DNA of 64,000 nucleotides from an uncultured Bacteroidia bacterium. GTDB lineage: Bacteria; Bacteroidota; Bacteroidia; Bacteroidales; F082. A model generated the notes under the pieces. It saw nothing but the letters and a program-made list of their open reading frames with translations. It did not search any database and was not told the origin of the DNA. Shown here in pieces: positions 1 to 64,000 of this stretch. The stretch lies in NCBI GenBank assembly GCA_902774365.1, contig CACYHX010000009.1, positions 1 through 64,000 of the forward strand. Direction: 5' to 3'. The position numbers were made by a program, and so were the translations under genes. Every line of letters starts with the position of its first letter. Positions within the stretch are counted from its first letter, which is position 1.

Positions 1-1823
1 CTGCGACCCGTGTGACTTCCACCAACTACACCGTGGTCAACGTCAACCTGGGCAGCTATTCCGGCATGGGCTATGTAGCCATCCGCCACACCGCCAACGT
101 CGACCAAGCCTCGTTGCTGGTCGACGACATCACCATCGTGGAAGGCGAAGACCCCGGCACCGACAGCGGCACCTTCAATTACGGCCAGACCTGCACTGTG
201 ACCGCCACGCCTAACAGCGGCTACCAATTCGTGAACTGGACCGAGAACGGCACCGCCGTCTCGTCGAGCCCCTCCTACTCCTTCACCGTGACCAGCAACC
301 GCGACCTTGTGGCCCACTTCACGAACCAGACGCAGAGCTACACCGTCGCCGTGTCGGCCAACCCGACCAACGGCGGCACCGTCACCGGAGGCGGCACCTT
401 CAGCCAAGGCCAGTCCTGCACCGTGAGCGCCACAGCCAACACGGGCTACACCTTCACCAACTGGACTGAGAACGGCTCCGTGGTCTCCACCAACGCCAAT
501 TACACCTTCAACGTCACGAGCAACCGCACTTTGGTCGCCAACTTCACCTACACTCCCCCGACCTACACCGTCGCCGTGTCGGCCAACCCGACTAACGGAG
601 GCACCGTCACGGGTGGCGCCACCAACGCCCAATACACCTTCACCGTGAACGCCAACCGCACTCTCGTGGCTCACTTTACCGCTAACACCTACACCGTCAC
701 CGTGTCGGCCAACCCGACTGCTGGCGGCACTGTCAGTGGTGGCGGCACCTTCACCTTTGGACAAAGCTGCACTGTAAACGCCACTGCTGCTACAGGTTAT
801 ACCTTCACCAACTGGACTGAAAACGGCACTGTGGTCTCCACCAATGCCCACTATACCTTTACCGTGAACGCCAACCGTAACCTCGTGGCCCACTTCACCG
901 CCAACACTTACACCATCACCGTGTCGGCCAGCCCGACCAACGGCGGCATCGTCACTGGCGGCGGCACATTCACCTACGGACAAAGCTGCACCCTCACTGC
1001 TACGGCCAATAGCGGTTTCACTTTCATCAATTGGACCGAGAACGGAAGTTTCGTGTCTTCCAACGCCACGCTCACCTTCACCGTAACCGGCAACGCCAAC
1101 ATCGTGGCTCACTTCACCGAGAACCCGTTGCCCATGTACACCATCACCGTGACGCCTAAACCCGCTGAGGGTGGCACCGTCTCCGGTGGCGGCACCTATC
1201 AAGAAGGCCAGTCGTGCGCCGTAGTTGCCACGCCTGCTCCCGGTTACACTTTCACTAACTGGACCGAGAATGGCACTGTTGTGTCGACCGACTCCCGTTA
1301 TACCTTCGTCGTCACAGGCAACCGTAACCTCAACGCCAACTTTACTGCCATTGACTATGTCATCAGCGCTTCCATTGACCCTGCCGAGGGTGGTATCATT
1401 GAAGGTGCAGGCACCTTTGCCTATGGTAGCGAAATCACTTTGAAGGTTGTCCTTAACGACAGCTACACCTTCTTGTATTGGACCGAGAATGGCCTCATCG
1501 TGTCGTATGACCAAAACTACGCCTTCACCGTCACCAACAACCGCACTCTCGTTGCCAACGTACAACACGTCGAAGGCATCGAAGAACATGCTGGCGTAAG
1601 CTTCGACATCTATCCCAACCCCGTCAGCGACAAACTGACCATCGAGGCTAGCGAAGCCATCGACCACATTGAGGTGTTCAACATCGCTGGTGCCATGGTC
1701 TTCAGCCAGAAGAACTGCACCGAGAAGGTGGAAATCAACACGACCTACATTCCTGCCGGCACCTACGTCATCCGCATGACGACGCAGGGTACCTCCGAGG
1801 TGAGAAGGTTCGTGAAGAAATAA
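1..1823 (+). CDS. T9SS-exported InlB-repeat surface protein, 5'-truncated by window start
   Basis: The open frame runs in from the window edge (codons from base 3), so the GTG at 12 is probably not the true start. The first ~45 residues (TSTNYTVVNVNLGSYSG, then YVAIRHTANVDQ and DDITIVEG) match the end of a choice-of-anchor J (cleaved-adhesin-like) domain like those in the next gene. About seven InlB/Listeria-Bacteroides-type repeats follow, each with an NPxxGGTVTGGGTF opening, an EGQSC segment, a GYTFTNWTENG core and an NRxLVAxF end. One copy (about 556-690) has lost its middle. The last ~80 residues (YPNPVSDKLTIEAS, NIAGAMVFSQ, AGTYVIRMTT, ending RRFVKK) are a T9SS type A sorting domain, so the protein is inferred to be exported and anchored at the cell surface. 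Its ligand is unknown; adhesion is a guess from the domain types. Confidence 0.85.
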   Translation, partial: ATRVTSTNYTVVNVNLGSYSGMGYVAIRHTANVDQASLLVDDITIVEGEDPGTDSGTFNYGQTCTVTATPNSGYQFVNWTENGTAVSSSPSYSFTVTSNRDLVAHFTNQTQSYTVAVSANPTNGGTVTGGGTFSQGQSCTVSATANTGYTFTNWTENGSVVSTNANYTFNVTSNRTLVANFTYTPPTYTVAVSANPTNGGTVTGGATNAQYTFTVNANRTLVAHFTANTYTVTVSANPTAGGTVSGGGTFTFGQSCTVNATAATGYTFTNWTENGTVVSTNAHYTFTVNANRNLVAHFTANTYTITVSASPTNGGIVTGGGTFTYGQSCTLTATANSGFTFINWTENGSFVSSNATLTFTVTGNANIVAHFTENPLPMYTITVTPKPAEGGTVSGGGTYQEGQSCAVVATPAPGYTFTNWTENGTVVSTDSRYTFVVTGNRNLNANFTAIDYVISASIDPAEGGIIEGAGTFAYGSEITLKVVLNDSYTFLYWTENGLIVSYDQNYAFTVTNNRTLVANVQHVEGIEEHAGVSFDIYPNPVSDKLTIEASEAIDHIEVFNIAGAMVFSQKNCTEKVEINTTYIPAGTYVIRMTTQGTSEVRRFVKK

Positions 1824-1834
1824 AAATTTAATAA

Positions 1835-1864
1835 TGTAGAGACGTAGTGCGCTGCGTCTCTACA
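1835..1864. repeat. TGTAGAGACG palindrome, copy 1
   Basis: A 30-bp palindrome with arms TGTAGAGACG and CGTCTCTACA; the 10-bp centre also pairs if G-T pairs are allowed. It lies 12 bp after the stop codon of the preceding gene and 15 bp before a second copy, so the two form a doublet. Confidence 0.9.
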
Positions 1865-1879
1865 ATGTAATTTAACCTA

Positions 1880-1909
1880 TGTAGAGACGCGCCAAGGCAC
1901 GTCTCTACA
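1880..1909. repeat. TGTAGAGACG palindrome, copy 2, possible terminator
   Basis: A second 30-bp copy with identical 10-bp arms and a different centre (CGCCAAGGCA). It is followed at once by two T-runs (1910-1927), so the RNA hairpin could also end transcription of the upstream gene. Confidence 0.9.
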
Positions 1910-1969
1910 TTTTTTCGTTTTTTTTTGCATTTTTATGGTTTTTTATGTTGATTTATTTCACAAAAACTT

Positions 1970-1977
1970 TATTTTTG
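1970..1977 (+). promoter_or_regulatory. -7 promoter box for the 2041 gene
   Basis: TATTTTTG matches the Bacteroidetes sigma-70 -7 consensus TAnnTTTG perfectly and lies 63 bp before the start codon. No clear -33 TTTG is present at the usual distance. Confidence 0.55.
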
Positions 1978-2040
1978 CGCTCAAATATGTAATTATTATC
2001 TCACAACTAATCACAATATTATTAATTAAAATTCAAAAAG

Positions 2041-5000
2041 ATGAAAAAACTTTACTTTCTCTTGATTCTGGCCATGAGTGTCACATTCGCCATGGCGCAG
2101 AATGGTCGTACACTCTACGACTTTGAAGACGGCACCACGCAAGGCTGGACCGCCATCGATGCCGATGGCGACGGCTTCAACTGGGGCCTGCATGCCCCCG
2201 ATGCCACCTACACCAGTGACGTGGGGCACGATGGATCATCGTACTACTTCAATTCAGCGAGTTACGACAATGATTCGGGGACTGCTTTGTCGCCGAACAA
2301 CTTCCTCGTGTCGCCTCAAGTGACCCTCGGTGGAACTATCAGCTTCTGGGCCCAGGCACAGGATCCGAGTTATGCTGCTGAGCATTTCGGCGTGGCCGTC
2401 TCCACCACGAGTGCCACTAACGCTTCGGCCTTCACCACCATCCAAGAATGGACGATGACTGCGAAGGGCAACACTGGAATTATTGGTAACCACAAAACCC
2501 GTAGCGGCAACCGCACGACGAACACCTGGTATGAGTACACCGTTGACCTGAGCGCCTACAGCGGCCAAGGTTATGTAGCCATCCGTCACTTCAACTGCAC
2601 CGACCAGTTCATCCTCAACGTGGACGATATCACCATTGAGGCTGGCAGCGGCGGCGGTCCCACTCCGGAAGGCACTATCACCTTTGAGGACCAACAAATT
2701 CCTTCCAGCTGGAACAACGATGCCACCTATCCTTGGGTTGTCGCTTCGCCTACCAGCTATCCTGGCTATCACGGCAGTTACTGCATGATGAGCGGCAACA
2801 CCGGCGTTGGCAATTCCACTTCAAGCATGGAAGCCACTGTGAACTTCGTGCAAAACGGCTCCATCAGCTTCCTTGCTGGTTGCTGGGGCGAAGGCAGCAG
2901 CGACACCTATGATTGGGACAAGTGCAGATTCTACATCGACGGTGAGCTTATGTTCGACTATGGTGCTCACCAAAGTTGGGAACTCGTGAGCTACGAAGTG
3001 AGCGCTGGCTCCCACACATTCACTTGGACCTACAAAAAGGACAACAGCGTGAACCCGACAGGCGACTTCTTCGGTGTCGACGATGTCACCTTCGTTGGCG
3101 CTGGCAGTGGCGGCGGCGGTGGCGAAAGCATCATCTATGACTTCGAAAACAGCACCACCCAAGGCTGGACCGCCATCGACGCCGATGGCGACGGTTATAA
3201 CTGGGTGCTTGGCTCTGCCATCGGTGGCATCTATCTCATTAATGGTGCCTCTCTGGCTGGCTCGGGTCATAACGCATCCAACGATTTGATGTGCTCTGGC
3301 TCCTATAGAAATCTTGATGAAGGCGGTGGTGAAGTGCTCACTCCCGACAACTACCTCGTATCGCCTCAAGTGGCCCTCGGCGGCAGCATCGACTTCTGGG
3401 CCTGCGGCCAGGATGCCAGCTATGCTGCCGAACACTTCGGCGTGGCTGTTTCGACGACCAACAACACCAATCCCTCCGCTTTCACCGTCCTCCAACAATG
3501 GACGCTGACGGCCAAGGGAACGCGTTATGAAGGTCCCCGCGGCAACCGTGACCAAGGCACTTGGTATCATTTCACTGTCGACCTGAGCGCTTATGCCGGT
3601 CAGACAGGTTACATCGCCATCCGTCACTTCAACATCTCCGACCAGTTCATCCTTGACATCGACGATATCACCATCGTGGAAGGCGGCGGTAGCAGCACCC
3701 AGACCTACACCATCACCGCTACGCCCAACCCGCTCGAAGGTGGTTACATCACCATCGCCTACAGAGACGATAGAGACCGCCAGTCTTACGACTTTGAAGA
3801 CGGTGCCCAAGGCTGGACGAGCATCGATGCTGATGGCGATGGTTACGGTTGGGATAGCCACATCAACACGGGCACTGGTAACCACACCGCACATGCTGGC
3901 GACGGTCTCATGACCTCGGCAAGCTATATCAATGATATAGGCGCCCTTACCCCTGACAACTATCTCGTTTCACCTCAAGTGCAACTTGGCGGAAGCATCA
4001 CTTTCTATGCTTGCGCTCAAGACGCCGGCTATGCTGCTGAGCACTTCGGCGTGGCTGTCTCTACGACCAGCAATACCAACGCCTCTGCCTTCACCACCAT
4101 CCAAGAATGGACACTGACGGCCAAGAGTGTTGGCGCTCCTACCGACTTCAACCGCATGGGTGGCACCCGCGACTCTGGCGCTTACTATGAATACACTGTC
4201 GACCTCAGCGCCTATGCCGGCCAGACTGGTTATGTGGCCATCCGCCACTTCGACTGCACCGACCAATTCTACCTCAATGTTGACGACATCACCATCAACG
4301 AAGGCAGTAGCGGCGGTCAAACCGGAGAAACCGTCACCGGCGAATTCAATGAAGGCCAGACCTGCATCCTGACGGCCATCCCCTTCACGGGCTACCACTT
4401 CGTGAACTGGACCGAAAACGGCACCGTGGTCTCCACCAACGCCGTCTATAGCTTCACCGTGGACAGCAACCGCAACCTCGTGGCCAACTTCTCAGACCAA
4501 TCCACTATCACCTACACCATCACCGCCACACCTAACCCGCTCGAAGGCGGTTATATCACCATCGACTATAGAGGCAACAGAGACGTCGTCTTCAGCGATG
4601 ACTTCGAAACCGGTATCAGCAACTGGACGTTGATCGACGCCGACGGCGACGGTCAAAACTGGTACGACCTGATCGACGACAACCCGAACAACATTCCGGG
4701 ACACAATGGCTCGGCAGGCTTTGCCACTTCAGCAAGCTACAGCGGCTCGGCCCTGACCCCCGACAACTACCTCGTTTCGCCCCAGGTGGCTCTCAACGGC
4801 ACGTTCTCCTTCTGGGCCTGCGCTCAAGACAACAGCTGGGCTGCCGAGCACTTCGGCGTGGCTGTTTCGACAACCAACAACACCAATGCCGCTGCCTTCA
4901 CCACCATCCAAGAATGGACACTGACCGCAAAGAGCGGTTCGGGCGTGTTCACCAACGACACCCGCGACGGCATGACCCGCGACCAAGGTAGTTGGTACCA

Positions 5001-7479
5001 ATACACCGTTGACCTGAGCGCCTACGCCGGTCAAACAGGTTACATCGCCATCCGTCACTTCAACTGCACCGACATGTTCCGTATCGTTGTCGACGATGTT
5101 GAACTTACCACTTCAAGCGGTGGCCAAACGGGCGAGACTGTCACTGGTGAATTCCTCGAAGGTCAGACCTGCATCCTGACGGCCATCCCCTTCACGGGCT
5201 ACCATTTCGTAAACTGGACCGAAAACGGCACCGTGGTCTCCACCAATGCTGTCTACAGCTTCACCGTGACGGGCAACCGCACCCTCGTGGCCAACTTCTC
5301 AGACCAAAGCACTAACACTTACACCATCACCGCTACGCCTAACCCGCTTGAAGGTGGTTTCGTGACCATTGCCTACAGAGGAAACCGAGACGAACTGACT
5401 TACGACTTTGAAGACGGTGCCCAAGGATGGACCATCATCGATGCTGATGGCGACGGTTACTGCTGGGAAAGCCACATCAACACGGGCTCTGGTAACCACA
5501 ACACACATTCTGGCGATGGCGTCATGACCTCGGCAAGCTATGACAATGATTCTGGCGTGGCCTTGACTCCCGACAACTATCTCGTTTCGCCTCAAGTGCA
5601 ACTTGGCGGCAGCATCACCTTCTATGCATGCGCACAAGATGCCTCATGGCCTAGCGAGCACTTCGGCGTGGCTGTCTCTACGACCAACAACACCAACGCC
5701 GCTGCCTTCACCACCATCCAAGAATGGACGATGACGGCTAAGAGCGTTGGCGCTCCCACCGACTTCAACCGCCAAGGCGGCAACCGCGACTCCGGCGCTT
5801 ACTATGAATACACTGTCGACCTCAGCGCTTATGCCGGCCAGACCGGTTATGTGGCCATCCGTCACTTCAACTGCACCGACTGGTTCTACCTCAATATTGA
5901 CGACATCACCATCGTGGAAGGTGGCGGCGGCGGTCAAACGGGTGAGACTGTCAGCGCTGTCTTAGAAGAAGGCCAGACCTGCATCCTGACTGCAACACCT
6001 TTCGATGGTTACTACTTCGTCAACTGGACCGAGAACGGTAGCGAGGTTTCGACCAGCAACGTCTACACCTTCGAGGTCACCAGCGACCGCACTCTCTTCG
6101 CCAACTTCTCGAACCAACCTTCCACAACCTACAATGTGACCGTGTTGGCCAGCCCAGCTGCTGGTGGTGAAGTCACTGGTGGCGGCAGCTACGCTGAAGG
6201 CGCTTCCTGCACCGTGACAGCCACACCCGCTGAAGGCTACACCTTCGTCAACTGGGCCGAAAACGGCACTGTGCTGTCGACCGATCCCAGCTACACCTTT
6301 ACCGTGAACGAAAACCACACGCTCGTGGCCAACTTCACCGTCCAATCCTACACCATCACCTTGACGGCCAACCCGACTGAAGGCGGCACCCTCACCGGCG
6401 GCGGCACTTACAACCACGGACAATACTGCACCGCTGTTGCCACAGAAGCCCCGGGCTACACCTTCGTCAACTGGACTGAAGATGGCACCGAGGTCTCTAC
6501 CGACGCCAGCTATTACTTCATGGTGGAAGGCAACCGCAACTTAGTGGCCAACTTCACCATCAACAGCTACACCGTGACCGTGGCTGCCAACCCGACTGAA
6601 GGCGGCACCGTCACTGGTGGCGGCACGTTTACCTATGGCGACGACTGCACCGTCAGCGCCACCGAAGCCGATGGCTACACCTTCATCAACTGGACCGAAA
6701 ACGGCAGCTTCGTCTCCTCTGAGTTGACCTTCACCTTCGCCGTTGAAGCCAACCGCAACCTGGTGGCCAACTTCACCACTGCCCCGCAGCCCATGCATAC
6801 CATTACCTTGATTGCCAATCCTACCGAAGGTGGCACCCTCGTCGGTGGTGGCACCTACCAAGAAGGCCAGACCTGCACCGTAGCTGCCACACCCGCTGCC
6901 GGCTATACCTTCATCAATTGGACTGAAAACGACGAAGAAGTGTCGACCGATGCCAGCTACAGCTTCACCATCACTGGCGACCGCACCCTCGTGGCCAACT
7001 TCAGCATCGAGAGCTATGTCATCGCCGCCACTGCCGATCCTGTTGAAGGTGGCACTATCACCGGAACGGGCACCTACGAATATGGCACCGAGATTACCCT
7101 TGGCATAATTCTTAGCCCGGAATACTCCTTCGTGTATTGGTTGGAAGACGGCCAAATCGTGTCGTATGACCAAGACTACACCTTCACCGTTACTGGCAAC
7201 CGCACCCTCGTCGCTAACCTGAAGAATACCGACGGCGTTGAAGAACTTGCCATTACCTTTGGCATCTATCCCAACCCCGTCAGCGACATGCTGAATATTG
7301 AAGCCTCCGAGAACATCGAGCAGGTCGAAGTGTTCACCATCACCGGCGCCAAGGTCTTCAGCCAGAAGAGCTTCACCGAAAAGGTGGAAATCAACACGAC
7401 TGACCTGTCGGCAGGCACCTACATCATCCGCATGACGACGAAGAATGCCTCCGAAGTGAGAAGGTTCGTGAAATTCTAA
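2041..7479 (+). CDS. Giant T9SS surface protein with choice-of-anchor J domains nested in InlB repeats
   Basis: 1812 residues, starting with a signal peptide (MKKLYFLLILAMSVTFAMAQ). Choice-of-anchor J/cleaved-adhesin-like domains begin near residues 26, 366, 582, 853 and 1121. Each opens with F[ED][DN] followed by GW/NW and IDADGDG, and most end with YVAIRHFNCTD and DDITI. Residues ~214-355 form a different domain (FEDQQIPSSW). From the third J domain on, J domains interrupt an InlB unit, between its NPLEGG opening and its EGQTCILTA/GYHFVNWTENG core. From ~1310 there are uninterrupted InlB repeats. The C-terminus (YPNPVSDMLNIEAS, AGTYIIRMTT, RRFVKF) is a T9SS type A sorting domain nearly identical to that of the upstream gene, so the two are likely tandem paralogues. 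Surface adhesion or glycan binding is inferred only from domain type. Confidence 0.9.
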   Translation: MKKLYFLLILAMSVTFAMAQNGRTLYDFEDGTTQGWTAIDADGDGFNWGLHAPDATYTSDVGHDGSSYYFNSASYDNDSGTALSPNNFLVSPQVTLGGTISFWAQAQDPSYAAEHFGVAVSTTSATNASAFTTIQEWTMTAKGNTGIIGNHKTRSGNRTTNTWYEYTVDLSAYSGQGYVAIRHFNCTDQFILNVDDITIEAGSGGGPTPEGTITFEDQQIPSSWNNDATYPWVVASPTSYPGYHGSYCMMSGNTGVGNSTSSMEATVNFVQNGSISFLAGCWGEGSSDTYDWDKCRFYIDGELMFDYGAHQSWELVSYEVSAGSHTFTWTYKKDNSVNPTGDFFGVDDVTFVGAGSGGGGGESIIYDFENSTTQGWTAIDADGDGYNWVLGSAIGGIYLINGASLAGSGHNASNDLMCSGSYRNLDEGGGEVLTPDNYLVSPQVALGGSIDFWACGQDASYAAEHFGVAVSTTNNTNPSAFTVLQQWTLTAKGTRYEGPRGNRDQGTWYHFTVDLSAYAGQTGYIAIRHFNISDQFILDIDDITIVEGGGSSTQTYTITATPNPLEGGYITIAYRDDRDRQSYDFEDGAQGWTSIDADGDGYGWDSHINTGTGNHTAHAGDGLMTSASYINDIGALTPDNYLVSPQVQLGGSITFYACAQDAGYAAEHFGVAVSTTSNTNASAFTTIQEWTLTAKSVGAPTDFNRMGGTRDSGAYYEYTVDLSAYAGQTGYVAIRHFDCTDQFYLNVDDITINEGSSGGQTGETVTGEFNEGQTCILTAIPFTGYHFVNWTENGTVVSTNAVYSFTVDSNRNLVANFSDQSTITYTITATPNPLEGGYITIDYRGNRDVVFSDDFETGISNWTLIDADGDGQNWYDLIDDNPNNIPGHNGSAGFATSASYSGSALTPDNYLVSPQVALNGTFSFWACAQDNSWAAEHFGVAVSTTNNTNAAAFTTIQEWTLTAKSGSGVFTNDTRDGMTRDQGSWYQYTVDLSAYAGQTGYIAIRHFNCTDMFRIVVDDVELTTSSGGQTGETVTGEFLEGQTCILTAIPFTGYHFVNWTENGTVVSTNAVYSFTVTGNRTLVANFSDQSTNTYTITATPNPLEGGFVTIAYRGNRDELTYDFEDGAQGWTIIDADGDGYCWESHINTGSGNHNTHSGDGVMTSASYDNDSGVALTPDNYLVSPQVQLGGSITFYACAQDASWPSEHFGVAVSTTNNTNAAAFTTIQEWTMTAKSVGAPTDFNRQGGNRDSGAYYEYTVDLSAYAGQTGYVAIRHFNCTDWFYLNIDDITIVEGGGGGQTGETVSAVLEEGQTCILTATPFDGYYFVNWTENGSEVSTSNVYTFEVTSDRTLFANFSNQPSTTYNVTVLASPAAGGEVTGGGSYAEGASCTVTATPAEGYTFVNWAENGTVLSTDPSYTFTVNENHTLVANFTVQSYTITLTANPTEGGTLTGGGTYNHGQYCTAVATEAPGYTFVNWTEDGTEVSTDASYYFMVEGNRNLVANFTINSYTVTVAANPTEGGTVTGGGTFTYGDDCTVSATEADGYTFINWTENGSFVSSELTFTFAVEANRNLVANFTTAPQPMHTITLIANPTEGGTLVGGGTYQEGQTCTVAATPAAGYTFINWTENDEEVSTDASYSFTITGDRTLVANFSIESYVIAATADPVEGGTITGTGTYEYGTEITLGIILSPEYSFVYWLEDGQIVSYDQDYTFTVTGNRTLVANLKNTDGVEELAITFGIYPNPVSDMLNIEASENIEQVEVFTITGAKVFSQKSFTEKVEINTTDLSAGTYIIRMTTKNASEVRRFVKF

Positions 7480-7487
7480 TTCAACGT

Positions 7488-7517
7488 TGTAGAGACGGTG
7501 TGCACACCGTCTCTACA
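7488..7517. repeat. TGTAGAGACG palindrome, copy 3
   Basis: A 30-bp perfect palindrome (centre GTGTGCACAC) just after the stop of the giant surface protein. It forms a doublet with the copy at 7529, 11 bp away, the same arrangement as after the previous gene. Confidence 0.9.
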
Positions 7518-7528
7518 TCATTTACCAT

Positions 7529-7558
7529 TGTAGAGACGCGCCATAGCACGTCTCTACA
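7529..7558. repeat. TGTAGAGACG palindrome, copy 4
   Basis: A 30-bp palindrome with centre CGCCATAGCA, followed by a T-run (7559-7564). It lies at the 3' ends of two convergent genes and could serve as a bidirectional terminator. Confidence 0.9.
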
Positions 7559-7562
7559 TTTT

Positions 7563-8489
7563 TTATACGTTCTTCTGAGGAACCGAAGGAGCCGCCGCCC
7601 GGCTTTGGTTGACAATCCAAACGCCGGAAAACACCAGCACCATGGCCACCACCTTCTTCCAGGTGAGATGGTCCAAACCAATGACGATGCTGATAATGGT
7701 GGCAATGGTGGGCTGGACATAATTATACATACTCACCAAGGTAGGACGCAGCCTCTTTTGCCCGACAGGAATCAAAAAATAGGCGACAAAAGTGGCAAAA
7801 AACACCACATAGGCCACTTGCCACAACACCTTGCTCTCGATTTGACTGAAAGGGATCTGAACGAAATGCCGTCCGTTGAAAGGCAGGGCCATCAACATGG
7901 AAAAGAGAAACATCCATTTCATGAAGGTGACTACGTTATATCTCGAAATCAAAGGACGAAAGATGCCGAGATACAGTGCGAAGGTGAGTGCATTGACGAT
8001 GGTCAGCACGATGCCCATAGGTTTGGTTTCGGAGGCGCCACCGCCCAATCCCACCGAATTGAAGACCAAAAGCAAAACCCCTGCCAAGCTCAACAAGACA
8101 CCTCCGGCTTTCTTGAAGGTGATAGGCTCCTTCAAGACAATAGCCGCCACAAACATGGTCAAGATGGGCGTGCAGGTATTGGCGATGCTCAAGTCGATGG
8201 AAGTCGTCATGGTGACGGCTTTCAAAAAACTGACTTGCGTGAGGAAAAGCCCAAAAAACGAGGCTATGGCAATCTGCCACAAGTCTTTCAACGGCACCTT
8301 CTCTTTGGGCATGAAAAGCGACAATAGCCAAAACAAAGCAGTAGCACCCGTGGCCCTCAGGCAAAACAAGTCCATGGGCGTCAACACCTGAGCATTGGAG
8401 ATATTCTTGCAACAGATGATGTTGAACCCGAAGATGCAGTAGGCACAAAAACAAGCGATATGCCCTATGATTATGGAACGGTTATTCAA
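7563..8489 (-). CDS. EamA/DMT-superfamily transporter
   Basis: 308 residues, strongly hydrophobic, with about ten predicted membrane segments in two homologous halves (from ~8 and ~157), the layout of EamA/RhaT-type drug/metabolite permeases in the inner membrane. The second half carries the family-typical NYVQPTIATIISIVIG followed by a lysine-containing end. The start is TTG (8489): no in-frame ATG occurs before residue 39, and the first membrane helix would be lost with a later start. A perfect -7 box (TACCTTTG on the minus strand, 8510-8517) lies 20 nt upstream and supports this start. Substrate unknown. The 3' end abuts the palindrome doublet. Confidence 0.85.
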   Translation of the reverse strand: MNNRSIIIGHIACFCAYCIFGFNIICCKNISNAQVLTPMDLFCLRATGATALFWLLSLFMPKEKVPLKDLWQIAIASFFGLFLTQVSFLKAVTMTTSIDLSIANTCTPILTMFVAAIVLKEPITFKKAGGVLLSLAGVLLLVFNSVGLGGGASETKPMGIVLTIVNALTFALYLGIFRPLISRYNVVTFMKWMFLFSMLMALPFNGRHFVQIPFSQIESKVLWQVAYVVFFATFVAYFLIPVGQKRLRPTLVSMYNYVQPTIATIISIVIGLDHLTWKKVVAMVLVFSGVWIVNQSRAAAPSVPQKNV

Positions 8490-8557
8490 CGATTCTTCAA
8501 TTTGGGCGGCAAAGGTACGGAGTTTTTTCGCAATTTTGCAGCCCCAAATCGGATTGC

Positions 8558-9466
8558 ATGCAAAAAATCAAAAGTTACGTGTTGCCCATCGCCATCGTGC
8601 TGGGACTGCTGCTGCACGACTACTGTGCGGCTTTCAGCGTGGTGGTGCCCTATATCATCTTCACCATCCTCCTGCTGACCTTCACCGCCGTCGACATCCG
8701 CGAATTGCGCTTCAAGCCCTTGTTTATCTGGATTATTCTGTTTCAAGTGGGCGTTAGTTTGGGTGGTTATGCCTTGCTTAAACTTTTGAATGTCAACGAA
8801 ATCATCGCCGAAGGTGTGCTCATCGGAGTCCTCTGCCCTGTGGCAGCTTCAGTGGCGGTGGTGAGCACCATGTTGGGGGCCGACCGCAACACCGTGACTT
8901 CTTATTCCGTAATTGGGAACCTGGTCGTCTCCATTGTGGCCCCTATTTATTTCTCGTTCATCGGCGTCAACCAAGACATGCCCTTCCTTGCCTCGTTTCT
9001 GCAAATCCTAAGGCGCATCGGCACGGTCATCGGCCTGCCTTTTGTCGTCGCCTTCGCCTTACAGCTTTGGTGGCCTAAAGCTAATAAAACCTTGAGCCGC
9101 TACAAAGGGTTAGCCTTTTACTTTTGGGCTGTGGCCTTGTTTCTCACACTGGGGCAAACCATACATTTCATCTTCCTCAACGGGAAAGGCAACTGGAACA
9201 GTATCCTATGGTTGGGCGTCTCGGCCCTACTGTTCTGCATCATCCAATTTGGATTGGGCAAGTGGATCGGGCACAAGTATGGCGACACCATTGCTGGCGG
9301 ACAACTGCTTGGGCAGAAAAACTCAGCCATGGGCATATGGATGGCCAACCATTATTTGCTGCCATTGGCTTCGGTATATTTAGCCTTCTATTCCGTCTTC
9401 CAAAACCTGTTCAACAGCTGGCAAATTTGGTACTATGAACGGCAAAAGAAAAAAGCGCCAAATTGA
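8558..9466 (+). CDS. BASS-type (bile acid:Na+ symporter-like) transporter
   Basis: 302 residues with about nine or ten membrane segments. The segment GQLLGQKNSAMGIWMA followed by PLASVYLAFYSVFQN resembles the conserved core of the bile acid:sodium symporter (BASS/SBF) superfamily, whose members move organic anions with sodium across the inner membrane. The N-terminal cytosolic stretch is short and the C-terminus is basic (YERQKKKAPN). The gene is divergent from the EamA transporter; a weak -7 box (CAATTTTG, 8530-8537) lies 20 nt upstream. Substrate cannot be read from the sequence; bile acid itself is not implied. Confidence 0.75.
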   Translation: MQKIKSYVLPIAIVLGLLLHDYCAAFSVVVPYIIFTILLLTFTAVDIRELRFKPLFIWIILFQVGVSLGGYALLKLLNVNEIIAEGVLIGVLCPVAASVAVVSTMLGADRNTVTSYSVIGNLVVSIVAPIYFSFIGVNQDMPFLASFLQILRRIGTVIGLPFVVAFALQLWWPKANKTLSRYKGLAFYFWAVALFLTLGQTIHFIFLNGKGNWNSILWLGVSALLFCIIQFGLGKWIGHKYGDTIAGGQLLGQKNSAMGIWMANHYLLPLASVYLAFYSVFQNLFNSWQIWYYERQKKKAPN

Positions 9467-9483
9467 TTTGACGCTTTTTTCTT
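9449..9483. terminator. Bidirectional terminator between convergent genes
   Basis: An A-run, a GCGcCAAAT/ATTTGaCGC stem and a T-run form a symmetric hairpin. It includes the last codons of the BASS transporter and faces the 3' end of the zinc peptidase, so it can stop transcription from both sides. Confidence 0.8.
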
Positions 9484-9490
9484 TTGTCCT

Positions 9491-10360
9491 TTACAGGTCG
9501 CTATAGGCTGGCGAGAAGGTGTCGCCTTGCGAGACATCGCCTGTGTAGATGCCTTTCTTCAGCCATCGTGAACGCTGGGCCGAGGTGCCATGATTGAAGG
9601 TCTCAGGCATGGTACGGCCGTAAGCTTGCTTTTGCAGATAGTCGTCACCGATCTTAGCTGCGGCATTGAGCGCCTCTTCGATGTCGCCGTCCTCCAACGA
9701 GCCAAACATCTTGTTGTCGTTGTAGGCCCAAACGCCTGCGAAGAAGTCAGCCTGAAGCTCGAGACGCACACTGATTTCGTTAGACTGTTTGGTGTCGCGA
9801 CCATATTTAGCCATTTGCTGATGCGCCTGGCCCAGGATACCCAGTTCGTTCTGCACGTGGTGGCCTACCTCGTGAGCGATAACGTAGGCGTAAGCAAAGT
9901 CACCGTCGGCACCGATTTGTTTCTTCATGCTCTTAAAGAACTCTAAATCGAGATACACCGTTTCGTCGGCAGAGCAATAGAATGGTCCACTGGCAGACGT
10001 GGCATTACCGCAGCCCGAACTGACAGCGTCGCTGAAGATAACCATCTTAGGCGCGTTGTAGGTACGACCCATCTTCGCGAACTCTTTGGTCCACACATCT
10101 TCCGTGCCGGCGAGGATACGCTTGCAGAAGGTCATCAGTTCAACATCAACTTCGCTGTAGTCGGTGCCGTCGTCGACATATTCCGTCTGTGCCTGCGTGC
10201 TACCCATTTGTTCCATAACGGCACTTGGGTCGCCACCCAGGAAGCTGATCAATAAATAAATAATGATACCGCCGAGACCGATGCCTCCGGCAGCAGCTAC
10301 TGTTTTCTTCCCTCTGCGGTCTTCCACATTGGTACTTTCTCTACGTCCTTCTAGTCTCAT
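9491..10360 (-). CDS. ypfJ: Neutral zinc metallopeptidase, YpfJ/PF04228 family
   Basis: 289 residues. A short basic N-terminus with a RRGKK stretch precedes one membrane segment (~23-41, AAAGGIGLGGIIIYLLISFLG), leaving a large extracytoplasmic domain. The zinc-binding HEVGHHVQ motif is at 163-170, and ELQADFFAG (E201, D205) probably supplies the third ligand; the nearby YGRDTKQSNEISVRLELQAD run is typical of the family. Length fits the usual ~280-300. A -7 box (TATTTTTG, minus strand, near 10391) lies about 30 nt upstream. The role of this family is poorly known; a periplasmic protease is the usual reading. Confidence 0.9.
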   Translation of the reverse strand: MRLEGRRESTNVEDRRGKKTVAAAGGIGLGGIIIYLLISFLGGDPSAVMEQMGSTQAQTEYVDDGTDYSEVDVELMTFCKRILAGTEDVWTKEFAKMGRTYNAPKMVIFSDAVSSGCGNATSASGPFYCSADETVYLDLEFFKSMKKQIGADGDFAYAYVIAHEVGHHVQNELGILGQAHQQMAKYGRDTKQSNEISVRLELQADFFAGVWAYNDNKMFGSLEDGDIEEALNAAAKIGDDYLQKQAYGRTMPETFNHGTSAQRSRWLKKGIYTGDVSQGDTFSPAYSDL

Positions 10361-10438
10361 GATGAATTGATTTTAAGAATTGTTGAATGCAAAAATAGAG
10401 AAAAAAGTAAAAAACCATTCATTTTTTCAAAAAAACCG

Positions 10439-10446
10439 TACTTTTG
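10439..10446 (+). promoter_or_regulatory. -7 promoter box for small ORF-nucleotidase operon
   Basis: TACTTTTG is a perfect TAnnTTTG box 39 bp before the ATG at 10486. It is the only clear promoter for the two-gene unit 10486-12119. Confidence 0.6.
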
Positions 10447-10485
10447 CTACGTTGAAACCATAACTAACAATTAATAACTTCAAAT

Positions 10486-10680
10486 ATGAAAGCATTTGTC
10501 AATGACACCGAAGTGCGCACCTATTATGGCGCAAAAGTGAAATCTGTAGTACTCGCCTATTGCAGAGCCAACAACCTGCCTCTCCGTCTCGAAGGCATTA
10601 CAGTGAAAGACGCCTATGGCAACATCGTCGACCTCGATGGTGCTTTACGAGCCAATTCAAGAATCTACGTTAAATTTTGA
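10486..10680 (+). CDS. Small conserved-looking protein of unknown function (64 aa)
   Basis: 64 residues, not recognised as a named family. No signal peptide or membrane segment, so probably cytoplasmic. The order of elements (an N-terminal KAFVND strand, a central helix-like stretch VKSVVLAYCRANN, a VKDAYGNIVDLDG turn, and a final NSRIYVKF strand) is compatible with a ubiquitin-like beta-grasp fold as in ThiS/MoaD, but the C-terminal diglycine is absent. It has its own good promoter and sits 5 bp ahead of the 5'-nucleotidase ATG, so the two are very probably co-transcribed. The fold idea is inference only. Confidence 0.7.
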   Translation: MKAFVNDTEVRTYYGAKVKSVVLAYCRANNLPLRLEGITVKDAYGNIVDLDGALRANSRIYVKF

Positions 10681-10685
10681 AAGCC

Positions 10686-12119
10686 ATGAAAACATTCGCC
10701 AAACTAACCTTGATGGCCTGTGCTGCCATCCTGCTCATCACGGCATGCCAACCGAAGCCGAAAGAGCAAAAACTGTATATCGTTTCGACCAACGACATGC
10801 ACGCCAACATCGACAACTTCCCGCAGTTTGCCGCCTTGATGGACAGCCTGCGCAGTGTCCACCCTGACCTGCTGCTCTTCAGCGCAGGCGACAACCGTTC
10901 GGGCAACCCCATCAACGACCGCTATGCCGAGCCTTGCAAACCCATGTATGATCTGATGAACAAGGTAGGCTTCGACCTCTCCACTTTCGGCAACCACGAA
11001 TGGGACGGCGGCCCCGACGGGCTACGTAAAGTCTTAGGTTGGGCTAACTTCCCCTTTGTAAGCGCCAACGTCACCTTCGACGACACCTTGCAGATGCCCA
11101 ACCATCACCCTTATGTCATCTTTGAACGCGATGGCTTGAAGCTGGGCGTCATCGGCGGCATACAACTGGGACCCAACGGCCTGCCCGACTCGCACCCGAA
11201 AAACTGTGTCGGCTCCCATTTTAAGCCCATCACCGAAGTGTTGCCCGAATATATCAACGAACTGAGCGACTGCAACGCCATCTTCCTGCTCTCGCACTGC
11301 GGCTATGAAGCGGACCGCGAAACGGCAGAGCAGTTCCCGCAGCTGGCAGCCATCTTTGGTGGCCATACCCACACCCGCGTGGCCGAGAAGCAACTCGTCA
11401 ACGGCGTGATGGTCACCCAAGCCGAGGCCAAGGTTAAGTTTGTGACCTTGAGCACCTTTACCTTCCTCGATGGCAAGCTGGTCGACAAAGACATGCAACT
11501 GCTTTCCATCAAAGAGTTTCCGAAACGCAATGCTGAGGTGCAAGCCATGGTCGACGAATACAATAGCAACGAATACTTCCGCACCGTGGTCACCAACAAC
11601 CTCACGCCTATCGAGAGCTACGAATCATTGGGTTGCCTGATGACCGATGCCTTCCGCAAAATCAGCGGTGCCGACATAGCATTCCAAAACCCGGGCGGTG
11701 TGCGATTCGACACCCTCTCGGCCCGTCCCGTGACGCTGAAGGACATCTTCGCCCTCGACCCCTTCGACAACGAAATCATCGCCTTCTCGCTTAGCGGACA
11801 GGAAATCCTCAACCTGATGAAGTCATGCTTCGTCACCGACGGAGGTCCCATCTACTGCTCCGGCTGCACCTATACTTATAAGGTGGACGACAATGGCGAG
11901 ATGACCGACATCAACGTGAAACTTGAAAACGGCAAGCCTTTGGACCTCAACGCCAAATACAACGTGGTGATGAACAGCTACATGTCGACCGTGTTCGACT
12001 ATGAACACGAGGATGAAGGCCAAAGCACCTTCCGCAGCTCCAATGAGATGATGCTGGAATACCTGTCGCATTACCCAACTATTGATTATGGGAAGACCTC
12101 CCGTGTGACCGAGAAATAA
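10686..12119 (+). CDS. Bifunctional metallophosphatase/5'-nucleotidase lipoprotein
   Basis: 477 residues. A TTG at 10677 also opens the frame, but the ATG at 10686 gives a clean lipoprotein signal (MKTFAKLTLMACAAILLITAC, lipobox LITAC, Cys21), so I chose it. The N-terminal calcineurin-like phosphoesterase domain shows STNDMHANID, GNHEWDGG and GGHTHTR metal-ligand motifs. The C-terminal 5'-nucleotidase domain (from ~285) has the family-typical NPGGVRFDT and FDNEIIAFSLSG. Such enzymes hydrolyse extracytoplasmic nucleotides, releasing nucleoside and phosphate. It is encoded directly after the 64-aa small protein in one unit. Substrate range is not readable. Confidence 0.92.
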   Translation: MKTFAKLTLMACAAILLITACQPKPKEQKLYIVSTNDMHANIDNFPQFAALMDSLRSVHPDLLLFSAGDNRSGNPINDRYAEPCKPMYDLMNKVGFDLSTFGNHEWDGGPDGLRKVLGWANFPFVSANVTFDDTLQMPNHHPYVIFERDGLKLGVIGGIQLGPNGLPDSHPKNCVGSHFKPITEVLPEYINELSDCNAIFLLSHCGYEADRETAEQFPQLAAIFGGHTHTRVAEKQLVNGVMVTQAEAKVKFVTLSTFTFLDGKLVDKDMQLLSIKEFPKRNAEVQAMVDEYNSNEYFRTVVTNNLTPIESYESLGCLMTDAFRKISGADIAFQNPGGVRFDTLSARPVTLKDIFALDPFDNEIIAFSLSGQEILNLMKSCFVTDGGPIYCSGCTYTYKVDDNGEMTDINVKLENGKPLDLNAKYNVVMNSYMSTVFDYEHEDEGQSTFRSSNEMMLEYLSHYPTIDYGKTSRVTEK

Positions 12120-12143
12120 TAGGTTCTCTTTAGGAATAAGACT

Positions 12144-12174
12144 TGTAGGGCTGCCGTATTACGACAGCCCTACA
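12144..12174. repeat. TGTAGGGCTG palindrome (related family), possible terminator
   Basis: A 31-bp palindrome with arms TGTAGGGCTG and CAGCCCTACA around a CCGTATTACGA centre. It shares the TGTAG/CTACA tips with the TGTAGAGACG family but has different arms. It lies 25 bp after the nucleotidase stop codon. Confidence 0.8.
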
Positions 12175-12263
12175 ATCATTTAGAAACATTTTTGGCACGG
12201 TTTTGGTAGTTGTGAAGGGTGAACACTAAAAGTAAATGTCAAACCCTTAAAACAATCGCAACT

Positions 12264-13454
12264 ATGAAAGCCAAGAACATCCTGATGACCCTCCTGCTGG
12301 CAGTAGGAGCCATCGCAGCAAAAGCAAGTGGTTATCCACCTGAACTCGCCTTGGTATCACAGCCGGTGATGGTGTACAACCACAGCTCAATCACGGTCTA
12401 CTACGACGTGGAGAACATTGGAGACTACACCTATAGGGGTGACGTCTACATCTTCCTTGAGCCCGACTTCGGCTACTACTACGCCAAGAAGTACGTCAAG
12501 GTCTATCCTGGTCGCATCAAGAGAATCGCTGTCGACATCCCTGCCTACAGCTTCGACATGCGCCGCACGTTCACCATCATGCCTTACTACGAAGTGGGCC
12601 GCGAGCTCTACAGCTTCACCACCTTCGAGTACTTCGAGCCTGTCCACTTCTACTGGCACGGGCCGCGCACCGAACCTTGGGTGGTGATCCACATCGGACC
12701 TCGTCCGAGCTACTACCACCGTCCGGGCAGCTACCGCTACTACTACGACGGCTTCCGTCCGCCGATGCACGCCCACGGCCCTGGAATGCCTCCTCCGATG
12801 GATCCGATGCACCACACCTACGGCTACCACTACAGCATCGGGGGCTATCCTGCCACCCACCCCGAGTGGAGCAGCCACAACGAGATGCCCAAGCCCAGCA
12901 ACAACGCAGCACCCAGTGCAACGGTGAGACCGAATGGCCCTGTAGGCAGCATGAGCTCAGGCAGCGGAGGCTCAGCAAGCCCCAGCGGCCGCCCGAACAC
13001 CGATAGCCGCCCCGCCGGTAGCAGCAGCGGAAGCGTCAGCCGCCCCAGCAGCAACGGTTCAGCCAACGGATCGGTCAGCCGCCCCAGCAGCAACGGAAGC
13101 GCCTCGCGCCCCAGCAGCTCAAGCAACGTAAGCGGCTCCAGCACCCGTCCTGCAACCAACGGCAATGTGAGCCGTCCGAGCAGCAACAGCAGCAACTCAC
13201 GTCCAAGCGGCACCAGCTCAAGCAGCAGCGTCAGTCGCCCCAGCAGCAGCACCTCTCGCCCGAGTGGCAACAGCAGCTCCAGCAGCATGAGCGGTTCCAG
13301 CAGCCGCACGAGCAACAACTCAAGCGCCAGAACCAACAGCTCTAGCAGCTCAACCCGCAGCAGCGGCACCAGCTCCACCAGAAGCTCAAGCTCCTCAAGC
13401 AACAGCCGCAGCGGTTCCTCAGCAGGCTCAGCCACGGGCAGCGGACGCAGATAA
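12264..13454 (+). CDS. Secreted protein with Ser/Arg/Pro/Asn-rich low-complexity tail
   Basis: 396 residues from the ATG at 12264. A GTG at 12219 is in frame but would put 15 residues before an obvious signal peptide (MKAKNILMTLLLAVGAIAAKASG). Residues ~24-130 form a beta-rich domain with many Tyr (YYDVENIGDYTYRGDVY, RRTFTIMPYYEVG). A Pro/His/Tyr-rich linker follows (~140-215). The last ~180 residues are almost entirely Ser, with Arg, Pro, Asn, Gly and Thr, in repeated SRPSSNGS/SRPSG/STRSS units. No family recognised. The tail is basic and probably disordered, which would suit binding to cell wall, glycan or nucleic acid, but that is a guess. Its long antisense open frame is a composition artefact. 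Confidence 0.75.
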   Translation: MKAKNILMTLLLAVGAIAAKASGYPPELALVSQPVMVYNHSSITVYYDVENIGDYTYRGDVYIFLEPDFGYYYAKKYVKVYPGRIKRIAVDIPAYSFDMRRTFTIMPYYEVGRELYSFTTFEYFEPVHFYWHGPRTEPWVVIHIGPRPSYYHRPGSYRYYYDGFRPPMHAHGPGMPPPMDPMHHTYGYHYSIGGYPATHPEWSSHNEMPKPSNNAAPSATVRPNGPVGSMSSGSGGSASPSGRPNTDSRPAGSSSGSVSRPSSNGSANGSVSRPSSNGSASRPSSSSNVSGSSTRPATNGNVSRPSSNSSNSRPSGTSSSSSVSRPSSSTSRPSGNSSSSSMSGSSSRTSNNSSARTNSSSSSTRSSGTSSTRSSSSSSNSRSGSSAGSATGSGRR

Positions 13455-13474
13455 GACAAAAAAACAATAAAAAC

Positions 13475-13506
13475 GAGGGCGGCCTTAGGGTCGCCCTCAA
13501 TTTTTT
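13475..13506 (+). terminator. Rho-independent terminator
   Basis: A GC-rich hairpin (GAGGGCGgCC / GGgtCGCCCTC) followed by a T-run at 13501-13506. It is 20 bp after the Ser-rich protein's stop codon. Confidence 0.85.
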
Positions 13507-13508
13507 AC

Positions 13509-13516
13509 TACCTTTG
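13509..13516 (+). promoter_or_regulatory. -7 promoter box for upp
   Basis: TACCTTTG, a perfect TAnnTTTG, lies 18 nt before the GTG start at 13535. It directly abuts the T-run of the preceding terminator, so terminator and promoter are packed end to end. It argues against the TTG at 13514, which falls inside the box. Confidence 0.65.
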
Positions 13517-13534
13517 CGACAAAACTTTCAAGCC

Positions 13535-14197
13535 GTGAGAATCATCAACTTCGCTGACAGCAACAGCATCATCAACCAGTATGTGGCTGAGCTGAGAGAC
13601 ATCCATGTCCAAAACGATCGCAACACCTTCCGCCACAACCTGCAACGCATCGGCCAGATGATGGCCTACGAGGTGAGCAAGACCTTGACCTACTCGGAAA
13701 AGCAAATTCAAACGCCACTGGCCGCAGCCAAGGCCAACACGCCCGACGACGAAGTGGTGCTCGCCACCGTGTTTCGGGCGGGCTTGCCTTTCCATCAAGG
13801 TTTCTTGGACGTGTTCGACCATGCAGGCAACGCCTTTGTGTCGGCCTATCGTTATTATCTCGACGAGAAGCATGAAAACGTAGGTATCAAAGTGGAGTAT
13901 CTTGCCGCCCCCGACTTGACGGACAAGACCCTCATCATCGCTGACCCGATGCTGGCCACAGGCGGTAGTCTCGAGCTGGCCTACCAAGCCCTCTGCACCA
14001 AAGGCATCCCGAGGCATTTGCACCTTTGTTGCGTCATCGCCGCACAAGCCGGCATCGACAATTTATTGAAATTATTCAAGCCTTTGGACAATGTCACGCT
14101 GTGGTGTGCCGCCATCGACCCCGTCCTAAATGAGCACAAGTACATCGTCCCGGGTCTTGGCGATGCGGGCGATTTGGCGTATGGCGATAAAATCTAA
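13535..14197 (+). CDS. upp: Uracil phosphoribosyltransferase
   Basis: 220 residues from GTG. Converts uracil plus PRPP to UMP in the cytoplasm (pyrimidine salvage). The PRPP-binding loop is clear at ~132-146 (LIIADPMLATGGSLELA), and the C-terminal uracil-binding region ends VPGLGDAGDLAYGDK, both diagnostic for the UPRT family. Length is close to the family's ~210. A stand-alone gene with its own promoter, convergent with elbB, with a palindrome between the two 3' ends. Confidence 0.93.
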   Translation: MRIINFADSNSIINQYVAELRDIHVQNDRNTFRHNLQRIGQMMAYEVSKTLTYSEKQIQTPLAAAKANTPDDEVVLATVFRAGLPFHQGFLDVFDHAGNAFVSAYRYYLDEKHENVGIKVEYLAAPDLTDKTLIIADPMLATGGSLELAYQALCTKGIPRHLHLCCVIAAQAGIDNLLKLFKPLDNVTLWCAAIDPVLNEHKYIVPGLGDAGDLAYGDKI

Positions 14198-14199
14198 TA

Positions 14200-14229
14200 G
14201 GTAGAGACGCGGCGCGCCACGTCTCTACA
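14200..14229. repeat. TGTAGAGACG palindrome, copy 5
   Basis: GTAGAGACG and CGTCTCTAC arms around CGGCGCGCCA; the outermost left T is a G here. It occupies almost all of the 34-bp gap between the convergent upp and elbB genes, where it could end transcription from both sides. Confidence 0.88.
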
Positions 14230-14231
14230 AA

Positions 14232-14897
14232 TCAATCCCGTTTTTCATCCAAGGTTTCAATGATAGCCCCAACCATGTTGTAGGCACCATCGTACACATC
14301 CTTTATGGTTGCGTCGAGCATATAGGCAGGCGTGGTGAAGACCAACAATTCATTGTCGGCGCACACGTCGCCATGTTCGGTCTGCACATGGTAGGCACCC
14401 ATGGCGCGGATGTTGTCGGCATCAGGCGTGCCTTCGTTGCCTAAGGTGACACACACGCCAGGCAACAGTTTGGCGAACATCACCGGAGCGATACACATGC
14501 CGCCGAGTGGCTTGCCAGCCTCGCGCGTCTCGACGATGGCACGAGCCACGTCGGGCTGCACCTCCATGTCGGCGCCTTTGAAGGCATAATTGCACAGGTT
14601 TTTGGCTGCGCCAAAGCCACCACTGAAAAGCAGGCCGTCATAGTCTTCGGCCTTGTAGTCCTCGATGGGCAAGATATTCCCACGAGCGATGCGAGCCGCC
14701 TCGGCAAGGATGTTGCGCTCCTCCTTAACGGCATCGCCTGTCAGGTGGTTGACGACATCGTGTTGCGAACGACTTGGGGCAAAGCATTGGTATTCACAAT
14801 GATGCTGACTGATGGAAAGCAACAAGGTAACGGCTTCGTGGATTTCGCTGCCGTCCTTATGACCGCAGCCTGAAAGAATTACAGCAAATTTTTTCAT
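14232..14897 (-). CDS. elbB: ElbB-type glyoxalase-like protein (DJ-1/PfpI superfamily)
   Basis: 221 residues. Begins KKFAVILSGCGHKDGSEIHE, the signature opening of the ElbB (isoprenoid biosynthesis glyoxalase) group. The nucleophile elbow region GGMCIAPVMFAKLLPG (Cys ~136) and the preceding DYDGLLFSGGFGAAKNLC fit the DJ-1/PfpI fold. Known members show weak glyoxalase activity; the older link to isoprenoid synthesis is not well established, so nearness to a mevalonate operon 15 kb away should not be over-read. It is encoded 15 bp downstream of the enoyl-CoA hydratase gene on the same strand, so the two may be co-transcribed. Confidence 0.92.
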   Translation of the reverse strand: MKKFAVILSGCGHKDGSEIHEAVTLLLSISQHHCEYQCFAPSRSQHDVVNHLTGDAVKEERNILAEAARIARGNILPIEDYKAEDYDGLLFSGGFGAAKNLCNYAFKGADMEVQPDVARAIVETREAGKPLGGMCIAPVMFAKLLPGVCVTLGNEGTPDADNIRAMGAYHVQTEHGDVCADNELLVFTTPAYMLDATIKDVYDGAYNMVGAIIETLDEKRD

Positions 14898-14912
14898 GAT
14901 ATGTTGATTTGA

Positions 14913-15701
14913 TTATTTATCCCATTCAGGTTTCCTTTTCTCGAAAAACGCCGCCATGCCCTCCTGGCCGGCCTTGGAGATGCGTTGGTTGGCGATGGCC
15001 ATTGAGGTCTGCATAAAAATGGGGTTGAAGCGGTCGTCGGTACAAGTCACCATGCGGAGCAGGTTCTTGCACTCGGCGATGGCCTCGGGCGAGGCGTGCA
15101 TGAAATGCTCGATATATTGGCGCTCAGTGTCGATCATCTCGGCCTCGCTGACGACGACATTCACCAAATGGAAGGCCTTTGCTTCTTCGGCACCGAAGCG
15201 ACGGCCCGTCAGCATGAGTTCCTTGGCGGCGGTGTTGCCGATTTTCTGCACCACAAAAGGCGAAATAGTGGCCGGCGTGATGCCCAAGCGTACCTCGGAG
15301 AAGGCGAACTTGGTCTCTTTTTCGGCAATCACGACGTCGGCGGCGGCGATGATGCCGTTGGCCCCGCCGATGCAGGCGCCATGCACGTCGACAATGACGG
15401 CCTTGTTGCAGAAATAGATGGTCTGGAACAGCTTGGATAGCTTCTCGGCATCGGCGACATTCTGGTTATAGCTATAGCCAGCCATGTCTTTCATATATTC
15501 CAAATCGGCGCCGGCACAGAAGCACTTCCCGTTGCCTTTCAGGATGATGACGCGGATGTCGTCGCGGCTGTTGAGCCAGTCGAAGACCTCTGTCAGTTCA
15601 CGAATCAACTCGGGGTTCAAGGCATTGCGCACCTCAGGTCGGTCGAGGTTGACCCAAGCCATGCTTTCACCTAATTGTATTTTTAAGGTTTGGAAATCCA
15701 T
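14913..15701 (-). CDS. Enoyl-CoA hydratase/isomerase family protein
   Basis: 262 residues from the ATG at 15701; the open frame reaches 15851, but the extra 50 residues are non-homologous and overlap the promoter region. Crotonase fold: LDRPEVRNALN near 20, the oxyanion-hole stretch FCAGADLEYM (~62-71), and the second-site stretch DVHGACIGGANGIIAAADVVIA (~100-120). It probably hydrates an enoyl-CoA in fatty-acid or branched-chain amino-acid breakdown. The substrate cannot be decided; a methylglutaconyl-CoA hydratase role is possible. Upstream of elbB on the same strand. Confidence 0.85.
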   Translation of the reverse strand: MDFQTLKIQLGESMAWVNLDRPEVRNALNPELIRELTEVFDWLNSRDDIRVIILKGNGKCFCAGADLEYMKDMAGYSYNQNVADAEKLSKLFQTIYFCNKAVIVDVHGACIGGANGIIAAADVVIAEKETKFAFSEVRLGITPATISPFVVQKIGNTAAKELMLTGRRFGAEEAKAFHLVNVVVSEAEMIDTERQYIEHFMHASPEAIAECKNLLRMVTCTDDRFNPIFMQTSMAIANQRISKAGQEGMAAFFEKRKPEWDK

Positions 15702-15866
15702 TATTATGACGGGTTTTGAAATGCAATATTCGTGAAAAATTGCCAATCTGTCACAATCATTCCGCAAAAAATTCGTTTCTTTGCAGGCGGAACGGTTTTT
15801 GATGACCGACCTGCCGTCCCCATAAATTGTCACAGGCACAAATGGGGACAAGCAAAACTGAATACA

Positions 15867-16325
15867 ATGGAAGACGACAACCTCAATAACGGACTCGACA
15901 ATCTCTTGAACATGTTCAAGAAACTGATGGAGAATCAGGATCTTGATGCTATCCCAGGCATCAACGAAGAGCAGAAGGAACAGTTGAAGATGTTTCTCGA
16001 GGACTTCGATGAGCTGAAAGACGACATGAAGGTGGAGATCTACAAACTCGACCCCTTCACCAAGCAGATGGTGGGCATGGTCATGGGACAGTTGAATAAC
16101 TTCACAGGAGAACAGACGCCTGGCATCAACTTAAACAATGCGCCTCAAGAGCCTCCCGTCAACAAGGAGAAACAGCTGACCGACATCCCGGGCACCACGG
16201 AGAACCTTGAAGCCCATCTGGCCGCCATCGACGAGCAGTTGCGTAACCCTGGCCTCACGGAGGAGGACATCAATCGGCTGCTAGACGAGCGAACGTCCAT
16301 CACCAATGAACTAGAAATGAAATAA
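15867..16325 (+). CDS. Small acidic protein, unknown function
   Basis: 152 residues from the ATG at 15867. The frame extends back to 15732, but the extra residues are basic and unlike the rest. Very acidic, rich in Asp, Glu, Asn, Leu and Met; the first ~80 residues look helical (NLLNMFKKLMEN, EEQKEQLKMFLEDFDEL) and a second helical or coiled part follows (~110-150, LEAHLAAIDEQLRN). No signal peptide, so cytoplasmic. Family not recognised. First gene of a three-gene run: small protein, outer-membrane barrel (9 bp later), queG (overlapping). Confidence 0.75.
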   Translation: MEDDNLNNGLDNLLNMFKKLMENQDLDAIPGINEEQKEQLKMFLEDFDELKDDMKVEIYKLDPFTKQMVGMVMGQLNNFTGEQTPGINLNNAPQEPPVNKEKQLTDIPGTTENLEAHLAAIDEQLRNPGLTEEDINRLLDERTSITNELEMK

Positions 16326-16334
16326 ATAATAATA

Positions 16335-17054
16335 ATGAAAAAAGCACTTCTTACCCTCATCGCATTGATTATTTCGGCAACTTCTTTTGCCCAACTCATC
16401 GCCAATAAGACCGACAAAAGGTTTACTTTGGGCTTCGATTTGTTCAACGACTTTCAACTCGCCCCCAGCGAGAATTGGGATGCACGCATGTTCAACCAAG
16501 GCTTCAGCTGGTTCCTCACCTACAACTTCCCCTTGGGCGAAAGCTCAAAACACACTGTCAGCATCGGAGCGGGTACGGCATCGCACAACTATTTCTCCTA
16601 CAGCCGCATCCTGAATCCCTACACCAACGGCAACCTGGAACTCAAGCAGTACCGTGACGTGGAAGGCTTCAAACGATACAAGGTCAGCCTGACCTATGTC
16701 GAGGTGCCGTTGGAGCTGCGCTTCCGTATCAAGGACCAAGTGAAGGTGGGCCTTGGCTTTAAAGTGGGTGTGAGAGTCGCCGCGAAGACCAAGTTCGTCG
16801 GCCCCGACGATGTGGTCACCATCACCAACGATGAAAACACCCTCACGCTTACGGATGACAGCGGCGTCACCATCCACGAGAAGCAATGCTACATCAGCAA
16901 CGTGGAGCGCATGGCCTATTCCGCCACTGTGCGCATCGGCTGGAAGTGGGTGAGTGTTTATGCCGCCTACCAGTTCAACCAGGTGTTTTCCACGGGTCAC
17001 GAAGGCCCCACGTTCCATCCGCTGACGGTGGGTGTGTCGTTCTCGCCGTTCTGA
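16335..17054 (+). CDS. Outer-membrane beta-barrel protein
   Basis: 239 residues with a signal peptide (MKKALLTLIALIISATSFAQ). The mature part alternates polar and hydrophobic residues in strand-length blocks (KHTVSIGAGTASHNYFSY, YKVSLTYVEVPLELRFRI, VKVGLGFKVGVRVAAKT) and ends GVSFSPF, with Phe as last residue, typical of outer-membrane barrels. Resembles Bacteroidetes PorT-like/OMP_b-brl proteins. Its stop overlaps the queG start (TGATG), which suggests translational coupling, although no functional link is obvious. Confidence 0.8.
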   Translation: MKKALLTLIALIISATSFAQLIANKTDKRFTLGFDLFNDFQLAPSENWDARMFNQGFSWFLTYNFPLGESSKHTVSIGAGTASHNYFSYSRILNPYTNGNLELKQYRDVEGFKRYKVSLTYVEVPLELRFRIKDQVKVGLGFKVGVRVAAKTKFVGPDDVVTITNDENTLTLTDDSGVTIHEKQCYISNVERMAYSATVRIGWKWVSVYAAYQFNQVFSTGHEGPTFHPLTVGVSFSPF

Positions 17055-17974
17055 TGACTTCCGAATGGATTGTTGAAGCAGCCGAAAGGATGGGCTTCGA
17101 TGCCTGTGGCATCGCCCATGCTACGGCATTGGATGAAGAGTCGGCTCATGTGGAGCAATGGCTCGAAGAAGGGCGCGAGGGCGAGATGGGCTACCTGACG
17201 CGCAACAAGGAAAAACGCTACGACCCACGTCTGCTCGTGGAAGGCACCAAGAGCATCGTCACAGTACTTTACAACTATTATCCCAAACAACAAATCGGCG
17301 ACGGCGAGCATTACAAAATCGCCAAATACGCCTTTGGTGCCGACTACCATGAGGTGCTGAAACGCAAGATGCGGCAGCTTCTGGAACACATCGAGAGTCA
17401 AACTGGCAAGCTGGTAGGCACACGTGTCTTCGTCGACTCGGCACCCGTGCTCGACCGTGCCTGGGCTGTGCGTTGCGGTTTGGGCTTCATCGGGAAAAAC
17501 ACCACCTTGATTCACCCTAAGAAAGGCTCATTTTTCTTTATCGGGCACCTATTCTTGCCTTTGGAATTGGAGGCCACCAGCCAACCCTTGAACAACCGTT
17601 GCGGACGCTGCACGAAATGCATCGACGCCTGTCCCACAGGTGCCTTGGAAGCGCCATTCCATATCGACGCGCGCAAATGCATCTCCTACCTGACCATCGA
17701 ATACAAAGGCAGCCTTGAAGACCATGACCCGAAGACCTTCCATGGTTGGATGTATGGCTGCGACATCTGCCAGGATGCGTGTCCCTACAACCGCTTTGCG
17801 CTGCCCAACATGGAGCCTGAGTTCCAGCCTTCGGAACGGCTTGTCGCCATGCGTGAAGACGATTGGAAGAACCTTACAAAGGAAGAATTTGACGAATTGT
17901 TCAAACATTCCGCCGTGCAACGCGCCGGATTTGAGGGATTGAAAAGAAATATCAAGTTTATCTCCGAAGACTAA
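17054..17974 (+). CDS. queG: Epoxyqueuosine reductase
   Basis: 306 residues from the ATG overlapping the previous stop; the open frame begins earlier (16886) but only inside the upstream gene. Catalyses the last step of queuosine formation in tRNA, reducing epoxyqueuosine with a cobalamin cofactor and two [4Fe-4S] clusters. Cluster motifs: CGRCTKCIDACP near 182 and CDICQDACP near 235. The N-terminal half has FGADYHEVLKRKM and the family-typical GFIGKNTTLIHPKKGSF. Family members are ~310-380 aa, so this is a short form lacking the C-terminal HEAT-repeat extension. Confidence 0.95.
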   Translation: MTSEWIVEAAERMGFDACGIAHATALDEESAHVEQWLEEGREGEMGYLTRNKEKRYDPRLLVEGTKSIVTVLYNYYPKQQIGDGEHYKIAKYAFGADYHEVLKRKMRQLLEHIESQTGKLVGTRVFVDSAPVLDRAWAVRCGLGFIGKNTTLIHPKKGSFFFIGHLFLPLELEATSQPLNNRCGRCTKCIDACPTGALEAPFHIDARKCISYLTIEYKGSLEDHDPKTFHGWMYGCDICQDACPYNRFALPNMEPEFQPSERLVAMREDDWKNLTKEEFDELFKHSAVQRAGFEGLKRNIKFISED

Positions 17975-17987
17975 AGGCTTCAGAAAG

Positions 17988-18095
17988 CATGTCATCCCTA
18001 CGCAGGCTGGTGGGCAAAGGCATGGGATCTATGCTTTCCGGAGCCGCCTCCCATAGATTCCCTGCCATCCCACTTACCTCTGTTGGAATGACATG
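17988..18095. repeat. CATGTCAT inverted-repeat element, intergenic copy
   Basis: A 108-bp stretch between queG and a convergent barrel gene. It is bounded by CATGTCATCCC and GGAATGACATG, which match 10 of 11 as inverted repeats. Inside, GGCATGGGATCTATG (18018 region) pairs imperfectly with CATAGATTCCCTGCC (18052 region), so the whole element folds as one long hairpin. Related sequence occurs in the mevalonate kinase gene and in the terminator at 56534. Confidence 0.7.
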
Positions 18096-18107
18096 GGAGG
18101 CTAGTTC

Positions 18108-18719
18108 TCACCTCAACGGAGAGTTGATGTTGTAGGTCGCAGTAATCTGGATGACCTTGTTGTAATACTGGTTGTAGAACCACCCCGGGTTGCCCGTGAA
18201 TCGGCATGGCGCCACCGAGTACATGAAACGCGCCCCAAGACCAAAATGCTTTGTGATGTCGAAATGCACGCCTGCATTGGCCGTTGCCGAAATACGACTC
18301 CACCGTCTTGTGGTTACTTGATAATCACCATTCACATCCTCCGTGGCTCTCATCAGGACATCGATACTGGCACCAGCTTCGATGGTAAAAATGCCAAAAT
18401 TTCCTTGTAGCATCAAAGGAATCTCGACATAATGTATGCGGAGGCTATAAGGAAGATAGCCGTATTCGCTCACCTCCTTGTGAGACGAATGTGCCCCAAG
18501 AAGCGAGTATTTCAATTCCATCTGACCAGACAAATACCTCCCAAAAGGCAGGTTGGCATAGGTGCCAACCGTGAAACCCAGTTGATGGAACCCGGCATAT
18601 TCTTCACCATCCACCTGACAAAAAGTGGCTCCAGCGATGACACCGGCGTTGAAGCTTTGGGCTTGTGCCTTGCCCAACAAGGCAAAAACGGCAATGAGTA
18701 CAATAAATAATCTCTTCAT
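18108..18719 (-). CDS. PorT-like outer-membrane beta-barrel protein
   Basis: 203 residues with a signal peptide (MKRLFIVLIAVFALLGKAQA). The mature part shows GVIAGATFCQVDGEEYAGFH, the opening common in Bacteroidetes OMP_b-brl_2 (PorT-like) barrels, then repeated amphipathic strands (LGFTVGTYANLPFG, YVEIPLMLQGNFG, VHFDITKHFGLGARFMYS). Encoded 6 bp downstream of mltF on the same strand, so co-transcribed with it. Role unknown; an outer-membrane location is inferred. Confidence 0.85.
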   Translation of the reverse strand: MKRLFIVLIAVFALLGKAQAQSFNAGVIAGATFCQVDGEEYAGFHQLGFTVGTYANLPFGRYLSGQMELKYSLLGAHSSHKEVSEYGYLPYSLRIHYVEIPLMLQGNFGIFTIEAGASIDVLMRATEDVNGDYQVTTRRWSRISATANAGVHFDITKHFGLGARFMYSVAPCRFTGNPGWFYNQYYNKVIQITATYNINSPLR

Positions 18720-18725
18720 AAGAAA

Positions 18726-20147
18726 TTAGTTGTATATGGCTTGATACTGGTAAAACCTGTCGAGGACCTCTTCCACGAAGCGGTAGGTCTCGGTGCCGCG
18801 CAGATAGCCCGCATGGCAGCAGGTGTCGTTGTAATATTGCTTCTTCGACTTGTTGAGGATGAAGTAGTCCACGTTGTTGTCCCAGACGTTAGGGTACTTG
18901 CCGTATTTCGACGCAAGGCGTTGGGCATCATACACATGGCCGAGGCCGGAGTTGTAGGCGGCCAACACGAACTTCACCCTCTCCGTGCTGTCGGTCACCT
19001 TGTTTGAGAGGCAGTCGTCGAGGAAACTGATGAGCTGTCCGCCGGCATTGAGCTGTTCTTCGGGCGTGGCGTCATAGTCGATACCGTATTTCTCCATCAC
19101 CACAGGCATAAGCTGCATGAGGCCGAATGCGCCCTTCTCGCTCTCGAGGTCCTGCCTAAAGCGCGATTCCTGATAGATGAGCGACGCCAACAGACGCCAG
19201 TCCCAGCCGATGTTTTTCGCCGTTTTCTTGATGATGTCGTCGAACTCCGAAAGCGCTCCACTAGTGGGTTTACGCGTCATGAAGACATTGCCTTTGTTGA
19301 CATATTTGGCCAGGATGCGGTTGACGTTGCGCTGCTCGAAGCCGTCAACCCAGCTGTTGAGGGCATAGAGGAGCGACGAGTCGCCCTCGTGGTTGCGGAT
19401 GGCCCATCCCAGTGGCTGTTCGACGCTGACATTGAGTTTGGTGTCGAGGCCTTTCAATCCGATGGACGCCATACGTGCCACATACTCCTCCACCACGGTA
19501 TAGTCAATTTGTCCCGAGGCAACAGCTTTCACCAAATCGACGCTGTTGAGACTGTCGCATTCCACGATATAGATGGTGTCGCCTATTTGGTCGGAGAGGT
19601 GCTCCAACAGCTTCACCACATGGCTGCCTTGAGGCAGGTGTATGGTCTGGCCCGCCAAGTCGACCGAAGAACGAAGCAGTTGGTTCTCCACTTCGTTGGC
19701 CGTCGACATCTTGTTCCAGTCTTTCGGAAGGCGTTGCACAAGCACGCTACGTTGCATGAGGATGGGGTTGGTCAGCAGATAACGGCGTTTCATATCTTTG
19801 TTGGAGCCTACACCCACTGCCACTATGTCGACCTTACACGAATCGAGCAGCATAAAGCAGGAGTCGAGGTTCTCGTTGACAACCATCTCCAGCTCCAAGC
19901 CGTTGTCTTTGCAGAAATCGCTCAGCAACTCAAATTCAAAGCCTGAAGGTGTCGGCTTCTCAGTGTTATAGTTGATTATCTCACAATTGGTTACAGCCCT
20001 CAGCACGCCTCTTTCCTGCACATGCTGCAACATGGTAAGAGTGTCTGCAACGGACTCACCGTCGGGATTTTGAGGCTTGTCTTGGCATGAAGTCAAAGCC
20101 CAACAAAAGAACAACAATCCAAGGATGAAAGGTGTATTTATCTTCAT
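18726..20147 (-). CDS. mltF: MltF-type lytic murein transglycosylase with solute-binding domain
   Basis: 473 residues from the ATG at 20147 (the frame opens at 20210), giving a lipoprotein signal with lipobox TSC (Cys ~21). Residues ~45-285 form a periplasmic solute-binding protein family 3 domain (VLRAVTNCEIINYN, ELLSDFCKDNGLELEMV). Residues ~310-470 form the SLT/lysozyme-like catalytic domain: SLIYQESRFRQDLESEKGAFG holds the catalytic Glu, then GLMQLMP and LAAYNSGLGHV. This is the MltF arrangement: cleavage of peptidoglycan glycan strands with formation of anhydromuramic ends, at the outer-membrane inner face. Operon with the following PorT-like barrel gene. Confidence 0.92.
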   Translation of the reverse strand: MKINTPFILGLLFFCWALTSCQDKPQNPDGESVADTLTMLQHVQERGVLRAVTNCEIINYNTEKPTPSGFEFELLSDFCKDNGLELEMVVNENLDSCFMLLDSCKVDIVAVGVGSNKDMKRRYLLTNPILMQRSVLVQRLPKDWNKMSTANEVENQLLRSSVDLAGQTIHLPQGSHVVKLLEHLSDQIGDTIYIVECDSLNSVDLVKAVASGQIDYTVVEEYVARMASIGLKGLDTKLNVSVEQPLGWAIRNHEGDSSLLYALNSWVDGFEQRNVNRILAKYVNKGNVFMTRKPTSGALSEFDDIIKKTAKNIGWDWRLLASLIYQESRFRQDLESEKGAFGLMQLMPVVMEKYGIDYDATPEEQLNAGGQLISFLDDCLSNKVTDSTERVKFVLAAYNSGLGHVYDAQRLASKYGKYPNVWDNNVDYFILNKSKKQYYNDTCCHAGYLRGTETYRFVEEVLDRFYQYQAIYN

Positions 20148-20226
20148 TTTGTCGCTTTTTGAGGCGGTAAAAGTAGTAATTTTTATGGTTTGAAAGAAAA
20201 ATGAGGGCACGTTTGGGATAAAACTG

Positions 20227-20234
20227 TACTTTTG
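20227..20234 (+). promoter_or_regulatory. -7 promoter box for the acyltransferase operon
   Basis: TACTTTTG is a perfect -7 box. It lies 21 nt before the ATG at 20256 and overlaps the alternative GTG start at 20232, which favours the ATG. Confidence 0.65.
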
Positions 20235-20255
20235 TACCCTTATTCAGCTACTGAA

Positions 20256-21545
20256 ATGGCCAAGAAAATTCAAGATCCGGACTATCTATATTCCGTTTTG
20301 CTGCCTTATGTCAATTGGCATACACGTCACTCGTATCGTCGTTTTGAAGTGCATGGAAAGGAACACCTGCCGAAAGACGGAGGGCTGATTTTTGGTGTCA
20401 ACCATAGCAATACGCTGATGGATGCCTTGGTGCTATTGTCGTCGAACAACATCCGCAAGGTCTTCATCGCGCGCGGCGACATCTTCAAAAACCCGATGGT
20501 CGCGAAGGTGCTGAACTTCTTGCGCATCTTGCCTATCTTCCGCATCCGCAATGGGGTGGCAGCCGTCCGCAACAACGACGACTCACTCAACAAGGCTGTG
20601 GATGTCGTCCACGACGGTGTCGACCTCTACCTCTTCCCTGAAGGCACGCATCGCACCAAACACTCGTTGATGCGCATGGGCAAAGGCCTGTTCCACATCG
20701 CCATCGACGCCAGCAAGCAGTTTGGCGACCAACATCCCGTTTACATCATCCCCACTGCCATCGAATATGGCGACTACTTCCGCTACCGCAGCACGGCGAT
20801 GATCAACTTCGGCGAGCCTATCAACGTGACCGAGTTCCTCAAAAACACCACTGAGGAAAACGAGGCCGTCAACATCAACCTGCTGAAAGACAGGCTCCAC
20901 AACGAGATTTCGAAGCTCTTCACCTATATCCCTGACGACGAGGACTACGACGCCATCTGGGAAATCGTGAAGATGAAAAACGAAAAACGCGCCGGAGGCC
21001 TTTACAAGAAGATGCTCCGCAACCGCGCCACCGTCGAAAAGGTGCTGAAATACAAGGAAGAACACCCTGAAGAAGCCAAGAACCTCTTCGAACGCGTAAA
21101 TGACTTCACCAAAGAACGTGTTAAGCAAAAGATCTCCGTGATGTCGACTGCAAGGAAATATCCTTTGATTAATTTCATCTGGAGGTTGATTGTCCTGCTC
21201 TTGGGTCTTCCTTGCTTCGTGGCTTCAGCTGCAGTCACCCTTCCAATATGGCTTACCACTTTGATTATCAAGGGAAAGTTAAAAGACAAAGCCTTCAGTA
21301 ACACCGTCAGCTTCGGTGTGGAGTTTGTGCTGTTCCCCATCATTTTCATCGTGGGTACCATCCTGCTATTCTGTAACCTTCCGTGGATGTGGGCCTTGGG
21401 CGGCACGGTGCTGCTCTTTTTCTCCTACATGCTCTTCGTGGACTACTGCGAGCTGTGTCGTCGCTGGATCTCCGACGTGCGTTGGACCTTCAAGACCAAA
21501 CTAAGAAAACAATACGAATCACTCAACCTCAACAACCTATTCTGA
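20256..21545 (+). CDS. PlsC-type glycerolipid acyltransferase with C-terminal membrane segments
   Basis: 429 residues. The acyltransferase core shows NHSNTLMDAL (~47-56; a spaced H-x5-D variant of the usual H-x4-D that I associate with Bacteroidetes members), RNGVAAVRNND, and FPEGTH (~126-131). The last third has three or four hydrophobic segments (~300-400). It probably transfers acyl groups to a glycerol-3-phosphate or lysophospholipid acceptor at the inner membrane; the exact acceptor is not readable. Its stop overlaps the next start (TGATG), so the phosphoesterase is translationally coupled. Confidence 0.85.
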   Translation: MAKKIQDPDYLYSVLLPYVNWHTRHSYRRFEVHGKEHLPKDGGLIFGVNHSNTLMDALVLLSSNNIRKVFIARGDIFKNPMVAKVLNFLRILPIFRIRNGVAAVRNNDDSLNKAVDVVHDGVDLYLFPEGTHRTKHSLMRMGKGLFHIAIDASKQFGDQHPVYIIPTAIEYGDYFRYRSTAMINFGEPINVTEFLKNTTEENEAVNINLLKDRLHNEISKLFTYIPDDEDYDAIWEIVKMKNEKRAGGLYKKMLRNRATVEKVLKYKEEHPEEAKNLFERVNDFTKERVKQKISVMSTARKYPLINFIWRLIVLLLGLPCFVASAAVTLPIWLTTLIIKGKLKDKAFSNTVSFGVEFVLFPIIFIVGTILLFCNLPWMWALGGTVLLFFSYMLFVDYCELCRRWISDVRWTFKTKLRKQYESLNLNNLF

Positions 21546-22252
21546 TGTCACGACGCTGGATCATCCCCGATATTCACGGCTGCGCCAAAACCTTGAAGGT
21601 GCTGCTCGAAAACATGCTTAAGGTCACGAAGCACGACCAGCTCTATTTCCTTGGCGACTACATCGACCGTGGTCCCGACAGCAAGGGTGTCATCGACTAC
21701 CTGATGCACCTGAAGGAGGAGGAGTATGAAGTGCATTTCATCAAAGGCAACCACGAGGACATGTGCGTGAAGGCCTTTGATGCCGACCAAAAGAAACGTC
21801 TTTTCGGCAAACATCCCGAGCAGAAAGAATGGGAGGCCGTGGGCGCCAAGGCCACCTTGGCGAGCTTCGGAGTGAAGCATCCGCGCGAGATACCCCAGAA
21901 GTACATCGACTGGATGAACGATTGCGTGCCTTACATCGAGTTGGAGGAATACATCCTCGTCCATGCCGGCATGAACTTCAATATCGCTGACCCTTTCAAA
22001 GACGAAAGCAGCATGATGTGGACGCGGCGCTTTAAGGTCGACTACAGCAAGTCGCACGGCAAGAAAATCATCCACGGACATATCCCCGTCGACTACAGCT
22101 TCATCAACCATGTCATCGACAACAACCAAAACCACGACTTCATCGTCCTGGACAACGGCGTCTATGTGGCTGACCAGCCGGGATTAGGCAACCTCACCGC
22201 CTTCGACCCTGACAAAAAAGAAATCGTGGCACAATCCAATATGGACATGTGA
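21545..22252 (+). CDS. Serine/threonine phosphatase-like metallophosphoesterase
   Basis: 235 residues from the ATG overlapping the acyltransferase stop (the open frame is longer only because it runs through that gene). Contains the full calcineurin-like motif series: PDIHGC (~8-13), GDYIDRGPDSKG (~37-48), IKGNHEDM (~67-74), HAGMNF (~140-145) and HGHIPVDY (~178-185). GDYIDRG and GNHE are typical of PPP-family bacterial protein phosphatases or Ap4A hydrolases. Cytoplasmic. Substrate undetermined. Convergent with the lamin-tail protein, with one base between the genes. Confidence 0.88.
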   Translation: MSRRWIIPDIHGCAKTLKVLLENMLKVTKHDQLYFLGDYIDRGPDSKGVIDYLMHLKEEEYEVHFIKGNHEDMCVKAFDADQKKRLFGKHPEQKEWEAVGAKATLASFGVKHPREIPQKYIDWMNDCVPYIELEEYILVHAGMNFNIADPFKDESSMMWTRRFKVDYSKSHGKKIIHGHIPVDYSFINHVIDNNQNHDFIVLDNGVYVADQPGLGNLTAFDPDKKEIVAQSNMDM

Positions 22253-22253
22253 T

Positions 22254-24833
22254 TTAGCGGGTGCCGACCACCGCGGCATTCTTGAACTTCTTTACCTTTC
22301 CATCGAAATTGAACACCTCGGTGACGACGACATAGATGCCTATCGGGACGCGGTTGCCGTTGTCGTCGAGGCCATTCCAGATAACACTGCCATCCTGTCC
22401 CACCAGCTCGCCTTTGGCCAAATGGCGGATCTGCTGTCCCCCCACATTGAAAATGTAGACGTTCATCGTGTAACCCGCCTCGTCGAAGTGGTAGTTGATG
22501 AAGCAAGCGTCGTCGTAACCATCGCCGTCGGGTGAGAAGACATCGGGGCTGATGGAGATGGCATCTTCCGAAGGCTCGGGAGCCTGCATCATCGAGTTGG
22601 GCTGACCCGGGGTGCCGAAATGCGCCTGCTCAGCGGCAGAATGCCAGTTGTCGGTGCTCATTGAAGGCTGGTCGAAAGCCACACGCTCCAGCGACACGCC
22701 CTTGGTGACCTTCAGCAGCGGATAGTGCATCTTCTCGGAATAATACATGGCATCGACCATGGTGCCGTCCTTGCTCATGAGGATGGCCGTGCCACCGGCG
22801 TTGGCAAAGCTCGGGAACGAGGCCATCTGCACATAGTTGTCGGTCGGGCAGTCGTATTGCATGCCTACAATCTCACTGTTGGTGGAGAGCAAGACATAGG
22901 TGCAAGGCAGGAACAAACGGCTGTCGGCTGTAATCTCCTTCAGTGTGGTGTCGGCAGGATTCGGGAAGGTTTGTTTGACAGCGCCAAGCATCAACAGGCT
23001 GAGGTCGAAGGTCTTGTCGGTGTTGTTGTAAAGCTCCACATAATCCACGCCTGGCGTGATGGGGTCAAAGAGGATTTCATTGATCAGGATGTCGCCTTCG
23101 GCAATCTCGTTGGGGATGCCGAAGTGTATGCGGGTGTCAGTTCCAATGGCCGTGCCCACACAGTTGGTGACATTATTTATTATTAATGTATAAACCCTAC
23201 CCACTTCGAAGCCGTGGTCGAAGACCAGACCAACATAACTGGGGTCGATGGGATTGGTCTCTATCTGGTCAGGATGTTCATCCAACTCTTCCACGAGGAA
23301 ATGCTGCAAGTCCATCAAACTAGCTGCATCCATCTGCTGGTCGAACCACAGTTGGACGATGAAGTTGGAGAACATGCTCACGCGTTCCACTTGTGGTGCC
23401 ACGTTGTTCTCGCCGTTCACCGAGTTGAGCCGGCCAGGGGTACCGCCCGAAACGTCGACGGATGCCGACCAGTTGGAGGCAGCAGCACAGGGGTTCAGCG
23501 GGTCGATCTGCTCCACCGACCAGCCGCCGTTGTTCTTGTCGGGGTCGTGGTACCAGGTGTTGCTGAAGTTGACACGCGAAATCATCAGGCCTTCCTTGCT
23601 GTAGAGGAACATGGCCGAAGAGCTGTTGCCCACCGAGAAACTGCCGAAGCCGATGCAGTCGCCATACTCGCGTAACTCGGCCACGGCATCGTTGTGACAA
23701 AGGATGACATAGCCATGCGGGGCAAGGACATAATTGCCAAAGGTATTGTCGTTGGAGCCGATTTCTATTCTCCAGTCCTTCAAGTCGATGCCGAACTCCG
23801 TGGTGTTGTAAAGCTCCACATACTCCCATTCTGGAAGGCCTACCACGGGATTGGGGTCGGCCATGATTTCGTTGATGACGATGTCGTATTCCGAGGCTTC
23901 GTAGATAGAAAACGCGGTGGCCGTAGGCTCCATCATGTTGTTCCAAAGGTCTTTGATGCCACTGATGCTCAGCGTGTAGTTGATGCCATTGCCGATTTCG
24001 CGGTCAAGCGTCAAGGCCACCGTGGCGGGATTTGCGCCAAAGGCAACAGAAGCCGGCTGCCCCATGCTGTGATCGATGGAATAATTGGCAGGATTCAATG
24101 CCGTGGTTTCATCGAGGGCTTCGTTGAACGAAAGCTGGAGATGAGTCAAGTCGAGCACTCCGCAAGAGAGCAAGACGGGCGGCTCGTGGTCGGCGATGCG
24201 CGGCCCGACATAGACGTCGTCGAAATAGAACTTCTTGGCATTGCTTGAAGTGAACTTGGACCAAAAGCCAAAGAAGCCACCACGGCCATAGGTATCATCA
24301 ACGCCTTGTGCTTCAATGATATAAATGCCTGAGTTGTCGTAGCACGTTTGTATTATCCAGTTGCCTTCACGGTCGCAGTTCACCTTGACAAACACGGCAA
24401 ACGAAGCGGCGATGGCGTCGTCGGTGCATCGGCAGATGCTTTGTTGCCCATCGGCATCCTTGCGGAACAACTCTATGGCATCATGGCTGCCGCCCTCGCC
24501 GAAGCGGAGGAAATAGCCCTGTGTTGCTTGTGTCAAGTCGGCGTTGTCGGCACTGAGCCACACGTCGGAATAGTTGTTTCCAGACGGGGCAAATGCCTCA
24601 CGGATCCAAAATTGCCATTCCATGGTCTCGTACTCGGTGATGGGCAAGGAGAGATAAGCCGTGCCTTCTCCCTCGGCATTGAGTTGGAGCTGGCCGTTGC
24701 CATTGACGATATATTGGGCTGTCGTCCCCAACCAAGTGGGATTGTGGGTGAAGTCACCATCGGAGAAGTCGTCGGTAACCTGCGCCCATAGCGACAAGGG
24801 AAGCAACAACAGGAACACCAGTGTCTTTTTCAT
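22254..24833 (-). CDS. Secreted lamin-tail-domain protein with gliding/FlgD-like C-terminal module
   Basis: 859 residues from the ATG at 24833 (the frame opens 16 codons earlier), giving signal peptide MKKTLVFLLLLPLSLWAQ. An N-terminal concanavalin-like part (DDFSDGDFTHNPTW) precedes an Ig-like part, then two lamin-tail domains: DIVINEIMADPNPVVG with EYVELYNTT near ~310, and DILINEILFDPITPG with DYVELYNNT near ~585. The last ~85 residues (FSPDGDGYDDACFINY, MNVYIFNVGGQQIR, GLDDNGNRVPIGIYVV) are a FlgD-Ig-like/gliding-type C-terminal module found on T9SS cargo. Probably exported to the surface; function unknown. A -7 box (TATCTTTG, minus strand, ~24858) lies upstream. Confidence 0.88.
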   Translation of the reverse strand: MKKTLVFLLLLPLSLWAQVTDDFSDGDFTHNPTWLGTTAQYIVNGNGQLQLNAEGEGTAYLSLPITEYETMEWQFWIREAFAPSGNNYSDVWLSADNADLTQATQGYFLRFGEGGSHDAIELFRKDADGQQSICRCTDDAIAASFAVFVKVNCDREGNWIIQTCYDNSGIYIIEAQGVDDTYGRGGFFGFWSKFTSSNAKKFYFDDVYVGPRIADHEPPVLLSCGVLDLTHLQLSFNEALDETTALNPANYSIDHSMGQPASVAFGANPATVALTLDREIGNGINYTLSISGIKDLWNNMMEPTATAFSIYEASEYDIVINEIMADPNPVVGLPEWEYVELYNTTEFGIDLKDWRIEIGSNDNTFGNYVLAPHGYVILCHNDAVAELREYGDCIGFGSFSVGNSSSAMFLYSKEGLMISRVNFSNTWYHDPDKNNGGWSVEQIDPLNPCAAASNWSASVDVSGGTPGRLNSVNGENNVAPQVERVSMFSNFIVQLWFDQQMDAASLMDLQHFLVEELDEHPDQIETNPIDPSYVGLVFDHGFEVGRVYTLIINNVTNCVGTAIGTDTRIHFGIPNEIAEGDILINEILFDPITPGVDYVELYNNTDKTFDLSLLMLGAVKQTFPNPADTTLKEITADSRLFLPCTYVLLSTNSEIVGMQYDCPTDNYVQMASFPSFANAGGTAILMSKDGTMVDAMYYSEKMHYPLLKVTKGVSLERVAFDQPSMSTDNWHSAAEQAHFGTPGQPNSMMQAPEPSEDAISISPDVFSPDGDGYDDACFINYHFDEAGYTMNVYIFNVGGQQIRHLAKGELVGQDGSVIWNGLDDNGNRVPIGIYVVVTEVFNFDGKVKKFKNAAVVGTR

Positions 24834-24893
24834 AGCATGTTGATTTAGGAAAGGACAAAGATAGTGTTTTTTTGACCTCATAGGAAAAAAAGT

Positions 24894-25364
24894 TCATTTC
24901 CATGTCTTGAAAGGATGGTCCTTCAGCCTGGAATTGTAGTATCGAGCGTCTCCTGTGACCTCTTCTCCCAACCAATCGGGACGGTCGAAAGTGTCAGTTT
25001 CGTCACCCAGTTCGATTTCGGCCATGACGAGACCTTCATTGTCGCCATGAAACTCGTCCACCTCCCACGTATGCTTGCCGTCAGTGTTTTTGACGAGATA
25101 GCGGGTCTTGTCGATACGTCCAGGCTCAGCCAATTCAAGTAGAGCAAGAGCCTCGTCCACAGCGATTTCCTTCTCCCACTCGAAGCGTGACAATCCGGAC
25201 TCACTCACGGGTCCTTTGATAGTGAGGTAGCCTTTATCCCCCCTGATGCGCACCCGCACCGAAGGCTTGTGGCTGAGATAACCTTGGATGATATGCGTAG
25301 CTTGAAATGCCTCCGCCTTGAAGTCGCCACGGACTAAGAACTTTCTTTCGATTTCCTTTGCCAT
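24894..25364 (-). CDS. CYTH-domain protein (triphosphate tunnel family)
   Basis: 156 residues from the ATG at 25364; the longer open frame is antisense to asd. Starts AKEIERKFLV, the ExExK signature of CYTH/TTM enzymes, and continues with alternating charged strands (SVRVRIRGDKGYLTIKG, FEWEKEI, TRYLVKN, WEVDEFHGDNEGLVMAEIEL) that form the triphosphate tunnel. Members hydrolyse inorganic or organic triphosphates or act as adenylate cyclases; short bacterial proteins of this type are most often tripolyphosphatases. Divergent from asd, with back-to-back -7 boxes between them. Confidence 0.9.
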   Translation of the reverse strand: MAKEIERKFLVRGDFKAEAFQATHIIQGYLSHKPSVRVRIRGDKGYLTIKGPVSESGLSRFEWEKEIAVDEALALLELAEPGRIDKTRYLVKNTDGKHTWEVDEFHGDNEGLVMAEIELGDETDTFDRPDWLGEEVTGDARYYNSRLKDHPFKTWK

Positions 25365-25406
25365 AACCTTTGTGATTACCTCTGCAAAGGTATGAAACAT
25401 TTTTGC

Positions 25407-25414
25407 TATTTTTG
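25407..25414 (+). promoter_or_regulatory. -7 promoter box for asd-ribF
   Basis: TATTTTTG, 49 bp before the asd ATG. A second perfect box on the minus strand (TACCTTTG, near 25385) serves the divergent CYTH gene. Confidence 0.6.
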
Positions 25415-25463
25415 CACCCAAATCGAAGATTTCAACGAAGTTAAACCTATAGAGGACAAGAAA

Positions 25464-26456
25464 ATGAAAATCGCAGTGGTGGGAGCCACCGGACTGGTCG
25501 GCTCGAAGATGCTTCAAGTGCTTGACGAACAGAAGGTTCACATCGACGAACTGATTGTGGCCGCCTCGGAGCGTTCCGTGGGCAAGGAAATTGTTTTTCA
25601 AGGCAAGACCTATAGCGTCGTCAGCGCTGACGCGGCCATCGCCGCAAGGCCCGACATCGCCATCTTCTCGGCAGGAGCCACGGCATCGCGGCAATATGCA
25701 CCAAGATTTGCCGAACAAGGCACTTTTGTCGTCGACAACAGCTCGGCTTGGCGCATGGAAAAAGGCGTGCCTCTGGTCGTCCCCGAAATCAACGCCGACA
25801 CTATCACGCCCGACACCCACATCATTGCCAACCCCAACTGCTCCACCATCCAGATGGTCATGGCTTTGGCACCCATCCATAAGGCCTACGGCATCAAACG
25901 CATCGTCGTCAGCACCTACCAAAGCGTCTCGGGCAGCGGCCAAAAAGGTGTCAACCAACTGAAGGCCGAGCGCACTGGCGCGAGTGGCACGACTTGCTAT
26001 CCCCATCCGATTGACCTTAACATCCTACCCCACATCGATACCTTCCTCGACAACGGCTATACCAAAGAGGAGATGAAGATGGTCAACGAAACGCGTAAAA
26101 TCCTCCGCAACGAACACATCGCCGTGTCATCCACCACGGTTCGTGTGCCCGTGTGGGGCGGCCATAGTGAATCCGTCAACGTGGAGACAGAGAAGCCCTT
26201 TGAAATCGACGATATCCGCAGATTGATGGCTGCCATGCCTGGCGTGGTGGTTCAAGACGACCCGACCAACAACATTTATCCGATGCCTCTCTATGCCGAA
26301 GGCAAGGATGAAGTCTTCGTGGGGCGCATCCGCCGCGACTTCTCGGTGGAGAACGGCCTCAATTTCTGGTGCGTGGCCGACAACCTCCGCAAAGGCGCTG
26401 CCACCAATGCCGTGCAGATAGCCCAATATCTTATTCGTCAGTATTTTAATAAATGA
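25464..26456 (+). CDS. asd: Aspartate-semialdehyde dehydrogenase
   Basis: 330 residues from the ATG at 25464 (the frame opens at 25392 but the promoter lies inside that extension). Reduces aspartyl phosphate to aspartate semialdehyde with NADPH, for Lys/Thr/Met and diaminopimelate synthesis. KIAVVGATGLVGSKML is the NADP-binding loop; ANPNCSTIQMVMAL holds the catalytic Cys (~129); HPIDLNILPHIDTF and RVPVWGGHSE match the substrate-binding regions. Its stop overlaps the ribF start by four bases (ATGA). Confidence 0.95.
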   Translation: MKIAVVGATGLVGSKMLQVLDEQKVHIDELIVAASERSVGKEIVFQGKTYSVVSADAAIAARPDIAIFSAGATASRQYAPRFAEQGTFVVDNSSAWRMEKGVPLVVPEINADTITPDTHIIANPNCSTIQMVMALAPIHKAYGIKRIVVSTYQSVSGSGQKGVNQLKAERTGASGTTCYPHPIDLNILPHIDTFLDNGYTKEEMKMVNETRKILRNEHIAVSSTTVRVPVWGGHSESVNVETEKPFEIDDIRRLMAAMPGVVVQDDPTNNIYPMPLYAEGKDEVFVGRIRRDFSVENGLNFWCVADNLRKGAATNAVQIAQYLIRQYFNK

Positions 26457-27400
26457 ACGTCTACCGCAACATCATAGAAGCCCGCAACATTCACAACGCC
26501 GTGGTCACCATCGGCACCTTCGATGGTGTACACCTCGGCCACCAGGCCATATTCAACAAAATGAAGGAATTGGCGCATGGCATTGGAGGAGAGACTGTTG
26601 TGGTCACCTTTGAGCCTCATCCCCGTCAGGTGCTCAACATCGACAGCTCCAACCTGCGCTTCCTTTGCACGCCTGAGGAAAAACTCAAGAAATTCGAGGA
26701 GTTCGGCATCGACAACGTGGTGGTCATCAACTTCACCAAGGAATTCTCGCGCACGCCTTCCGAGGTATTCATCAAAGACTACATCATCGACAACATCAAG
26801 CCTGCCTATATCGTGGTAGGCTACGACCATCACTTCGGGAAGAACCGCATGGGCGACTTCGACTTACTCAGCAAGCTGATGCACAAATACAACTTCAAGG
26901 TGAAACGTGTTGAAGCACAAGATGTGGAAAACATCGCCGTCAGTTCCACGAAGATACGAAACGCCCTTGCCACGGGCAACGTGAAAGGCGCCAACCAGCT
27001 GTTAGGCTATACCTATTCCATCACTGCCGAAGTCGTGGTGGGCAACAAGATTGGTAGGACCTTGGGCTTCCCCACCGCCAACCTCGAGCTGCCGAGAGAA
27101 TACATGCTCATCAGCAACCGAGGCGTGTATGCCTGCCTCGTCGACTACGAAGGCCAGACCTACAAGGCCATGGCCAACATAGGGCACCGCCCCACCATCG
27201 GCGATCGCGACGAGAACAGCCCCATCGTGGAGGTCAACCTCTTCGACTTCGACGGCGACCTCTACGGCAAGCAGATCCATGTCCGCTTCATCGACCGCAT
27301 CAGAGATGAAGAGAAATTCGACGGACTGGACGATTTGAAAACTCAATTGGAAAAAGACCGAAATAACGCTTATAAACTACTGGAAAACATAAATTTATAA
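26453..27400 (+). CDS. ribF: Bifunctional riboflavin kinase/FAD synthetase
   Basis: 315 residues. The N-terminal FAD synthetase (nucleotidyltransferase) domain has VTIGTFDGVHLGHQ (~17-30) and the later VSSTKIRNALATGNV. The C-terminal riboflavin kinase domain begins at ~190 with GRTLGFPTANLELP, and GVYACLV and NIGHRPTIGDR follow. It makes FMN and FAD from riboflavin in the cytoplasm. Translationally coupled to asd through ATGA. The 3' end is followed after 5 bp by a MITE-like repeat. Confidence 0.95.
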   Translation: MNVYRNIIEARNIHNAVVTIGTFDGVHLGHQAIFNKMKELAHGIGGETVVVTFEPHPRQVLNIDSSNLRFLCTPEEKLKKFEEFGIDNVVVINFTKEFSRTPSEVFIKDYIIDNIKPAYIVVGYDHHFGKNRMGDFDLLSKLMHKYNFKVKRVEAQDVENIAVSSTKIRNALATGNVKGANQLLGYTYSITAEVVVGNKIGRTLGFPTANLELPREYMLISNRGVYACLVDYEGQTYKAMANIGHRPTIGDRDENSPIVEVNLFDFDGDLYGKQIHVRFIDRIRDEEKFDGLDDLKTQLEKDRNNAYKLLENINL

Positions 27401-27405
27401 TATAA

Positions 27406-27538
27406 TCACAAAACAAACAAAACCCACAAAACCACATTTAAGTTGGGCGGCACGCAACCGCTTGCCGCTGGAAAGCGAGCCAGTTGGCCGCTTTCCGCTA
27501 CCAAGAATAAAGTTTTGACAGTTTTGTCGGTTTTGTGA
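27406..27538. repeat. MITE-like inverted-repeat element, copy A
   Basis: A 133-bp element filling the ribF-rlmH gap. Ends TCACAAAAC and GTTTTGTGA are perfect inverted repeats; further in, CAAAAC-type blocks on the left face GTTTTG-type blocks on the right. The GC-rich centre has CGCAACCG, GCCGCTGGAAAGC, CCAGTTGGC and GCTTTCC, with GGAAAGC and GCTTTCC pairing. A second copy is at 37204-37338. Confidence 0.85.
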
Positions 27539-27548
27539 CGAAAAAAAA

Positions 27549-28022
27549 ATGAAGATTCTGCTATTGGTTATCGGCAAGACGGATGAGGACTACCTCATCA
27601 CCGGCATCAAGAAATATGTGGGCCGCATCGGGCATTATGCCTCGTTTGAGATGAAGGAGATCCCTGACCCGCGCAACCGCAAGACCCTCAGCGAAGACCA
27701 GCAGAAGAAGGCCGAGAGTTTCTTGCTTTTGCAACAGCTGCAACCCGGCGACCAGGTCATCCTTTTGGACGAAAACGGCAAACAATACACCTCGGTTCAG
27801 TTTGCAGAAAGCCTTGAAAAACAGATGGCATCGGGCGCCAAGAGGCTGGTCTTCATCGTGGGCGGACCTTACGGCTTCGCGCAAGAGGTTTACGACCGCG
27901 CCAACGCCAAAATATCGCTCTCGCCCATGACCTTCAGCCACCAGATGGTACGCTTGATTTTCGTCGAGCAACTCTACCGTGCCTTCACCATCCTGAAAGG
28001 CGAACCTTATCATCACCAATAA
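27549..28022 (+). CDS. rlmH: 23S rRNA (pseudouridine1915-N3)-methyltransferase
   Basis: 157 residues, the family's usual length. SPOUT-class methyltransferase with the C-terminal knot signature FSHQMVRLIFVEQLYRAFTI and the final KGEPYHHQ, both diagnostic. FIVGGPYGF (~105-113) is the SAM-binding loop. Methylates the pseudouridine at position 1915 of 23S rRNA in assembled ribosomes. Stand-alone gene just downstream of the MITE-like element, which may carry or interrupt its promoter. Confidence 0.96.
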   Translation: MKILLLVIGKTDEDYLITGIKKYVGRIGHYASFEMKEIPDPRNRKTLSEDQQKKAESFLLLQQLQPGDQVILLDENGKQYTSVQFAESLEKQMASGAKRLVFIVGGPYGFAQEVYDRANAKISLSPMTFSHQMVRLIFVEQLYRAFTILKGEPYHHQ

Positions 28023-28063
28023 TAAATCCGATCATTCTTCGTTCATTCCCAAAACAGAAAAAT

Positions 28064-28894
28064 ATGAAAACAATTAAATCCATCCTCATTCTTTGCGTGA
28101 CGCTTTGTTTCGTCACTTCGTGCAAAAAAGTCGACATGACGCTGGTGCAAAAAACCGTTTTCGAAAACGCCAGCATCACCCAAATCAAAGCCAGCGATGC
28201 CTGGAGTGTGACCGTGGTTGCCGACACCAGCACCTACGTTGAATTGGATTATTCCGCCTATCTTGAGGAAAGCCTTAGAGTGCAGATGGAAGGCAACGAA
28301 CTCCAAATCGGCTTCAAGGACCATACCTACCCCGTCATCGGCTCCGCATATCGTGCTACCGTGCATGTCGCGCACATTGAAAAAATAGAGGCCGACGATG
28401 CCGCAAAAGTGCAATGCGATGGTGAGTATACAGGCGATAACCTGCTAATTAAGCTCAGCGATGCCGCACAATGCAATAATTTGGTCTTTACAGGCCAAAC
28501 ATGTGACATCAAGATGGAAGACGCCTCTGTGTTTACCGGCTTCCAGTTTGATGGAAGCTCATGTAAAGCCGAATTGACAGACGCCTCTCAATTCAACGGC
28601 GTGATTAAGGTCACCGAGCAGCTTGACGTTGAGTTGGACGACGCCTCGCGCTTCGTCAACAAAGGTGGTGAGACCGCCTTGGCCAACATCAAAGTGCGTG
28701 ATGCCAGCCGCTTGAACATCGTGGAGACTTTAGTCAACGAAATGCATGTCGAGATTACCGACGGCTCCGAAGCCACGGTGTGGGTCGACGGCCTTTTGGA
28801 AGGCTGGGTGAGAGACGCTTCAACCTTATATTATAAAGGCCATCCGCAGCTGCAAGTCGACTGCAGCGACGGTTCTTTCCTCAGGCCCATCTGA
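28064..28894 (+). CDS. Lipoprotein with DUF2807 (auto-transporter adhesin head, GIN) beta-helix
   Basis: 276 residues. Lipoprotein signal MKTIKSILILCVTLCFVTSC, with Cys ~20. The mature part is a right-handed beta-helix-like array of short repeats rich in DA[SA] turns (EADDAAKVQCDG, KLSDAAQCNNL, KMEDASVFTGF, ELTDASQFNGV, ELDDASRFVN, KVRDASRLNIV), the pattern of the DUF2807/GIN domain. Probably anchored in the outer or inner membrane facing the periplasm. Function of the family is unknown. Own leader of ~40 bp after rlmH. Confidence 0.85.
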   Translation: MKTIKSILILCVTLCFVTSCKKVDMTLVQKTVFENASITQIKASDAWSVTVVADTSTYVELDYSAYLEESLRVQMEGNELQIGFKDHTYPVIGSAYRATVHVAHIEKIEADDAAKVQCDGEYTGDNLLIKLSDAAQCNNLVFTGQTCDIKMEDASVFTGFQFDGSSCKAELTDASQFNGVIKVTEQLDVELDDASRFVNKGGETALANIKVRDASRLNIVETLVNEMHVEITDGSEATVWVDGLLEGWVRDASTLYYKGHPQLQVDCSDGSFLRPI

Positions 28895-28978
28895 TTTTGG
28901 CCTGAATTTTGCTAATTTCATCCCTCGTTGCATCGAAGCAACTGAATTATTACTAATTTTGTCAAAAATTTAATCACA

Positions 28979-29515
28979 ATGAAAAGATTCACCCTGTTAC
29001 TTGTCGCCGTCTTATTTGCGACAGCCACCTTTGCCCAATCCGAAGACCAATCCAAACTACCCATTGACCCAAAGACGGAACAGATTACCTTCCGCAAGGT
29101 CATCCAAACCGTTGGCTCTGAAGAAGAGGTGTACAACCGCATCTACAGCCAGTTCATGAACTCCTACTACAAGAGTCCTTCGACCATCCTTCAGCAAAAC
29201 GATGGTCGCACCATGAAGGGCAAGCATCAGTTCCAACTCGACAACGGCGATGCCGTGAAGTCGAAATGGCCCTGGGTCACCTACTATTTCACCATCGAGG
29301 TGCGTCCCGGCCGTGTGCGCTACACGCTCACCGACTTCATGCAGAAGACCCAAAGCACCCACCCCTGCGAGGAATGGATGAACAAGGAAGACCCGTTGTA
29401 CAATCCTATCTGGGACAGGTATCTGGACCAAATCGCTGCCTTTGCTGAGGACTGGGGACAACAATTCGAGAAGAGCCTCGTTCCTGAAAAAGTCTTTGAA
29501 GAGGAAGAATGGTAA
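28979..29515 (+). CDS. Secreted DUF4468-type protein
   Basis: 178 residues with signal peptide MKRFTLLLVAVLFATATFAQ. The mature part (FRKVIQTVGSEEEVYNRIYS, then DDGDAVKSKW-like and YYFTIEVRPGRVRYTLTDF) matches the layout of Bacteroidetes DUF4468 proteins, which have a TBP-like fold and unknown function. Ends 8 bp before the HMG-CoA reductase start, so it may be the first gene of the mevalonate operon; no biochemical link is known. Confidence 0.75.
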   Translation: MKRFTLLLVAVLFATATFAQSEDQSKLPIDPKTEQITFRKVIQTVGSEEEVYNRIYSQFMNSYYKSPSTILQQNDGRTMKGKHQFQLDNGDAVKSKWPWVTYYFTIEVRPGRVRYTLTDFMQKTQSTHPCEEWMNKEDPLYNPIWDRYLDQIAAFAEDWGQQFEKSLVPEKVFEEEEW

Positions 29516-29523
29516 ACTAGGCT

Positions 29524-30849
29524 ATGGCCACTCGCGAACGCATAAAAAAAGGTTTTTCGAAACTTCTCAAGGAAGAGAAGCTGAAACTCATTGCCAACTA
29601 TTTCGAGAATCCAGGTGAGGTCGTCAACCTGCTGAAAAGCTATTGGCATCCCGACTCGAAGCAGCAGCAATTGTTTGACGAGTTCAGCGAGAACACCATC
29701 ACCAACTTCTATATCCCTTACGGCATCTCACCCAACGTAACCATCAACGGCAAGGACTACATCGTGCCCATGGTCATCGAGGAGAGTTCCGTCGTAGCTG
29801 CCGCCTCCGCGGCGGCCAAGTTCTGGGGCGAGCGCGGCGGTTTCCATGCTGAAGTCATTGATGTTCGTAAGGTCGGACAGGTGCATTTCGGCTGGGGCGG
29901 CGACAAGGGAAAACTCCTTGAACTGTTCCCCGAAATCGAAAAGCGACTGCTGGCCGACACCGATGCCATGACCGAGAAGATGCGCAAACGCGGCGGGGGC
30001 ATCCTTGGGATGCGCCTCATCGACTACAGCGCACAGATCCCCGACTATTACCAGATCCGCGTCGAGTTCGGCACTGGCGATGCCATGGGCGCCAACTTTA
30101 TCAACTCCGTCTTGGAGCAGTTCGGTCACAGCTTACAGGACTTCTTCGCCGAGCAAAACGACCTTTCCGAAGACCTCCGCAAGGTAGAGATCATCATGAC
30201 CATCCTGTCGAACAACACGCCCGACTGCCGCGTGAAGGTATGGGTGGAGTGTCCTGTAGAGCAGCTGGATGGCATCGACGAACACCTCTCGGGTGCCGAA
30301 TACGCCAAGAAATTCAAGAAGGCTGTCGACATCGCACATATCGACGTCGACCGCGCCACGACGCACAACAAGGGCATCTACAACGGCATCGATGCGGTGG
30401 TCATTGCCACGGGCAACGACTTCCGCGCTGTGGAAGCGGCGGGACACACCTTCGCCTCGCGCAATGGGAGATATGAGAGCCTTTCGAACGTGACCCTTGA
30501 AAACGGCATCTTCCACTTCGAGTTGGAGGTGCCGATGGCCTTGGGTACCGTGGGCGGACTGACAAGCCTACACCCATTGGCTAAAAAGACCCTTGAGCTC
30601 TTGGGCAACCCCACCGCCAAGGAGCTGATGATGATTGCCGCCACGATGGGTCTGGCCAACAACTTCTCCGCCGTGCGTTCGCTGACCACTAAAGGCATCC
30701 AAGCCGGCCACATGAAGATGCACCTCAACAACATCCTCAACCAACTCAATGCCAGCGAGGAAGACAAGAAAAAGGCGAGGGAATACTTCAAGGACAAGAC
30801 GGTGTCGTTTGCAGGCGTTGAACAATACCTTGATTCCTTGAAAAAATGA
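29524..30849 (+). CDS. mvaA: Hydroxymethylglutaryl-CoA reductase, class II
   Basis: 441 residues. Reduces HMG-CoA to mevalonate. Class II (bacterial, ~430 aa, no membrane anchor) features: VIEESSVVAAASAAAKFW (~80-97, substrate Glu), DAMGANFINSVLEQ near 180 (the catalytic Asp/NAD-binding region), TGNDFRAVEAAGHTFA (~294-309), and a C-terminal GLANNFSAVRSLTTKGIQAGHMKMH containing the catalytic His. The cofactor (NADH or NADPH) cannot be told. Although class II enzymes can be degradative, the operon with the downstream kinases and decarboxylase argues for isoprenoid synthesis. Overlaps the GHMP kinase start (ATGA). Confidence 0.95.
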   Translation: MATRERIKKGFSKLLKEEKLKLIANYFENPGEVVNLLKSYWHPDSKQQQLFDEFSENTITNFYIPYGISPNVTINGKDYIVPMVIEESSVVAAASAAAKFWGERGGFHAEVIDVRKVGQVHFGWGGDKGKLLELFPEIEKRLLADTDAMTEKMRKRGGGILGMRLIDYSAQIPDYYQIRVEFGTGDAMGANFINSVLEQFGHSLQDFFAEQNDLSEDLRKVEIIMTILSNNTPDCRVKVWVECPVEQLDGIDEHLSGAEYAKKFKKAVDIAHIDVDRATTHNKGIYNGIDAVVIATGNDFRAVEAAGHTFASRNGRYESLSNVTLENGIFHFELEVPMALGTVGGLTSLHPLAKKTLELLGNPTAKELMMIAATMGLANNFSAVRSLTTKGIQAGHMKMHLNNILNQLNASEEDKKKAREYFKDKTVSFAGVEQYLDSLKK

Positions 30850-31754
30850 GCCAATTCCAAGCCCACGGAAAATTCCTATTGACAGGTGAGTACCTCGTCC
30901 TGAAAGGGGCTTTGGCATTGGCAATACCGTTGAAACTGGGGCAGTCATTGTCGGTAGAGACGTGCCATGGCGCGTCTCTACAATGGGATGCCCACCAACC
31001 CGATGGCCCTTGGTTTTCCGTCACATTGAACCCTGAAAACCTCGAAATCATCAATTCTGACGATCAACCCAAAGCCGAGAAACTGACACAGATTCTAAAG
31101 GCTATAAAACAACTGAATCCCACTGCGTTTAAAGACGGCTTGCATTTTGAAACCCGTTTGGACTTCAACCCGAACTGGGGCCTCGGCAGCAGCTCCACCT
31201 TGATTGCCAACCTCGCACGATGGGCCAACGTGAATCCTTACGAATTGCTGAAAATGACCTTTGGCGGCTCGGGGTATGATATCGCCTGCGCCACGGCTGA
31301 AAAACCGATTTTTTATCAATTGATTGACGACAAACCGCAAGTTGAAACCATAGACTTCAACCCGCCTTTTGCTGACCACCTGTTTTTCGTCTACCAAGGT
31401 CAAAAGCAAAGCTCATCCAAGGAAATCAAGGCATTTTTGGAGAAGACAAATCCCATTGATTTACAGAATGATATAAATGCTGTTTCGGAAATCAGTAAGG
31501 CTGTGCCGAAATGCCAGACTTTAGACGAGTTCGCTATGCTGATGCAATGCCACGAGCGCATCATCGCCCGTTGTATTGGGCAAGAACCCGTGCAAAAGCG
31601 TTTCCCCGACTTCGAGGGCATTTTGAAATCCTTAGGCGCTTGGGGCGGCGACTTTATCCTTGCCGCAACAGAATGGGATAAAAGGCAAGTGGAAGCCTAT
31701 TTCAAAAAGAAAGGCTTGGAGGTAGTTTTCGGCTACAAAGAGATGGTTTTGTGA
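30846..31754 (+). CDS. GHMP-family kinase, probable phosphomevalonate kinase step
   Basis: 302 residues. N-terminal AHGKFLLTGEYLVLKGALALA and the ATP loop WGLGSSSTLIANLARWA (~99-115) are GHMP kinase motifs; SGYDIACATA (~142) and the C-terminal GAWGGDFILAAT fit the group found beside mvaD in Bacteroidetes. As the operon already has a mevalonate kinase and a decarboxylase, the missing step is phosphomevalonate to diphosphomevalonate; that assignment is by elimination. Oddity: codons 37-46 (VETCHGASLQ) are encoded by a copy of the genome's TGTAGAGACG palindrome. Overlaps mvaA by four bases. Confidence 0.85.
   Translation: MSQFQAHGKFLLTGEYLVLKGALALAIPLKLGQSLSVETCHGASLQWDAHQPDGPWFSVTLNPENLEIINSDDQPKAEKLTQILKAIKQLNPTAFKDGLHFETRLDFNPNWGLGSSSTLIANLARWANVNPYELLKMTFGGSGYDIACATAEKPIFYQLIDDKPQVETIDFNPPFADHLFFVYQGQKQSSSKEIKAFLEKTNPIDLQNDINAVSEISKAVPKCQTLDEFAMLMQCHERIIARCIGQEPVQKRFPDFEGILKSLGAWGGDFILAATEWDKRQVEAYFKKKGLEVVFGYKEMVL
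30954..30982. repeat. TGTAGAGACG palindrome, copy 6, inside the GHMP kinase gene
   Basis: GTAGAGACG and CGTCTCTAC arms, as in the intergenic copies, around a TGCCATGGCG centre. It is in frame, starts exactly on a codon boundary (GTA), and contains no stop codon. Confidence 0.92.
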
Positions 31755-31792
31755 AGAGTTTTCGTATTTTCGCGGCATCAAATACATTGAAA

Positions 31793-32884
31793 ATGGAGAA
31801 CAAATGGTTGAGCGAGGCCTTCAGAGGCGAAGTGCCCGACTTTCACGGTCGCGTGGGCTGGCAATGTCCATCGAACATCGCCTTGGTGAAATATTGGGGC
31901 AAAAAAGGAAAGCAAATTCCTCAGAATCCGTCGATTAGTTTCACTTTATCGAAATGTTGCACCGAGACTTTTGTCGAGTTTGAAAAAGCCGACCGATTCG
32001 GATTCAGCTTTTTTTTTGAAGGCAAGGAAAACCCCGCTTTTGGTGTGAAAATCGAGAAGTTTTTGATAGACAACCAAGCGTTTTTCCCGTTCATCAACCA
32101 ATTGAACCTGAAAGTCGAGAGCCGCAACTCCTTCCCTCATTCCTCTGGCATTGCGTCCTCGGCTTCGTCAATGAGTGCATTTGTGATGTGTTTGCTTGAC
32201 ATTGAATACCAATTTGCTGGAATTGAACATCAACGTGCTGGAAATTTCTCTATCGTTCCACAAAAGGCTTCCTATTTCTCGCGATTGGCTTCGGGTAGTG
32301 CGGCACGCTCGGTGTTCCCTGCAATGGCACTTTGGGGCAAAACGGAGGCCTACGAAGGCAGTTCCGACGAATATGCCGTTTCGTTGGCCGATGACATCCA
32401 TCCCGTTTTCAAGACTTATCACGACAGCATTTTGATTGTTAGTGGCGAAACCAAATCCGTTTCAAGTCGTGCAGGTCATGCCTTGATGGAAGGAAATCCT
32501 TTCGCCCCAGCGCGTTATGCACAAGCCAATGAAAACATTAAAAACTTGCTTGCCGCTTTGAGATCGGGTGACTTGGACACCTTTATTAATATTACCGAAA
32601 GCGAAGCCTTGCAACTCCACGCTTTGATGATGTGTTCCAATCCATCATTTATCCTGATGAAACCCAATACTTTGAACCTCATCAATGAGATTAGGGAATT
32701 CCGTAAAGAAACCAAGATTCCGCTTTGTTTCACTTTGGATGCGGGCCCGAATGTGCATCTGCTCTATCCCGAACAGGAAGCGGATAAGGTAGAGTATTAC
32801 ATCAAGAATGTCTTGGCGGATTATTGTGACAGGGAACGTTGGATTGCCGACCGCGTAGGCGACGGACCGAAAAAACTGCTGTGA
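31793..32884 (+). CDS. mvaD: Diphosphomevalonate decarboxylase
   Basis: 363 residues from the ATG at 31793. A GTG at 31751 overlapping the previous stop (GTGA) is possible and would add 14 residues. CPSNIALVKYWGKKGKQIPQ and NPSISFTLSKC (~25-55) are the decarboxylase signature; SFPHSSGIASSASSMSAFVM (~108-127) is the ATP loop, and LDAGPNVHLLYP (~317-328) holds the C-terminal catalytic region. ATP-dependent decarboxylation of diphosphomevalonate yields isopentenyl diphosphate. The codon choice here is visibly more AT-rich than in mvaA. Stop overlaps the mevalonate kinase start (TGATG). Confidence 0.93.
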   Translation: MENKWLSEAFRGEVPDFHGRVGWQCPSNIALVKYWGKKGKQIPQNPSISFTLSKCCTETFVEFEKADRFGFSFFFEGKENPAFGVKIEKFLIDNQAFFPFINQLNLKVESRNSFPHSSGIASSASSMSAFVMCLLDIEYQFAGIEHQRAGNFSIVPQKASYFSRLASGSAARSVFPAMALWGKTEAYEGSSDEYAVSLADDIHPVFKTYHDSILIVSGETKSVSSRAGHALMEGNPFAPARYAQANENIKNLLAALRSGDLDTFINITESEALQLHALMMCSNPSFILMKPNTLNLINEIREFRKETKIPLCFTLDAGPNVHLLYPEQEADKVEYYIKNVLADYCDRERWIADRVGDGPKKLL

Positions 32885-33867
32885 TGAGAGACCGTTACTA
32901 TAGCAAAGTCATCCTTTTCGGCGAGTATTCGATGATTTTCGATGCCACCGCCTTGATGATACCGCTGAAGCGGTTCTCGGCACAATGGCAGTTGCCGCTC
33001 AGTTTTAACCGAGCCGCCTCGCTACCCTCCAACCAAAGCTTGAAGCGGTTTTGCCAATATCTTTCTGAAAACGAAGAGTTATCAAATCTATTTGACTTTC
33101 AAACTTTAAGAAAGGATTTGGATGAAGGTCTTTTCCTCGCCTCCAACGTGCCTTCGGGCTATGGCCTAGGTAGCTCTGGGACCTTGGTGGCCGCCGTATA
33201 TGACCGTTACGCTATTCAAAAAACTGATGACGACCTTCAACTGAAAACCCTTTTCGGCAAGATGGAGAGCCACTTCCACGGCAGCAGCTCCGGCATCGAC
33301 CCCTTGCAATGCTATTTGGGTAAACCATTCAAAATCACGCCCCAAGGAGTACAAATCCTTCCCGATGATTTCCTCAAAAAGGACATCCACATTTGCCTGA
33401 TTGACACAAAGATAAAGAGCAACACCAAGCCTTTGGTCAACCACTTCAAAGCGCAACGCGAGAATCCCGAATTTTTAAATCGTTTCCAGTCGGAGTATGT
33501 GCCTTGTGTGACCTCTTGCATTAATTCGATGATTGAAGGCAATAAAGAGCTGTTTTTCAAATCGTTGAAACAACTCACAAAAAGCCAAATCGAGTTCCTC
33601 CGCCCGATGATTACGGATAATACCTTGGATTTGTTTTCCACCGATTATGACTTCAATTTTGGCGTAAAGATTTCTGGCTCTGGTGGCGGCGGTTATGTGT
33701 TGGGCTTCACGGATGATGTGGAAAAAGCCAATGATTTGCTTAGCCTCCCATGTCATTTCGAGGCTTTTGACGGCATAGATACACTCCCTCGTTCCTCGGT
33801 CGGTATGACATGCCGCCAAAAGGCGAAGAAATCTATGGGAAGCGGATTTGATGTTATTTGGCTCTAA
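32884..33867 (+). CDS. Mevalonate kinase
   Basis: 327 residues from the ATG overlapping the mvaD stop. GHMP kinase: YSKVILFGEYSMIFDATALMI at the N-terminus, VPSGYGLGSSGTLVAAVYDR (~91-110, ATP loop), HGSSSGIDPLQCYLG (~130-144), and VKISGSGGGGYVLGF (~261-275). Phosphorylates mevalonate. The C-terminal tail after KANDLLS is odd: residues ~289-317 are encoded by a CATGTCAT-type inverted-repeat element, after which GFDVIWL looks like a normal terminus. The mevalonate kinase label rests on neighbours and motifs; exchange of roles with the other GHMP kinase cannot be excluded. Confidence 0.87.
   Translation: MRDRYYSKVILFGEYSMIFDATALMIPLKRFSAQWQLPLSFNRAASLPSNQSLKRFCQYLSENEELSNLFDFQTLRKDLDEGLFLASNVPSGYGLGSSGTLVAAVYDRYAIQKTDDDLQLKTLFGKMESHFHGSSSGIDPLQCYLGKPFKITPQGVQILPDDFLKKDIHICLIDTKIKSNTKPLVNHFKAQRENPEFLNRFQSEYVPCVTSCINSMIEGNKELFFKSLKQLTKSQIEFLRPMITDNTLDLFSTDYDFNFGVKISGSGGGGYVLGFTDDVEKANDLLSLPCHFEAFDGIDTLPRSSVGMTCRQKAKKSMGSGFDVIWL
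33749..33812. repeat. CATGTCAT inverted-repeat element inside mevalonate kinase gene
   Basis: Bounded by CATGTCATTTCG and CGGTATGACATG (10 of 12 paired), then a GAAATCTATGGGA motif at 33828-33840 like the inner motif of the intergenic copy at 17988. The sequence is read through in frame without a stop codon. Confidence 0.65.
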
Positions 33868-33872
33868 ATTGC

Positions 33873-33880
33873 TATTTTTG
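33873..33880 (+). promoter_or_regulatory. -7 promoter box for gtrA-like gene, leaderless spacing
   Basis: TATTTTTG lies only 8 nt before the ATG at 33889, so transcription would start at or next to the start codon. Confidence 0.6.
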
Positions 33881-33888
33881 CGCCCCGA

Positions 33889-34401
33889 ATGTCAGCCTTG
33901 AAGAACATAGAATCCTGGATTGAACGTACTTTGACCACGGTCATCGACTTCTTCTATCCGCCTTTCCGCAAGTTTCTGAGCCTTGAGCTGTTCCGCTATG
34001 CGGCCTGCGGCGGTTTGAACCTTGTTTTGGAATGGGTGCTGTACTATGTTTTTTACCATTTCGTCTTCCACAAGCAGGTCTTCGACCTCGGCTTCATTGC
34101 CTTCACGCCCCATATCGCGGCCTTCGTGTTCAAGTTTCCCATCACTTTCCTGACGGGTTTTTGGATGGCACGCCATATCAGCTTCTCAGGTTCTACTTTG
34201 CGGGGCAGGACGCAGATTGTCAGGTATTTCCTCGTCACCGTGGGCAACATTCTCATCAACTACTTCGGCCTGAAGCTCTTCGTCGAGGTGTTCCAATGGT
34301 GGCCGACCATTTCCTACGTCATCATCTCCGTCATCTGTGTGACGTTCAGCTATTTGACGAATAAGTTTTATTCGTTCAAGAAAGAAAAAAAGGCGGAATA
34401 A
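33889..34401 (+). CDS. GtrA-family membrane protein
   Basis: 170 residues with four predicted membrane segments (~36-56, 66-88, 100-125, 135-158), a LFRYAACGGLNLVLEWVLYY opening and a basic C-terminal KFYSFKKEKKA, the usual GtrA plan. GtrA proteins are thought to help flip undecaprenyl-linked sugars across the inner membrane for surface polysaccharides. Own promoter, not part of the mevalonate operon despite following it by 21 bp. The C-terminus meets the convergent recG with no gap. Confidence 0.85.
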   Translation: MSALKNIESWIERTLTTVIDFFYPPFRKFLSLELFRYAACGGLNLVLEWVLYYVFYHFVFHKQVFDLGFIAFTPHIAAFVFKFPITFLTGFWMARHISFSGSTLRGRTQIVRYFLVTVGNILINYFGLKLFVEVFQWWPTISYVIISVICVTFSYLTNKFYSFKKEKKAE

Positions 34402-36507
34402 CTATCCAATCTGGCTCCAGTCAAACGTTTGTGCGAACAACTCCTTGTAATGCTCGCGAAGCATCCTGTTTTCGGGTTTGGCGAGCTTCGGGTCGTCGGC
34501 CAAAAGCTTGATGGCGGCCTCGCGGACTTGCGGAATTAATGGACCGTCTTTTTGAAGGTCACCGATGAGCATTTCGATTTGCCCCGACTGTCTGGTACCA
34601 CCCGTCTCGCCAGGACCGCGCAACTCCAAATCGACCTCAGCGATTTCGAAGCCGTCGTTGGTGCTGCACATGGTTTTCATGCGGGTCTTTCCATCGGGGG
34701 TGAGCTTGTGGTCGGTGACGAGGATGCAATAAGATTGGTCGGCGCCACGACCCACGCGGCCGCGCAACTGGTGCAGCTGCGACAACCCGAAACGATTGGC
34801 GTTTTCGATAATCATCACCGTGGCGTTGGGGATGTTCACACCCACCTCGATGACCGTCGTGGCCACCATGATTTGTGCGTTCCTATTGATAAAGCGTTGC
34901 ATCTCGAAGTCTTTGTCCTCGGCAGTCAACCGGCCGTGACAGACACAGAGTTTATACTGCGGCTCGGGGAAGTCGTGCAACAAGGCCTCATAACCCTCCT
35001 GAAGCGCAATCATATCCGTGTTTTCCGACTCCTTGATGCAAGGATAAACCACATAAATCTGCCGCCCAAGCGCAATCTGCTGCTTCATGAACATCATGAT
35101 GCGGTAGCGGTCGTCGCTATAGACATGATAAGTCTGCACAGGCTTTCTTCCAGGCGGCAACTCATCGATTTTGGAGACATCGAGGTCGCCGTATTGCGTC
35201 ATGGCGAGGGTGCGCGGAATGGGCGTGGCGGTCATCACTAAAGTGTGCGGCGGAATTTCGGTTTTTTCGTAGAATTTCGCCCTTTGCTCCACACCAAAAC
35301 GGTGTTGCTCGTCGATGATGGCCAAGCCTAAGTTTTTGAACACCACCTTGCTTTCGATCAGCGCATGGGTGCCCACCACGATTTGCATCGTGCCATCGGC
35401 CAGACCAGCATAGATCTTCCTCCGCTCTGCGATTTTGGTGGAACCTGTCAGCAGGGCGAAGTTAACGTCCATGTCCTTCAATTGCTCCTGAAGTGTGGCA
35501 AAATGCTGTGTAGCCAAGATTTCGGTAGGTGCCATGAGGCAGGCTTGGAAGCCGTTGTCCAAGGCCAGGAGCATCACCATCAGGGCGACGATGGTCTTGC
35601 CGCTACCTACATCACCTTGCAGAAGGCGGTTCATCTGGTGCCCTGAGCCTAAATCTTTTCGTATTTCCTTGATGACACGCTTCTGGGCGTTAGTCAGCGG
35701 GAAAGGCAGGTGGTCTTTATAAAAACTATTGAAATAGTCGCCCACCACACTGAAAACATGACCTTTGATGGCTTGCTCGCGGTGCATTTTGTTGCGCAGC
35801 AGCTTCAGTTGGAAGAAAAAATGCTCCTCATATTTCAGTCGGCGTGTGGCCTGTTGAATTTCGATGTTGCTAGAAGGCAAGTGGATTTGATAGTAGGCGT
35901 AACGGCGCGGAATCAGTTGCTCTTGCTCGATAAGGGCTTTCGGCAGCGTTTCGGGGATGTATTCATAGACCTGTTGCAAAATGAGTTTCTGCATCTTGGC
36001 GATGGCACGAGTGCCGAGACCGTGGTCCTTCATCTTCTCGGTGGTGTTGTAGACGCCTTGCAAACCCTCGCCGATGAGCGGGTCCTTGGGGTCGTACTCC
36101 TCGATTTCGGGGTGAACAAAGTTGAAGTTGTGGTTGAACTCGCTGGCCTTGCCGAACAACACATACTTCACACCCGGCTTGAAGCGGTCCTTGATCCATT
36201 TCAGCCCACGGAACCACACCACTTCGATACTGCCCGTCTCGTCGTTGAAGAGACCCGTGGCGCGTGTCGCTCTTGGTGCCCCAATGAGTTTGATATTGGA
36301 GATGGTGCCGACAAGTTGGTAATACACCGTGTCGTCGTTGATGTAAGCCACCTTTTGGATTTGGCTGCGGTCGATGTAACGGAACGGAAACTGATTGAGC
36401 ATGTCCTGATAGGTGACCACGCCCAACTCCTTCTTCAGGACTTCGGCCTTCTTCGGTCCGACGCCCTTCAGATAAGCAATATTCGTTTGCAGGAGGTTCT
36501 GTTCCAT
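34402..36507 (-). CDS. recG: ATP-dependent DNA helicase RecG
   Basis: 701 residues from the ATG at 36507 (the frame opens upstream at 36576, inside the TatD gene). N-terminal wedge/OB domain (YLKGVGPKKAEVL at ~12, FPFRYIDRSQI at ~40). Helicase motifs: LLQGDVGSGKTIVALMVM (~292-309, Walker A), IIDEQHRFG (~391, DExQ box), MTATPIPRTLAMT (~424), and QLHQLRGRVGRGADQSYC (~598-615). Remodels stalled replication forks and Holliday junctions. Transcribed divergently from the TatD-like gene with a 36-bp gap that holds both promoters. Confidence 0.97.
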   Translation of the reverse strand: MEQNLLQTNIAYLKGVGPKKAEVLKKELGVVTYQDMLNQFPFRYIDRSQIQKVAYINDDTVYYQLVGTISNIKLIGAPRATRATGLFNDETGSIEVVWFRGLKWIKDRFKPGVKYVLFGKASEFNHNFNFVHPEIEEYDPKDPLIGEGLQGVYNTTEKMKDHGLGTRAIAKMQKLILQQVYEYIPETLPKALIEQEQLIPRRYAYYQIHLPSSNIEIQQATRRLKYEEHFFFQLKLLRNKMHREQAIKGHVFSVVGDYFNSFYKDHLPFPLTNAQKRVIKEIRKDLGSGHQMNRLLQGDVGSGKTIVALMVMLLALDNGFQACLMAPTEILATQHFATLQEQLKDMDVNFALLTGSTKIAERRKIYAGLADGTMQIVVGTHALIESKVVFKNLGLAIIDEQHRFGVEQRAKFYEKTEIPPHTLVMTATPIPRTLAMTQYGDLDVSKIDELPPGRKPVQTYHVYSDDRYRIMMFMKQQIALGRQIYVVYPCIKESENTDMIALQEGYEALLHDFPEPQYKLCVCHGRLTAEDKDFEMQRFINRNAQIMVATTVIEVGVNIPNATVMIIENANRFGLSQLHQLRGRVGRGADQSYCILVTDHKLTPDGKTRMKTMCSTNDGFEIAEVDLELRGPGETGGTRQSGQIEMLIGDLQKDGPLIPQVREAAIKLLADDPKLAKPENRMLREHYKELFAQTFDWSQIG

Positions 36508-36511
36508 GCGA

Positions 36512-36519
36512 CAAAGATA
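36512..36519 (-). promoter_or_regulatory. -7 promoter box for recG, leaderless spacing
   Basis: TATCTTTG on the minus strand, 4 nt before the recG ATG. Confidence 0.6.
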
Positions 36520-36530
36520 GTGATTTTTTC

Positions 36531-36538
36531 TATTTTTG
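36531..36538 (+). promoter_or_regulatory. -7 promoter box for the TatD-like gene, leaderless spacing
   Basis: TATTTTTG on the plus strand, 5 nt before the TatD-like ATG. Only 11 bp separate this box from the opposing recG box. Confidence 0.6.
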
Positions 36539-36543
36539 CAGCC

Positions 36544-37203
36544 ATGAAAACGCCTTTCGTTGACATACATACTCACATTGCAAGAGCCAACGATAATCTA
36601 ATCCAAATTGTTAATTTGGACTTGAACCACCCCTGCTCTGATCAAGGCTACTATAGTTACGGCATCCATCCATGGGCATTGGATAAGGCTGATTTTCAGA
36701 TGGATGAATCCTTGAATAAACTGAGAGAGAACTTGCAACAGCCAAAAGTCGTAGCCCTCGGTGAAGCAGGTTTGGACAAGATGCACAAGGCGAGTTTTGA
36801 AAAACAGATTGAACTTTTCGAGCGACAAATCGAACTTTCGGAAACCTTGAAAAAACCTATGATTCTGCACGATGTGAGGAGTCATAACGAAATCATCGCC
36901 TTGCGGAAGAAACACAAAGCCAAACAACCTTGGATTTTGCATGGTTTCAGCGGGACGGAGCAAGATGTAAAGCAACTCATCGGGCAGGGGTTTTATCTTT
37001 CTGTGGGCGAAAACCTGCTTCATCCCGAAAGAAAAATTCATAAATCATTCAAATTCATCGATTTGGATTATCTCTTCCTTGAAACCGACATGGCGGAAAT
37101 CGAGATTGAAAAGGTCTATGAAGCAGCGGCAAAGATATTGGAAATGGACTTGCCGACTTTGCAAATGAGAATCTTTGCTAATTTTGCACGCATAATTCAT
37201 TAA
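36544..37203 (+). CDS. TatD-family metal-dependent hydrolase
   Basis: 219 residues from the ATG at 36544. Metal ligands: VDIHTH (HxH, ~6-11), ALGEAGLDK (Glu, ~74-82), LHDVRSHN and LHGFSGTEQDV (His), and LETDMAE (Asp, ~179-185). Shorter than the typical ~255 aa TatD DNase, as is common in Bacteroidetes. Probably a Mg-dependent 3'-5' exonuclease or phosphodiesterase. The ~280-residue upstream extension of this frame is antisense to recG and not real. Divergent from recG, which may place both under one DNA-repair theme, but this is inference. Confidence 0.88.
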   Translation: MKTPFVDIHTHIARANDNLIQIVNLDLNHPCSDQGYYSYGIHPWALDKADFQMDESLNKLRENLQQPKVVALGEAGLDKMHKASFEKQIELFERQIELSETLKKPMILHDVRSHNEIIALRKKHKAKQPWILHGFSGTEQDVKQLIGQGFYLSVGENLLHPERKIHKSFKFIDLDYLFLETDMAEIEIEKVYEAAAKILEMDLPTLQMRIFANFARIIH

Positions 37204-37338
37204 TCACAAAACACTCAAAACATGCAAAACCTCAAAGAGAAGCAGGAGCGGCGCGCAACCGCGTCGCCGCTGGAAAGCAGGCCAGTTGGCTGCTTTCCCA
37301 CCATGAAAAAAGTTTTGGCGGTTTTGTAGGTTTTGTGA
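37204..37338. repeat. MITE-like inverted-repeat element, copy B
   Basis: A 135-bp element with the same ends (TCACAAAAC and GTTTTGTGA) and the same central blocks (CGCAACCG, CGCCGCTGGAAAGC, GGCCAGTTGGC, GCTTTCC, AAGTTTTG) as copy A at 27406. The arms between conserved blocks differ. It begins right after the TatD-like stop codon. Confidence 0.85.
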
Positions 37339-37412
37339 CAAAAAAGCCAACCATGTCCTAAAGTCCCACTGTCAGCACAACAATTAAACACTTCAACAAT
37401 CAACACTTCAAC

Positions 37413-37865
37413 ATGATAAAAATCCTCTTCATCTGTCACGGCAACATCTGCCGCAGTCCCATGGCCGAGTTTGTGATGAAACACCTCGTCGAAGAAGCGG
37501 GCTTGAGCGAGCAGTTTGAAATTGCCTCGGCAGCCACTTCGACCGAAGAAATCGGCAACCCCGTCTATCCTCCAGCGAAGCGTAAATTAGCCGAACATGG
37601 CATCGGTTGCGAGGGCAAAAGGGCGAGAGTTATTACCAGGGACCTATACAATTATTATGACTATATCGTGGCCATGGACCATGAAAACCTACTTGGCCTA
37701 AAATGGTTATTCGGCAAAGATACCAACCACAAAATCAGCCTGTTGATGGACTACACCCATCGTCCCAGCGATGTAGCCGACCCTTGGTACACAGGTGATT
37801 TTGAAGCCACTTGGGTGGATGTTTTGGAGGGATGCAAGGGGCTTTTATCCTATCTGAAGAAGTAA
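37413..37865 (+). CDS. Low-molecular-weight protein-tyrosine phosphatase
   Basis: 150 residues. P-loop CHGNICRSP (Cys9, C-x5-R) at the N-terminus and the general-acid DPWYTGDFEATW (Asp ~129) near the C-terminus, both typical; family length ~150. Dephosphorylates protein tyrosines, in bacteria often linked to exopolysaccharide export or stress, but no such genes are nearby. It is the last moderate-GC housekeeping gene before the AT-rich island. Confidence 0.93.
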   Translation: MIKILFICHGNICRSPMAEFVMKHLVEEAGLSEQFEIASAATSTEEIGNPVYPPAKRKLAEHGIGCEGKRARVITRDLYNYYDYIVAMDHENLLGLKWLFGKDTNHKISLLMDYTHRPSDVADPWYTGDFEATWVDVLEGCKGLLSYLKK

Positions 37866-37891
37866 TAAAACTGCATCAGTTTTCCTGACTT

Positions 37892-37969
37892 TTGAGAATT
37901 TTGCGAATGAGATTTGAGAATTTTGTAATACACTTTTGAGAATTTTGTAATGAAGAATTGAGAATTTTG
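37892..37969. repeat. Four 12-mers at exact 22-bp spacing
   Basis: TTGAGAATTTTG occurs at 37892, 37914, 37936 and 37958 without a mismatch, always 22 bp apart, with 10-bp spacers that differ. It lies at the left edge of the AT-rich island, in a 432-bp gap (37866-38297). The rest of the gap holds a low-confidence minus-strand open frame (see rejected list), a TATCCATTTTGGATA palindrome and a promoter. Confidence 0.9.
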
Positions 37970-38170
37970 TTAAATTTATTCGTTGAACACCAAGCAATTA
38001 GAAAATTCTTTGCGCAAAACAGTTGTTTCAGCCCATGCAAGCTTTCGTCGTCGGTAGCGAGGGCATCCCCGTGGAAGACTTCTTGACTGGAGACTTGGAG
38101 CGATTGCTGTAAGCAGTGCCAGTCGTCATACTGTCTTTTTCCATCCACTTCATCCATTTCCATCTCAAAT

Positions 38171-38185
38171 TATCCATTTTGGATA
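38171..38185. promoter_or_regulatory. TATCCATTTTGGATA palindrome, copy 1
   Basis: A 15-bp near-perfect palindrome about 75 bp upstream of the -7 box of the 38298 gene. The identical 15-mer overlaps the -33 region of the promoter at 45838. Possible operator. Confidence 0.55.
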
Positions 38186-38260
38186 CAGTTTCTGCATCCG
38201 ATTTGGATTATTAAAATATTGATTATCAAATAATTAATTTGTTTGTATTGGAAATGTTTG

Positions 38261-38268
38261 TATTTTTG
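38261..38268 (+). promoter_or_regulatory. -7 promoter box for the island's first gene
   Basis: TATTTTTG lies 29 nt before the ATG at 38298, with a TTTG at 38242 as a loosely spaced -33 element. Confidence 0.6.
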
Positions 38269-38297
38269 CTGCGATAAATAATTAAAACACTACAAAC

Positions 38298-38729
38298 ATG
38301 GAAGAACAAAACAACAACGAACAGCAAGAGGAAGCTAAAAGAGGATTTAGCAAATACCTCCTTTATCTCGTAGCTATAGCATTTATAGCTTTCCATATCT
38401 TTAAATCATGCGGAAATGATGAATCTGAATATGAGGAAGAAACCTCCTATGAAAGTAGCGCCACAACCTCCGAAGACTATTCATGGATTGTGGGAACATG
38501 GGCCTGTGATATGGGAGCCTATGGAACCGTAGTCTTGAAATTTGACGGAAACGGAACCTCAGGAGATTGTACCGAAGTACAATATGGATCTTATAAATAT
38601 GGAACCTATCGTGTTGTTGACAACGAATTGCGTTATAAACTGAACGGTGAAAGTGTGACAACCACCATCGAAATCCAATCAGGCCACAGGTTGCATGCTG
38701 GAGAAGGATATTATTATCATAAGAGATAA
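38298..38729 (+). CDS. Single-pass membrane protein with small extracytoplasmic domain
   Basis: 143 residues. A cytoplasmic Glu/Gln/Asn-rich N-terminus (MEEQNNNEQQEEAKRG), one membrane segment (~20-38, YLLYLVAIAFIAFHIFKSC), an acidic linker, then a ~75-residue beta domain (WIVGTWACDMGAYGTVVLKF, YGTYRVVDNELRYKLNG, EIQSGHRLHAG) that resembles small lipocalin-like folds. A Cys right after the membrane segment could alternatively be lipidated. Not recognised as a named family. First gene of the AT-rich co-directional run. Confidence 0.75.
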   Translation: MEEQNNNEQQEEAKRGFSKYLLYLVAIAFIAFHIFKSCGNDESEYEEETSYESSATTSEDYSWIVGTWACDMGAYGTVVLKFDGNGTSGDCTEVQYGSYKYGTYRVVDNELRYKLNGESVTTTIEIQSGHRLHAGEGYYYHKR

Positions 38730-38787
38730 AAACACTAAATAAGAACATTATTTTACAAATTTATCAATCAATTAAATAACAAGTAAT

Positions 38788-39219
38788 ATGAAAACGCAAG
38801 TAAAAAACACTTTGAGCCTTGGACTCATTACGAAATGGTTGGCAGTAGTAGCCATTATAACAATTCTATCCAGTTGCGGCGGTGGAGGCAATGTCTCTTC
38901 GTTGTACGGAACATACGAGGGAAAAGATGATTATGGGAATACCATTAGTATCACCCTTTTACCCCAAAGTGATAATGAATGGAGAAAATATGGCGAAGAC
39001 CATAGTAGCAATTTGGTTTTCAAAGATTCAAAGGGAAGAACCCAATTCACGGATTTCCAATCCATCAAATGGACTTGGGATTTTGACCAAGGATATGTTC
39101 AGACTTATTATTTGGGCAATGAGCGCACTATTATTGATTTCAAACACAAGAAGTTTTATCATAGATACGGTGAGTTTATTGATGGGAGAAACGGTATACC
39201 TTATACGTTCAAAAAATAA
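38788..39219 (+). CDS. Small lipoprotein, unknown function
   Basis: 143 residues. Lipoprotein signal with lipobox LSSC (Cys ~30) followed by a GGGG spacer. The mature part (SLYGTYEGKDDYGNTISITL, WTWDFDQGYVQTYYLG, IIDFKHKKFYHRYGEF) is a single small beta domain similar in plan to the GTYxG/LxF domain of the preceding gene. No family recognised. Its last base overlaps an upstream-most ATG of the next gene (TAATG). Confidence 0.75.
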   Translation: MKTQVKNTLSLGLITKWLAVVAIITILSSCGGGGNVSSLYGTYEGKDDYGNTISITLLPQSDNEWRKYGEDHSSNLVFKDSKGRTQFTDFQSIKWTWDFDQGYVQTYYLGNERTIIDFKHKKFYHRYGEFIDGRNGIPYTFKK

Positions 39220-39224
39220 TGGAA

Positions 39225-39605
39225 ATGAAAAAACTATTATTCGCAGTAATGCTCATGTTTGGTTTGAGCATGGTAGTCGCATCGTGTGGAGGAGGAAACT
39301 CTCGTTCCAATGAAAATAGTTCTTCTCGTTCAGAACAATCTGAAGAAGATCCCTACGATTTGTATTCAGATTGGAGTGAATGCATTGATATAAGAATTGA
39401 GCCTGGTAGTGCTATTGGTCAAGATGTAATAATCAAAAACATATGTAAGCATACAATCAACACAGCTGTTGTTACCGTTTATTGCGATGGCCGTTCACAA
39501 GACTTAAATTATTACAATGTGAAACCAGGGGCAATTGAGAGAAAAACCGTTAGTGTTATGTCGGATGCTGATTTGGAGGTAATTGATATTCAAATTATTT
39601 TTTGA
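39225..39605 (+). CDS. Small lipoprotein of the shared-leader family (126 aa)
   Basis: 126 residues from the ATG at 39225; an ATG two codons earlier (39219) overlaps the previous stop, but the sister genes start MKK. Leader MKKLLFAVMLMFGLSMVVASC is the shared island cassette; the DNA contains TTGGTTTGAGCAT at 39259-39271. After a Ser/Asn/Glu linker the mature part (IDIRIEPGSAIGQDVIIKNI, VVTVYCDGRSQ, YYNVKPGAIERKTVSV) looks like an Ig- or FN3-like beta domain. Function unknown. Confidence 0.75.
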   Translation: MKKLLFAVMLMFGLSMVVASCGGGNSRSNENSSSRSEQSEEDPYDLYSDWSECIDIRIEPGSAIGQDVIIKNICKHTINTAVVTVYCDGRSQDLNYYNVKPGAIERKTVSVMSDADLEVIDIQIIF

Positions 39606-39655
39606 TGACATAATACTGAATTACAAAAAAACAACCACAAATTAAATTATAGAAA

Positions 39656-40573
39656 ATGAAAAAGTTAATTTACGCAGCAGTGCTCCTGCTTGGTTTGAGC
39701 ATCCCTACCATCTCATGCAATGGAGGTGATAATCAGAATAACAAAAGCAATGTGGTGAATAATGAAGAAGCATCCCCTTCAAAGACAGGCATCGTAATCT
39801 CAAAAGAGAATTGTGAATCAGTATTGAGAAGATTATATAATGAGTATGTGTTTGGAGGCCGCATCGATCAATTTGGTCAAGTAGTAGACGAATTGTTCAC
39901 AAAAAACGGAAAGAAAAAACTGATAAATGAATATGAAAATGAATTTGAAGATGAATGTGAGACTGAATGTTACGCGATATGGGCATTAAGAACCAGTGCA
40001 CAAGATTCAAAAGATGATAATGAAGAAAGCAAGATTAATGACATCTTGCCTTTGGTTGGTAATGCGTATGAAGCACATTATATAGATATGGGGTGGAAAG
40101 GAACGACTTTGTTCTTATTCGCTTCGGAAAACGGGAAAGTAAAAATCGATGATTTTGTCAGAGGAGAAGATGAAGTGGCTGAAGAAAATGGTGTGAGTGT
40201 CGACAAAATGGATATAGTGGTTGACAATCAAGGCGAAATAGAAGGCACCTTTATCTTCAAAGATGGGAACAATTACATTGTAAATATGGAAGATTACGTT
40301 GAAGTGCCAACTGCCGGCCATCGCATAGTAACCTATAGCGCAGAAAATGGCCAAGGCGTGATATATACATTTCTTTCCAAAGTCAATGTAAGGAAAGCTC
40401 CCACAACAAGCAGTGCTGTTGTTGCCCAGATGCCTACCTGCGAAGAAGGCATGTTGCCAGAAACATTTCCTTGTCTTGGAAAAGAAGATGATTGGTATAA
40501 AATCAGCATTGATGGTAAAGTCGGATATGTGAGAAATGATTTGGTAAAATGGGATTTTATGGATAGGTTTTGA
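39656..40573 (+). CDS. Shared-leader lipoprotein with DUF3828-like and SH3b domains
   Basis: 305 residues. Leader MKKLIYAAVLLLGLSIPTISC (Cys21) is the island cassette. Residues ~48-165 resemble DUF3828-type domains (VLRRLYNEYVFGG, ELFTKNGKKKLINEY, YEAHYIDMGWKGTTLFLF, KIDDFV). The last ~70 residues form a bacterial SH3 domain (FLSKVNVRKAPTTSSAVVAQ, DDWYKISIDGKVGYVRNDLV). SH3b domains usually bind peptidoglycan or cell-surface ligands. Acidic overall, periplasm- or surface-facing. Confidence 0.82.
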   Translation: MKKLIYAAVLLLGLSIPTISCNGGDNQNNKSNVVNNEEASPSKTGIVISKENCESVLRRLYNEYVFGGRIDQFGQVVDELFTKNGKKKLINEYENEFEDECETECYAIWALRTSAQDSKDDNEESKINDILPLVGNAYEAHYIDMGWKGTTLFLFASENGKVKIDDFVRGEDEVAEENGVSVDKMDIVVDNQGEIEGTFIFKDGNNYIVNMEDYVEVPTAGHRIVTYSAENGQGVIYTFLSKVNVRKAPTTSSAVVAQMPTCEEGMLPETFPCLGKEDDWYKISIDGKVGYVRNDLVKWDFMDRF

Positions 40574-40620
40574 TCATTTGTTTTTGATTTAGAGAACAAT
40601 AAATTCGTAATTACAGAAAA

Positions 40621-41601
40621 ATGAAAAAGAATAGAATCATAATCCTTATGGCATTGTTTTTTGCTGATATACTCTCTTTATCAGCACAAGAATGGATCCA
40701 AGGCCAAAACATTCCATCGGACATTTCCATAACATCCCTACAAGAATACGAGGGTAAAATAATTGCTTTTGGACAAAAACAGTGGAGAGAAGGCCAGCAA
40801 TTCTTCTCAGAACCAAAGTCTTTTGTTTCAACTGACAATGGTTCAACATGGAACGAATATATCAACATTAGTAATGGCAACTCCACGGCAAACACCTTGT
40901 TTTTCTCGAATGGCCGAATCCTAACCTCTGGCAGAAAAGGAGATGCCCAATTGGACTGGATTGGCGCTGTTTGCTATAGCGATGATAATGGAAAGACATG
41001 GAAAGAAGTTGAAACCATACCCCAAGATATTTCTATCACAAAAATCCAAAAATGGGAAGGACAACTCATAGCCTTTGGTCTAAAACAATGGCGCGAGGGA
41101 TTCCAGTTTTTCTCTGAACCCAAATCGTTTGTCTCAGAAGACAACGGCTCGACATGGAAGCCTTTTGTTACAATAACCACAAAGCTTTCAACAACCAATT
41201 CTTTGATGATATCAAGGAATAGAATTATCGCCTCAGGCCGAGAGGGAGAGACCCAATTGGACTGGTTTGGTGCCATTTATTATTCGGATGACAATGGTGC
41301 CACCTGGTCGAAAGCCAATGGACTACCTTCTGACATTGCCGTTTCAGAAATAGTGTCAAACAATGATTATCTTGTAGCAGCAGGGCAGCGTCAATGGAGA
41401 GAAGGGATGCAATTCCTTTCAGAAGCCAAGTTGTATCGTTCCTTTGACAACGGGACAACATGGAAAGAGTTTATACCTGTCACCAACGAGATATCCACAG
41501 CGATTCCTCTGTTGATTACGAACGATAGAATAATCACAGCAGGCCGATTAGGACAAGCACAATTGGATTGGATGGGTGCTTTGTTTTATATCGACAAATA
41601 A
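40621..41601 (+). CDS. Secreted protein of three ~105-residue repeats with Asp-box motifs
   Basis: 326 residues. Signal peptide MKKNRIIILMALFFADILSLSAQ without a lipobox. The rest is three tandem repeats (from ~28, ~132, ~236), each with I[PL][SQ]DI, a GQKQWREGxQF block, SFVSxDNGSTW (an Asp-box) and a GRxGxAQLDWxGAxxYSDDNGxTW end. Asp-boxes mark sialidase-like beta-propellers, but three long repeats with an extra QWREG block do not match a propeller I know. No catalytic sialidase residues are evident. Surface or periplasmic binding role guessed. Confidence 0.8.
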   Translation: MKKNRIIILMALFFADILSLSAQEWIQGQNIPSDISITSLQEYEGKIIAFGQKQWREGQQFFSEPKSFVSTDNGSTWNEYINISNGNSTANTLFFSNGRILTSGRKGDAQLDWIGAVCYSDDNGKTWKEVETIPQDISITKIQKWEGQLIAFGLKQWREGFQFFSEPKSFVSEDNGSTWKPFVTITTKLSTTNSLMISRNRIIASGREGETQLDWFGAIYYSDDNGATWSKANGLPSDIAVSEIVSNNDYLVAAGQRQWREGMQFLSEAKLYRSFDNGTTWKEFIPVTNEISTAIPLLITNDRIITAGRLGQAQLDWMGALFYIDK

Positions 41602-41613
41602 TGCCGATTTGCT

Positions 41614-42201
41614 ATGAAAAAAACTATTTATGCAGTAATGCTCCTTCTTGGTTTGAGCATGATGGCTTCTTGTGGAGAAAAAAACAAGTCCTTCGTAGAC
41701 TTAGGGGCTTCTTCGGACGATTTCTTAAATGAAAGGGCAAAGTCGTCCTCACACAATATGGACAGAGCCTTCTCGAAAGAGATTGACAAAAACGGCTATG
41801 TTTATTTCTCCACACAGTACGAATACGATAAGAAGTTACAGTATTATATGGTTTTTTACCCCTTTGTGTACAGCAAAGATGGTTTGGATGGCATTATGTA
41901 TCTAGTGTACTATGGTGACAACTGGAATAATAGTATAAAACTATCCCAAGTAACGTATTATGCTGATTATAAGGTTGTCGGCGATTACATGCGCTTAACC
42001 AACATCGTTCAACGCGGAAAAAACACGACATGTCCTAACCCCGTCATATATAAAATTGACAAATCGGATGGCAAACTTAGGCTGAACGGTCGTTTCATAC
42101 GCCAGACATCCAAGTCAGTAAGCATCGAGGAAACAGAACCTCTCCCAAAGACTATCATCGATTTGATTGGAGGCGACGACCTCAACTTGCACACTTTTTA
42201 A
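41614..42201 (+). CDS. Shared-leader lipoprotein, unknown mature domain (195 aa)
   Basis: 195 residues. Leader MKKTIYAVMLLLGLSMMASC (Cys20) of the island cassette; DNA has TTGGTTTGAGCAT. The mature part is Tyr- and Lys-rich (YVYFSTQYEYDKKLQYYMVF, YLVYYGDNWNNSIKLSQVTY, LRLNGRFIRQTSK), apparently one beta-rich domain of no recognised family. 12 bp after the repeat protein and 23 bp before the next lipoprotein, consistent with one transcript. Confidence 0.75.
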   Translation: MKKTIYAVMLLLGLSMMASCGEKNKSFVDLGASSDDFLNERAKSSSHNMDRAFSKEIDKNGYVYFSTQYEYDKKLQYYMVFYPFVYSKDGLDGIMYLVYYGDNWNNSIKLSQVTYYADYKVVGDYMRLTNIVQRGKNTTCPNPVIYKIDKSDGKLRLNGRFIRQTSKSVSIEETEPLPKTIIDLIGGDDLNLHTF

Positions 42202-42224
42202 AATTACAAATCAATTTTTAGAAA

Positions 42225-43007
42225 ATGAAAAAGTTAATCTACGCAGCAATGCTCCTATTTGGTTTGAGCATGATGGCTTCTTGCGGTGGCAACAAGCAAG
42301 AGAATAATGAAACAAAAAACACCGAAACATCGGTGCAACAAGAATCTTCGACAAAGGAAGAAAAAACTGAACCTGTCGACTCCCGCCCCCGTGTGTATGC
42401 CAATGCCTTCGACGGTTTTGTAAATATTCGTGAGAAACCTGAGGCCAAAGCCTCAATTGTTGGCACATTCAAAAACGGTCCTGAAGGTGCAGTCTTATTA
42501 GACTCAGATGGTGAATGGACTAAGATTGATTGCAATGGCATTGTGGGATATGTGCTTTCAAAATTTATTCAGGATACGCCGACCGAAGCTATTGACGAGG
42601 GTATAACTATGGATTGGTTGGAAGGTTGGTGGAAATACAATGAATTTGAAAGCATTCTAATATTTGACAATGGAGGATTTATGGAATACAATTGTGGGTT
42701 TAATGAAGGCAGCTATACAAGCAAAGGCTCGTTTAAACTGCAAGGGTCTTCTTTGGTATTGAATATCGATGTTGACTTTGTAAGATGGCCAGAAGAGCCA
42801 GACCCAAAAACTAAAACACTTACCCTTGACCCGAATAAGAAGACGATTGTTGGATACAAGAAAGAACCGTTAAAAACCAAAGAATTGCGAGAATACCTCA
42901 TTGAAGAATATGGAGATGAATACATGTCGTATGATGGTTTTTATCTGACAAAAAAGGAATTTAACGAATTAAAAAAGCATGTTTTCGACAAATACACAGG
43001 CTATTAA
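42225..43007 (+). CDS. Shared-leader lipoprotein with SH3b domain
   Basis: 260 residues. Leader MKKLIYAAMLLFGLSMMASC (Cys20), the closest relative of the leader at 39656, with the upstream bases AGAAA also shared. An acidic linker (~22-55) precedes an SH3b domain (~58-118: FDGFVNIREKPEAKASIVG, GEWTKIDCNGIVGYVLSKFI). Residues ~130-210 are a lipocalin-like WLEGWWKYNEFESILIFDNG domain. The acidic C-terminus is unrecognised. Predicted envelope location. Confidence 0.8.
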   Translation: MKKLIYAAMLLFGLSMMASCGGNKQENNETKNTETSVQQESSTKEEKTEPVDSRPRVYANAFDGFVNIREKPEAKASIVGTFKNGPEGAVLLDSDGEWTKIDCNGIVGYVLSKFIQDTPTEAIDEGITMDWLEGWWKYNEFESILIFDNGGFMEYNCGFNEGSYTSKGSFKLQGSSLVLNIDVDFVRWPEEPDPKTKTLTLDPNKKTIVGYKKEPLKTKELREYLIEEYGDEYMSYDGFYLTKKEFNELKKHVFDKYTGY

Positions 43008-43064
43008 ACATTTTATCAGAAACTAACGTAACATCGGAATTTGACAACTTTTTAATAACTCATT

Positions 43065-44942
43065 ATGAAAACATTCAACAAAATCATTATCGCAATGGCT
43101 CTTTTGACGAACTTTATATCCTGCTCTTATGGACAAATGAAGTATAAAGAACCCGTGATCATTTCCACATCCGTTTTGGAAAAGTATGATGACAATACGC
43201 CTAGAGAAGTCATGGTTACCTTTCAAAATAATACCAAAATGTGGTTTAAAGTTTTTGAGCATTCTAAACTTAGTGTATTATCTCCATACGAAGGTAGGTA
43301 TTCTGGGGATGTGACTATTCCAAGTAAAGTAAAGATCAATGGAAAAGACTATCCTGTCACTTCCATTGCATCAGAATCATTTGATGGTGAAGAAATCACA
43401 TCCGTGTCCATCCCTAATTCGGTGACCCGCATTGGTCGGTCTGCATTTGAGCATTGTGAAAAACTAACCTCGATAACCATTCCTGGCAGTGTCAAAAATA
43501 TTGAACAGATGGCTTTTTCTTATTGTCATCAATTGACTTCGGTCTGTTTTATGGAAGGTGTAGAATATATCGGTTTGTGCATGTTTGAGGGGTGCACTAG
43601 TTTAACTTCAGTGAGTATCCCTCAAAGTATAATCACTATTGGAGGAAGAGCATTTGAGGGATGCACCAGCTTGACTACTATAGGTATTCCCAAGGGGGTG
43701 ACTGGAATAGGAGGGGAGTCTTTCAAGGATTGCACAGGACTGACTTCGATAAACATTCCTCAAAGCGTAGAAATCATTGATCCTTATGCGTTTGATAATT
43801 GCAGTAACTTGACCTCAATCACGATTCCTCAAAGTATAAAACTCATAGGAGGTGATGCATTTCGTGGGACTAAATGGTATAACAGTCAACCTGATGGATT
43901 GATAGTTTTAGGTCCAGTGGCTTACGAATACAAAGGTGAGGCCCCAGAAGGGACTTCGGTCATTATTCCAAATTCTGTAACCACTATTAGAGACATGGCT
44001 TTCGCCAATAAAAAGGGCATTTCTTCAATAGAAATCCCAAAATCTGTAACTAACTTCGGTTATCATGCTTTTGAAGGCACAGCGTGGCTTGAGAATCAAC
44101 CAGACGGATTGGTTAGGATAGGTAATGCCATTTATACATACAAGGGCAATATACCCAATGGAGCTATTAGTATCCCTGACGGTGTGACCCACATCTGTGA
44201 TTATGCCTTTAACCAACGTCACTATGATTTGGCATCGGTGTCTCTTCCAAATAGTGTGACCAGCATTGGTCCAAGTGCTTTCAGAGATTGCAATAATTTA
44301 GTTTCTATAAGTATTCCAAATAGCGTAACCAGAATTGGTTCCCAAGCTTTCCGTGGATGCGGCAGTCTAACTTCAATAAATATCCCCAATGGGGTAACTC
44401 GTATAGAAGGAGGCTCGTTTTACGATTGTAAAAAACTTGCCGAAGTAACAATTCCAAACAGCGTGACCAGCATAGAAGACAATGCTTTTGAAGGCTGTGA
44501 TCGTCTTACCACAATAACCATTCCTAGCAGTGTAAAGAACATTGGAAACTATGCTTTTGGTTATTGTGACAACCTCTCTTTTGTAACCATCCAAAATCCA
44601 AATTTAAAATTCAACATTGAAGACGTTTTTGCTGAATGCGATTTGTTACGATACTCCAAAATTGAATCCGACAACGGAGCTCAAGTTCTCAAATGGTGGG
44701 TGTTTGGAAAATGGCAATGGGACGGAAACAATGTGATTGAAATCAAACCAAACGAGTTTGTTTATTCGGTCAATGGGAAAGTTGTTGACAAAGGGCCGCT
44801 TGATATTAAAGGTAGCTATATTTATCCACACGGGGAAAATGGCGTTTTTCAAATTAACGAACTTAGAATATATGAAAATGAACGAAGCATTTTCTGCTAC
44901 AAAGACTATGACCAAATTGAACTGAAAAAGGTGGATAAGTAA
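43065..44942 (+). CDS. BspA-type leucine-rich repeat protein with C-terminal WKW domain
   Basis: 625 residues. N-terminal signal (MKTFNKIIIAMALLTNFISC, possible lipidation at Cys20). From ~85 to ~525 about fifteen LRR_5/BspA repeats of ~23 residues (pattern SIxIPNSVTxIGxxAFxxCxxLT), two of them interrupted by ~25-residue inserts (WYNSQPDGLIVLG, WLENQPDGLVRIG). The last ~80 residues (WWVFGKWQWDGNNVIEIKPN, FVYSVNGKVVDKGPLDI, SYIYPHGENGVFQ) are a separate domain repeated in the next gene. BspA-type LRRs occur in adhesins. No T9SS signal seen. Confidence 0.88.
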   Translation: MKTFNKIIIAMALLTNFISCSYGQMKYKEPVIISTSVLEKYDDNTPREVMVTFQNNTKMWFKVFEHSKLSVLSPYEGRYSGDVTIPSKVKINGKDYPVTSIASESFDGEEITSVSIPNSVTRIGRSAFEHCEKLTSITIPGSVKNIEQMAFSYCHQLTSVCFMEGVEYIGLCMFEGCTSLTSVSIPQSIITIGGRAFEGCTSLTTIGIPKGVTGIGGESFKDCTGLTSINIPQSVEIIDPYAFDNCSNLTSITIPQSIKLIGGDAFRGTKWYNSQPDGLIVLGPVAYEYKGEAPEGTSVIIPNSVTTIRDMAFANKKGISSIEIPKSVTNFGYHAFEGTAWLENQPDGLVRIGNAIYTYKGNIPNGAISIPDGVTHICDYAFNQRHYDLASVSLPNSVTSIGPSAFRDCNNLVSISIPNSVTRIGSQAFRGCGSLTSINIPNGVTRIEGGSFYDCKKLAEVTIPNSVTSIEDNAFEGCDRLTTITIPSSVKNIGNYAFGYCDNLSFVTIQNPNLKFNIEDVFAECDLLRYSKIESDNGAQVLKWWVFGKWQWDGNNVIEIKPNEFVYSVNGKVVDKGPLDIKGSYIYPHGENGVFQINELRIYENERSIFCYKDYDQIELKKVDK

Positions 44943-45020
44943 GTCTATTATCTATTGAAAAGGTGCAAAATATTGATTGTCATGAAAAATCTGAATGTCA
45001 AACTTATAATCAATTGTTCT

Positions 45021-45683
45021 ATGAAAAAGATTTTGTATGCAGTAATGCTCCTGCTTGGTTTGAGCATACCCGCCATTTCTTGCTATGGCCAATCTCAACT
45101 TCCCAGCTGGGTTATAGGAAAATGGGAATACGACAAAAACGAGGTTATTGAACTTACTCCAACAGGATTCATTTTTACGGTTAATGGAAAAGTGGTTGAC
45201 GAAGGTTCGATTGATGTTAGTAATAGTTTTATATATCCCGAAGGGAAAAATGGTGTTTTCCAAGATGGGCTTGTCATGATGCAAGAAAAGCTTTACATTG
45301 AAGGCGGTGACAATGGGCCTCTGAAAAAACTTTCTGGAAAATCGAACAACAATGCTATTGGACTGAAAAAAGAGTATGAATGGATACTTGGAGAGTGGAA
45401 AGGCGTTGAATGGAAAGGTGATTTGGCCATCATTTCAAGAGACGGGATTATCTTTAACAATGCAGTTCAATCCGCTTTGTTGGACGAGATGGAACCAGAC
45501 AGGTCGGAACTGACTAAGCAAACCTATGAGATTAAGACAACAAAATATGATTTTGACAACAAAAACTATGTCAGTATCGTAGTAAATGGCAACGCTGAAT
45601 ACTACCTTGACCTCAAAGCAAAAGTTATTTTCTATTTTTATGACTTCGATCAAAAAATCATACTGAAAAAAGTAAGTAAATAA
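45021..45683 (+). CDS. Shared-leader lipoprotein/secreted protein with duplicated W-x-GKW-type domain
   Basis: 220 residues from the ATG at 45021; a TTG at 44955 is in frame but precedes an obvious leader. MKKILYAVMLLLGLSIPAISC is the island cassette, DNA TTGGTTTGAGCAT included. Residues ~28-115 (WVIGKWEYDKNEVIELTPTG, FTVNGKVVDEGSIDVSN, FIYPEGKNGVFQ) are clearly homologous to the C-terminal domain of the preceding LRR protein. A second, more distant copy follows (WILGEWKGVEWKGDLAIISR to the end, IILKKVSK). Function unknown. Confidence 0.8.
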   Translation: MKKILYAVMLLLGLSIPAISCYGQSQLPSWVIGKWEYDKNEVIELTPTGFIFTVNGKVVDEGSIDVSNSFIYPEGKNGVFQDGLVMMQEKLYIEGGDNGPLKKLSGKSNNNAIGLKKEYEWILGEWKGVEWKGDLAIISRDGIIFNNAVQSALLDEMEPDRSELTKQTYEIKTTKYDFDNKNYVSIVVNGNAEYYLDLKAKVIFYFYDFDQKIILKKVSK

Positions 45684-45722
45684 CTCTTTTTGAGAAAAAC
45701 GGTTCAGACCGTCAACTTTCCC

Positions 45723-45774
45723 GTCAGAACCCGGCGAAATCCCGAAAAAAAGACAGATTTCGCTGGGTTTTGAC
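45723..45774. terminator. Long inverted repeat at the island's right edge, probable terminator
   Basis: 19-nt arms (GTCAGAACCCGGCGAAATC and its partner ending GGGTTTTGAC) match at 17 of 19, around an A-rich 14-nt loop. It follows the last island gene by 40 bp. There is no long T-run on the plus strand, so termination is plausible but not certain. Confidence 0.55.
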
Positions 45775-45815
45775 ATAAAAACTATCCTTTTTATCGGCTA
45801 CCGACACAAAACCTA

Positions 45816-45830
45816 TATCCATTTTGGATA
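45816..45830. promoter_or_regulatory. TATCCATTTTGGATA palindrome, copy 2, over the -33 element
   Basis: Identical to the 15-mer at 38171. Its internal TTTG (45823-45826) sits exactly 19 nt before the TTTG of the -7 box at 45838, so a protein bound here would cover the -33 element. Confidence 0.6.
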
Positions 45831-45837
45831 TTTTCCG

Positions 45838-45845
45838 TATTTTTG
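45838..45845 (+). promoter_or_regulatory. -7 promoter box for structured RNA/HTH gene
   Basis: TATTTTTG with a TTTG -33 element 19 nt upstream, the best complete Bacteroidetes promoter in the window. Predicted transcription start near 45852, which leaves a 264-nt leader before the HTH gene at 46116. Confidence 0.7.
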
Positions 45846-45894
45846 AAGCCTAAATCTTAAAAGTCAAAAAACGGAAAAGAGATAACCAATTGAA

Positions 45895-46095
45895 ATACTA
45901 ACTGAGCTTTTGCTCTTGTTCTTTTCGCCGTAAATCTGGAAACTTTATGTCAGAAGGGAACTTAAGAGCGAGAGTTCATGCTTTCTAGCGTGAACTTATC
46001 GTTTCTTTAGGTCTGACAGGGCTTTTCCAGAGCCTACGGCGAACTACGGCAACGTAAGTACACGCTTTTTCATTGCCCATAGGGGAAAGAGCCAA
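45895..46095 (+). ncRNA. Candidate structured RNA (long leader or 6S-like ncRNA)
   Basis: The 432-bp gap 45684-46115 contains a nested, rod-like fold. Outer stem: CGCCGTA (45926) with TACGGCG (46035), and CTGGAAA (45936) with TTTCCAG (46024). Middle stem: TGTCAGA with TCTGACA (near 45949 and 46012). Apical hairpin: AGTTCATGCT, TTCT loop, AGCGTGAACT (45973-45996), with large internal loops. A further TGCTCTT/AAGAGC pairing can close the outside. A second TACGGC at 46045 offers an alternative partner for GCCGTA. The single hairpin with a central bubble recalls 6S RNA, but a regulatory leader for the downstream HTH gene is as likely. Ends are approximate. Confidence 0.55.
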
Positions 46096-46115
46096 AGCCA
46101 AGCAACAAGCAGGCA

Positions 46116-46370
46116 ATGGAACACAGCTGCAACATCCACATCGGACAACTTATCCGTGAGCAACTCAGAGCCGACCAGCGCAGCGCAAGTTGGCTGGCAC
46201 GGGAGATTGGCTGCTCACGCAACCATCTTTACAAGGTGTTCCGCAAGCCTTCATTGGATGGCGATCTGCTGCTCTGCATCTCCTTGGCCATGAATTTCAA
46301 CTTCTTCCAATACTATACGGCAGCTTTTTACGAAGGAATGAAGGAGAGGCTGGGGGAGACAAAACAATGA
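46116..46370 (+). CDS. Small HTH DNA-binding protein, paralogue A
   Basis: 84 residues. The central part (SASWLAREIGCSRNHLYKVF, ~23-42) is a clear helix-turn-helix: recognition helix SRNHLYKVFRKP, followed by a cro/Xre-like LLLCISLAMNFNFFQ helix. A near-identical protein is encoded at 48714, and DNA identity between the two is high over ~170 bp. Preceded by the 264-nt structured leader. Its stop codon touches the stop of the convergent kinase gene. Probable transcription regulator; targets unknown. Confidence 0.8.
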   Translation: MEHSCNIHIGQLIREQLRADQRSASWLAREIGCSRNHLYKVFRKPSLDGDLLLCISLAMNFNFFQYYTAAFYEGMKERLGETKQ

Positions 46371-48017
46371 CTATTTCTTATCCCTCACTAATCGCACACT
46401 TCTTGCCATACTTTTCGGTATTACGGCCTCGTGATCGAAAAAAGAATTGCAAAAATAGATACCCTTAGCCCATACGGGATCATGGTGGGTTGACGACCAG
46501 TAGAAACCGTATTTGCCAATCAATCCCACAACGCCTGCGTCACGAATTCCTGCCGCTGGCAAGAACACCGCTCCGTACGCCTCAACCTTCTCCTTCCAAA
46601 AAGGCTGAGGAATGATGTTGCTCAAATAGTTGACATCGTCATTATTGACATCATTCAGTTGAAAAACGTTGTCGTCCCAATCATCGGGAAGGAGCAGCAG
46701 ACCATTCACCCCCTCTACATTGGCTTTAACAAAGCGTATGCCCGAAGCGGTGGTACGCTTATCCAAAAGATACAGCCACTCGTCCATGGTCAATGTACGC
46801 CATAGGTTTTCTTCATTACCACCATTGCTGATAGCATTGTAGCCCCAATCGGCTTGTCCGTCGTGGTCACAAAGGTCGCAGGTATCAATGCCGTAGGCAC
46901 TATATTGGCTAGTGGTAGTACCGCCCTGCCAATCCTCTGCTTTATCGCTCCAAGGCTGGTAACAGACGGAGCCATGTGGACGTCCGTTCGAACTCCAGCC
47001 AAACAAATCAAACCAGCCTCGATGGTTCGCCCCATGATTTCCATTGGCATTGTCGCCGCCGATGTATTCATATTGGTTTTCTGCAAAGCGCCATGTGTTG
47101 GTGTATGGCTTGTATTGCAAATTGCCCTTTGCAAAATACACCTGGTCGCCCGCTTCATTGATGGTGAACAAACCACTGATAGCCCCTTCAGGTGCAGCAG
47201 GGCGAGGCGGCAAGGACCCTTCCCTGTTGACTACTAACCAAACGATGGCTCCAATTAACAACACGACGGCTATGCCCAATCCAATTCTTGAGCAAGTCAG
47301 GATGCGCTCGTTCCTTTTGATGGCGTTTTGCAATTCTCCAATGCTTTGGTAACGATCTTTCGGGTCTGCTTTTAAACAACGTTGCGCCACAGCATCCTTG
47401 GCTAAACCAAAATGTTGCAGGATTTTGCCCAAGGCATAAATATCGGTGGCAGGGCTGAACAATTCAGTTTTAGTGGCTTGTTGTTCGGGGGCGCAGTACT
47501 CACGGGTAAAACCAAGGTCATGCAGATAACTCTCACTCCAGCCAAAGCCCAAGTCGATGAGCTTTACATGATGTCCTTTGTTGGTGATGAGAATGTTTGT
47601 AGGCTTGAGGTCAAGATGCAGCATCTTCTTGTCGTGGAGGTAGGCCAAGGCTGAAAATAACTCATCGCAAAACTGTTTCTTGTGTCTTTTTTCCTTGAAA
47701 TAGTCGGGATGCTTGGCCACAAAAGCCTCTAGGCTGTCACCATCGATATAGTCCATACGAATATAAGGGCCTTGTTCGTCTTCGTCGTAGGCAAAGTAAC
47801 GCACAATATTGGGATGTTCCAACTCTATGCCAAGCTCAAACTCTTTGCGAAACAAGCTCATGTAGGCTTCCGAAGTGCGCATGTCCTTCTTGGGCCGTTT
47901 GATGCAATACACGCGGTTGTCTTTGACGAGGCGATAGCAATCGCAGGTGCCGCCACTATCAAAAAGTACCTCCTCCTGTTCGTGCTGTGCAGGGGTGATG
48001 AAATCAGAATTGCTCAT
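46371..48017 (-). CDS. Transmembrane Ser/Thr protein kinase with extracytoplasmic FISUMP-like sensor
   Basis: 548 residues. Cytoplasmic kinase domain (~15-240): Gly-loop FDSGGTCDCYRLV, ATP Lys at CIK (40), Glu59, catalytic loop HLDLKPTN (134-141, Asp136; HLD rather than HRD), DLG (155-157) in place of DFG, and CAPEQ (175-179). Then a basic turn and one membrane segment (~245-263), a Pro-rich linker, and an outside domain (~280-548) with GLFTINEAGDQVYFAKGNLQ, YEYIGGDNANGNHG, GWFDLFGWSSNG and YWSSTHHD, resembling the Fibrobacter/Bacteroidales paralogous sulfatase-modifying-like (FISUMP) domain. Architecture suggests a receptor kinase. Its start overlaps the stop of the upstream HTH gene (ATGA), so the two are coupled. 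Confidence 0.88.
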   Translation of the reverse strand: MSNSDFITPAQHEQEEVLFDSGGTCDCYRLVKDNRVYCIKRPKKDMRTSEAYMSLFRKEFELGIELEHPNIVRYFAYDEDEQGPYIRMDYIDGDSLEAFVAKHPDYFKEKRHKKQFCDELFSALAYLHDKKMLHLDLKPTNILITNKGHHVKLIDLGFGWSESYLHDLGFTREYCAPEQQATKTELFSPATDIYALGKILQHFGLAKDAVAQRCLKADPKDRYQSIGELQNAIKRNERILTCSRIGLGIAVVLLIGAIVWLVVNREGSLPPRPAAPEGAISGLFTINEAGDQVYFAKGNLQYKPYTNTWRFAENQYEYIGGDNANGNHGANHRGWFDLFGWSSNGRPHGSVCYQPWSDKAEDWQGGTTTSQYSAYGIDTCDLCDHDGQADWGYNAISNGGNEENLWRTLTMDEWLYLLDKRTTASGIRFVKANVEGVNGLLLLPDDWDDNVFQLNDVNNDDVNYLSNIIPQPFWKEKVEAYGAVFLPAAGIRDAGVVGLIGKYGFYWSSTHHDPVWAKGIYFCNSFFDHEAVIPKSMARSVRLVRDKK

Positions 48018-48580
48018 GCTGACGCCTCCTTGATGAATAGTTCGGTCAACCCGTTCTGCCGTCCCGCCACATAACCTAATTCGTTGCCAGCGGCATCGCG
48101 CACAATCTCACCATTACGAACGACTTGGAACACCTGTAGGGGATATTCCAAACGGAAATTGAAGATAGTCACCTCGTCGTTGACTTGAAGCTTGCCGTTC
48201 AGACTTTGTGTCACGCGGAAGGAGTTTTCACCAATGCACAGCAAAACAAGGTGCCGGTTGGGTAGCCACGAGGCTTCCACCGATGTCCCTTCACGAATCT
48301 CGTCGGCGAAAAAAGCTTTTTCCATCCAATCGCTCTCCACAGGCTGAGTGCCTGTCAAGACTTCCCATGAAGACGAACCAAGATAATGCGCCAATGCATC
48401 AAGGGTGGCTTTACGGGGCGCAATAGGTGACTTGGCGTAACCCATCAGCCGTTTCAGGGTATTCACGCCCAGACGGTCGCTAGCTGGAAACGATTCCGAA
48501 AGCACTTCAAAGTCCTTGGCGTTATTGAAGTCGAGCCCCGATTTTTTCTTGATCTTTTCAATGATGGGTAAGGATAACAT
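48014..48580 (-). CDS. HTH-type protein coupled to the receptor kinase
   Basis: 188 residues from the ATG at 48580 (the frame opens at 48643; a -7 box TATTTTTG on the minus strand lies near 48602). The N-terminal ~75 residues (IIEKIKKKSGLDFNN, LGVNTLKRLMGYAKS, PRKATLDALAHYLGSSSWEVL) match a Bacteroidetes-type helical DNA-binding region. The C-terminal ~90 residues form a beta-rich domain (GTSVEASWLPNRHLVLLCIG, VNDEVTIFNFRLEYPLQVFQ). Encoded immediately upstream of, and overlapping, the kinase gene. Likely the kinase's regulator or substrate, by position only. Confidence 0.8.
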   Translation of the reverse strand: MLSLPIIEKIKKKSGLDFNNAKDFEVLSESFPASDRLGVNTLKRLMGYAKSPIAPRKATLDALAHYLGSSSWEVLTGTQPVESDWMEKAFFADEIREGTSVEASWLPNRHLVLLCIGENSFRVTQSLNGKLQVNDEVTIFNFRLEYPLQVFQVVRNGEIVRDAAGNELGYVAGRQNGLTELFIKEASA

Positions 48581-48713
48581 AATTCCAATTATTTTGTGCA
48601 AAAATAAGCATTTAGTCAATTTGAAAATCAAAAGAAAAAGCAAATGGATGAAATGGACGAAACTACACCTAATCTAATCATGTACTTTTGTTTCACTCAA
48701 TCAAAAATAAGCA

Positions 48714-48965
48714 ATGAAAAAGCCATCGAGCGACATCCACATCGGCCTCCTTATTCAAACTCAACTAAAGGCCGACCAACGCAGCGCAAGTTGGCTGGCA
48801 CGCGAGATTGGCTGCTCGCGCAACCATCTTTATAAGGTGTTCCGCAAGCCTTCGTTGGATGGCGAACTGCTGCTTTGCATCTCTTTGGCCATGAATTTCA
48901 ACTTTTTCCAATATTATACTGCGGCTTTTCTTGAAAACATGAAGGCACGGATGGGAGAAGAATAA
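48714..48965 (+). CDS. Small HTH DNA-binding protein, paralogue B
   Basis: 83 residues, the near-duplicate of paralogue A: the core SASWLAREIGCSRNHLYKVF and LLLCISLAMNFNFFQYYTAA are unchanged, while both termini differ (MKKPSSDIHIGLL start, NMKARMGEE end). A perfect -7 box (TACTTTTG, 48683-48690) gives a short leader, unlike the long structured leader of A. Divergent from the HTH-kinase pair, convergent with hydF. Confidence 0.82.
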   Translation: MKKPSSDIHIGLLIQTQLKADQRSASWLAREIGCSRNHLYKVFRKPSLDGELLLCISLAMNFNFFQYYTAAFLENMKARMGEE

Positions 48966-48970
48966 AAGCC

Positions 48971-50161
48971 TTATTTACGGAATGGTTCCATCACCCGCTC
49001 AAAAATCCCATTCATATAAGCCAACGCCATGCCGTAGTTGCTAATCGGGATGCCCTGGTTGACAAACAGGTTGGTGCGGTTGAGCAGTTGCTTGCGTGTG
49101 CTCATACAGCCACCGCATTGGATGGCCATGGCGTATTTTTCGGGATGCTCGATGGGCGACAGGCCCGCCACATATTCAAAATGAATGTCTTTCCCTGTGT
49201 ATTTCAGGATCATGCGGGGCAGCTTCACGCGGCCGATGTCCACACAGGTGCTATGATGGGTGCACGACTCTAGCAGCAATACCGTGTCGCCGTCTTTCAG
49301 TTGTGAGAGATGCGGCGTCCCTTTCACGTAGTTGTCGAAGTCGCCACGCAAACGCGCCATGACGATGCTGAAGCTGGTCAAAGGAATGTCGGCAGGGACA
49401 ATTTTACTTACAAAACCAAACACTTGGCTGTCGGTGACAATCAAAGCGGGCTTGGGCATGGTGTCGAGATATTGCTGCAAGTGCGTCTCTTTCAGCACCA
49501 CACAGATGCATTCGTTGTCGAGCACATCGCGGATGGCCATCACTTGCGGCAGAATCAACCGGCCTTCGGGGGCTTCCGAGTCGACCGGGCATACCAAAAC
49601 CACCACCTCGTTCGGCTGAATGATGCCACCCAACAGCGACACCTTTTGATAGGCGCTCTCAGGAATGGCTTTTTTCAAGGCTTCGACCAACGGAGCGATG
49701 TCGTCATTTCTTGACACGCTGAAATCCAACACGGTAGCGCCCGTTTGCTGCTCCATCACCGCCTTCACGACGGCAAGCAGCGGCTCTTCGTCGGCCTTGT
49801 TGTGGACGATGAAAAACGGCACCGCCAATTCTTTCATTCGGGCAATCAGCTGCTTCTCAGGCTCGGCGAAGTTGTTTCCCGTGACGACGAGGATGGCGCA
49901 ATCAATTTCTTCCAGCACCTTCATCGTCTTCTCCACTCGCTGCTGTCCCAACGCGCCCACATCATCGGTGCCGGCCGTATCGATGAGCACACAAGGCCCA
50001 ATGCCGAAAATCTCCATGCTTTTCTTGACCGGGTCGGTGGTGGTACCCGCCGTGTCGCTCACGATGGCGATGTTTTGTCCCGTCAATAGGTTGATGAGGC
50101 TGCTTTTGCCGCAATTTCTGCGACCGAAAATGCCGATATGAGGCTTCAAATCCTTTGCCAT
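48971..50161 (-). CDS. hydF: [FeFe]-hydrogenase H-cluster maturation GTPase
   Basis: 396 residues. N-terminal GTPase domain: GRRNCGKSSLINLLTG (P-loop, ~12-27), SDTAGTTTDPV (switch I), DTAGTDDVG (G3), NKAD (G4). The C-terminal cluster-binding domain has CTHHSTCVDIGRVKLP and AIQCGGCM, the HydF His/Cys ligand pattern. HydF is the scaffold and carrier that delivers the 2Fe subcluster to [FeFe] hydrogenase, so the organism should make or use H2 anaerobically. HydE, HydG and the hydrogenase are not in the window. Confidence 0.95.
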   Translation of the reverse strand: MAKDLKPHIGIFGRRNCGKSSLINLLTGQNIAIVSDTAGTTTDPVKKSMEIFGIGPCVLIDTAGTDDVGALGQQRVEKTMKVLEEIDCAILVVTGNNFAEPEKQLIARMKELAVPFFIVHNKADEEPLLAVVKAVMEQQTGATVLDFSVSRNDDIAPLVEALKKAIPESAYQKVSLLGGIIQPNEVVVLVCPVDSEAPEGRLILPQVMAIRDVLDNECICVVLKETHLQQYLDTMPKPALIVTDSQVFGFVSKIVPADIPLTSFSIVMARLRGDFDNYVKGTPHLSQLKDGDTVLLLESCTHHSTCVDIGRVKLPRMILKYTGKDIHFEYVAGLSPIEHPEKYAMAIQCGGCMSTRKQLLNRTNLFVNQGIPISNYGMALAYMNGIFERVMEPFRK

Positions 50162-50243
50162 TTACCTTTGTTTTTCAATTTTGACGCAAAAATAATAAAA
50201 AGTAGTCGAAAAATAGGAAAAACTTAATATATTGATTATAAAT

Positions 50244-50308
50244 AATATATCCGACAGCAAACGACAACAAACGACTACAGTCGACTACAAACGTTTAATC
50301 AACGGCTT
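50244..50308 (+). repeat. 65-bp promoter-upstream repeat, copy 1 (ssb)
   Basis: Identical over 65 bp to 61926-61990. Its core (50252-50291) is four contiguous 10-bp units, each opening with CGAC and three of them ending in AAA. It ends 4 bp before the TTGAC at 50313. Probable binding array for a regulator acting on the ssb promoter. Confidence 0.9.
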
Positions 50309-50312
50309 AGTC

Positions 50313-50333
50313 TTGACAAGTGTTGTTACTTTG
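50313..50333 (+). promoter_or_regulatory. Promoter of the tandem ssb genes
   Basis: TTGAC (50313-50317) and a TTACTTTG -7 box (50326-50333), with TTG to TTTG spacing of 17 nt. The spacing is identical at the second copy (61995/62012). The leader to the ssb ATG is ~105 nt. Confidence 0.65.
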
Positions 50334-50443
50334 CATCGTCAAACCGATTGATAGGGCATAGTTCGACAAGCTCACTAACCAACTTGCCAAGAGGGCGACA
50401 CGACAAATCAAACTTATACATTAATTACTAAACACACACAACC

Positions 50444-50794
50444 ATGAGTACAATGAGAAATTCGGTCATGCTGATTGGCCGCCCGGGTGCAGAACCTGAA
50501 ACGAGAACCTTCAACGACAACCGCGTCGTCACGCGCTTCAACCTCGCCGTGAACGAGACGCGTCGCAACGCCAACCACGAACAGGTGAAAGACACGCAGT
50601 GGTTCACCGTGGTGGCATGGGACAAGACGGCAGAGCGCGTCGCACTGGCCGTGAAGAAAGGCAAGCGTATCGCCATCGACGGCGCCTTGCGCAACAACGA
50701 ATGGACCGACAAGAACGGCCAACGCCACACGTCGACCGAGATCCACCTGAACAACTTCATCCTCCTCGATTGGGGCAAAGAGCAAAACAACTAA
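50444..50794 (+). CDS. ssb: Single-stranded DNA-binding protein, tandem copy 1
   Basis: 116 residues: one OB-fold (SVMLIGRPGAEPETRTF, TRFNLAVNETRR, TQWFTVVAWDKTAERVALAV, KKGKRIAIDGALRNNEW) with the family-typical order and no acidic C-terminal tail, ending DWGKEQNN. Most housekeeping SSBs have such a tail for partner binding, so this may be a specialised or secondary SSB. First of a tandem pair driven by the 65-bp-element promoter. Confidence 0.9.
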   Translation: MSTMRNSVMLIGRPGAEPETRTFNDNRVVTRFNLAVNETRRNANHEQVKDTQWFTVVAWDKTAERVALAVKKGKRIAIDGALRNNEWTDKNGQRHTSTEIHLNNFILLDWGKEQNN

Positions 50795-50828
50795 TCAACC
50801 TATTAATAACACTTAAACACACAAAACT

Positions 50829-51167
50829 ATGAGTACAATGAGAAATTCGGTCATACTGATTGGCCGCCCGGGTGCAAAACCTGAAATCAAGACCTTCAAC
50901 AACAACAAGAAAGCCCGTTTCAGCCTTGCCGTAACGGAAAACAAGAAGAACGCCAACGGAGAATGGGTCAACGACACCCAGTGGTTCCCCATCATCGCCT
51001 GGGGTGCTGTCGCCGACCGCGTCGAGAAGAACGTGAAGAAAGGCAAGCGGATTGCCATCGACGGCAGCCTCAAAAACAACGAATGGACCGACGACAAAGG
51101 ACAGCGCCATTCCGTCACCGAGGTCTGGGTGAACGACTTGTTCCTGATTGATTTTGAAAAGGAATGA
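50829..51167 (+). CDS. ssb: Single-stranded DNA-binding protein, tandem copy 2
   Basis: 112 residues. The first 15 codons are almost identical to copy 1 (STMRNSVILIGRPGAKPE), then the proteins diverge (ARFSLAVTENKKNANGEWVN, WFPIIAWGAVADRVEKNV, RIAIDGSLKNNEW). Also lacks an acidic tail (ends LIDFEKE). The 34-bp gap to copy 1 has no promoter, so co-transcribed. The pair is evidently a tandem duplication. Confidence 0.9.
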   Translation: MSTMRNSVILIGRPGAKPEIKTFNNNKKARFSLAVTENKKNANGEWVNDTQWFPIIAWGAVADRVEKNVKKGKRIAIDGSLKNNEWTDDKGQRHSVTEVWVNDLFLIDFEKE

Positions 51168-51185
51168 TTCTTTTCAATGAATGCG

Positions 51186-51216
51186 AAAAAGGGGCGACCG
51201 ACGGTCGCCCCTTTTT
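51186..51216. terminator. Bidirectional terminator after ssb pair
   Basis: An A-run, a GGGGCGACCGxxGGTCGCCCC-type stem (51191-51211) and a T-run. It serves the ssb pair and the convergent zinc-ribbon gene. Confidence 0.9.
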
Positions 51217-51218
51217 GT

Positions 51219-51959
51219 TTATCCAGTCACCATGAAAACGCGTGGGTCTTTCCACTTGGAATGGCGTAGCATCTCATTGGTGAAGTGCGTGCGGCTGCCC
51301 ACCTGATCCAGCAGCTCCTTTGCCTTATCGAACTGACGCAGCTCACGATAGATCTCGGGCAACTCAAGGTCGATTTGTTCCTCAGGATGTTTCTCGAGCA
51401 AAGCCAACAGGCGTTGTAGGTTGTCGGTGAAGTCCTTGTGGTTTTTGAGGAACAGCTTCTCCCCTTCCAAAATCATCTTTCTGTTGCAATGCCACACGCC
51501 GAAGCTCATGAAGCCGTTGAGCAGATACTTCAACCTCACATGCTGGTGGTTGCGGTGCAGGTCGTTGTAGGCCCACCACAAGAAACGACGCAGATAGATT
51601 TCCTTCTTCGGCTCGTAGTGGCTCTTCTTCAGGAAGGTCTTGTAATGGTTGACCAAAGCCATCTTCCCCTTGTTGTCGGAGAAACTGATGCCAAAGAAAC
51701 GCCAGGTGTTCCACGAATAGACGTCTGCATCAGGTTTTTCGTAGGTGATAAACGGCTCAACAGGATTCTCCACCCAGAAAATATGGCCGCACGATGGGCA
51801 CATAATCATCTTCTGTGGTGTGGTGATGAGGTTGTCGTTCAGCACCTTGCCGTCCGAATACAAGATAGCCTCGTTGACCAGCTCGGCCTTCAGGTTGCGA
51901 CCTTCGAGCCAGGCTTGGCAATGCGGACATTGGAAATAAAACGAGTCGTATTTCAGCAT
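51219..51959 (-). CDS. CpXC-like zinc-ribbon protein with helical-repeat C-terminus
   Basis: 246 residues. Two CxxC pairs (CPHCQAWLEG ~11-14 and CPSCGHIFW ~54-57) form a zinc ribbon of CpXC type. Residues ~95-246 are helical and look like a short TPR-type array (FLWWAYNDLHRNHQHVRLKY, LPEIYRELRQFDKAKELLDQ). No signal peptide, so cytoplasmic. A -7 box (TACTTTTG, minus strand, near 51985) lies 24 nt upstream. Specific role unknown. Confidence 0.75.
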   Translation of the reverse strand: MLKYDSFYFQCPHCQAWLEGRNLKAELVNEAILYSDGKVLNDNLITTPQKMIMCPSCGHIFWVENPVEPFITYEKPDADVYSWNTWRFFGISFSDNKGKMALVNHYKTFLKKSHYEPKKEIYLRRFLWWAYNDLHRNHQHVRLKYLLNGFMSFGVWHCNRKMILEGEKLFLKNHKDFTDNLQRLLALLEKHPEEQIDLELPEIYRELRQFDKAKELLDQVGSRTHFTNEMLRHSKWKDPRVFMVTG

Positions 51960-52019
51960 TTTGTTCTTGTATTACGGGCCTCAAAAGTAGAAAAAAAACT
52001 TCATTCCGTGAAAACGGAA

Positions 52020-52664
52020 TTATTTTCTGCCAAAATCTGCGGGAATTTCACCCCATATTTCCGTCTTCCACTTCAAAACCGGCACCTCGATGGCATTTTC
52101 GTTGAGCCATTTCTCAGCACGGGCGATGAGCTCAAAGAGGTATTCGTTTTTGGCGTTAGGCTGCAGCTTGGTCTTGCATTTCTTCTGCCTGACCCAAAGC
52201 TGCGCGTTGACCGAGTCGCTATAGATGGGATATTGAACCTTTTTCTGCTTCATCCATGCCAAGGCATGCACGATGGCAAGAAACTCACCGATGTTGTTCG
52301 TGCCGTTCTCAAAGACAGGACTCTTGAACAGCTGCACCGTCGTGGCTGGCTGTGTGCCGAAATCCACGAACAGACCTTGATACTCCATCTTGCCAGGGTT
52401 GCCCGAGCAGGCGGCATCCACGGCGACGGCAGGGCTGACAGGCTGTTCCTTTGCCTTCAGGAGGTCGACAACGGGCGCACTTACTTCCTTGCCCCAATAG
52501 TTATCAGGGCCTTCCTTGAAAGCGATTTCGGCGCTTGTACGGTCAGGGAAGCCCTTGTATTTGGCACCTTTCACACCTTCGATTTCCTTCTTGCAATCCT
52601 CCCAGCGGTCGTAAATGCCAGGATGGCTACCTTGCCAGACAACGTAAAACTTGTTTTTTGACAT
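52020..52664 (-). CDS. rnhA: Ribonuclease HI with N-terminal viroplasmin (hybrid-binding) domain
   Basis: 214 residues from the ATG at 52664 (the frame opens at 52709). The N-terminal ~45 residues (KFYVVWQGSHPGIYDRWEDC, FPDRTSAEIAF) are the caulimovirus-VI/viroplasmin RNA-DNA hybrid-binding domain. The RNase H fold shows VDAACSGNPGKMEYQG (first Asp, ~75), NNIGEFLAIVHAL (Glu), IYSDSVNAQLWV (second Asp) and RAEKWLNEN. Removes RNA from RNA-DNA hybrids. A perfect -7 box (TACTTTTG, minus, 52670-52677) is only 5 nt from the ATG, so the mRNA is predicted leaderless. Confidence 0.92.
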   Translation of the reverse strand: MSKNKFYVVWQGSHPGIYDRWEDCKKEIEGVKGAKYKGFPDRTSAEIAFKEGPDNYWGKEVSAPVVDLLKAKEQPVSPAVAVDAACSGNPGKMEYQGLFVDFGTQPATTVQLFKSPVFENGTNNIGEFLAIVHALAWMKQKKVQYPIYSDSVNAQLWVRQKKCKTKLQPNAKNEYLFELIARAEKWLNENAIEVPVLKWKTEIWGEIPADFGRK

Positions 52665-52727
52665 GGGCGCAAAAGTAAATATTTTTGTTTTTACCACAAT
52701 GCCATACAACTAGAAATGAAAAAAAAG

Positions 52728-52735
52728 TATTTTTG
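52728..52735 (+). promoter_or_regulatory. -7 promoter box for the M14 peptidase gene
   Basis: TATTTTTG, 40 nt before the ATG at 52776. Confidence 0.6.
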
Positions 52736-52775
52736 CAGCCTTAAAAACCAAATAGTGTTTGCAAAAACCTAAACA

Positions 52776-55700
52776 ATGAAAGCTTTACGTTACTTCTCAC
52801 TCCTACTCTTTGCCGTTCTATTCGGCAACATCCAGGCACAGAGCCAGCAATCTTTGGCCGACCTCATGCAACAGAGAGGCGAGTATTATTTTAACCTCAA
52901 CGTGCAAGAACCTTCCGAAATCCAGACCATCAACGCCATCTGTTCCGTCGATGCCACCGACGGCAGCACCGTCGTCTGCTATGCCAACCCTACGCAATAC
53001 GATAACCTGTTGGCTGCTGGCTATCAGCCTCAACTGATGACGCCGCCGTCACTGCGCAATGAAGCCAAGATGTACGACCCGCAACGCGGCATGTACGACT
53101 GGGACAGCTATCTGACCTACACGCAATATGTCAGCATGATGGAAGGCTTCCCCGCAACGGCAGTCAGCGGCAGGACCTGCACCCTGCTTGACTTGGGCAC
53201 GCTTTCGACCAGCAACCACCGCAAGATTTTAGGCGTTCGCATCAATAACGGGCAACCCGATGGCAAGCCGAGGTTCCTTTACACCTCTACCATGCACGGC
53301 GATGAGGTGACGGGCATGATACTGATGCTCCGCCTCATCGAAGAGTTGTGTACCAGCACCGATGCGCGCATCGTCGATCTCATCAACAGCCTCGACATCT
53401 TCATCTTCCCCTGCACCAACCCTGATGGCACCTACTACGGCGGCAACAACACCGTCACCGGTGCCCGACGTGCCAACGGCAACAACATCGACCTTAACCG
53501 TCACTTCCCCGACTTCGACGACGGGCCGCATCCCGACGGAGCATCTTACTATCAAGATGAAGCCCAGTGGATGATGGACCTTGCCCAGCAATATCTGTTT
53601 ACCATGGGTGCCAACTACCACGGCGGTGCCGAAGTGGTCAACTATCCTTGGGACACCTACCAGCCCGTGCATCCCGACGATGCCTGGTGGCGCCTCGTCA
53701 GCACGGAATACGTCACCAACGCCCGTGCGGTTCATTCCTCATATATGACCGACACCTACAGCAGCGGCATCACTAATGGATATGCCTGGTACACCATCAA
53801 CGGCAGTCGTCAGGACTATATGAACTACTACGGCCAATGCCGCGAGCTCACCTTGGAATGTTCCTCTTCGAAGACCCCCAGTGCCTCGCAGCTGCCCAAC
53901 TTCTGGAACTATAACCACAACAGCATGCTGTCCTTTATGGAGCAATCCTTGAACGGCGTCCACGGCGTGGTGAAAGATGCCAACACCCAGCAACCCATCG
54001 AAGGCGTCACCGTCACGGTGCAAAACCACGACGCCCTAGGCTCATGGGTGACCTCACATAACGTCGGCGACTTCCACCGTCCCATCAAAGGCGGCAGCTA
54101 TTCCTTCAAGTTCACCAAAGCAGGCTACTGCTCCGAGACCGTCAACGTGACGGTGGCAGACAACGCGCGCGTCGACCTCGAAGTGTTCCTTAGCCCCTCC
54201 GGCAGCTGTCCCGTTGATTGTTACGTGAGTGCGATGCCTTCCGAAGACGGAAACTACGTGATGGGCTATTGCGATGGTAGCACCCTCACCATGCCCACCA
54301 ACAACAACGGATCGGCTTCCACCGCCACAGTGAGCATCACACCCAACGAAGATGAGGGTTTTTCCGTGGAAGAGGGTGAAATAGAGAACCAGTTCGTCCT
54401 GACTTCGACTGGCACATCCGGGCAATACTACATCTCCTATAATGGCTACTACCTCACAAGAAGCAATAGCGGTTGGGGAGGCGGCAACAAGGCCATCACA
54501 TGGAGCGCCAACCAAAGCAGCAACAACCGCTGGACCATCAGCGAAAGCGGCATAAGCCAAACTGCGTCGAGCAGTTGGGGAGGTAGCACCACTTATTATC
54601 TGTTCTTTAACGGAGGCTCTTTCTACACAGGTACCAGCAATAACAACAACATCACCTTCTACCAAGAAGGCGACTGCCCAACGGGAGACAGCTATACCAT
54701 CGTTGTTTCGGCCAACCCAAATGAAGGCGGTACCGTCACCGGCGGCGGCACCTTTGACGAGGGGACTTCATGCACCGTCACCGCAACGGCCAACAACAAC
54801 TACGCTTTCGAAAACTGGACCGAGAACGGCAGTGTGGTCTCCACCACTGCCAGCTATACCTTCACCGTGAACGCTAACCGCAACCTCATCGCCAATTTCT
54901 CCGAGACGTTGTTGCCCACCTTCACCGTTACCGTGGTAGCCAATCCAGCGGAAGGCGGCACCGTCACCGGAGGCGGCACCTACCAGGAAGGAGAGAGCTG
55001 CACTGTCTCGGCCTCGACCAACAGCGGTTACACCTTCAACAACTGGACCGAGAACGGCGTCGTGGTATCGTCGAATCCTAGCTACACCTTCAATGTGAAC
55101 AATAACCACAACCTTGTGGCTAACTTCACCTTCATCCCTCTGCCCATCTACAACGTCAGCGTGTCGGCCAACCCAACAGAAGGCGGCACTGTCACTGGCG
55201 GCGGCACCTATGAAGAAGGGCAGTCGTGTACCATCACGGCCACGGCCAACAACGGATACACCTTCAACAACTGGACCGAAAATGGCACCTTGGTATCCAC
55301 CAATGCCAGCTATTCCTTCACCGTGAATGGTAACCACAATCTCGTGGCCAACTTCACTTTCATCCCCCTGCCCATCTACAACGTCAGCGTGTCGGCCAAC
55401 CCGAACGAAGGTGGAACTATCACTGGCGGTGGCTCCTATGAAGAAGGACAGCCTTGCACCGTCACGGCCATGGCTAACAACGGCTACACGTTCAACAGCT
55501 GGACCGAAAACGGCGTTGTGGTTTCCTCTAACGCCAGCTACACATTTATTGTGAATGGCAACCACAACCTTATCGCCAACTTCAGCATCAACACCTACAC
55601 CATCAGCGTCTCGGCCAACCCCACTTTTGGTGGCATGGTCACTGGTGGTGGCACCTTCACCTATGGTGAGAGTTGCACCATCACGGCCACAGTCAGCGAC

Positions 55701-56510
55701 GGCTTCTCCTTCATCAACTGGACCGAAGAGGGGAGCTTCGTCTCGTCAAATGCCTCATACACCTTCACCGTGACCGACCATCGTAATTTCGTCGCCCACT
55801 TCACCGAAAACCCATTGCCTTTCTACACCATCACCCTGTCGGCCAAGCCAGATAACGGCGGTACCGTTATTGGCGGCGGCTCTTATCAAGAAGGGCAGTC
55901 GTGCACGGTGAAAGCCTATCCAGCCACGGGCTTCATGTTTGAAAAATGGACGGAAAACGAAGTACAGGTCTCCACCGAAGCGAACTATACCTTCACCGTA
56001 GCTGGCAACCGTGACCTCGTGGCACACTTCAGTGCCTTGACTTTTGCCATCAATGCCACGCTGGAACCTGCCGAAGGCGGAACCATCGTCGGAGCCGGCA
56101 CCTACGAATACGGCTCACAGGCCTCACTGAATGTCGTACCTAACGAAAACTATGTTTTCCAGAATTGGACCGAAAACGGCATCGTCATTTCTGAGGAACC
56201 CACCTACTCCTTCATCGTGACGGGTGTCCGCAACCTCGTCGCCCACCTCACCTTCATCGACGGCATCGGAGAACAACACGCTGTTGCAATCAGCCTCTAC
56301 CCCAACCCCGTCAACGACAAGCTGACCATCAAGGCCACCGAAGCCATCGAACACCTCGAAGTGTTCAGCATCACCGGCGCCAAGGTGTTAGGAATGACGA
56401 GCCATAACGAAACGCTGGAAATCAACACGTCCAACCTGCCCGCCGGCATCTATGTCATCCGCATGACGACGCAGAGCGCCACCGAGGTCAGAAGATTTGT
56501 AAAGAAATAA
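52776..56510 (+). CDS. T9SS-exported M14 zinc carboxypeptidase with InlB repeats
   Basis: 1244 residues. Signal peptide (MKALRYFSLLLFAVLFGNIQAQ). M14 peptidase domain ~110-390: STMHGDEVTG (HxxE zinc ligands ~174/177), NPDGTYYGGN, ANGNNIDLNRHFPD, ANYHGGAEVVNYPWD (third His) and CRELTLECSSSKTP (catalytic Glu). CarboxypepD_reg-like domain ~395-475. A unique Asn/Ser/Gly-rich domain ~478-640. About seven InlB-type repeats ~645-1160, and a T9SS type A sorting domain (YPNPVNDKLTIKATE, AGIYVIRMTT, RRFVKK). Probably a surface-anchored peptidase acting on peptides outside the cell. Confidence 0.93.
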   Translation: MKALRYFSLLLFAVLFGNIQAQSQQSLADLMQQRGEYYFNLNVQEPSEIQTINAICSVDATDGSTVVCYANPTQYDNLLAAGYQPQLMTPPSLRNEAKMYDPQRGMYDWDSYLTYTQYVSMMEGFPATAVSGRTCTLLDLGTLSTSNHRKILGVRINNGQPDGKPRFLYTSTMHGDEVTGMILMLRLIEELCTSTDARIVDLINSLDIFIFPCTNPDGTYYGGNNTVTGARRANGNNIDLNRHFPDFDDGPHPDGASYYQDEAQWMMDLAQQYLFTMGANYHGGAEVVNYPWDTYQPVHPDDAWWRLVSTEYVTNARAVHSSYMTDTYSSGITNGYAWYTINGSRQDYMNYYGQCRELTLECSSSKTPSASQLPNFWNYNHNSMLSFMEQSLNGVHGVVKDANTQQPIEGVTVTVQNHDALGSWVTSHNVGDFHRPIKGGSYSFKFTKAGYCSETVNVTVADNARVDLEVFLSPSGSCPVDCYVSAMPSEDGNYVMGYCDGSTLTMPTNNNGSASTATVSITPNEDEGFSVEEGEIENQFVLTSTGTSGQYYISYNGYYLTRSNSGWGGGNKAITWSANQSSNNRWTISESGISQTASSSWGGSTTYYLFFNGGSFYTGTSNNNNITFYQEGDCPTGDSYTIVVSANPNEGGTVTGGGTFDEGTSCTVTATANNNYAFENWTENGSVVSTTASYTFTVNANRNLIANFSETLLPTFTVTVVANPAEGGTVTGGGTYQEGESCTVSASTNSGYTFNNWTENGVVVSSNPSYTFNVNNNHNLVANFTFIPLPIYNVSVSANPTEGGTVTGGGTYEEGQSCTITATANNGYTFNNWTENGTLVSTNASYSFTVNGNHNLVANFTFIPLPIYNVSVSANPNEGGTITGGGSYEEGQPCTVTAMANNGYTFNSWTENGVVVSSNASYTFIVNGNHNLIANFSINTYTISVSANPTFGGMVTGGGTFTYGESCTITATVSDGFSFINWTEEGSFVSSNASYTFTVTDHRNFVAHFTENPLPFYTITLSAKPDNGGTVIGGGSYQEGQSCTVKAYPATGFMFEKWTENEVQVSTEANYTFTVAGNRDLVAHFSALTFAINATLEPAEGGTIVGAGTYEYGSQASLNVVPNENYVFQNWTENGIVISEEPTYSFIVTGVRNLVAHLTFIDGIGEQHAVAISLYPNPVNDKLTIKATEAIEHLEVFSITGAKVLGMTSHNETLEINTSNLPAGIYVIRMTTQSATEVRRFVKK

Positions 56511-56533
56511 CACGTTATACAAAAACAACAAAA

Positions 56534-56584
56534 ACCGACCGTCTATAGATTCCCAAGGGAATGACATAGACGGTCGGTTTTTTT
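56534..56584 (+). terminator. Terminator containing a GATTCCC/GGGAATGACAT core
   Basis: Perfect 13-nt arms ACCGACCGTCTAT and ATAGACGGTCGGT plus a T-run (56578-56584). The loop itself holds AGATTCCC and GGGAATGACAT, the core of the CATGTCAT repeat family, so a repeat may have been recruited as terminator. Confidence 0.88.
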
Positions 56585-56606
56585 GAATCGAGCCTATTTG
56601 ATTGGA

Positions 56607-57701
56607 TTAAAATCCCAAAGAAATACTCAATCCTTTTGCCGTATTCACCAGGTCGCTGTCGATGGTGACAAGATTGGGCTTGGAGATAGCTTCCTTGAGT
56701 GAGACGGCCACCAAGTCGGGATGATGGTAGGCCACCATCTGACCAAATTGGCCATTAAGCACCATCTCGAAGGCCTTCACGCCAAACTCGGCAGACAGAA
56801 CGCGGTCGTAGGCAATCGGCACGCCACCACGCTGCAGGTGACCCAAAGTGGTCTCGCGCATGTCGTGGGTGAAGCCCGCCGCCTTCATCTCCTCGATGAA
56901 ACGGCGACCGATGCCGCCCAGTTTCTTGTTCTCGTAGCCGACCTCAGTGCTGATTTCATACACCTGCTGGCCATCTTTCGGGCGTGCGCCTTCGGAGGCC
57001 ACCACCACGGCGAAGCCACGGTCGTGGTTGAAACGGCTTTCCAGACGTTCTTTCACGATGTTGATGTCGTAAGGGAACTCCGGTAGCAGGCACACTTCTG
57101 CACCACCTGCGATAGCAGAATGCAAGGCAATCCATCCGGCATCGCGACCCATGACTTCAAGGACGAAGACGCGGTTATGCGAGGCGGCCGTGGTAACGAG
57201 CTTGTCGACGGCCTCAGTCGCAATCTGCACGGCGGTCTGGAAGCCGAAGGTACATTCTGTAGAGGAGAGGTCGTTGTCGATGGTCTTGGGCACACCGATG
57301 ATGTTCAGGCCCTTCTCGTAGAGCTTCTGCGAGATGCGCTGCGAGCCATCGCCGCCGATGCTGATGACGGCGTCGATGCCCATGTATTGCAACTTGCGGA
57401 GCATCTCGTCGCTGCGGTCCACGGTAGTCCAGGTGCCGTCGGCGTTCTTGACGGGCCAGTTGAACGGGCCACCCTTGTTGGTGGTCTCGATGATGGTGCC
57501 GCCACGGAAGTGTATGCCGCGCACCGACTCTGGCGTCAGCCTGACGACCTCGGTGGGTTCCCAAAGGATGCCGTTGTAGGCTTGTATGCTACCGAGCACT
57601 TCCCAATCTTTCTCTTGGGCGGCTCTCTTGACGATGGCGCGAATCACGGCGTTCAAGCCTGGGCAGTCGCCACCGCCGGTTAAAACTAGCAATCGTTTCA
57701 T
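56607..57701 (-). CDS. pfkA: 6-phosphofructokinase, G/K-type active site
   Basis: 364 residues from the ATG at 57701 (the frame opens at 57725). TGGGDCPGLNAVIRAIV (P-loop region), SIGGDGSQRIS (Gly at the position that is Asp in PPi enzymes), and PKTIDNDLSSTECTFGF (Lys where E. coli PfkA has Gly). EVMGRDAGWIAL and HLQRGGVPIAYDR also match. The GGDG plus PKTIDND combination is characteristic of group III/mixed-substrate PFKs, so the phosphate donor (ATP or PPi) is uncertain. Phosphorylates fructose 6-phosphate in glycolysis. 36 bp downstream of a lipoprotein gene on the same strand. Confidence 0.93.
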   Translation of the reverse strand: MKRLLVLTGGGDCPGLNAVIRAIVKRAAQEKDWEVLGSIQAYNGILWEPTEVVRLTPESVRGIHFRGGTIIETTNKGGPFNWPVKNADGTWTTVDRSDEMLRKLQYMGIDAVISIGGDGSQRISQKLYEKGLNIIGVPKTIDNDLSSTECTFGFQTAVQIATEAVDKLVTTAASHNRVFVLEVMGRDAGWIALHSAIAGGAEVCLLPEFPYDINIVKERLESRFNHDRGFAVVVASEGARPKDGQQVYEISTEVGYENKKLGGIGRRFIEEMKAAGFTHDMRETTLGHLQRGGVPIAYDRVLSAEFGVKAFEMVLNGQFGQMVAYHHPDLVAVSLKEAISKPNLVTIDSDLVNTAKGLSISLGF

Positions 57702-57737
57702 AGCCAATAGATTATTACTATTCAAAAACCGATTCCA

Positions 57738-58193
57738 TCATTTCCAAATGCTATGGATGCGCTTGGCCAGCTTATTAATGGCTCTGTTCACATCCTTTTG
57801 GCGCGTGAGTGCAAAACGGTTGGAGGAGCGGCACGAAGCCACGGTCTTGCCCGACATGTAATCCTCGAAGCTGATGCTGAGGGTGGATTTCGCTTCGTCA
57901 GAGGTGGCGGCGTACTTCACGAGGACGAGTTGTTCCTTTTGTTCCTCGGTGATGTCGTTAAGGCGATGATCGCCGATCATCTTTAGGCGCGTGGCTTCGA
58001 GGGCGTCATAGATGCCTGGCTCGATTTCGATGTCAGTTTCGGTGCCGTGGATCGTTTGGCCTTTAACAATGGAGGCGTACCCATATTTATTGAGGTCCAC
58101 GCCTTTGGCAATCATGGTTTTGTCCGTGTTGCAGGAGCTTAAAACGAGTGCTCCTAAGAGGACGATTAAATACTCTTTTAGGTTGATTTTCAT
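57738..58193 (-). CDS. Small lipoprotein, unknown function
   Basis: 151 residues. Lipoprotein signal MKINLKEYLIVLLGALVLSSC (lipobox LSSC, Cys21). The mature part (YASIVKGQTIHGTETDIEIE, YDALEATRLKMIGDHRLND, LSISFEDYMSGKTVASCRSS, ending RIHSIWK) resembles the general plan of small Bacteroidetes envelope lipoproteins that assemble like DUF4136/CsgG relatives, but I cannot assign a family. Between aspS and pfkA on the same strand, with a TGTAGAGACG palindrome upstream. Confidence 0.78.
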   Translation of the reverse strand: MKINLKEYLIVLLGALVLSSCNTDKTMIAKGVDLNKYGYASIVKGQTIHGTETDIEIEPGIYDALEATRLKMIGDHRLNDITEEQKEQLVLVKYAATSDEAKSTLSISFEDYMSGKTVASCRSSNRFALTRQKDVNRAINKLAKRIHSIWK

Positions 58194-58217
58194 GGGTTTG
58201 TTGTTTTTATTGATTTC

Positions 58218-58247
58218 TGTAGAGACGCGATTAATCGCGTCTCTACA
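58218..58247. repeat. TGTAGAGACG palindrome, copy 7
   Basis: A 30-bp perfect palindrome (centre CGATTAATCG) in the 67-bp gap between aspS and the lipoprotein gene on the same strand. No strong T-run follows on the minus strand. Confidence 0.92.
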
Positions 58248-58260
58248 ATCGATTACATTT

Positions 58261-60015
58261 TCATTTCAAATTCAAAGCAATCTGCAACTCATCCAATTGC
58301 TCTTGGGCAATCGGGGCGGGGCTGCCGCTCATCACGTCGCGGCCGGCGTTGTTCTTCGGGAAGGCGATGAAGTCGCGGATGCTGTCGGCGCCACCGAAGA
58401 GCGAGCAGAGACGATCGAAGCCGAAGGCCAGACCAGCGTGAGGCGGTGCTCCATACTCGAAGGCACCCATCAGGAAGCCGAACTGCTCTTGAGCCTTCTC
58501 GTCGGTGAAGCCCAAGGTGTGGAACATCTTGTTCTGCAAGGTGCGGTCGTGGATACGGATGGAGCCGCCACCCACCTCCACACCGTTCATCACGATGTCG
58601 TAGGCGTTGGCGCGGATGTCGCCCCACTTCGTCGGGTCGTCAAGCAGAGCTTCGTCCTCAGGCTTGGGAGCGGTGAAAGGATGGTGCATGGCGTAGTAAC
58701 GTTGCGTCTCCTCGTCCCATTCCAAAAGCGGGAAGTCGATGACCCACAGCGGCGCATATTCATCAGGCTTGCGCAGACCGAGTTGGTTACCCATCTCCAG
58801 ACGCAGGGCGTTCAACTGCACGCGGGTCTTCATGGCCTCGCCACAGAGGATGAGCATCAAGTCGCCGGGCTTGGCACCGAACTTGTCGGCGATGACTTTC
58901 AGGTCTTCGGGCGTGTAGAACTTATCGACGGACGACTTGAATGTGCCATCGGTGTTGTATTTGATGTAGACCATGCCACCGGCACCCACCTGCGGACGCT
59001 TCACGAACTCGGTGAGTTGGTCGAGTTGTTTGCGGGTATATTCCGAGCAGCCCTCGGCGCAGATGCCAACAACTAAATCAGCGTTGTCGAAGAGGCCGAA
59101 GCCCTTGCCTTTCACCACGTCGTTCAGTTCCACGAACTTCATCCCGAAGCGGATGTCGGGCTTGTCGGAGCCATAGTATTTCATGGCGTCGTGCCAGGTC
59201 ATGCGCGGGAACTGGCCAAATTCGAGGCCTTTCATCTCCTTGAAGAGGTGCTTGGCCAAGCCTTCGAAGGTGTTCAGCACATCCTCTTGCTCCACAAACG
59301 ACATCTCGCAGTCGATTTGCGTGAACTCGGGCTGACGGTCAGCACGGAGGTCTTCGTCGCGGAAACAACGCACGATTTGGAAATAGCGGTCCATGCCAGC
59401 CACCATCAGCAGCTGCTTGTATTGCTGCGGACTTTGCGGCAAGGCGTAGAACTCACCAGGGTTCATACGGCTCGGCACCACGAAGTCGCGGGCGCCCTCA
59501 GGCGTGCTCTTGATAAGCATCGGGGTTTCGATTTCGAGGAAGTTGAGGTTGCTCAGGTAGTTGCGCACCAACATCGCCATGCGGTGACGCAGTTCGAGGT
59601 TCTGGCGCACGGGGTTGCGACGGATATCCAAGTAACGGTATTTCATGCGGAGGTCATCGCCGCCATCGCTGACGTCTTCGATGGTGAAAGGCGGGGTCTT
59701 GCTGCTGTTGAGCAGTTTGAACTCACTGACTTTCAGCTCAATTTCTCCCGTCGGCATATTCGGGTTCTTCGATTCGCGCTCGATGACAGTGCCTTTGGCC
59801 TGAATCACGAATTCACGCCCGAAGGTACGGGCCTGTTCGATGAGTTTCGGGTCGCTGCTGCCATCCAAAAAGAGTTGGGTAATGCCATAACGGTCGCGGA
59901 GATCAATCCAAACGAGAGAGCCTTTGTCGCGGGTGCGCTGCACCCAGCCGGCCAATGTCACTTCCTTGCCGGCGTCGGCAAGACGAAGTTCGCCACAGGT
60001 ATGTGTTCTGTACAT
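58261..60015 (-). CDS. aspS: Aspartyl-tRNA synthetase
   Basis: 584 residues, normal for the bacterial type. N-terminal anticodon-binding OB domain ([40 protein letters not shown]). Class II core: [17 protein letters not shown], motif 2 [18 protein letters not shown] (~219-236), the GAD insertion domain (~310-410), and motif 3 [13 protein letters not shown] (~535-547). Charges tRNA-Asp (and possibly tRNA-Asn; discriminating versus non-discriminating type not decided here). Upstream lies a 43-bp AT-rich GATTTAAA repeat tract. Confidence 0.97.
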
Positions 60016-60022
60016 ATTTCGA

Positions 60023-60065
60023 GATTTAAAGATTCAAAGATTTAAAATTTAAAGATTTAAAGATT
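60023..60065. repeat. AT-rich GATTTAAA short tandem repeats
   Basis: About five imperfect copies of GATTTAAA/GATTCAAA in 43 bp, filling the gap between the C69 dipeptidase stop and the aspS start. Likely an intrinsically curved or easily melted tract upstream of aspS; it may be unstable in copy number. Confidence 0.8.
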
Positions 60066-60073
60066 CCTCCTAA

Positions 60074-61816
60074 TCAATAAGCTTTGTATTTGTCGCCCGT
60101 CTTTTCAATGAGGATACGATAGTATTCGTCGCTGTATTTCGGGTGCTTACTGTTGATAGGCACATATTTCTGACCTTCAACAGGTTCTCCAGGCGTGTTG
60201 AGGTTGCCGTCGACATACTTCATGAACAGCTCGTGATAGAGTTTTTGCCATGACTTGACGAGTTTAGTGGCGGCATTGTTGGAGAACTGCGTGAGTTCCC
60301 TGATTTGGGCCTCTCTGCCCTTGATGGTGTTGACGTATTCGTCCAAAGCGGGGACTTCCTTCTCCACCCAGTTGGTTTCAAAATCACGCTGATGTTGACG
60401 GATCTCAGGGTGGATGTAGTCGTACTTGGTATAAGCCCAGTTGCTCATCTGATTGAAGGTCCAGAAGGCGGAGGTCTCCGACCACTCGCTCATCGAGCCG
60501 TTGCCTTCGCGGAAGCACTCGGGAATCTCGGTCATGCAGCTGTACATGGGGCAGTAGACGGTGTTGTCGGTGTCGTCGACGCCAAACCAAATGATGCCGC
60601 CGATGGGCCAATCCCATTTGCCACGGCTCTGGGCGACGAAGCTGAAGCCCGTCTGCTGGGTAGCAGTGGTGCGCTCATGGATGTAATGAACGCCGTCGAC
60701 TTCCCAGTCCATGGGACGCCAGCGGTAAGGGCAGTGGAACGGGCCAGCACCTACATCTTGCGACATGTCGAGGTCGGTGCCTTCGAGGTGGTCACGCATG
60801 AAGTCCATCATGTCGAGCACGCTGACTTTCTTGTTGGGCAGCACCCACAAAGGCATGCGGTTGGTCGGGAAATTATCGGGAGTCTGGCACATATTGGCGG
60901 TGTAAGGCTTGGCGCGCTTGATGTCGCGACCCGTGGCATAGCCCCAATAGTCTTTCATGTTGTCGGTCACCTTGTTGAACATAGCCCACACGCGCAGGTC
61001 GCAGAAGCGGGCGCCGTCGAAGGTGACGGGGTTGTAGACATCGGAGAACGAGAACTTCTCATCGGGACCGTTATAAAGCTTCATGTCCTTGGCAAACTTG
61101 ATGACGTCATCGGCATAGACGCAGTCAATCTTAGGGTCTTTCAGGAGCTTGTCGATGTTCTTGAAGGTGATGCTGGTCTTGCATTTTCTAGTAGCCAGCG
61201 GGAAGGTGGTGATGCGGGCCTGGTTGGCGTGACCGCTCACATAGCCGTCGGGAATGCGGCGGGCCACCCACACGGCGCCTTTGTTAGCCTTGCCCTTGCC
61301 AATCATCTCGAGGATCCACACCTCTTCGGTGTCGCAGATGCTGAACGACTCGCCCTCGCTGACGTAGCCATAGTTGGCGACCAGTTCACCCATGCACTTG
61401 ATGGCTTCGCGGGCGGTCTTGGCGCGCTGCAGGGTGATGTAAATCAGGCTGCCGTAGTCGATGATGCCCTGGCCTTCCCAGAGACATTCGAGGCCGCCGT
61501 AGGTCGTCTCGCCGATAGCCAACTGGTATTCGTTCATGTTGCCGACCACGTTATAGGTATGTGCCACTTCGGGGATTTGGCCGCGATACATGCCACCGTC
61601 CCAGTCGTAAACATCGCGCATGGTGCCTGCCGGCCAGTCGGCGGCGGGATAATGATAAAGTTCGCCATAGAGCACATGGCTGTCGGCAGCATAGCTAATC
61701 ATGCAGGAGCCATCCGTAGAAGCGCCTTTGGTAATCAAGAAGTTAGTGCAGGCATTGGCCTTCCCGAAGGAAAAAACGAGGACCAAAGCCAGGATTGCAG
61801 TGAATACTTTTTTCAT
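60074..61816 (-). CDS. C69-family dipeptidase
   Basis: 580 residues. Signal peptide MKKVFTAILALVLVFSFGKANA, cleaved so that the mature protein starts with Cys (CTNFLITKGASTDGS). The N-terminal Cys is the nucleophile of the Ntn-hydrolase fold typical of family C69/PepD. GTMRDVYDWDGGMYRG, EYQLAIGETTYGGLECLW, DTEEVWILEMIGKGKANKGA and ARRIPDGYVSGHANQARIT are family blocks. Cleaves dipeptides, here probably in the periplasm. The 506-aa open frame on the other strand is a shadow. Confidence 0.93.
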   Translation of the reverse strand: MKKVFTAILALVLVFSFGKANACTNFLITKGASTDGSCMISYAADSHVLYGELYHYPAADWPAGTMRDVYDWDGGMYRGQIPEVAHTYNVVGNMNEYQLAIGETTYGGLECLWEGQGIIDYGSLIYITLQRAKTAREAIKCMGELVANYGYVSEGESFSICDTEEVWILEMIGKGKANKGAVWVARRIPDGYVSGHANQARITTFPLATRKCKTSITFKNIDKLLKDPKIDCVYADDVIKFAKDMKLYNGPDEKFSFSDVYNPVTFDGARFCDLRVWAMFNKVTDNMKDYWGYATGRDIKRAKPYTANMCQTPDNFPTNRMPLWVLPNKKVSVLDMMDFMRDHLEGTDLDMSQDVGAGPFHCPYRWRPMDWEVDGVHYIHERTTATQQTGFSFVAQSRGKWDWPIGGIIWFGVDDTDNTVYCPMYSCMTEIPECFREGNGSMSEWSETSAFWTFNQMSNWAYTKYDYIHPEIRQHQRDFETNWVEKEVPALDEYVNTIKGREAQIRELTQFSNNAATKLVKSWQKLYHELFMKYVDGNLNTPGEPVEGQKYVPINSKHPKYSDEYYRILIEKTGDKYKAY

Positions 61817-61925
61817 TGGATATAGTTTTAATGATGATACTTCTATTAGAGCCTACAAAGATAGTAAATTGTTGAATTGATTATTGTTTAATTGTTTAAT
61901 TGTTTACATTTTGTTGAAATTCAAC

Positions 61926-61990
61926 AATATATCCGACAGCAAACGACAACAAACGACTACAGTCGACTACAAACGTTTAATCAACGGCTT
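61926..61990 (+). repeat. 65-bp promoter-upstream repeat, copy 2
   Basis: Identical to 50244-50308, including the four 10-bp CGAC units (61934-61973). It lies directly upstream of the TTGAC box at 61995. Confidence 0.9.
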
Positions 61991-61994
61991 TATC

Positions 61995-62015
61995 TTGACG
62001 TGGATTGCATCTTTG
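61995..62015 (+). promoter_or_regulatory. Promoter of the unknown gene at 62044
   Basis: TTGAC (61995-61999) and a CATCTTTG -7 box (62008-62015), same 17-nt spacing as in the ssb promoter. It overlaps the open-frame start at 62005, which favours the ATG at 62044. Confidence 0.6.
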
Positions 62016-62043
62016 CAGCGGAAAACATTATAAACCTACTATC

Positions 62044-62514
62044 ATGGAAACACCTGAATACATTGAAGGCATCCCGACAGAAAAGAAAAGAGTAAAAGAG
62101 CGTTTCGAACTCATCAAGTCGTATTATGAGAATCTTTGGAAAGACTTGCAACGAGAAACTGGCAGCAATTACATCCATAACAAATTCCTTAACGCTGATG
62201 TGTATATTGTAAAAAATGAAAGCGACAAAAAAACTGCTCGTGAGGCTTTACACAATTGGAAATCCACCTATGCTGTAAAGCATTTAAAGGAAGTCGTTGA
62301 AAACGCGAGTTCTATCGAAGGTCTACCCCTGTTTTCTTCTATCAAAGCCGGTGCCCAAAGGAAAAACGGTTACAAGAATATGATCCTTTTGTACTATCAA
62401 TTTGAGAATGAACAATTCGACTACATGAATTTCACCGCTAAACTAACCATTGGAGTAACTGCGTCACAAAAACATATTCAATATAGCGTCAATAAAGTCG
62501 AGGTGACAAAATAA
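62044..62514 (+). CDS. Unknown protein under the same upstream element as ssb
   Basis: 156 residues from the ATG at 62044; the ATG at 62005 lies in the predicted promoter. No signal peptide. N-terminal ~50 residues are helical and charged (EKKRVKERFELIKSYYENLW). The C-terminal part (LPLFSSIKAGAQRKNGYKNM, then FTAKLTIGVTASQKHIQYSV) ends in beta strands and faintly recalls small nuclease- or MuF-type C-terminal domains of phage and conjugative-element proteins; I cannot confirm this. AT-richer than neighbours. Sharing a regulatory element with ssb hints at DNA metabolism or mobile-DNA defence. Confidence 0.72.
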   Translation: METPEYIEGIPTEKKRVKERFELIKSYYENLWKDLQRETGSNYIHNKFLNADVYIVKNESDKKTAREALHNWKSTYAVKHLKEVVENASSIEGLPLFSSIKAGAQRKNGYKNMILLYYQFENEQFDYMNFTAKLTIGVTASQKHIQYSVNKVEVTK

Positions 62515-62515
62515 A

Positions 62516-62578
62516 AATCTGACCAAGTTTCACAGTACCTCGCTTTCGTTTGGACCGTCCATGGTCAGATTGGTTTTT
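62516..62578 (+). terminator. Terminator of the 62044 gene
   Basis: Arms AATCTGACCA (62516-62525) and TGGTCAGATT (62562-62571) followed by a T-run. The 36-nt loop is long for an intrinsic terminator. Confidence 0.6.
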
Positions 62579-62673
62579 CACCGCACTCTACATTACCTCT
62601 CGTCTAAACAATTGGGATGTGTACGGTTTCTGCCTGCAAAAATACAACAAAAACTAAAACCCCACCACAAAAA

Positions 62674-64000
62674 ATGAAAAATATTCCTTACTTTAGCCAA
62701 TTGAATACGATTGAAAGCATGGCGCAGCAAACCTTTGTCAACCAGAAACTTGAATTCGTCGAGGAGTTGGTACTTTACACCGACGCACATATCTTCCTCA
62801 CGGGAAAGGCGGGCACGGGAAAGACCACTTTCTTGAAGAACCTGCCGCTCAAGACCTACAAGCGCATGGTCGTGGTGGCTCCCACGGGCGTGGCAGCTAT
62901 CAATGCGGGCGGGCAGACGATCCACTCGTTTTTCCAGCTGCCTTTCGGGCCGCAACTGCCTGAAAATGCATCAGGTAGAGGCTACAATGCAAAAACGTTG
63001 GCCGCGCAATACCAAAAACTCAACAAGAAGAAAATCAACTTGATACGCAGCCTCGACCTACTCATCATCGACGAAATCAGCATGGTGCGCGCCGATGTCT
63101 TGGATGCCATCGATGCCGTGTTGCGTCGCGTGCGCCGCTCGCAGAAACCCTTTGGCGGGCTGCAACTGCTGATGATTGGCGACGTGCACCAGCTGGCGCC
63201 CGTGGCCAAGGCCGAGGAATGGGAGGTGTTGTCGCCGTATTACGACACGCCCTACTTTTTCGGCAGCCAAGTGCTGAAAAAGACCCCCTACGTCTGCGTG
63301 GAGCTGGAACACATCTACCGTCAACACGACGAAGACTTTATCACCTTGTTAAACAAAGTGCGCAACAACCAGATGGATGCCGATTGCGTGCGCCTGCTCA
63401 ACAGCCGCTTCAAGTCCAACTTCATCGCCCACGACAACGAAGGCTACATCACCCTGACGACGCATAACTACCAAGCCGACCAAATCAACGAGACGAAGTT
63501 GGCAGCTATCGAAGCAAAGCCTTTGGTTTTCAAGGCCGTGGTACGCGGTACTTTCCCCGAAAACACCTACCCCACCAAGGAAGAACTGGTGCTGAAAGTC
63601 GGAGCGCAGGTGATGTTCGTCAAAAACGACCCCAACCCTGAAAAGGCTTTCTATAACGGCAAAATCGGAAGGCTGGTCGGCTACAACGACGACGAAGGCA
63701 CCGTCACCGTCGAAAGCGAGGGCGAGCACATCGTCGTGCCCAAGCTGACTTGGCAAAACATGGAATACGCCATCAACGCCGAGAACCAAGACATCGAGGA
63801 AAAGGAAATCGGCAGCTTCACCCAGATACCGCTCCGTTTGGCCTGGGCCGTCACCATCCACAAGAGCCAAGGACTCACTTTCGACAAGGTCATCGTCGAC
63901 GCGGGACAGGCCTTCGCCCACGGACAGGTGTATGTGGCTCTCAGCCGCTGCACCTCGCTCGAAGGCCTCGTGCTGAAGACGCCCATCGCCTCCCATGCCT
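62674..64000 (+). CDS. PIF1/RecD-like superfamily 1 helicase, 3'-truncated by window end
   Basis: An open frame from the ATG at 62674 to the window edge without a stop (~442 residues); an ATG at 62719 (AQQTFVNQ) is an alternative start. Helicase motifs: IFLTGKAGTGKTTFLKNLPL (Walker A, ~45-65), VVAPTGVAAINAGGQTIHSF (motif Ia), LLIIDEISMVRADVLDAID (Walker B), LQLLMIGDVHQLAPV (motif III), LEHIYRQ (motif IV), and WAVTIHKSQGLTFDKVIVD with VYVALSRCTSLEGLVL (motifs V-VI). Probably a 5'-3' DNA helicase; Bacteroidetes relatives often continue into an HRDC or helix-rich C-terminus, which would lie beyond this window. Confidence 0.9.
   Translation, partial: MKNIPYFSQLNTIESMAQQTFVNQKLEFVEELVLYTDAHIFLTGKAGTGKTTFLKNLPLKTYKRMVVVAPTGVAAINAGGQTIHSFFQLPFGPQLPENASGRGYNAKTLAAQYQKLNKKKINLIRSLDLLIIDEISMVRADVLDAIDAVLRRVRRSQKPFGGLQLLMIGDVHQLAPVAKAEEWEVLSPYYDTPYFFGSQVLKKTPYVCVELEHIYRQHDEDFITLLNKVRNNQMDADCVRLLNSRFKSNFIAHDNEGYITLTTHNYQADQINETKLAAIEAKPLVFKAVVRGTFPENTYPTKEELVLKVGAQVMFVKNDPNPEKAFYNGKIGRLVGYNDDEGTVTVESEGEHIVVPKLTWQNMEYAINAENQDIEEKEIGSFTQIPLRLAWAVTIHKSQGLTFDKVIVDAGQAFAHGQVYVALSRCTSLEGLVLKTPIASHA

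Follow-up and report, generated by a model that had tools for sequence, protein, structure and literature searches.

A 65-bp element that occurs twice in a Bacteroidales contig is probably the operator of a putative transcription activator, consisting of a phased array of CG steps joined to a promoter with a -7 TTTG box and having a short ssb gene as its oldest and most widespread target. The pair lies in a 64,000-nt window of contig CACYHX010000009.1 (GCA_902774365.1), and all positions below are those of this window on the forward strand. Across the copies described here, the element has a regular phasing and position, is linked to a promoter, and stands before a recurring set of genes.

The element pair and its copies in related genomes

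Copy 1, the putative operator before a pair of ssb genes, lies at positions 50244 to 50308 (+ strand), and copy 2 at 61926 to 61990 (+). As an earlier note on this DNA had stated, the two 65-bp blocks are fully identical, and their flanks diverge directly on either side. The four CGAC units with a 10-bp period that it described are present in both copies, beginning at 50252, 50262, 50272, and 50282 in copy 1 and at 61934, 61944, 61954, and 61964 in copy 2. The CG steps run on past these units, at 50292 and 50303 in the first copy and at 61974 and 61985 in the second; the whole comb of copy 1 (50252 to 50304, +) falls at -78, -68, -58, -48, -38, and -27 relative to the TTTG box. Promoters follow at 50313 to 50333 (+; TTGAC, the -33 box, at 50313 to 50317 and TTTG, the -7 box, at 50330 to 50333, at the same offsets as in the collection of copies described below) and at 61995 to 62015 (+; TTGAC at 61995 to 61999 and TTTG at 62012 to 62015), and the distance between the boxes was confirmed as 17 nt from start to start in both. 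When the array was written as a degenerate 24-nt pattern (at most three mismatches), matches were confined to the two copies, with 0 expected (100 shuffles).

A search of the whole genome and of related genomes, as the note had proposed, returned a promoter-linked family whose downstream genes could be listed. The genome itself, which is 83% complete, contains 11 matches at an E value of ≤5e-5, the pair included, and 5 of these 11 are identical over 63 bp; three further matches, at E values of 0.3 to 2, are at chance level. TTGAC and TTTG stand at equal offsets in 10 of the 11, and the remaining match (C37:22934), a 25-nt fragment, has no promoter and is fused to a member of the 156-aa gene family described below. 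Four near-complete relatives have 8 to 16 matches each. From related gut Bacteroidales we collected at least 182 distinct copies, a set selected by the promoter-side core, so that coreless fragments such as C37:22934 fall outside the count; some genomes entered it by two routes, and merging was limited to identical contexts. The number of CGAC units at 10-bp steps is four in 132 of the 182 listed copies, three in 41, five in 1, two in 1, and one in 7. The earlier note had asked whether copies lie inside genes or away from promoters: the TTTG offset is constant in 180 of the 182 listed core-bearing copies, and at least one fragment in the genome itself is promoterless. Within the same family, 129 of 173 genomes gave no BLAST match to the element. 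Two of these BLAST-negative genomes have kept the short ssb; the match to the element there is confined to its 3′ half, at weak scores of 14.0 and 11.1 bits, and the CGAC array was not found at the short ssb of either.

Genes behind the element

Copy 1 is followed by two short SSB genes (50444 to 50794, +, 116 aa, PF00436 at E = 1.9e-28; and 50829 to 51167, +, 112 aa, PF00436 at E = 3.2e-26), whose products lack an acidic tail when their C termini are compared with that of the genome's tailed SSB. In 9 of the 11 genomes searched, such short SSBs are found alongside a longer SSB that ends in DLPF. Behind copy 2 lies the gene for a 156-aa protein (62044 to 62514, +), which the earlier note had called uncharacterized. 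This description is now partly superseded, in that the protein may have a fold of a divergent LPD3-like, BECR type, as predicted with structure searches that covered listed folds and families. A match to the LPD3 profile (PF18798) was not obtained for the window protein in Pfam up to E = 1, and a profile-profile comparison of its family with an LPD3 set gave a probability of 7%, too weak to count. The next gene, for a Pif1-like helicase, runs off the window (62674 to 64000, +; a relative in L157 matches PF05970 at E = 1.5e-28), and in three other copies a relative of this gene comes first behind the element, starting at 58, 59, and 299 nt.

The first gene behind the 182 listed copies, taken as the longest open frame near the element and named from cluster representatives, belongs to the 156-aa family in 42 cases, ORF6N/RhuM in 31, short ssb in 20, yifB in 19, PBECR3 in 19, PBECR1 in 14, LPD3 in 10, recA in 7, and the Pif1-like helicase in 3; small open reading frames account for 6 and singletons for 5, and 6 copies have no open reading frame. 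Genes for tyrosine recombinases were also found behind the element. Several of the small genes match PBECR1, PBECR3, or LPD3 above the cutoff. These domains are known from polyvalent proteins (PMC5512222, in excerpt), whereas here they occur as solo genes, some of them arranged in arrays, and every such gene has a separate copy of the element; tandem units of this kind number seven in one array.

Late-competence regulons place SsbB, RecA, and ComM under ComK, ComX, or CRP-S. The present gene set resembles them in bringing a short SSB paralogue, RecA, and a ComM-type YifB under one operator, a likeness limited to the rumen clade, in which alone recA and yifB were observed behind the element. 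ComEC itself is encoded in 13 of the 13 genomes checked. The operator differs, however; neither dprA, comEC, nor another uptake gene was seen behind the 182 listed copies when cluster representatives were inspected by eye, and beyond the rumen clade the element has almost no target but ssb. In Riemerella, RecA is essential, and insertions in yifB reduce transformation (PMC8459023, in excerpt). The most likely role of the putative regulon is to handle single-stranded DNA that is damaged or has entered from outside, natural transformation being an example.

Distant copies and the operator reading

A BLAST search with a yifB-type query, which does not derive from an ssb promoter, gave weak matches in five other families, and four of these five precede a short ssb. 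Profile searches extended this pattern. Among 393 genomes of the order, 136 had matches at E ≤ 0.05 and 257 had none; at E ≤ 1e-4, the list comprises 58 genomes of 26 other Bacteroidales families by our count. In a draw from the phylum, 63 of 395 genomes, the genome of the window included, matched at E ≤ 1e-3 and 332 did not, and the other 62 all belong to other orders of the same class (loci were obtained for 29 of these 62, and genes were read in 28, L353 being left out). We examined 97 distant copies, of which 4 lie at contig ends and 93 have readable downstream sequence. An SSB gene starts within 250 nt in 84 of the 93, further down in 3, and is absent in 6. The profile gave one weak match (11.5 bits) on 26 loci comprising tailed ssb, yifB, and ORF6N genes of element-lacking and other genomes. 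Searches of open-licence PMC text yielded no recognized description of such an element before ssb in Bacteroidota.

The distant copies have a conserved TTAATAACCGA-like block. With the TTTG box as anchor, 96% of the 93 have CG at -27 and 92% have it at -48; these figures are biased because the profile that selected the copies itself contains the comb. TTGAC at -33 is present in 2 of the 93. Of the earlier claim that TTGAC and TTTG both lie at a set distance, the distance to the -7 box holds generally, and TTGAC is a feature of the rumen clade.

A single operator type before the short SSB gene across several orders points to a regulator. We infer that it would activate transcription and not repress it, since copies outside the rumen clade keep the array and its distance to the -7 box but lack the -33 box. 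Several subunits of the activator may occupy the CG units, which at a 10-bp phase would lie on one face of the helix; the bound array, just upstream of a Bacteroidota-type promoter, would then bring RNA polymerase to the -7 TTTG box. Operators of the OmpR/PhoB type consist of tandem direct repeats next to the -35 box. The element is like them in its head-to-tail units of about one helix turn (10 to 11 bp) that stop immediately before a -35 box that is weak or missing, and unlike them in having mostly three or four units plus the conserved block of the distant copies. Its oldest and widest target is presumably the short, mostly tail-less SSB paralogue, and in one rumen Bacteroidales clade the element also precedes recA, yifB/comM, a Pif1-like helicase gene, ORF6N/RhuM genes, and small phage-type genes in arrays. 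The pattern suggests an ancient operator through which an activator would drive the short ssb, with further targets gained in the rumen clade. The note's proposal of a regulator's array controlling a small, regulon-type set of genes including ssb is, at the level of sequence, partly supported, as to the multisite operator, its tie to a promoter, and the gene set.

The searches we ran named no regulator protein, and the most promising candidate is a small protein with a zinc finger, whose gene is head-to-head with the element in 30 of the 97 distant loci. This gene is universal and does not adjoin the element in the genome of the window. Each of 25 genomes, whether or not it has the element, gave one clear match, and three of the 25 have a second match at E values of 0.006 to 0.007. 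In the congeners read, the gene is located behind rsmE or at a distance from the element; no solved structural relative was found below E = 0.3. An autoregulating ORF6N protein was considered and rejected: each of 20 congeners that lack the element has ORF6N genes, and in neither of the near-complete genomes G109 and G067 do the 8 clear element-linked genes include ORF6N.

Alternative explanations and significance

The operator reading fares better than those in which the element is a mobile repeat or folded DNA. A mobile promoter or MITE-like dispersed repeat, carrying its promoter from gene to gene and having no dedicated regulator, is unlikely. Near-identical copies do precede unrelated genes, the tandem units each have their own element, the genome of the window holds a promoterless fragment, and two diverged copies lie in a region (L247) read as phage. 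Copies within a genome are also no more alike than copies between genomes (0.928 versus 0.931; permutation P = 0.79, 88 copies, with some small open reading frames tagged as recA by inference from a shared leader). Concerted evolution within genomes, suggested by eye from variants common to ssb, yifB, and recA in some genomes, was rejected on this overall test, and coevolution with a regulator is therefore unsupported. Against mobility, however, stand the single TTTG distance, the few families to which the downstream genes belong, and the short ssb behind diverged copies in many families and several orders; furthermore, no match was found in viral contigs (exact pattern) or in phages or plasmids (blastn).

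An SOS-type operator, at which a LexA-like repressor would hold ssb, recA, and other genes off until DNA damage, is quite unlikely. Both genes are classic SOS genes and are among the targets of the Bacteroidetes LexA system, and another system could fill a gap in Bacteroidales, because both known groups of Bacteroidetes SOS regulators are reported absent from that order (PMC8565304, in excerpt). The noncanonical LexA operators described there are short palindromes, GGA-N5-TCC and CTAA-N5-TTAG, whereas the element is a tandem array, and neither palindrome is present in the 65-mer by inspection. Moreover, the position of the array, upstream of the promoter, is not typical of a site for steric repression, and neither umuDC, dinB, imuB, uvr, nor an error-prone polymerase gene was seen behind the element among the cluster representatives inspected by eye for the 182 listed copies. 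An element that folds as DNA enters the cell single stranded, like STAXI or the promoters of conjugation leading regions, is very improbable: STAXI also lies near SSB, integrase (XerC/D-type), and antirestriction genes (PMC2864571, in excerpt), and SSB and tyrosine recombinase genes occur behind the present element as well, but the latter has a normal promoter box, folds barely better than shuffled sequences (z of -1.06 to -1.72, both strands of both copies), has a consensus structure that reaches -0.81 kcal/mol and, across 11 sequences, shows no compensatory change, and gave no Rfam match at gathering thresholds in positions 50000 to 62600.

Returning to the activator-dependent operator, a wider view is tentative and rather doubtful: the Bacteroidota may possess a regulon for processing single-stranded DNA apart from LexA, run by the small treble-clef zinc protein, a candidate on account of its head-to-head gene in many families. 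This would be the main inducible recombination program of the Bacteroidales, to which rumen species would have added recA, comM, and arrayed phage-type, RNase-like genes directed against, or derived from, incoming DNA.

Bacteroidales are dominant gut bacteria for which the published survey reports no SOS regulator, and the element offers a concrete handle on the control of their recombination genes. It can serve as bait or as a reporter promoter and points to a candidate gene, and it joins competence-type genes with arrays of phage-type small proteins in one putative regulon.

Element copies in the window and its genome

Two 65-bp blocks, 50244-50308 and 61926-61990, had been described as identical within unrelated surroundings, and this was borne out: the sequences match throughout and their flanking bases are unlike. 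Each carries the four CGAC units at 10-bp steps that the earlier note had claimed, followed by two extra CG steps, and TTGAC and TTTG boxes stand at matching places after both. The first block precedes a pair of genes for short SSBs of 116 and 112 aa, and the second a 156-aa gene (62044-62514) and then a Pif1-like helicase gene.

Searching the genome (83% complete) returned 11 matches at E<=5e-5, spread over eight contigs. The proposed linkage to promoters held for ten of these, which have TTGAC and TTTG in their normal positions, but not for a 25-nt promoterless fragment. Behind the ten promoter-bearing copies we found the ssb pair (one copy), yifB/comM (one), 156-aa family genes (two, one gene cut short), PBECR3-type genes (two, with recA next in line at one), ORF6N-cluster genes (two), a short PBECR1-type ORF (one), and a gene cut by a contig end (one). 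The promoterless fragment, at 22934 on contig C37, is a truncated element fused to a 156-aa family gene; this is a decayed unit of the genome's small array.

Other repeats also occur in the window. A hairpin-like repeat, GTAGAGACG...CGTCTCTAC (family D14), is present in seven copies at 1827-1915, 7480-7564, 14192-14235, 30945-30988 and 58210-58253. A 1244-aa protein (52776-56510) contains ~75-aa repeats (ANPxxGGTVTGGGxY...NWTENG), which are matched near the window start at 106-1356 and 6122-7015. A small ORF, which looks like a helix-turn-helix protein, is duplicated at 46129-46357 and 48730-48958 (229 nt, 84% identical).

Targets in the rumen clade

A family-wide BLAST search matched 44 of 173 same-family genomes, every one from the same genus as our genome. 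The other 129 gave no BLAST match to the element, and two of them carry a weak 3' half of it only, before a short ssb. In one element-lacking congener (G106, locus L395), the short-ssb promoter has TTAGTCGT-N7-ACGACTAA where the array would be, possibly a changed operator.

Searching more deeply, and scanning public genome contigs for the pattern, yielded at least 182 distinct copies, picked by the promoter-side core, with fragments lacking that core uncounted. Their named source records are Bacteroidales or Bacteroidia MAGs, bacterium F082 included, with rumen samples frequent. Among the 182 copies listed, TTTG lies at a constant offset in 180 and TTGA in its normal position in 156; the downstream families are 156-aa (42), ORF6N/RhuM (31), ssb (20), yifB (19), PBECR3 (19), PBECR1 (14), LPD3 (10), recA (7), small ORFs (6), Pif1-like helicase (3) and singletons (5), with none at six. 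Both recA and yifB were seen as element targets in the rumen clade only. The recA and helicase genes directly follow the element in some genomes and a small phage-type gene in others, the latter being the helicase's arrangement in the window.

Some genomes hold tandem arrays of small genes with one element per gene (seven in G117). Among the array members is a RhuM protein that matches candidate defence families PDC-S05/S23, and a gene that reads as DndD-like adjoins one array. At 6700-14700 of the G117 array locus, the stretches separating the small genes have long repeats of 75-170 nt, about 60-90% identical, in common, and these could drive recombinational exchange of units. Homogenisation of element copies within genomes was not found.

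Distant copies before short ssb genes

A yifB-type query picked up five weakly matching sites in Bacteroidales families other than our own, four of them followed by a short ssb. A sequence-only profile was then built from 11 copies, seven from the own genus and four from ssb promoters of other families. It matched 136 of 393 genomes of the order at E<=0.05 and, in a draw across the phylum, 63 of 395 at E<=1e-3, namely our own and 62 from other orders of the same class. We read the downstream sequence of 97 distant copies, of which the order search supplied 69 and the phylum draw 28; four of the 97 lie at contig ends. An SSB gene starts within 250 nt behind 84 of the remaining 93 and lies further downstream at three, after an LPD3 gene or genes that by appearance encode four-helix bundles. 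At the other six, which have no SSB, the copy precedes a tyrosine recombinase gene in two cases, lies within a phage-like region in two, and precedes a PBECR1-like gene (below cut-off) and an ORF6N gene in one each; a third recombinase, L412, follows a copy outside the 93. Since LPD3 and ORF6N genes follow the element in another family, its link to phage-type genes reaches beyond the rumen clade. Tyrosine recombinases lie directly behind copies in three genomes beyond the own family (L409, L410 and L412); the XerA/integron-integrase models give each of the three its best score, and only L412 passes a curated cut-off.

Four copies, the recombinase copies L313 and L348 among them, were not anchorable on the TTTG box. 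In the 93 that were, CG occurs at -27 (96%), -48 (92%), -58/-59 (80%), -68/-69 (88%) and -78/-79 (65%), and information declines upstream of -80. At least four of the five comb positions are occupied in 74 of 93 copies, and in no copy once the comb is displaced by 3 to 5 bases, a count that describes the comb rather than testing it because the copies were selected with a comb-containing profile. TTGAC stands at -17 from TTTG in 2 of the 93. Such a layout, an array and a -7 box with the -33 box missing, would fit a promoter that depends on an activator. No supported structure was found for the element.

Candidate regulator and functional reading

Searches for a regulator of the element identified none. 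As a lead, we consider a treble-clef zinc protein (~120 aa) whose gene lies near the element at 31 of the 97 distant loci, spread by our count over 17 families, is head-to-head with it at 30, and stands within 150 nt at 26 of those; at one locus the gene on the opposite side encodes a recombinase rather than an SSB. Against this candidate count its universality, since every one of the 25 genomes tested, with or without the element, has a single clear match, and its position in the congeners read, away from the element and mostly behind rsmE. An ancient synteny with ssb would account equally well for its place beside the element.

The element-linked SSBs are mostly 107-121 aa and lack an acidic tail, with exceptions such as those of G289 and L357, which end in PF. 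A second, longer SSB ending in DLPF is present in 9 of 11 genomes searched; in the others, the longer SSB lacks the DLPF end (G044) or there are two short SSBs only (G289). Bacillus is known to have tail-less SSBs that are induced during competence. In Riemerella, transformation requires RecA and is lowered by yifB insertions (PMC8459023). ComEC was found in 13 of 13 genomes checked, but no uptake gene was seen among the genes read behind the element, so a competence-like role, suggested by gene content, is offered as a reading and not as a result.

Published Bacteroidetes SOS motifs are unlike the element, and both SOS regulator groups are reported as absent from Bacteroidales (PMC8565304). 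In the open-licence PMC literature we recognised no description of such an element before ssb in Bacteroidota. Both tandem operators and small regulons for DNA processing have known precedents; new here are the putative operator itself, with no named regulator, and its range across several orders.
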